DNA from: a virus
DNA length: 20,609 bases
IMG/VR virus record: IMGVR_UViG_3300048828_000602
Location: 1-20,609 of that record
Direction: 5' to 3' (one strand)
Below the pieces are notes generated by a model. It worked only from the letters and a program-made list of their open reading frames with translations. It was not told the origin of the DNA and ran no database searches. Numbering within the stretch: the first letter of the stretch is position 1; each line of letters begins with the position of its first letter. Made by a program: the position numbers and the translations under genes. Of the stretch, positions 1-20,609 are shown piece after piece.

Positions 1-3000
1 AAACGCAATGTCTCGTTTAATAACAGATGTTGGGTTAGTGCTTGTATTAAATTCATGTGGACTGACTTTACATAATATTTCATTTTCATATACACTATTG
101 ATGCCATCAAATGAAATTTCGTATCCATTACGACCTCCGTATTTTAATAAATTTTCATAATATTCAGATAATTCAGATATTACTGCTATTCCATTCTTAT
201 AAAATATATTACCCACATACACACGTTCACCATCTCTTATTGTTTTAACATCATATGCCAAAATAGACCCTTCTAATATCAAATCAGTTTTTTCTAGATT
301 TCCCCAAATTATATCACCACGTTGTGAGTATATATGAGAACAATCATCAAATGAAACTATTTCTGTATCATCAAATCCTGTGATCTGGTCAATTGGCCAG
401 TCCCCTATAATTGAATTACCCGAATATATTCTTGTTGAACTTATAGAAACGGATATACCAAAACTTGTTTTGGTTTTATTTTGTTGCTTAACACTTTTAA
501 TATTTTTAAGAGTTACTACTTCGTTATTTTCAATAAGTCTCATATAAGAAACAGTACCTTGAATACTATTCCGTTTGAGTGAATATATAAACTCTACCTT
601 TTCAGTAGGATCAAATAAATGAGAGTTAACCTTAACAAAAAAACAAATTTTATTATCATCCAATTTATTCTTATTTTTATAGATACCTCTAGTAAGTTCT
701 CCATTTCGTGTATCAATTTTGTTTTTTTCTTTTTTAAGAAATGAAGCAGCTATCTCAAAATCATTTATACTTTCTAAATTTATATTTATTAAATCATGTA
801 TGTTTATGTAAATTAACATATCTATGTCACCATCTCCTATATATTCATACTCGAACGATGTAAATAAAGATTGATGAACTTCATAAAACTCTTCTACATA
901 AGTTTCTACCCCGAGTTCATAATCTGGTATTTTAATTTCATTTCCTTTATTTTTTAATATTATTTTACTTTCATCCGTACACGGTGCACCAATCAAAAAA
1001 TCGTTTCCTATCATTGATACAGAACAACCAAATCTATTATTATACCTTCGTTCTTCACTTTCTAGTTCATATATTTTTTTAACATATGATACGGTATCAT
1101 TTTCTATTTCATACAGCCACACAGCACCAGATGAATACGATACACCCTTTGTTAATTCTATATCTGTGTCTACATAAACCCTATCGTAATCATCACCCAC
1201 AAGAAGATGTTTACCATTTGTTTCAATAGAAACACCAAAATTGGTGTATTTATTTTCATAATATTTATATGGATATTTTACCTGAGATGCCCTTTCCTCC
1301 ACCTCATTGATGCTAGGATTTATTGAAAATGATATCACAGATGGTACACCTACTAAGTATTTGCCGACATACCTACCGATGTAAATCTTATGTTCACCAG
1401 GAGGTACATCGTTTAACTTAAACTTATTTGAGTCTACTACACTCCCTCCGTGCAGAATCCTACTGTTGAATCTATCAGTTCCTTCTCCAAAAATTTTATC
1501 AAACCTATAAATAAAACCACTATCGGTTGTTTCTGGAATCTGTTTCACATCAACTTCAATGGTAATTGAATCAGACTCCAATTCAAATCTTATATCATTA
1601 AAGTATCGTGAGACTATAGCATTTTCATAATCATAATTATATATAAAATTTTTATTAATAGATTGTGTATGCGTCCATATATCACACCCATCTGCCGATG
1701 TATTTTTTCTAAACACGGCCACTTTTTTGTGATCTGAGCTGGGTGATGACGATGTAAGTATTCCGTCACTTAATTTAATATTTTCACCGAGTCTATTAAA
1801 TTTATTAGTTTTTATTATAGAAACCAACTTCCATGTAATATCACCCTCACCGTATTCGGGAGTTCTTTTACCTTTTTCAAATTCATGATAGTTTGATACA
1901 GGAAAGTTTGTTTCGTACCCAAAGGAAGAAATTTCATCTTCATCAAACAAGTTAATTTGCTCTAATTCACATTCATCACCATCTACACCAAACGGAGAAA
2001 TTCCGTAATTCTCAGGAGAAGCAGTCCTTATTTTCCATCTATATGCAGATTCGTTTAGTTCTTTTAGTTTGTCGCATACAGGTAACCCTCTGTGTGTTTT
2101 TGAAACCTCGTTAAAACAAAAGTCAGAATGAACATCGGATATTCTCCACCAAGGTGTGGTTTTAGTACGAATTGATTTTTCAAATAAATAAATTGCACCT
2201 TGATTTTTATATGCACCTGGAGAACCAATCGCCATATACTTTCCGTGTATTGAAATGGAAGACCCAAACTCAGAACCAGGATCTCCTTCTATTATCTCAG
2301 TCAATCCCCAATTCTCAGAACCACCCTTATCTACATCATATAAAAAAACATGACCCTGTCGTGCATCGTTGCATACACCGTGTATGTGAGACTCAGGTGA
2401 ACCGATTGCACACGTTCCATTTTTTAATTCAACCGATTCACCAAATTTGTCATTTATAGAATAATTTCTACTTGATATAAGATCACCAAGTTCTGTTACA
2501 AGAAAATTATTTGAATTTAGTTTAGATTCGTTGATAATACCACTTTGTGTAAACGGACACATAAACTCACGAACACTTCTAAATTCTTTAATATTTGCAT
2601 CGTATCTGAATAAAGAAGCAGAACCCGTCAGCAAATCACTCGGTGAATCTTGATTCATTGGAACTCCGGTTAATATATAATCACCATCCGATGCAAGTTT
2701 TTTTCCAACCAACATATCTGATGTGTTCGTTTTATTGTCATAACTTTCCTTATTTAAAAGTCTAGACTTTGATCTCTTAATATCTTTTATCTCGTTGAAT
2801 GAATTATCACTTATCGTGAGATTTGTTGCACCATCGTCTACAATCTCAATAACACCATGTGGAGATGAATAGTCTAATATTCTGAAAGAATTTGGTTTTA
2901 TTTGCTCTCCAAAATTTTTATTAGAAATTTCAATAACAAGTATTTCATCATTTACAACTCTTCTTTCGTAACCCGTTTCTCTATCTCCAAACGGGTTAGA

Positions 3001-3429
3001 ATCACTAGTTTCTGTTTTATACTGACCCGTCTCAGAACCAAATACCATTAGTGGGTTTTTAATATACGATTCGTTCGAATATATTCCATATTCATTGTAA
3101 AATAGATGCTTTACAGAGTTGTATACATTTCTATAGTAGGACCCGTCATAGTTAATTTTCTCGTATTCTTTATCGTAACTGGGGTGATCAACTGGATAAA
3201 ATGTGCCGGTTGTTTTCTTTCCGTACTTTATTTTTATATCAGTATTATTAGTAAACTGCTCGGTGGCCAACCCCAAGTTACTATCGAGTTGTAAATTTAC
3301 AGGTAAACCGTTATTCAGGGTTTGTTCAAGTACGATACCAGTATGTGAGTCTATTGTAGAGTGAGTCCAACTCTTACTTGATTTGAACTTTCTTACCGTT
3401 TTATCAGAAACCTTTAAACTCTTAATCAT
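1..3429 (-). CDS. Long FG-GAP (integrin-type beta-propeller-like) phage tail protein, C-terminus beyond the left edge
   Basis: The frame is open from ATG at 3429 to base 1 (1143 codons, no stop found reading every codon); an in-frame stop at 3457-3459 lies just upstream, so 3429 is the start. Seven FG-GAP-like motifs are visible near residues 240, 329, 383, 542, 729, 797 and 985, for example FGESVELKNGTCAIGSP, FGSSISIHGKYMAIGSPGA and FGCSVSMIGNDFLIGAP, several followed by a GxVxLYD/GAIYLFE strand. FG-GAP repeats form seven-bladed propellers in integrin alpha chains. Long inserts separate blades 3-4, 4-5 and 6-7. Residues about 165-215 (VIEISNKNFGEQIKPNSFRI, then a DDGxxNL turn) look like an N-terminal module I associate with phage tail proteins. 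No signal peptide or membrane segment is evident. Position after baseplate and virion genes suggests a tail fibre or adhesin. The propeller is firm as motif recognition; receptor binding is inference. No Shine-Dalgarno is visible. Confidence 0.85.
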   Translation of the reverse strand, partial: MIKSLKVSDKTVRKFKSSKSWTHSTIDSHTGIVLEQTLNNGLPVNLQLDSNLGLATEQFTNNTDIKIKYGKKTTGTFYPVDHPSYDKEYEKINYDGSYYRNVYNSVKHLFYNEYGIYSNESYIKNPLMVFGSETGQYKTETSDSNPFGDRETGYERRVVNDEILVIEISNKNFGEQIKPNSFRILDYSSPHGVIEIVDDGATNLTISDNSFNEIKDIKRSKSRLLNKESYDNKTNTSDMLVGKKLASDGDYILTGVPMNQDSPSDLLTGSASLFRYDANIKEFRSVREFMCPFTQSGIINESKLNSNNFLVTELGDLISSRNYSINDKFGESVELKNGTCAIGSPESHIHGVCNDARQGHVFLYDVDKGGSENWGLTEIIEGDPGSEFGSSISIHGKYMAIGSPGAYKNQGAIYLFEKSIRTKTTPWWRISDVHSDFCFNEVSKTHRGLPVCDKLKELNESAYRWKIRTASPENYGISPFGVDGDECELEQINLFDEDEISSFGYETNFPVSNYHEFEKGKRTPEYGEGDITWKLVSIIKTNKFNRLGENIKLSDGILTSSSPSSDHKKVAVFRKNTSADGCDIWTHTQSINKNFIYNYDYENAIVSRYFNDIRFELESDSITIEVDVKQIPETTDSGFIYRFDKIFGEGTDRFNSRILHGGSVVDSNKFKLNDVPPGEHKIYIGRYVGKYLVGVPSVISFSINPSINEVEERASQVKYPYKYYENKYTNFGVSIETNGKHLLVGDDYDRVYVDTDIELTKGVSYSSGAVWLYEIENDTVSYVKKIYELESEERRYNNRFGCSVSMIGNDFLIGAPCTDESKIILKNKGNEIKIPDYELGVETYVEEFYEVHQSLFTSFEYEYIGDGDIDMLIYINIHDLININLESINDFEIAASFLKKEKNKIDTRNGELTRGIYKNKNKLDDNKICFFVKVNSHLFDPTEKVEFIYSLKRNSIQGTVSYMRLIENNEVVTLKNIKSVKQQNKTKTSFGISVSISSTRIYSGNSIIGDWPIDQITGFDDTEIVSFDDCSHIYSQRGDIIWGNLEKTDLILEGSILAYDVKTIRDGERVYVGNIFYKNGIAVISELSEYYENLLKYGGRNGYEISFDGINSVYENEILCKVSPHEFNTSTNPTSVIKRDIAF

Positions 3430-3461
3430 AAATATAAATATATTTTTGACTAAATATTAAA

Positions 3462-4961
3462 TTAGAAATCTAGTTTTACTTTAATTAAGGTTTCCGTATC
3501 AAAACTTTTAAGAACAGGAACACTCAACTTTGCAACTGCAACAAGTTCATTGTTATCGTTGTATAAACCAATCGTAGTAACATATGTTTTTGGATCATTT
3601 GCAAATGAGTCAAATCTCAATTTTCCAGTGAAATACTCAAGTGGCATACCTTCTGATTGTGATAATTGTCTAGCTTCTTTATGTTGATATATAAAAGTGG
3701 GGTTGTTAGAGTAGTTAAAGTCTGTATTTCTAACCCTAATAAAATAATGTTTAGATGGAATTAACTCACTACTTCTGCTTTTAACATCTCCACCTAATTT
3801 TAGCATATAAAACATTTTTAAGAAATTTTGATGATTTCGTTCTATGCCAAACTTTACATCATCAGATTGTTCGGAGGTTGTTGAGTTTTGATCAACCGAC
3901 CCATACCACGACAAAACTCTACCACAATTTCCATCTCTCGTCGGAAATATATCAGTTTTTGTTGTAGTATACCACTCATCATACCATGTCTCGATTCGGG
4001 TTCCAAACTCACATGATAAGGCATATGGATTAAGTATAATAATACCTAAGTCAGGATAAATTAAACCAAACCCTTCACCTGCACCGGTACCCGTACCAGT
4101 TGCATAGTTATCACTTTCAATCGGAGTTCCGTCAGCAAGAGTTCCTTTTATTATATTAAAAGACTTTTCTACTTTTGGTCGACCTGTTACAGAAGACACC
4201 GCACCACCAAATCTAGAATCATCTCTAAATGTTTGAGTGAATGTTTTTTCTATCTTATCTTCTTGTCCGTTTTCCGTATAACTAAAATGTGCATTTAGAC
4301 TAAGTGTAAATTCAAGATTACCCTCATCAAGTTTTTCTTTTAAAGTAGTCGATGCCATGTTTATCACAAAAATAGAATCTCTATCTATACCAGATAAACT
4401 GGCATTGTCAGAGGTGAATGTAAAACTATCATCACCGGGTCCTAGTAATAAATTTTTATACTGAGAATAAATCGCCTTAGTTACCGATGAGGTTTTTGTT
4501 CCGACACGACTTCCATATCCAAATTTATTTCCATATGTAGTTGTAAATTGAACTTCCGCATTTTCGTTTTCTATTTCTCCGATCACAGGTTCTTCATTAT
4601 AAACATTTGCATAATAGTCACCAAACTGAACATTTGACCAATGAGCATCATGATAATTATTAGTAACATCTACATTTGGTAAGTACCCATCAATGAGAAA
4701 TTTTGAATTAAAGTTTGTATAATCTGTAGCAGAAACTAAATCACCCGATGATGACAGTTCGTCTGCATTTAAACTGAGCAGGTCCGAATCATCATCGGTT
4801 TGACCGGATCCAGATTGAACGTATTTGGTAAGTTCGGATGTAAGTTCACGTTCATCTATGTGCATATTCAAGAGTTGGAAACCACTCGTAAAACTACCCG
4901 ATGATATTTTTTGGGATCGGCCAAAAACTTTATCTGATTCTTCTATTTGTTTGTAGATCAT
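3462..4961 (-). CDS. Virion structural protein, conserved in T4-like marine phages (499 aa)
   Basis: This matches, from memory, a family annotated as virion structural protein in T4-like cyanophages and related marine myoviruses. Recognisable blocks are AEVQFTTTYGNKFGYGS near residue 135, AIYSQYKNLLLGPGDDSFTF just after it, YPDLGIIILNP in the middle, HYFIRVRNTDFNYSNNPTF near residues 402-425, and a C-terminal block YVTTIGLYNDNNELVAVAKL followed by SFDTETLIKVKLDF. No enzymatic motif, signal peptide or membrane segment is seen; it appears to be beta-rich and soluble. Its ATG overlaps the TGA stop of the preceding 219-residue gene by four bases (ATGA), so the two are probably translationally coupled and their products may act in the same sub-assembly. 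The precise location in the virion (baseplate periphery or tail) is unknown to me. Only 32 bases separate it from the next gene. Confidence 0.85.
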   Translation of the reverse strand: MIYKQIEESDKVFGRSQKISSGSFTSGFQLLNMHIDERELTSELTKYVQSGSGQTDDDSDLLSLNADELSSSGDLVSATDYTNFNSKFLIDGYLPNVDVTNNYHDAHWSNVQFGDYYANVYNEEPVIGEIENENAEVQFTTTYGNKFGYGSRVGTKTSSVTKAIYSQYKNLLLGPGDDSFTFTSDNASLSGIDRDSIFVINMASTTLKEKLDEGNLEFTLSLNAHFSYTENGQEDKIEKTFTQTFRDDSRFGGAVSSVTGRPKVEKSFNIIKGTLADGTPIESDNYATGTGTGAGEGFGLIYPDLGIIILNPYALSCEFGTRIETWYDEWYTTTKTDIFPTRDGNCGRVLSWYGSVDQNSTTSEQSDDVKFGIERNHQNFLKMFYMLKLGGDVKSRSSELIPSKHYFIRVRNTDFNYSNNPTFIYQHKEARQLSQSEGMPLEYFTGKLRFDSFANDPKTYVTTIGLYNDNNELVAVAKLSVPVLKSFDTETLIKVKLDF

Positions 4962-5617
4962 AGTGTTTCTGAGAGTCCACTCTCTGCGATTGAATCGGTG
5001 AATACACGAACAGGTATTGTCACTGAACCACCGCTTTCGTTTCCGATGATTGTAAGTGTTGCAGTTCTATCCTTGTCGATTGATGCGTTAGGACGAAATG
5101 TAAATGTTAACCCCACTACAGTTTGTGCCTGTTCACTTGAGGTGTCACCGAGGAACAACGCAGATGAAGAAGCTGCAGTACCATCTACACCCGAACCAGT
5201 TATTGTCCCAACTCGTCTGTCTGATAACACCGCTGTATAACCAAGTGTAGTGTTGTATACAGGATCAGTAGTTGGAGATATACTAACTACACCATTATAG
5301 TTTTTATCAAGAGTTATACTTTCTTGACCAAGTTTAATTAAAGGAATATATTGTGTTCCAGGAGATAGTGTCACTAGTTTATATTTTAAGGCCTGTGTTT
5401 CGTCTGTCAGTGGTTCAAATACAGGCACACTTCTTATAGCTGCATCATAGTATTGTGTTCCACCCGGATGATCTGGATCATACAGTGTGTAATCAATTTC
5501 ATCGTCTGCGAGTGCAAAACTTGTGATGTTTAGTCCTGATTCGGATGCAAGAAGTTCTCTTCCTCGTTTTGTTAAAGTAGCTTCAACAGTTATTGTTTCG
5601 TTATTTAAGTAACCCAT
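4958..5617 (-). CDS. Virion structural protein, MGYLxNxTIxVxAxLTKRGRELLA family (219 aa)
   Basis: The N-terminus (MGYLNNETITVEATLTKRGR, then ELLA), the ITSFALADDEIDYTLYDPDH block near residues 31-50 followed by PGGTQYYDAAI, and a later YKLVTLSPGT block identify a family I recall from T4-like marine phages, usually annotated only as virion structural protein. The C-terminal half (from about residue 115) is Gly/Ser/Thr-rich with alternating hydrophobics and ends in SGGSVTIPVRVF, suggesting an Ig-like beta sandwich. No catalytic motif is visible. The start is secure because the family begins with this MGYL. It is the first gene after the longer spacer carrying a late-promoter-like box, and its stop overlaps the start of the 499-residue gene. 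Base composition is clearly less AT-rich than the flanking genes (28 of 60 G+C at 4981-5040), which may reflect high expression. Exact role is unknown. Confidence 0.85.
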   Translation of the reverse strand: MGYLNNETITVEATLTKRGRELLASESGLNITSFALADDEIDYTLYDPDHPGGTQYYDAAIRSVPVFEPLTDETQALKYKLVTLSPGTQYIPLIKLGQESITLDKNYNGVVSISPTTDPVYNTTLGYTAVLSDRRVGTITGSGVDGTAASSSALFLGDTSSEQAQTVVGLTFTFRPNASIDKDRTATLTIIGNESGGSVTIPVRVFTDSIAESGLSETL

Positions 5618-5655
5618 GTCAAATATATATATTTAGTTCTTTGTATTTTAATAAA

Positions 5656-5663
5656 TATTTATA
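5656..5663 (-). promoter_or_regulatory. Candidate T4-type late promoter box TATAAATA
   Basis: The minus strand reads TATAAATA exactly, the consensus -10 element of T4 late promoters, and it lies in one of only two intergenic spacers, 38 bases upstream of the ATG at 5617 and pointing at that gene. With T4 geometry, transcription would start near 5650-5651, giving a leader of about 33 bases. The region is very AT-rich, and the same octamer also occurs inside a gene (for example 1262-1269), so chance occurrence is possible. The spacer also contains the palindrome TAAATATTTA at 5652-5661, without a G+C stem, so it is not a terminator. Confidence 0.45.
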
Positions 5664-5683
5664 TATTACTTTTTTAAACCAAT

Positions 5684-6730
5684 TTAAGTTTTTTCTCTAA
5701 GTTCACCCGTAAATGTCATAAATTTGTTGTCAGCAAAGACTCTAACTCCAGAATTTGAACCACCTTCTAGTGTATATTTTTGGAGATTGAGTTGTTCCTG
5801 ATTCTGTGATCTTATCACAGAATGCAGTTGTTCTCCGTTGTCAATTCTTGATTGTGTATTTGATTGATATTCCACATTTGCTGAAATATATTCTTCTGTT
5901 TCCATGTAATAAAAAGGTAACCCACCATATAATAAATTTTTTCTAACAGGTGTAGCAACCTGCTTTGGTAAAAACGGGGTGGTGCGACTTGTATTATATA
6001 AATAAGATAAGTCAACTTTGGCAGATTGGTTAATTTCTACATTTCCATAGTCTAAGTTTTCTGAAAATACATAGACCGAATCAACAAACCCACTAAATCT
6101 TCCTATTTCTAAATTTTTTAAAGAGATTTTATCACGGACATATCCCTCATTAAATGATGCGGTATACACATTGTCCACAAACAACCTTGACAATCCAGAT
6201 GGATACAACATAAGAACCAACCAGACCCATGTGTTTTTAGGTATCTGATGTTCAAATGATACAAATTGATACTTCCATTTCGTATTATCCGTTTCTTCTG
6301 TTGATACAGACTCTTGTGTGTTATTCCACGTATACCCTAACATACCAGTTGACTCGTCATCCCCCTCAGAATCGTTTACATTTACCATGAAAGCAAATCG
6401 GTTGGATTCATCTTCTGTGGGTGCATTACTTTTAGTTTGTATTAAGCTTTCAGATAGACTACTTTCTCCTCTGAAATTTACCCACATCGCAACTGTTAGT
6501 GAGTTTGTTAAAATCTCACCACCACCGATCACATCTATGTAATCTTTTGGTTTATATACCTCACCCTCTTCGAGTTCGATGTTGGTTATGTCATTTCCGA
6601 GGTGAGCAAACCGTGAAGACTCCAATCCATCGTTTCCTGTTACTAACCTTCCGTGTAAATGACCCTTTCGTCCATTACCAGATAAGTCGTTCACATTATA
6701 GTGCGAGTGTTGTGCGTGGTCAGAATTCAT
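5684..6730 (-). CDS. LamG/concanavalin A-like lectin-fold phage structural protein (348 aa)
   Basis: Residues about 10-225 look like a concanavalin A/LamG-type jelly roll: an N-terminal YNVNDLSGNGRKGHLHGRLV segment typical of the first strands (xNDxSGNGxxG), then SLTVAMWVNFRG near residue 80, WVWLVLMLY and LSRLFVDNVYTASF in the middle, and LEIGRFSGFVDSVYVFSENL around 205-220, the usual closing strand. Such domains bind carbohydrates or serve as trimer-surface modules in fibres; which applies here is not visible. The C-terminal 120 residues lack a recognised domain. I chose ATG 6730, five bases after the stop of the giant gene, because the fold begins there. An in-frame ATG at 6796 would add 22 residues that overlap the giant gene by 61 bases and do not look domain-like. 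No Shine-Dalgarno is present. It probably belongs with the giant protein, which also carries a LamG-like domain. Confidence 0.75.
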   Translation of the reverse strand: MNSDHAQHSHYNVNDLSGNGRKGHLHGRLVTGNDGLESSRFAHLGNDITNIELEEGEVYKPKDYIDVIGGGEILTNSLTVAMWVNFRGESSLSESLIQTKSNAPTEDESNRFAFMVNVNDSEGDDESTGMLGYTWNNTQESVSTEETDNTKWKYQFVSFEHQIPKNTWVWLVLMLYPSGLSRLFVDNVYTASFNEGYVRDKISLKNLEIGRFSGFVDSVYVFSENLDYGNVEINQSAKVDLSYLYNTSRTTPFLPKQVATPVRKNLLYGGLPFYYMETEEYISANVEYQSNTQSRIDNGEQLHSVIRSQNQEQLNLQKYTLEGGSNSGVRVFADNKFMTFTGELREKT

Positions 6731-6735
6731 GATTA

Positions 6736-9700
6736 TTAGTAATTGGTTTTTATTATTGATGCATACCCAAGTTCTGTTACTGAACTTGGTGGGCATATAA
6801 ACTCAGGTTTAAATGAGAATACATTTGTTTCACACGTAATTTTCCATGACTCATCTTCAGAAGTTGGAGTTTTGTCAATACTGAGAACACGATATGGATA
6901 ATTAAGGGCATTTTCATATGAAGTACACACCGATTTATTTATATCAGTTCCGTGTATAAAAACAGTATCACCGATTTCAATTGTATCACTCACAGAAGAC
7001 GATCCTTGTTCAGGAACGATTCTTATTGTAATTTTATATGGGTGTGAGTCACTAGACTCCAATCCGTTAACACCCGACTTACTCTGTAGTTTATATGTTC
7101 GTAAAATATCTGGAGTATTTGGTCGTGTGTGTATTGAAATCTGACTAAATCCATCAATTGAACTGGTAAACGGTAACCAGGAAGTTACTTGGTTAGGAAA
7201 CTCAACTGATCGCTCCTCTCCAAAGAAAGGTGTAATTTCGTTCAACTCAAGTCCTTTTATTGCTTTCATGTAAAACAACCACCAACCATCTGATCTTTGA
7301 TAAATCCAATAACTAGAATTATCAGGTGTATCTTTTCTGTAGTAGGCATTCCCTAAAAATATACCAGCATAGCTATACACACCCGATAATTTAACATCAT
7401 TAAACTTAGATGCGTCTTGATCAGATTTATCCACGCTATCTAAAAAGTCTTGTCCTGTTTTGGTATACACACCACCATCTACAAACAATGTTGTATGCGT
7501 GGTTATTGGACCATCAAGAAATCCAAAAAGTTCAGGTGTAATAGTTGTAGGGGTAGCAGATTTTGTATTGCTTTTTGATTTTGTTGGTGTTTTTGTTTCT
7601 GATATTGATAATGAGGCAGATTTGGTGGGAGTGCCCGTATCTGTGTATGATTGTGTTTTTGTTAGTGATTCGGATTTACTTTCACTATGAGACTTGGTGC
7701 TACTAAAACTCTTTGTTTGACTAGCACTCTCAGATGGTGTTGGGGTTTTAGTCGCAGTCTTGGTTGGTGTCGGTGTATAAGTTGCGGTTTTTGTCTTTGT
7801 ATTCGTCTGCGTTGTTGTCTTTGTATTTGTGTTTGATCTTGATGGGGATGGGGATGGGGATGGTGTTGGAGTGTCTGGATACGAAATAGTCCTGGAGTTA
7901 TTAAAAGAATAATGCAGTTCCAGTTTGTCACGTACGGTCTGATTTATATCTTCCCAACTGGAAATCGGAGTGGGTTCTTCATACGCACCAACCTGTGAGA
8001 CAACTCTTTCGTCGTCAATGAACCAAAACGAATCAGAAGACCCACTTTCATATTCAGGTCTGCTAAACACGACACGTGTTCGTATGATGGGTGATGTTCT
8101 GTTTACATCTCCTGAACTAGAGTCAACCGTTGTGTTTAGTGTGTTTATAGAGTTTCGCCTAAACAGACGATTTTTACTACTTCTGTGTACCTTTGATTTT
8201 TTACTTGATATAACACCACCTTCGGTTTTTGTTTTATTCACATCACACAACCGATAGTCCGTTTCTACTATATATTTATTAATCTTATTTATAGGAATTA
8301 TTTTGTCTATTTCTTTAACATCTTCTGTATCTACAAACGCGTGAACCAAATCAAGTGATTCGTTTATAGTAAATTCATTTTCGTGAACCTCAGTTCGTTC
8401 TCTAAATAGATTCAAGTTTAAATTAATACTTAGAATTATTTTATTTATTTCCGGTATTCGGTTTGACATCGGTTTGTTTATTCGGTGTCTCTCTACACCA
8501 CGAGTGCTAGTATCACTTTCTAAATTATCATATCTAATTAATTCGCAGTTCTTTGTAAGATGTATATTATCGTATATTCTTGAAAACGAATCGTTATATT
8601 TTCTGTCTACGTTTATTTCGGTTGAGAAGTCTAAGTAATCTATTTTAATTTTTAGTTTAGTGTCGTCATTAACTTTACCCGATGATAAAACAGAGAATGT
8701 CGGGTTTTCTCTAACATCTCGTTCAAAGCAAACTGGACTATAACGTGTATCAATTGGAATGTGTGTCTCAATTTTATTACTAGATGATGATGTAAGTTTA
8801 TGTACTTCAAAAGCACCACTATCAGATTTTGTACCACCATTTGTTCCTACTTTATATGAAAATGTATCAGGATTAGATTTGTTTATCTGTGCTTTTATAA
8901 CCGAAGAGTCTATATTGAAATTTATATATGAATTTGCTACAAGGCAGTTGTTTAAATCAAAATCTATAACACCATCTTTTTCAAAGTAATAAATCCCATA
9001 CACATCATCTAAATTTCGGTTCAGACTGTCAATTCTATTATACTCTGTGAATATTATTTTTTTATCAGTAATGGTATCATTGACACACCAACCACTACCA
9101 GTTGCAGTTTGATAAAAGTATATGAAATAGTTTTCATTGCTTGTCCACACACTTCTTTGATTTACAATTATATGGGACTTTCTAAATTGTAGTTTATCAA
9201 AGTTATCGTTATTCGATTCAGACAATAAAAATATTTCATCATGTTCATTTTTATCAAAACTTAAATTTAATATATCACCTACATCTGACAAATAATTTCC
9301 GTATTTAGGGTATTCATATTTTAAATCAAAATTTTTAATCAATTTGTTTTTTGAATTTATTAGTCGTATGTTGTCGTTGTATATAACAACATTATATCGT
9401 ATAAACCAACCATCATCTGTGTGTGTAAATATAATATTTTCTTCATTTTTATTATAATACACTGGATGCTCTAATGTACCGAACTCATTTGATATTGTAT
9501 ACATTCCGTAGAAGTCGAACAGGTCACCACGACAATCAAGTTTATTACACTTAATTTCAATATTTAGATATCCAACTAGATCTTGTAATATTTGTCTGCG
9601 TCCATTATATATCGAAGCTGCGTCTTCTGGATATATTTCAATTCCGTATGATGAACTTGAATTATCGTCACACACCGAACAAGCACTTTCATTTCTGCGA

Positions 9701-12700
9701 CTTCCCCATACTACAAAATCATCTTGATCATTCATACGACGTGCATTACGAAATGCAGTAGCAACTACCGTGTTTCTGTGTTGATACGAGTATACGTTGG
9801 GTGTTAAATCGTACCCCAATCTAAAATAAAACTCATCGGTAACACAGGCACCCGAACTTGACACAAATACCGGTTTATTTGTTTCAACTATATCATTAAC
9901 CGGACTGGTTAGTGATATTATTTCGTCCGAAACTGCCCACACATCTATACTACCCTCCCCTGTTGTATAGACATCTTTGTATATGTAAAAGTCGTGTGCA
10001 TTTCTAAATACATCATGACCGTTTATTTGCTTATTAATTCGGTAATAAGATCCTTCTATTTTATTAAAAGTAGAACCTCTCACATTGGACCCGAGCAACC
10101 TTACACTCGGTACTACTTTATTGAGTAATTTTTCATAACTCACCTCTATGCTCACATCTACATCTTTATCAGGATATACTTTTGTATAAACTGCACGGGG
10201 TGGTAACTTATTTTCAACCGACTTCACACTAACTGACCACGCAAGTATATTATTTCGGGTGCCGATGTAGTTTATCGCATGACTGTCTGCAAATTCAAAT
10301 TTTTCTATATTTGGAATAACGGAAAAGGAAGAATCTATAGCTTTTTTGTTAGACTTAGTTGACTCGGTTTTAATAAAGTTGCTGTCTTTACATAAATTCT
10401 CATATAAAACTACATCTGACTTATACACCATGTCTGTTTCGTTAAAACCTGACCCATAATCTGTATTGAATGTTATCTCAGATATACCAAGTGATGTCGT
10501 ATCTAATATACCGTTAAATTCAGACTGAGTGAATCCATACATCCATATGGTATCTCTGTTGAATATTCCACTTTCACCACTTTCAAAATAACTATCTGAA
10601 CTAACCTTTACTAGAACCCAAGCACCATGTATATCATCTTTTTTGCATTCGGGTTTAGATATACTATAAAAAACTAACCACTCACCAGATGTGTGTAAAT
10701 ACGAATATTTTTTATTTTTTCTATAACTTCGTCTATATTGACCGTTTGCAGACTTCCACCTACCCACGAAATCATTTAAATAAAATCCTTTATACTCAGA
10801 TGTACCAACCAATAAAAAGTATTTAGACAACGAACTGGACTCTGAATAATATGCTTGATTTAAAATGGGTTCTATTTCACATTCATACGATAGAAACTTA
10901 TCATTAATATTAAACGTGGTTATTGCACCGAGTGTATCCTTTGTGTAGATGACCGCCTCCTCGTCATCATCCGCATCTACATTCAACTCTCGGTTTACGG
11001 CAAGGAAATAATTCAATTTGTCGTTGGCAGACACTTCCAATTCAACACTTTCACCTACATCAAGACTTTGATCTAAAAATTCATATTTATGATGGCGAAT
11101 CTCCACTACATCTTCTTTGATAGTATCACCACCGATATCGTAACTCTGAAAATAGTTAACTCCACCATAGGAAATCATGTCGTTTGTGTCACTTATGAAG
11201 TCGTTAGAATTTATATGCACACGATGTGCAACAGAATCATCTAAAGAACCAAGGAGATAAATGAAATTATCAGAAGTTTCACCCATATTATATTTTAAAA
11301 TAATACTATTAGTGTCATTAAGTGAATTTACCAATTCATTCTTTGTTACCTTTATTTTTAGTGTTTGGTTTTCATATATCTCATCTAATATGTCTTGATC
11401 TACAATTATACTTTCACCCAATTCACCAAGACTATTTGGTGAAGTTTCTATATCAGTTTCTATTATAATGTCTTCATTTCCAATTGATGTGGTGTATACA
11501 GTGTTTGGAGTCATATATAGCCCAACTGAGAACAAGTCTATATCACATTTATATTCACCGACCGTTGTATCAAAAATAAATTTTATCAAAAAATCTATAG
11601 TTTTTCGGCCATCGGAATTTATGTATTTAATGCGATGTTCTAGTTTTTTATTTTGTTCTCGGTTTGTATAGTTTGGGTGATATCCAATTACCTTCAGTGA
11701 ACGAAGTTCGGTTGTATGTATTTCAACAGTAGTGTTAAGTTTTATATCCGATATAAGTGGGTTTTCAATTACATCTTTGGTTTTGTGGATAAATTTGTTG
11801 TTGTATTTAACACGTGTATTTCTTTTTGGAACACCATCTTCATAGAATATTTTATTTTCAGAATTTCTTTCTATTGTTATTTTCCGAGTTGAATCAATTA
11901 AGTTTGAAAATTTAAATTCTACTTTGTTTGGTACTTTTACATGGGTGTGTTGGGTGAAAGACCGAGTGTACGTATTAATATTATTTGGGTTATACATATC
12001 ACTATTCAATATAACATTATCAGGATGATTTTCTACTATATCATTTATATCACCAAACATATATTTTTTACTAAAATAACAACCACCAAATCTTTGATTG
12101 TTATACAGACCATCACTTAAAATAAAATTTGTATTGGTATTTTTGTTTCCAACAAACCCCCTTTGTAAAATTCCAGTAAATTTACCATCCAACCTTATTT
12201 TGTATTTTTCGTTTCTAAATCTAACTATACCCTTGTTTATTTTAGCAGACTCACTTCCGTCCGATTCTGTTTTTATTATCGTGTATGTTCCATTAAATAA
12301 TCCAGAAATCTGACAATCTATAGTACCAGACACATATCCCGATAACCTAATTCTCTTGTCAGAGTTACTTGATAAGTTTGTAGTAGTGGAGTATTTTTTA
12401 TATGAATTTAAAGGACCTGTCCCTTTTGAATTTAAAAATATACTATTCCAGGTTGTATAACTACCCGATAACTTAGTAATCTCATCGGTGGTAACTACAC
12501 CGAAATCTGACGGAAAATATCCGTCCCGATCAACTGTTGCATAAAATCTAATAACAGTTCCGTCTGCAAGTAAAGTTTCTGTGTTTCTAGTTATTTTTGG
12601 ATCTTTGTTTAAAAGAACCCATGCGTCTACATAAGGTTCGTAGTAAATAAACCAGGTTTTAGCAGAATTTATAAAGTGTATTTTTTTATTAACATTACGA

Positions 12701-15700
12701 TTAGATGTAAACACACCCTCAACTGAACTCAGTGTTGCTCTTTCCACGGGTGTCAAATCTACTTTATTTTTTAACTTAATTGTTAAATAAAATTTTGTTA
12801 ATATTGTATAGTCAGTTAATCCTGATTTCCACGATGACTCCTCGTAAAAAATTTTCTTTGATTCCTCAACTCTATATAAGTTTCCGTTTTTAAATACATG
12901 ACCAAATCTCGGAATATCTGATTCCATATATTCTGTATTCATTTCACCATAAAAACTATCATACAGACTTTCTTTGTTAGTTTTACCAGAAACTTTTTTA
13001 TATGAGGTGTTTGCAGTCAAGCATACTTTGTTTATATTATCATGTTTTCCGTTGAACATAGATTCATTCGCGAACGAAACAATATCTTTATTTTTGTTTC
13101 TACCCGATAACCTAATATTCTTTAATGGTTTTATTTTTTCGGTAGATTCAATTACAGTTAAATTTTGATAGTTAGTTTGAATCTCGTTTGTTATATGTGT
13201 GCCTTTTAACTTTGTTCTCTCTAACAAGGTTGGTTCAATTACCAGACCCGATATTATACGACTTCGTGCAGGAAGTAATTTTTCAAAATTATCAAACAAA
13301 GATTCGTCTAAATATGACTTGAGTGTGTTTAGGTAGTTTGACCAATCTATCTTAGAAAAACCCTCTCTGAAAAATAACTTTTTCAGAGTATCAAGTTCTT
13401 TATATTTTGTCTTTTCGTAGTAGGCAGGATCACCAATATAATCACCCAATTTAAACTTACCAAAAAACTTTATAATTTCTTCATTAAGTGGAACACTGGG
13501 TCCAAAAAACAAACCAACTGTATTTGAGTCTTTACCTGCACGGTCTAATGATTTTTTTGTTGCACTATATCGTGGATTTAATGTACCCGTTAAGTATTGT
13601 TCCTCCACTCTAATTTTATTATTAGAAAATGTGTGGTTTCCGTATCCGGGTAGATCAGCAACTTCTTTTTTAAATCTACCAGAAAAATCATATGGAAATT
13701 TTTTCTTTGTAAAATTAAAACAACGAGCATGAGATTTTAACTCAGTTGAAAATGCACTATTATTTAAAACGCCATATCCAGTTTTAAAGTTTGCGGTTTC
13801 TGATAAATCAAGTGGGTAATCTAAGTTACTCTTAAATAGTAAACTACTTCGTAAATTGTAAAAATCTGATATACTATATGACTTTGAAAATAATACATGG
13901 TTTTCAAATACTTCTTCTGAAATTGCAGATGAATATACACGCAAACTACTTAGATTTCCTTTAAACTTATGGTCTGTGTAGTTTCCTATGTAAATGAACT
14001 CATCGATTGAAAAATTTGTAAATTTTTCCTCATCAACAATTATATCAATCTGATCAGAAAATACAATTTTTTGATCAACTTTTCTTTTAACATAAAACGA
14101 AATGGTCTTTCTTTGTAGTTTATTAAAGTCTTCTGTCCTTTGTATTAGAATATCATACCCCTCATCTGACCACATATACAGGGGTGCTTTTGACTTGGTT
14201 GGGCATTGTGTTTCGGTATCTCCTATTTTAATATAAAACCTACCATAATCTCCGTTGTTTTCTGTCAATGTAGTAATACCAAATTCCCACTCACTTCCTT
14301 CTATTAGTTTTATTTTTTGAGAAGAATTTTTAATGAGTTTATTAAACGAAATATTAAACTCGATAGAGATCGCATTTTTATCTTTATATGACCAAGGCAG
14401 TTGTATGTATTGGTTTTCATTGATTATAGTTAACCCATAGTCGTACGTGTCAAATGTAAATGAAGAATTCCCACTATCATCCGAGTATTCGGTTGCCCCA
14501 CCATACTCACGAACAGAAAACAATTGCTCCGGAATATCATAGCACCTAAGTAGTGCATTTATTGAAGCAAGAGTTCCTTTTGTTTTTAAAATATATGGAA
14601 GATTGTTTAATATTCTTCTCCATATTTGATTTCTTTTGTGTGTCTGTGTGTTGGCATCGCTTATATTATTTTTTTGTATACCATCTAAATTAATGTTTTG
14701 ACCTGAAAAATTAAGTCCAAGTGATTGTAGAAAATAATAAATCAAATTATCAGGAATTCCTTTGTTTTTTTGATTTCTTACTTTTCGTGTATTTCCTAAA
14801 TTTTCTATATACCCGTTTATGTGGTCAAAGTGTAGACCAACCATATTGAGCATATTAATAAACTCATCATTCTCTTCATTTCGTGTTATGAATTCAGGAA
14901 TATTCATAACCAACGATTCGTAGTTTTCTCTGTCGTAATAAGAAGCATCTTTATGCTTTTTTTCAAACCAAGAGTATGATAGTGAGGTTTTCCACTCACT
15001 TGCCCGAGTGGATATATAATCGGGTGCTATTTTTCCTACTTCTGGTCCATATTTTATTTTTTCTAAATCAGATTTTATTGTGTCGGATAGATTAAATCCC
15101 TCACTTTCAGTAGATGTTAGTTCTGTTTCAAAATAATAAGATTCTTCCTCAATTTTAATCCAATTTGATAATTTAAAATAACGAGTATCAGATAATATCC
15201 AAGCAGACTCCTCAGCCTCCCACCAAATAAACCAATTCCCATTTATGTGTTTGTAGTCATACTTTCCATCATTGTAACTGTATTTTAAGTATCTTCCGTT
15301 AGCAAGTTCATTTATTCCAGTAATACCAGATATATAAATGTATTCATTTCTGGGAAATGCGTGGTCGGATACTTCATAGAAGAGAAATCTTTCATAATCT
15401 GTGAATGTATACAGATGTTCATCTAACTTTTTCTTATAGTTCTCTAGGTCAATTTTTTTTAAAACACTTATTGCATCATTCGCATCATCCTCAGTAGCAA
15501 GATTTGTTTCTATCTTTTTTTGCAAAGATAAAATATTATATTCAATTTCGTCTATCTTTTTAATTAAATCAGATATAGTTGAATGTTTTTGTATGAATAT
15601 TTCCAGTTGTTTTCTTGCTGATGAAAATTTTACAAAGTCTTTAAATTCAGAAAAATTGTGATTGTTTACATTAATATCGTTTGAGAAATAATTAGATATA

Positions 15701-17022
15701 GTTTTAGTTGATTCACTTACTTCAGATGTACCCTCTTGCAATTCTTCTTTGGTTAATTTAACAGTACCGGAAGATGAAATCATGCTAAACCGATCTGGAC
15801 CCCTTAATTTGAATGTAGATTGTTTATTTGTTTTATAAAAGTTTGCTTTTTGCATTACATCATCCGAATAAATCGATGACGATATATAAAATTTTGATCC
15901 CGTAGATATATCAATTGAAAGTGGTTCAAATAGTTTGACTATACACGGTTGATGCTTTTGTTCACTGTTCTGATTTTCAAGTGTTGGTGTAATTGATAAA
16001 ATAGGGAAACGATTACCGTCTCCAAAATTTATATAGTTGTTGAGATAAGTTGAAAACCTAGTTTCATACAATGATGTTAAATAATCTACATCAAACAACG
16101 ATATTAACACCGTTTTATAAAAATTTATAACTGACTCATCAACCTCTGAGTCACTTAACCTTGGATGTACACTTAGTAGATAGTTTATTGAGTTTAAAAA
16201 TTCAAAGTAATAATCACTCTTAGTAAATACACTATTATATTTAGACAATAGTGTGTTTTTATATAAACTTACTAAATTTTGTTTAATTGTTTGCAAAGAT
16301 TCGTATACATCCTTTTCAGAGTTATTACCAAGTACATCCGCAGCCTTTTTTACTACACCCTCGTAATCTTCAACCAAACCGACTAACTCTGATTGATATG
16401 CTTCATCTCTCAAGTCTACATCTTTTATAAATTTATCAGTAAAATAAAATAAGGTTGGTCCTGTAATTTGTTGATTTATTAAATTTATATATTCAAACGA
16501 TAACGACGCATCTGCTGGATTATTTGACGTTTTTAAGCACTCGGGTACTATCTTAATTTCAGTACGAGTCTGTGATATATCAGATATAACAAGTTTAGTT
16601 TCGTTTTCATAACTACCACATATATTGTTAAGAAAACTATATTGTATATAATAACTACCGCGGTCTAGTTCAAGTGATTGTATATCATTAGACGGAGATA
16701 CTAATACATCATTACCCACCAACGAATAATTTTGTTTAAAAACTTGAGTTGATCCCGATACATCTTCACCTGAATAGTTCTTATAATTTAATGTTACATT
16801 TTCATATATGGGTTCATCACTAATCAGTTTCCACCCCAGTTTTTCTTTTTCTAAATTGTATACCGTAAACTCAATTACATCAGTTGGACTTTTTCCGAAA
16901 ATGTACTCAGTTGGTTCAAGTTCATATGACAAAGATAATGTATCTTTGTTTACAAAATACCCTCTGGTAAGCTTTTTACCATCCGATGGTTTGGATTGTA
17001 TAAAATTTAAATTAGTTTTCAT
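6736..17022 (-). CDS. Giant modular tail/baseplate-associated protein (3428 aa)
   Basis: One uninterrupted frame. Residues 1-200 contain a beta-rich start with DRGSYYIQYSFLNNICGSYE and ISQTRTEIKIV, resembling N-termini of large phage tail proteins. Residues about 200-350 are helical. QPCIVKLFEPLSIDI (359-373) resembles a conserved strand of such proteins, and 458-541 is helical or coiled-coil. Residues 805-842 hold LPYILKTKGTLASINALLRC and VREYGG, a motif I know from large tail proteins of environmental phages, directly followed by a LamG-like domain (about 861-1045, ending in SSLRVYSSAISEEVF). The rest is mostly beta, with repeated Trp/aromatic modules, a four-Cys cluster (2448-2497), a Ser/Thr linker (3051-3163) and a C-terminal domain. 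It abuts the 198-residue gene (TAGATG) and follows gp6 by two genes. An adsorption-apparatus role is inferred from context; no enzymatic motif was recognised. No Shine-Dalgarno is seen. Confidence 0.85.
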   Translation of the reverse strand: MKTNLNFIQSKPSDGKKLTRGYFVNKDTLSLSYELEPTEYIFGKSPTDVIEFTVYNLEKEKLGWKLISDEPIYENVTLNYKNYSGEDVSGSTQVFKQNYSLVGNDVLVSPSNDIQSLELDRGSYYIQYSFLNNICGSYENETKLVISDISQTRTEIKIVPECLKTSNNPADASLSFEYINLINQQITGPTLFYFTDKFIKDVDLRDEAYQSELVGLVEDYEGVVKKAADVLGNNSEKDVYESLQTIKQNLVSLYKNTLLSKYNSVFTKSDYYFEFLNSINYLLSVHPRLSDSEVDESVINFYKTVLISLFDVDYLTSLYETRFSTYLNNYINFGDGNRFPILSITPTLENQNSEQKHQPCIVKLFEPLSIDISTGSKFYISSSIYSDDVMQKANFYKTNKQSTFKLRGPDRFSMISSSGTVKLTKEELQEGTSEVSESTKTISNYFSNDINVNNHNFSEFKDFVKFSSARKQLEIFIQKHSTISDLIKKIDEIEYNILSLQKKIETNLATEDDANDAISVLKKIDLENYKKKLDEHLYTFTDYERFLFYEVSDHAFPRNEYIYISGITGINELANGRYLKYSYNDGKYDYKHINGNWFIWWEAEESAWILSDTRYFKLSNWIKIEEESYYFETELTSTESEGFNLSDTIKSDLEKIKYGPEVGKIAPDYISTRASEWKTSLSYSWFEKKHKDASYYDRENYESLVMNIPEFITRNEENDEFINMLNMVGLHFDHINGYIENLGNTRKVRNQKNKGIPDNLIYYFLQSLGLNFSGQNINLDGIQKNNISDANTQTHKRNQIWRRILNNLPYILKTKGTLASINALLRCYDIPEQLFSVREYGGATEYSDDSGNSSFTFDTYDYGLTIINENQYIQLPWSYKDKNAISIEFNISFNKLIKNSSQKIKLIEGSEWEFGITTLTENNGDYGRFYIKIGDTETQCPTKSKAPLYMWSDEGYDILIQRTEDFNKLQRKTISFYVKRKVDQKIVFSDQIDIIVDEEKFTNFSIDEFIYIGNYTDHKFKGNLSSLRVYSSAISEEVFENHVLFSKSYSISDFYNLRSSLLFKSNLDYPLDLSETANFKTGYGVLNNSAFSTELKSHARCFNFTKKKFPYDFSGRFKKEVADLPGYGNHTFSNNKIRVEEQYLTGTLNPRYSATKKSLDRAGKDSNTVGLFFGPSVPLNEEIIKFFGKFKLGDYIGDPAYYEKTKYKELDTLKKLFFREGFSKIDWSNYLNTLKSYLDESLFDNFEKLLPARSRIISGLVIEPTLLERTKLKGTHITNEIQTNYQNLTVIESTEKIKPLKNIRLSGRNKNKDIVSFANESMFNGKHDNINKVCLTANTSYKKVSGKTNKESLYDSFYGEMNTEYMESDIPRFGHVFKNGNLYRVEESKKIFYEESSWKSGLTDYTILTKFYLTIKLKNKVDLTPVERATLSSVEGVFTSNRNVNKKIHFINSAKTWFIYYEPYVDAWVLLNKDPKITRNTETLLADGTVIRFYATVDRDGYFPSDFGVVTTDEITKLSGSYTTWNSIFLNSKGTGPLNSYKKYSTTTNLSSNSDKRIRLSGYVSGTIDCQISGLFNGTYTIIKTESDGSESAKINKGIVRFRNEKYKIRLDGKFTGILQRGFVGNKNTNTNFILSDGLYNNQRFGGCYFSKKYMFGDINDIVENHPDNVILNSDMYNPNNINTYTRSFTQHTHVKVPNKVEFKFSNLIDSTRKITIERNSENKIFYEDGVPKRNTRVKYNNKFIHKTKDVIENPLISDIKLNTTVEIHTTELRSLKVIGYHPNYTNREQNKKLEHRIKYINSDGRKTIDFLIKFIFDTTVGEYKCDIDLFSVGLYMTPNTVYTTSIGNEDIIIETDIETSPNSLGELGESIIVDQDILDEIYENQTLKIKVTKNELVNSLNDTNSIILKYNMGETSDNFIYLLGSLDDSVAHRVHINSNDFISDTNDMISYGGVNYFQSYDIGGDTIKEDVVEIRHHKYEFLDQSLDVGESVELEVSANDKLNYFLAVNRELNVDADDDEEAVIYTKDTLGAITTFNINDKFLSYECEIEPILNQAYYSESSSLSKYFLLVGTSEYKGFYLNDFVGRWKSANGQYRRSYRKNKKYSYLHTSGEWLVFYSISKPECKKDDIHGAWVLVKVSSDSYFESGESGIFNRDTIWMYGFTQSEFNGILDTTSLGISEITFNTDYGSGFNETDMVYKSDVVLYENLCKDSNFIKTESTKSNKKAIDSSFSVIPNIEKFEFADSHAINYIGTRNNILAWSVSVKSVENKLPPRAVYTKVYPDKDVDVSIEVSYEKLLNKVVPSVRLLGSNVRGSTFNKIEGSYYRINKQINGHDVFRNAHDFYIYKDVYTTGEGSIDVWAVSDEIISLTSPVNDIVETNKPVFVSSSGACVTDEFYFRLGYDLTPNVYSYQHRNTVVATAFRNARRMNDQDDFVVWGSRRNESACSVCDDNSSSSYGIEIYPEDAASIYNGRRQILQDLVGYLNIEIKCNKLDCRGDLFDFYGMYTISNEFGTLEHPVYYNKNEENIIFTHTDDGWFIRYNVVIYNDNIRLINSKNKLIKNFDLKYEYPKYGNYLSDVGDILNLSFDKNEHDEIFLLSESNNDNFDKLQFRKSHIIVNQRSVWTSNENYFIYFYQTATGSGWCVNDTITDKKIIFTEYNRIDSLNRNLDDVYGIYYFEKDGVIDFDLNNCLVANSYINFNIDSSVIKAQINKSNPDTFSYKVGTNGGTKSDSGAFEVHKLTSSSSNKIETHIPIDTRYSPVCFERDVRENPTFSVLSSGKVNDDTKLKIKIDYLDFSTEINVDRKYNDSFSRIYDNIHLTKNCELIRYDNLESDTSTRGVERHRINKPMSNRIPEINKIILSINLNLNLFRERTEVHENEFTINESLDLVHAFVDTEDVKEIDKIIPINKINKYIVETDYRLCDVNKTKTEGGVISSKKSKVHRSSKNRLFRRNSINTLNTTVDSSSGDVNRTSPIIRTRVVFSRPEYESGSSDSFWFIDDERVVSQVGAYEEPTPISSWEDINQTVRDKLELHYSFNNSRTISYPDTPTPSPSPSPSRSNTNTKTTTQTNTKTKTATYTPTPTKTATKTPTPSESASQTKSFSSTKSHSESKSESLTKTQSYTDTGTPTKSASLSISETKTPTKSKSNTKSATPTTITPELFGFLDGPITTHTTLFVDGGVYTKTGQDFLDSVDKSDQDASKFNDVKLSGVYSYAGIFLGNAYYRKDTPDNSSYWIYQRSDGWWLFYMKAIKGLELNEITPFFGEERSVEFPNQVTSWLPFTSSIDGFSQISIHTRPNTPDILRTYKLQSKSGVNGLESSDSHPYKITIRIVPEQGSSSVSDTIEIGDTVFIHGTDINKSVCTSYENALNYPYRVLSIDKTPTSEDESWKITCETNVFSFKPEFICPPSSVTELGYASIIKTNY
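7534..7872 (-). repeat. Low-complexity Ser/Thr-alternating linker encoded in the giant gene
   Basis: Residues 3051-3163 of the giant protein are 52% Ser/Thr (59 of 113), placed mostly at every second residue with Pro, Lys, Ala or Glu between, starting TPTPSPSPSPSRSNTNTKT. It is net basic. It separates a region ending in LELHYSFNNSR from a C-terminal domain of about 265 residues and probably acts as an extended flexible or stiff stalk. Similar linkers in other proteins can be glycosylated, but nothing here shows that. The underlying DNA includes a tandem GGGGAT on the plus strand at 7844-7861. Confidence 0.85.
7844..7863 (+). repeat. G-rich (GGGGAT)x3 microrepeat
   Basis: Three tandem GGGGAT units followed by GG lie on the plus strand and encode the Ser-Pro repeats of the linker on the opposite strand. 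With the nearby GG at 7868-7869 it could form a two-layer G-quadruplex in single-stranded DNA. It is also a plausible slippage site where linker length could vary. Confidence 0.5.
13365..13388 (-). other. Perfect 10-bp inverted repeat (intragenic hairpin)
   Basis: CTCTGAAAAA and TTTTTCAGAG are exact reverse complements separated by a four-base loop, inside the giant gene, where they encode TLKKLFFRE. On the mRNA the stem is followed within four bases by a run of five U. This resembles a weak intrinsic terminator or a pause/processing hairpin, although it may be a by-product of codon use in AT-rich DNA. Confidence 0.4.
13880..14440 (-). other. LamG/concanavalin-like domain within the giant protein
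   Basis: Residues about 861-1045 start with YGLTIINENQYIQLPW and KNAISIEFNISF, have internal strands such as GRFYIKIGD and FSIDEFIYIGNY, and close with LSSLRVYSSAISEEVFENH, the usual last-strand and helix signature of LamG jelly rolls in fibre proteins. It follows immediately on the KTKGT...REYGG motif, an arrangement I associate with large phage tail proteins. Ligand unknown. Confidence 0.7.
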
Positions 17023-17619
17023 CTATTGGTTTGTTCCCATAAATTGGAATGTCTCAACACGTTGAGCTGCTTCATTCCTCTCCTTGGAAATCTTTGGTAA
17101 GAATGGAAATACATCTTCAAAGTCATCTGAGTTTACACCCTCACCCGAGTTAATTCTCTGTGATAAAATTGTATCACGTGCAGCTAGATACATTTCAGCA
17201 GAGTCTTCTCTAAATTTAATATTCTGAGCCATTTCTTCATCTAACTTGGAACTTAATTCGTCTATTTGTGCTTGAAGCATTTGCTCGTTTGATATAGCCA
17301 TATCCACATCTTCTTCAATTGTAGACAACTCAGAATTATCTTCTATGTCGGGTTGCTCAAAAGATATAATTTCTTCTTGATACTCAATTATATCAGTAGT
17401 AGTAAATGTTTCCACTTTGGGTGGAACTATTTTTCTCTTTTCAGTTTTTATAGTCAATAAAAAATCCGATAAAGATGATTCATCTGTTACTTCGTTTTGG
17501 GAAAAATTTAATACACCAAAATCGTCACTGTTTACATCTAAATTAGAATCTGTGAACAGATTCTGTATTTTTTGTTGATTAAAATTTGATTCTTTTAAAA
17601 TATTTGGTATATTATTCAT
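17023..17619 (-). CDS. Acidic coiled-coil protein of unknown function (198 aa)
   Basis: I do not recognise this family. The protein is strongly acidic. Residues 1-95 look largely disordered with short hydrophobic patches. Residues about 105-155 (SNEQMLQAQIDELSSKLDEE onward) have heptad-like spacing suggesting a coiled coil, and the tail contains DVFPFLPKIS (169-178), possibly a docking peptide. There is no signal peptide or membrane segment. Its start overlaps the stop of the 418-residue gene by one base (TAATG), and its TAG stop directly abuts the ATG of the giant gene. That coupling suggests it works with one of them, for example as an assembly chaperone, an oligomerisation factor or a minor baseplate part. 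These roles are guesses from context. A perfect hairpin sits near its 5' end. No Shine-Dalgarno is visible. Confidence 0.75.
   Translation of the reverse strand: MNNIPNILKESNFNQQKIQNLFTDSNLDVNSDDFGVLNFSQNEVTDESSLSDFLLTIKTEKRKIVPPKVETFTTTDIIEYQEEIISFEQPDIEDNSELSTIEEDVDMAISNEQMLQAQIDELSSKLDEEMAQNIKFREDSAEMYLAARDTILSQRINSGEGVNSDDFEDVFPFLPKISKERNEAAQRVETFQFMGTNQ
17545..17564 (-). other. Perfect 8-bp inverted repeat near the start of the coiled-coil gene
   Basis: AGAATCTG and CAGATTCT are exact reverse complements with a four-base loop, 56-75 bases into the 198-residue gene. It could form an mRNA hairpin affecting translation or processing. The length is short enough for chance, so no function is claimed. 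Confidence 0.3.
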
Positions 17620-18875
17620 TATGTTGATAGGTGAAATGTTCGTGTTTCTTCGTAGACGGACTGACCACTCGGTGAACTAACCATCAGTAAAAATTTATAG
17701 TACCGACCTGGTGAAAATGAGTTAAACATAACATCAAAGTAATGACCAACTTCTCCGCAACTAACTTGTGAATATTTGTCAAAATCAATAATTATTTCTT
17801 GTGTCTCTGCATCAATTATGGAATAGTATATATCATCACTTGTATAATAGTTTGAAGAATATACTGCTTTTTTTCGTATCTTCCTTACTGGATTTTTACT
17901 TCTCACCCCTACACGAAATCTAATAATCTCACTTGTTTTATAGTTTTTCTTTATATCTTTTATTTTTACAAATAACTCTCCTGATATATTTTCTAAAGAG
18001 TGTGGTTCTATTTTACTTACATTAAATGTTTTATGATTCTCACACGACTCTGTTATTGTATCACGCACATCAAAATCTGAGTAGTCTGCATCCGAGTTAG
18101 TTTCGTCGCACTCATAGGTGAGTGTTCCGGATTCCAATGTTCCACTCAAACCAAGTGATCCACTTATATAATCCGTACTATCATCAACTTCTACTAAGTT
18201 TTCTAGAAATGTAAAATCCGTGTATGATAATTTTAATCGTGGTGAGTATATTGTGTTTGTACTTGATGAAAAAAACTTAATACTACCAAAATTAGCATCA
18301 TTTGCTTCATTTTCTAGTTTTAGAACAATGCCATTATTTTCAATGTCACCACGCACCCACATGGAAACTAAGTCTGTTATGTCAATATCTATATCTGATG
18401 TTTTTTCTTTCAAATCAATATATGAATTTATTTTTTTTAGATTCCCACAACAATCTAATTTTGTTTTAAAATAAGTTGCTCCTCGTTCACTATCATTGTC
18501 ATGTTCCCATCGGTGTGTGTCAGATGAATAGATCCAGTTTACAGGAGCAAACACCTGATCATAATCATCAGCTGCACCAGTCCCCTCCACCCAAGGACAA
18601 TTGATTGGATATGCCATTAATTTGTTACCATATTCTAGATTTTCAACGTGAGTAATTTTTAATTTTAATTCAGCCCTAAAATCTGAATACGAGTTATATG
18701 TATCAATATCAATTGGTATATCAAACTGAATTAAAATCTGACTTAGATTGTGATCTGAGGTTTTTCCTCCGTTGTTTATAATCTCAAGTATCTCTGCATT
18801 ACCGTAATTTAGTTCACGTCGTGATCTTTCTTTATATATCGTGGCATCTTTAAGTGGGTAAATAAATAAGTTCAT
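17619..18875 (-). CDS. Virion protein with DNRLRE-like N-terminal domain and phage beta C-terminal domain (418 aa)
   Basis: Residues 1-220 fit the DNRLRE/CBM96-like beta sandwich: an initial IYPLKDATIYKE strand, LNYGNAEILEI, QILIQFDIP (46-54), an AELKLKI strand, PWVEGTG (94-100) with APVNW, a Trp at 123, DIDITDLVSMWVRG (163-176), NNGIVLKL and a closing SPRLKLSY (211-218). The family often occurs on extracellular and structural proteins. Residues about 290-418 resemble a C-terminal domain I associate with phage structural proteins (YYSIIDAETQEIIIDFD, then HYFDVMF and SPGRYYKFLL). Between them lies an acidic linker (225-275). The start overlaps the gp6 stop as TAATG and is preceded, seven bases away, by a good Shine-Dalgarno. 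Position next to gp6 suggests a baseplate-attached component; its ligand and exact site are unknown. Confidence 0.75.
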   Translation of the reverse strand: MNLFIYPLKDATIYKERSRRELNYGNAEILEIINNGGKTSDHNLSQILIQFDIPIDIDTYNSYSDFRAELKLKITHVENLEYGNKLMAYPINCPWVEGTGAADDYDQVFAPVNWIYSSDTHRWEHDNDSERGATYFKTKLDCCGNLKKINSYIDLKEKTSDIDIDITDLVSMWVRGDIENNGIVLKLENEANDANFGSIKFFSSSTNTIYSPRLKLSYTDFTFLENLVEVDDSTDYISGSLGLSGTLESGTLTYECDETNSDADYSDFDVRDTITESCENHKTFNVSKIEPHSLENISGELFVKIKDIKKNYKTSEIIRFRVGVRSKNPVRKIRKKAVYSSNYYTSDDIYYSIIDAETQEIIIDFDKYSQVSCGEVGHYFDVMFNSFSPGRYYKFLLMVSSPSGQSVYEETRTFHLST

Positions 18876-20609
18876 TAAACGACCCTCCCTACTATATCTC
18901 TAGATGGATATTTTATTTCAAAAATTGACGGGTCCCTTGATGGGTATATCACCTTGTTTATAGTTGCACCCTCTATATCATATTCGTTTTCAGAATAGTC
19001 TCCGTCATTTATTGATAGGTTTAAGAAGTCAAGTCTAGACACCGACTTAACTCCCTTCGTTTTGGATATCAAAAGTTCAACAGAACCGATTTCAATTGGT
19101 TGTGATATTTGCCAAGATTTAATATCAAAGTGAGTAGTCAACTTATTTATACAATTTAGTAATACTTCTTTTTTGTTAAAACTTTGAAAAATATTTATTT
19201 CAAAATAAATACCAATATTAATTATGAACGCATTGCTTATGTTAACCCCGTCGGTTATCATTCTAAAATTTGATAGATAGTTTACTAAGTTGTTTAAAAC
19301 TAGTTCATTTGGTTTTACTAATTTATGGGATTCATCGTAACTAAGAATATATAGATTTACTGCAAATGGATTATTTATTTCTCCGTACACCATATTTAAT
19401 CCATTTGGTTGAACATCGGAATCATTTATTTTAGATGATTTTATTGTATCTAGTTGGGATTGGGTATCAAGTATTCCGTCCTTTGTAACGAATGCCTTGG
19501 CCACACTTCCATACTTACTTGGCATAGCATAACACCTAACCACATAGTCTTCTTTTGTAACTGCCCTCATCTGTGAAGAGAAGTTAGCAAGTCCTTTGAG
19601 TCGTATTTCTTCATCGGTTTCCGCATCACCCCCACCCCGTGCAGGATCTGGATTATTTGCTATCAAACTATTCTTAACAGTTTGCAATATAAGTTGTTCC
19701 GATGCTGATAAATATTCATTTGTATCTGCATACTTTACCACACCTATACTATTTAAAACATTTGATTTAATGTTAGATTCAGACCCCCCTCCTGTATAAT
19801 ATTGTACTTCAAGAGTTGTGTTACTTGGTGCTTCTCCATATGAATCCGATTTTAAAAAGTTGCTTGGGTCATATCCCATATCAAGTGAACTTTTTGTTAT
19901 GTTTATATTATTATTTATATTAGAACTGGTAGGACTGATCACAGTATCATCTATTTTATCCGAACCCTTTCCGAACTCCAGTGTAATTGTGTTGTCGGTA
20001 TTTATATGTGTTATATACCTACGTGAAGTCTTAATATATTGAAGTACATACGGTGTGCTTGTTGTGTATTGACTATAATCAGGAAAAGTTTTTTGTATAT
20101 TTGGTTGCTCAATTAATACTAAGTCTTGGGCCATGTACGGAACTTCGTGGTATATGTTACCATCCGAGTCTGTTACGGATATAATCTCCAATACATCTGA
20201 CTCTGTGAGTTCAATTTCAAAAAACTCAGAGGCCTCTCCGACTGATATGCTCTTTGTTTTAATAGTTCCTGCGGTTACATGAGCCTTTTTCTTTAACAAA
20301 TAATACAAAGGTTGACCTGTGTTGTCGCGTTCAAACACACTTATTTCTAGTTTAGATTGTGATGTATTTTCTGCAAATTGAATGCTATTGGTCGTCCTGA
20401 AAACTATGTCTGCGTTTTCAGATGACCTAATTTCCATACCCGATTGGATATTTAATGCAAACTTCATGTCGGGAATGTTCTTGCCATTTTCATCTAACCC
20501 AGATGGAACAACCTGCATGACATCAACTATGGTGGATGCTGGTTTAGAGGCACTTGGTTTATATCCTAAATAACTTGCAAGTGTTAGTATATTTTTTCTC
20601 TCAGTCGCA
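18875..20609 (-). CDS. 6: Baseplate wedge subunit gp6-like protein (Baseplate_J-like), 5' end beyond the right edge
   Basis: The frame is open to the right edge: codons upstream of the internal ATG at 20518 read RKNILTLASYLGYKPS, a typical N-terminal block of this family, so the true start lies outside and at least 577 residues are present (T4 gp6 has 660). The hallmark segment is near visible residues 320-365: RGGGDAETDEEIRLKG followed by ANFSSQMRAVTKEDYVVRCY and AMPSKYGSVAKAFV, which matches the A-x-NF-x-SQ-x-RAVT-x-EDY signature of gp6/Baseplate_J proteins. The C-terminal third has the usual alpha/beta repeats (FIINIGIYFEINIF, PIEIGSVELLISKTKGV). In T4, gp6 forms the inner iris ring of the baseplate, linking the wedges. 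Here it heads the visible gene set, upstream of virion and adhesin genes, and overlaps the next start by one base. Confidence 0.92.
   Translation of the reverse strand, partial: ATERKNILTLASYLGYKPSASKPASTIVDVMQVVPSGLDENGKNIPDMKFALNIQSGMEIRSSENADIVFRTTNSIQFAENTSQSKLEISVFERDNTGQPLYYLLKKKAHVTAGTIKTKSISVGEASEFFEIELTESDVLEIISVTDSDGNIYHEVPYMAQDLVLIEQPNIQKTFPDYSQYTTSTPYVLQYIKTSRRYITHINTDNTITLEFGKGSDKIDDTVISPTSSNINNNINITKSSLDMGYDPSNFLKSDSYGEAPSNTTLEVQYYTGGGSESNIKSNVLNSIGVVKYADTNEYLSASEQLILQTVKNSLIANNPDPARGGGDAETDEEIRLKGLANFSSQMRAVTKEDYVVRCYAMPSKYGSVAKAFVTKDGILDTQSQLDTIKSSKINDSDVQPNGLNMVYGEINNPFAVNLYILSYDESHKLVKPNELVLNNLVNYLSNFRMITDGVNISNAFIINIGIYFEINIFQSFNKKEVLLNCINKLTTHFDIKSWQISQPIEIGSVELLISKTKGVKSVSRLDFLNLSINDGDYSENEYDIEGATINKVIYPSRDPSIFEIKYPSRDIVGRVV
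18883..18889 (-). promoter_or_regulatory. Ribosome binding site for the 418-residue gene
   Basis: The minus strand reads GGGAGGG seven bases before the ATG at 18875, within the last codons of gp6. It is the only convincing Shine-Dalgarno among the seven starts in the window. It also encodes the Gly-Arg near the gp6 C-terminus, so coincidence is possible. Confidence 0.55.

Follow-up and report, generated by a model that had tools for sequence, protein, structure and literature searches.

The last gene on the minus strand of the window, the whole 20,609-bp stretch of DNA analysed here, encodes a seven-bladed FG-GAP protein that is probably a modular tail adhesin, in which the propeller would serve as a platform for exchangeable binding domains and through which the phage may bind its receptor. 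Phage-encoded FG-GAP propellers are already known; what is new here is that an FG-GAP core with seven conserved blades is combined with three insertion sites, extremely variable in size, and with a dockerin-type insert within a shared tail module.

The tail cassette

The window corresponds to a whole IMG/VR record and is fragmentary. Its minus strand can be read as a T4-like tail cassette, starting with a gp6-like baseplate wedge gene, followed by two mid-sized genes and those for proteins of 3428, 370, 219, and 499 aa, with the FG-GAP ORF as the last one:

18875..20608, minus strand: gp6-like baseplate wedge protein, matching phrog_219 (E=3e-8), truncated at its N-terminus by the contig end
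17619-18875, minus strand: 418-aa protein, next after the gp6-like gene
6736-17022, minus strand: 3428-aa tail protein, between the mid-sized proteins and the 370-aa protein
5684-6796, minus strand: 370-aa protein of the tail cassette
4958..5617, minus strand: small conserved tail-cassette protein of 219 aa, the anchor for the relatives search and the tree
3462..4961, minus strand: first module protein of the cassette, 499 aa, with the C-terminal module and no calcium-binding insert

The first-pass annotation had assigned the protein to the tail of a T4-like phage, and the type of phage and the tail-cassette context are both supported. T4-type genes are represented by the gp6-like wedge protein in the window and by the Gp23 capsid protein in the relative L003 (E=2.4e-82), which also encodes SbcCD-like, primase, and RuvC-like genes, and the N-terminal region of the FG-GAP protein is common to other proteins of the cassette.

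Several smaller observations concern the neighbouring genes. The 3428-aa protein has no Pfam match, shows partial similarity to large syntenic proteins of the phages Mel-JY01, LR756508, and immuto, and has, towards its C-terminus (about 7650-7950), a long low-complexity linker rich in P/T/S/K. Its ORF overlaps that of the 370-aa protein by some 60 bases. This latter protein matches Laminin_G_3 below the threshold (E=3e-4), and so does the 418-aa protein with Disaggr_repeat (E=4.5e-5).

Seven blades and three variable loops

The Pfam family FG-GAP_2 (PF14312) matches the window ORF with E=3.1e-17 and 62.9 bits, over a cut-off of 23, in agreement with the original reading of seven FG-GAP-like motifs in a single frame over about 770 residues. 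These motifs lie at residues 237-257, 327-345, 386-404, 545-563, 729-747, 798-816, and 988-1006, spanning 770 residues, and the proline is kept in only five of the seven. A loose blade regular expression, tuned on the FG-GAP family itself, gives seven non-overlapping matches, which are six of the seven motifs (blade 1 is missed) plus a match at 1057 that is probably spurious; on 2000 shuffled sequences it never gave more than three. All seven motifs also align in 18 other members of the family, so that they reflect conservation and not chance. The parts of the protein are the following:

1..3429, minus strand: FG-GAP tail protein ORF, residues 1-1143, start codon at 3429, C-terminus cut by the contig end
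2722..3429, minus strand: N-terminal domain, residues 1-236, common to other cassette proteins
2530..2721, minus strand: blade 1, residues 237-300, from motif alignment and model strands
2281..2454, minus strand: blade 2, residues 326-383, from motif alignment and model strands
2170..2280, minus strand: blade 3 strands A-C, residues 384-420, where FG-GAP_2 matches best
1846..2169, minus strand: insert between strands C and D of blade 3, residues 421-528, modelled with low confidence
1807..1845, minus strand: blade 3 strand D, residues 529-541, from model strands
1654..1806, minus strand: blade 4, residues 542-592, from motif alignment and model strands
1270..1653, minus strand: beta-rich insert in the D4-A5 loop between blades, residues 593-720
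1072..1269, minus strand: blade 5, residues 721-786, from motif alignment and model strands
976..1044, minus strand: blade 6 strands A-B, residues 796-818, from motif alignment and model strands
568..975, minus strand: insert in the B-C loop of blade 6, residues 819-954, beta-rich
484..567, minus strand: blade 6 strands C-D, residues 955-982, from model strands
232..474, minus strand: blade 7, residues 986-1066, from motif alignment and model strands
1..216, minus strand: start of the shared C-terminal module, residues 1072-1143, ..CKVSPHEFNTSTNPT.., where the window stops just before the dockerin-type insert of L002, L003, and L011

In L039 (11862-16728) and L049 (10948-14040), the N-terminal domain forms its own gene directly upstream, and the FG-GAP gene starts with blade 1. 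Within the family, the gene has therefore been either split or fused.

Large beta-rich inserts had been described between the blades in general; the inserts are real, even though they are restricted to three places, in blade 3, between blades 4 and 5, and in blade 6. Across the 19-member alignment, the gaps between motifs b1-b2, b2-b3, and b5-b6 are near constant, the sole exception being the b2-b3 gap of 156 in L039, whereas those between b3-b4, b4-b5, and b6-b7 range from 52 to 603, 65 to 1644, and 75 to 551 residues, respectively. The window protein has 159, 184, and 190 residues at these sites, and the longest gap, 1644 aa in b4-b5, belongs to the relative L102. According to the strands of the AlphaFold2 (AF2) model of the window protein, from which the sites were assigned, the inserts sit in blade 3 between strands C and D, in the inter-blade D4-A5 loop, and in blade 6 between strands B and C. 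Judging only by strand order and the convention customary for propellers, the last two should lie on one face of the propeller, equivalent to the ligand face of integrins.

Some of these inserts are built from repeats. The b4-b5 insert of L102, L103, L104, and L017 contains between 4 and 8 recognisable repeats, each about 150 aa long, which in L102 (3136-6700) amount to eight in tandem within the propeller loop, with up to 68% identity to the first and no convincing match to Pfam families or solved structures. L019 has a different repeat in b3-b4, recurring in b6-b7; both types are unrelated and occupy different loops.

Between the window and L003, dN/dS is low throughout, with dS near saturation, and the inserts are not clearly faster than the blades. 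Fast evolution of the inserts under positive selection was rejected at this distance, given that all dN/dS values are low. Window and L003 are thus conserved at their distance, inserts included, and the change within the family appears to consist of the gain and growth of whole domains.

The fold of the propeller

The original reading also proposed a single propeller, for which profile searches against FG-GAP and integrin alpha families would provide a check, and both families were matched. Among PDB sequences, a profile of the family retrieves integrin alpha-4 (3.5e-4) and also dockerins of cellulosomes (3e-5). The window protein searched as a single sequence against the PDB gives only chance matches (integrin alpha-M at E about 0.9), and the PHROGs search returned nothing for it or its relatives.

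The AF2 model of the window protein is weak overall, with a pLDDT of 56 and a pTM of 0.58, and the blades reach 70-93 in many stretches. Its first 23 PDB matches are all integrin alpha chains, but the superposition is poor, with a TM of at most about 0.34. The compact relative L028 gives a better model (pLDDT 67), which is a propeller: its first 36 PDB matches are integrin alpha chains (the best one being 4irz, E=1e-11), and its TM against the 452-residue alphaIIb head (2vc2) is 0.57. The single-propeller fold is thus supported by the model of this relative, for which integrin alpha heads are the best matches among solved structures, and, given the low TM of the window model, the case for a closed ring in the window protein comes entirely through L028.

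The C-terminal module and its dockerin-type insert

The contig ends within the C-terminal module, so that the rest of it and the dockerin-type insert were outside the view of the first-pass annotation. Three viral contigs encode relatives 79% identical to the window protein, two of them complete with 1370 aa. In L003, beyond the point where the window ends, Dockerin_1 (PF00404) matches with 36.3 bits (cut-off 22.9) in two stretches that correspond to two DxDxDG loop-helix repeats, and the match exceeds the cut-off, with both halves covered, in all three records (L002, L003, and L004). The repeats sit between the two halves of the C-terminal module, ..EFNxSxNPT.. and ..TTIGLY..VAKL..P.., with their predicted calcium loops about 80-100 residues apart. 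The window copy stops right before the first of these loops. Judging from these close relatives, the window phage presumably carries the insert as well; its 219-aa neighbour protein is 97% identical to that of L002.

The insert accompanies the propeller closely, being present in 23 of 23 FG-GAP proteins versus none of the 46 module proteins without FG-GAP, many of these sequences being near-copies. The stretch between the module halves measures 174-325 aa with at least one calcium loop in all 23 FG-GAP proteins, and 19-114 aa without calcium loops in all 46 measurable proteins lacking FG-GAP. A LysM domain adjoins the dockerin-type domain within the C-terminal module in L016 (12129-16544) and L019 (12226-18366). 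A phage-encoded cohesin partner was considered and rejected, since none of the eight phage records searched, some of them incomplete, contains a cohesin (PF00963).

One gene slot with alternative payloads

Searching for relatives with near-identical sequences gave nothing new, and the use of the 219-aa neighbour as bait provided 80 more cassettes, with FG-GAP proteins from 779 to over 2800 aa. Full FG-GAP genes, of 3275, 3136, and 3147 aa, were recovered for three relatives. The cassette order is kept in Mel-JY01 (Microcystis), immuto (Flavobacterium), and the uncultured phage LR756508, where the FG-GAP slot holds module proteins of 591, 357, and 304 aa, respectively, with the same C-terminal module. 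FG-GAP_2 is absent from the whole records of these three phages, and a direct search of the named phages found the C-terminal module only.

According to a profile of its last 46 residues, this module is present in 142 cassette proteins, usually two per cassette, and 1-5 more proteins per cassette end in it besides the FG-GAP protein. Six consecutive genes all ending in the module are found in L089 (3639-12849). Laminin_G_3 occurs in 24 of 39 module proteins without FG-GAP from sister phages, and such LamG domains can be structural rather than sugar-binding.

In the tree of the 219-aa neighbour, 31 FG-GAP cassettes fall on one side of a single branch (support 96), apart from 35 without FG-GAP, with the window and the other insert-rich members grouped in one sub-branch of ten. 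This topology indicates that the propeller and its dockerin-type partner were gained once, and that the loops grew later.

Proposed function and alternatives

In the mechanism that we propose as the most parsimonious, the N- and C-terminal modules would probably fix the protein to the baseplate or the tail cassette, and the seven-bladed FG-GAP propeller between them would form a rigid head. The extra domains would exit this head at three loops, two of them (D4-A5 and B-C of blade 6) on the face corresponding to the one that in integrins serves ligand binding and receives the alphaI insertion. Contact with the host would most likely be the task of the variable inserts and not of the blades, and the dockerin-type EF-hand pair in the C-terminal module would probably bind calcium and stiffen or orient the head. 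The architecture had been called that of an unusual adhesin: unusual it is, and an adhesin is plausible, although the phages S-TIM5 and Atu_ph07 offer FG-GAP precedents. The receptor role attributed to it is inferred.

An exclusively structural role, which we consider unlikely, would turn the propeller and its inserts into a passive element, a spacer or a decoration, serving to reinforce the tail tip or to connect fibres, and would leave contact with the host to other proteins, such as the 3428-aa neighbour. Such a role would fit the low dN/dS, which is not what a recent arms race would look like and hence counts against an adhesin, as well as the several module proteins per cassette, any other of which may bind, and the dockerin-type pair, suggestive of protein-protein contact. 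However, two features would sooner be expected of a binding head than of a structural spacer: the swap for ConA/LamG lectin-type domains in the same slot, and inserts whose length at fixed loops runs from tens of residues to more than 1600. A tail enzyme, whose insert or propeller would degrade host polysaccharide at entry in the manner of a depolymerase, is highly improbable: enzymatic propellers do exist in some phages, such as the endosialidases (PMC4901313), but no enzyme family was detected in any member, and FG-GAP propellers are mostly binding platforms. It is scarcely credible that the dockerin-type domain anchors the phage to a surface complex by docking on a host or phage cohesin, as in cellulosomes, since the matches to both halves of Dockerin_1 in L002, L003, and L004 are countered by the lack of cohesins in the eight records and by calcium loops that are not adjacent.

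As a modular adhesin, the family would represent a clear case of a tail protein that diversifies with its core unchanged, where blades and end modules stay constant and new domains, widely differing in size, are added at three loops. The family brings together FG-GAP, lectin-type, and dockerin domains in a single gene slot, either as substitutes for one another or as partners, and thereby aids the annotation of many 'hypothetical' tail proteins in aquatic T4-like phages, and it provides a natural, structurally testable parallel to the integrin alphaI insertion.

Comparison with known systems

In integrins, the alphaI domain, present in half of the alpha chains, is inserted between blades 2 and 3 (PMC3192720). 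The window family resembles integrin alpha chains in its seven FG-GAP blades, in its best solved fold matches, and in the possibility of inserting a domain in an inter-blade loop, which here is the one between blades 4 and 5 instead of 2 and 3. Contrary to integrin alpha chains, where such loops are typical of the A-B loop of blades 4/5-7, the window blades lack DxDxDG calcium loops: there is no motif of this type anywhere in the window protein, and in the relatives these motifs are nearly all in the C-terminal insert, with none at the A-B loop of a blade. The absence of these integrin-type loops makes 'integrin-like propeller' a correct term and 'integrin' an incorrect one. No Ig-like legs, membrane anchor, beta partner, or vWA-type insert were found, and full-length relatives end in the phage C-terminal module. 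It is possible, as a tentative extension of this parallel, that the phage lineage independently reached the alphaI solution of integrins, with a fixed seven-bladed platform, ligand-side loops bearing exchangeable domains of up to eight tandem repeats, and a dockerin-type calcium latch in the stalk that orients the head.

The insert shares with cellulosomal type I dockerins the two DxDxDG loop-helix repeats, a score above the Pfam cut-off in L003, and profile matches to solved dockerins. It differs from them in that its repeats are about 80-100 residues apart, those of type I dockerins being adjacent, within about 60-70, in that no cohesin was found, and in its location inside another domain.

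Among phage proteins, plain FG-GAP_2 propellers are encoded by S-TIM5 (AEZ65754, 419 aa, annotated as a virion structural protein) and Atu_ph07 (AUZ95081, in a cluster with a tail fibre gene). Unlike the window family, these have one compact propeller without large inserts, shared C-terminal module, or dockerin. In the literature searched, we found no paper on FG-GAP phage tail proteins, nor on dockerin together with FG-GAP in phages. Propellers also occur in the receptor-binding proteins phi11 Gp45 (five blades), PRD1 P2, and PhiKZ gp131C (seven blades) (PMC4901313), where, as proposed here, they form the head of a tail or vertex protein. However, these propellers are of other types, with no FG-GAP blades and no exchangeable giant inserts reported (PMC4901313). 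Closer in genomic terms are Mel-JY01 WWT39517 and the other LamG module proteins, which share the gene position and the C-terminal module but carry a Laminin_G_3/ConA-like payload, with neither propeller nor dockerin.

L117 also has such a cassette, lacking a large FG-GAP gene, on a contig binned with a Winogradskyella genome, which hints at Bacteroidota hosts for the wider group.
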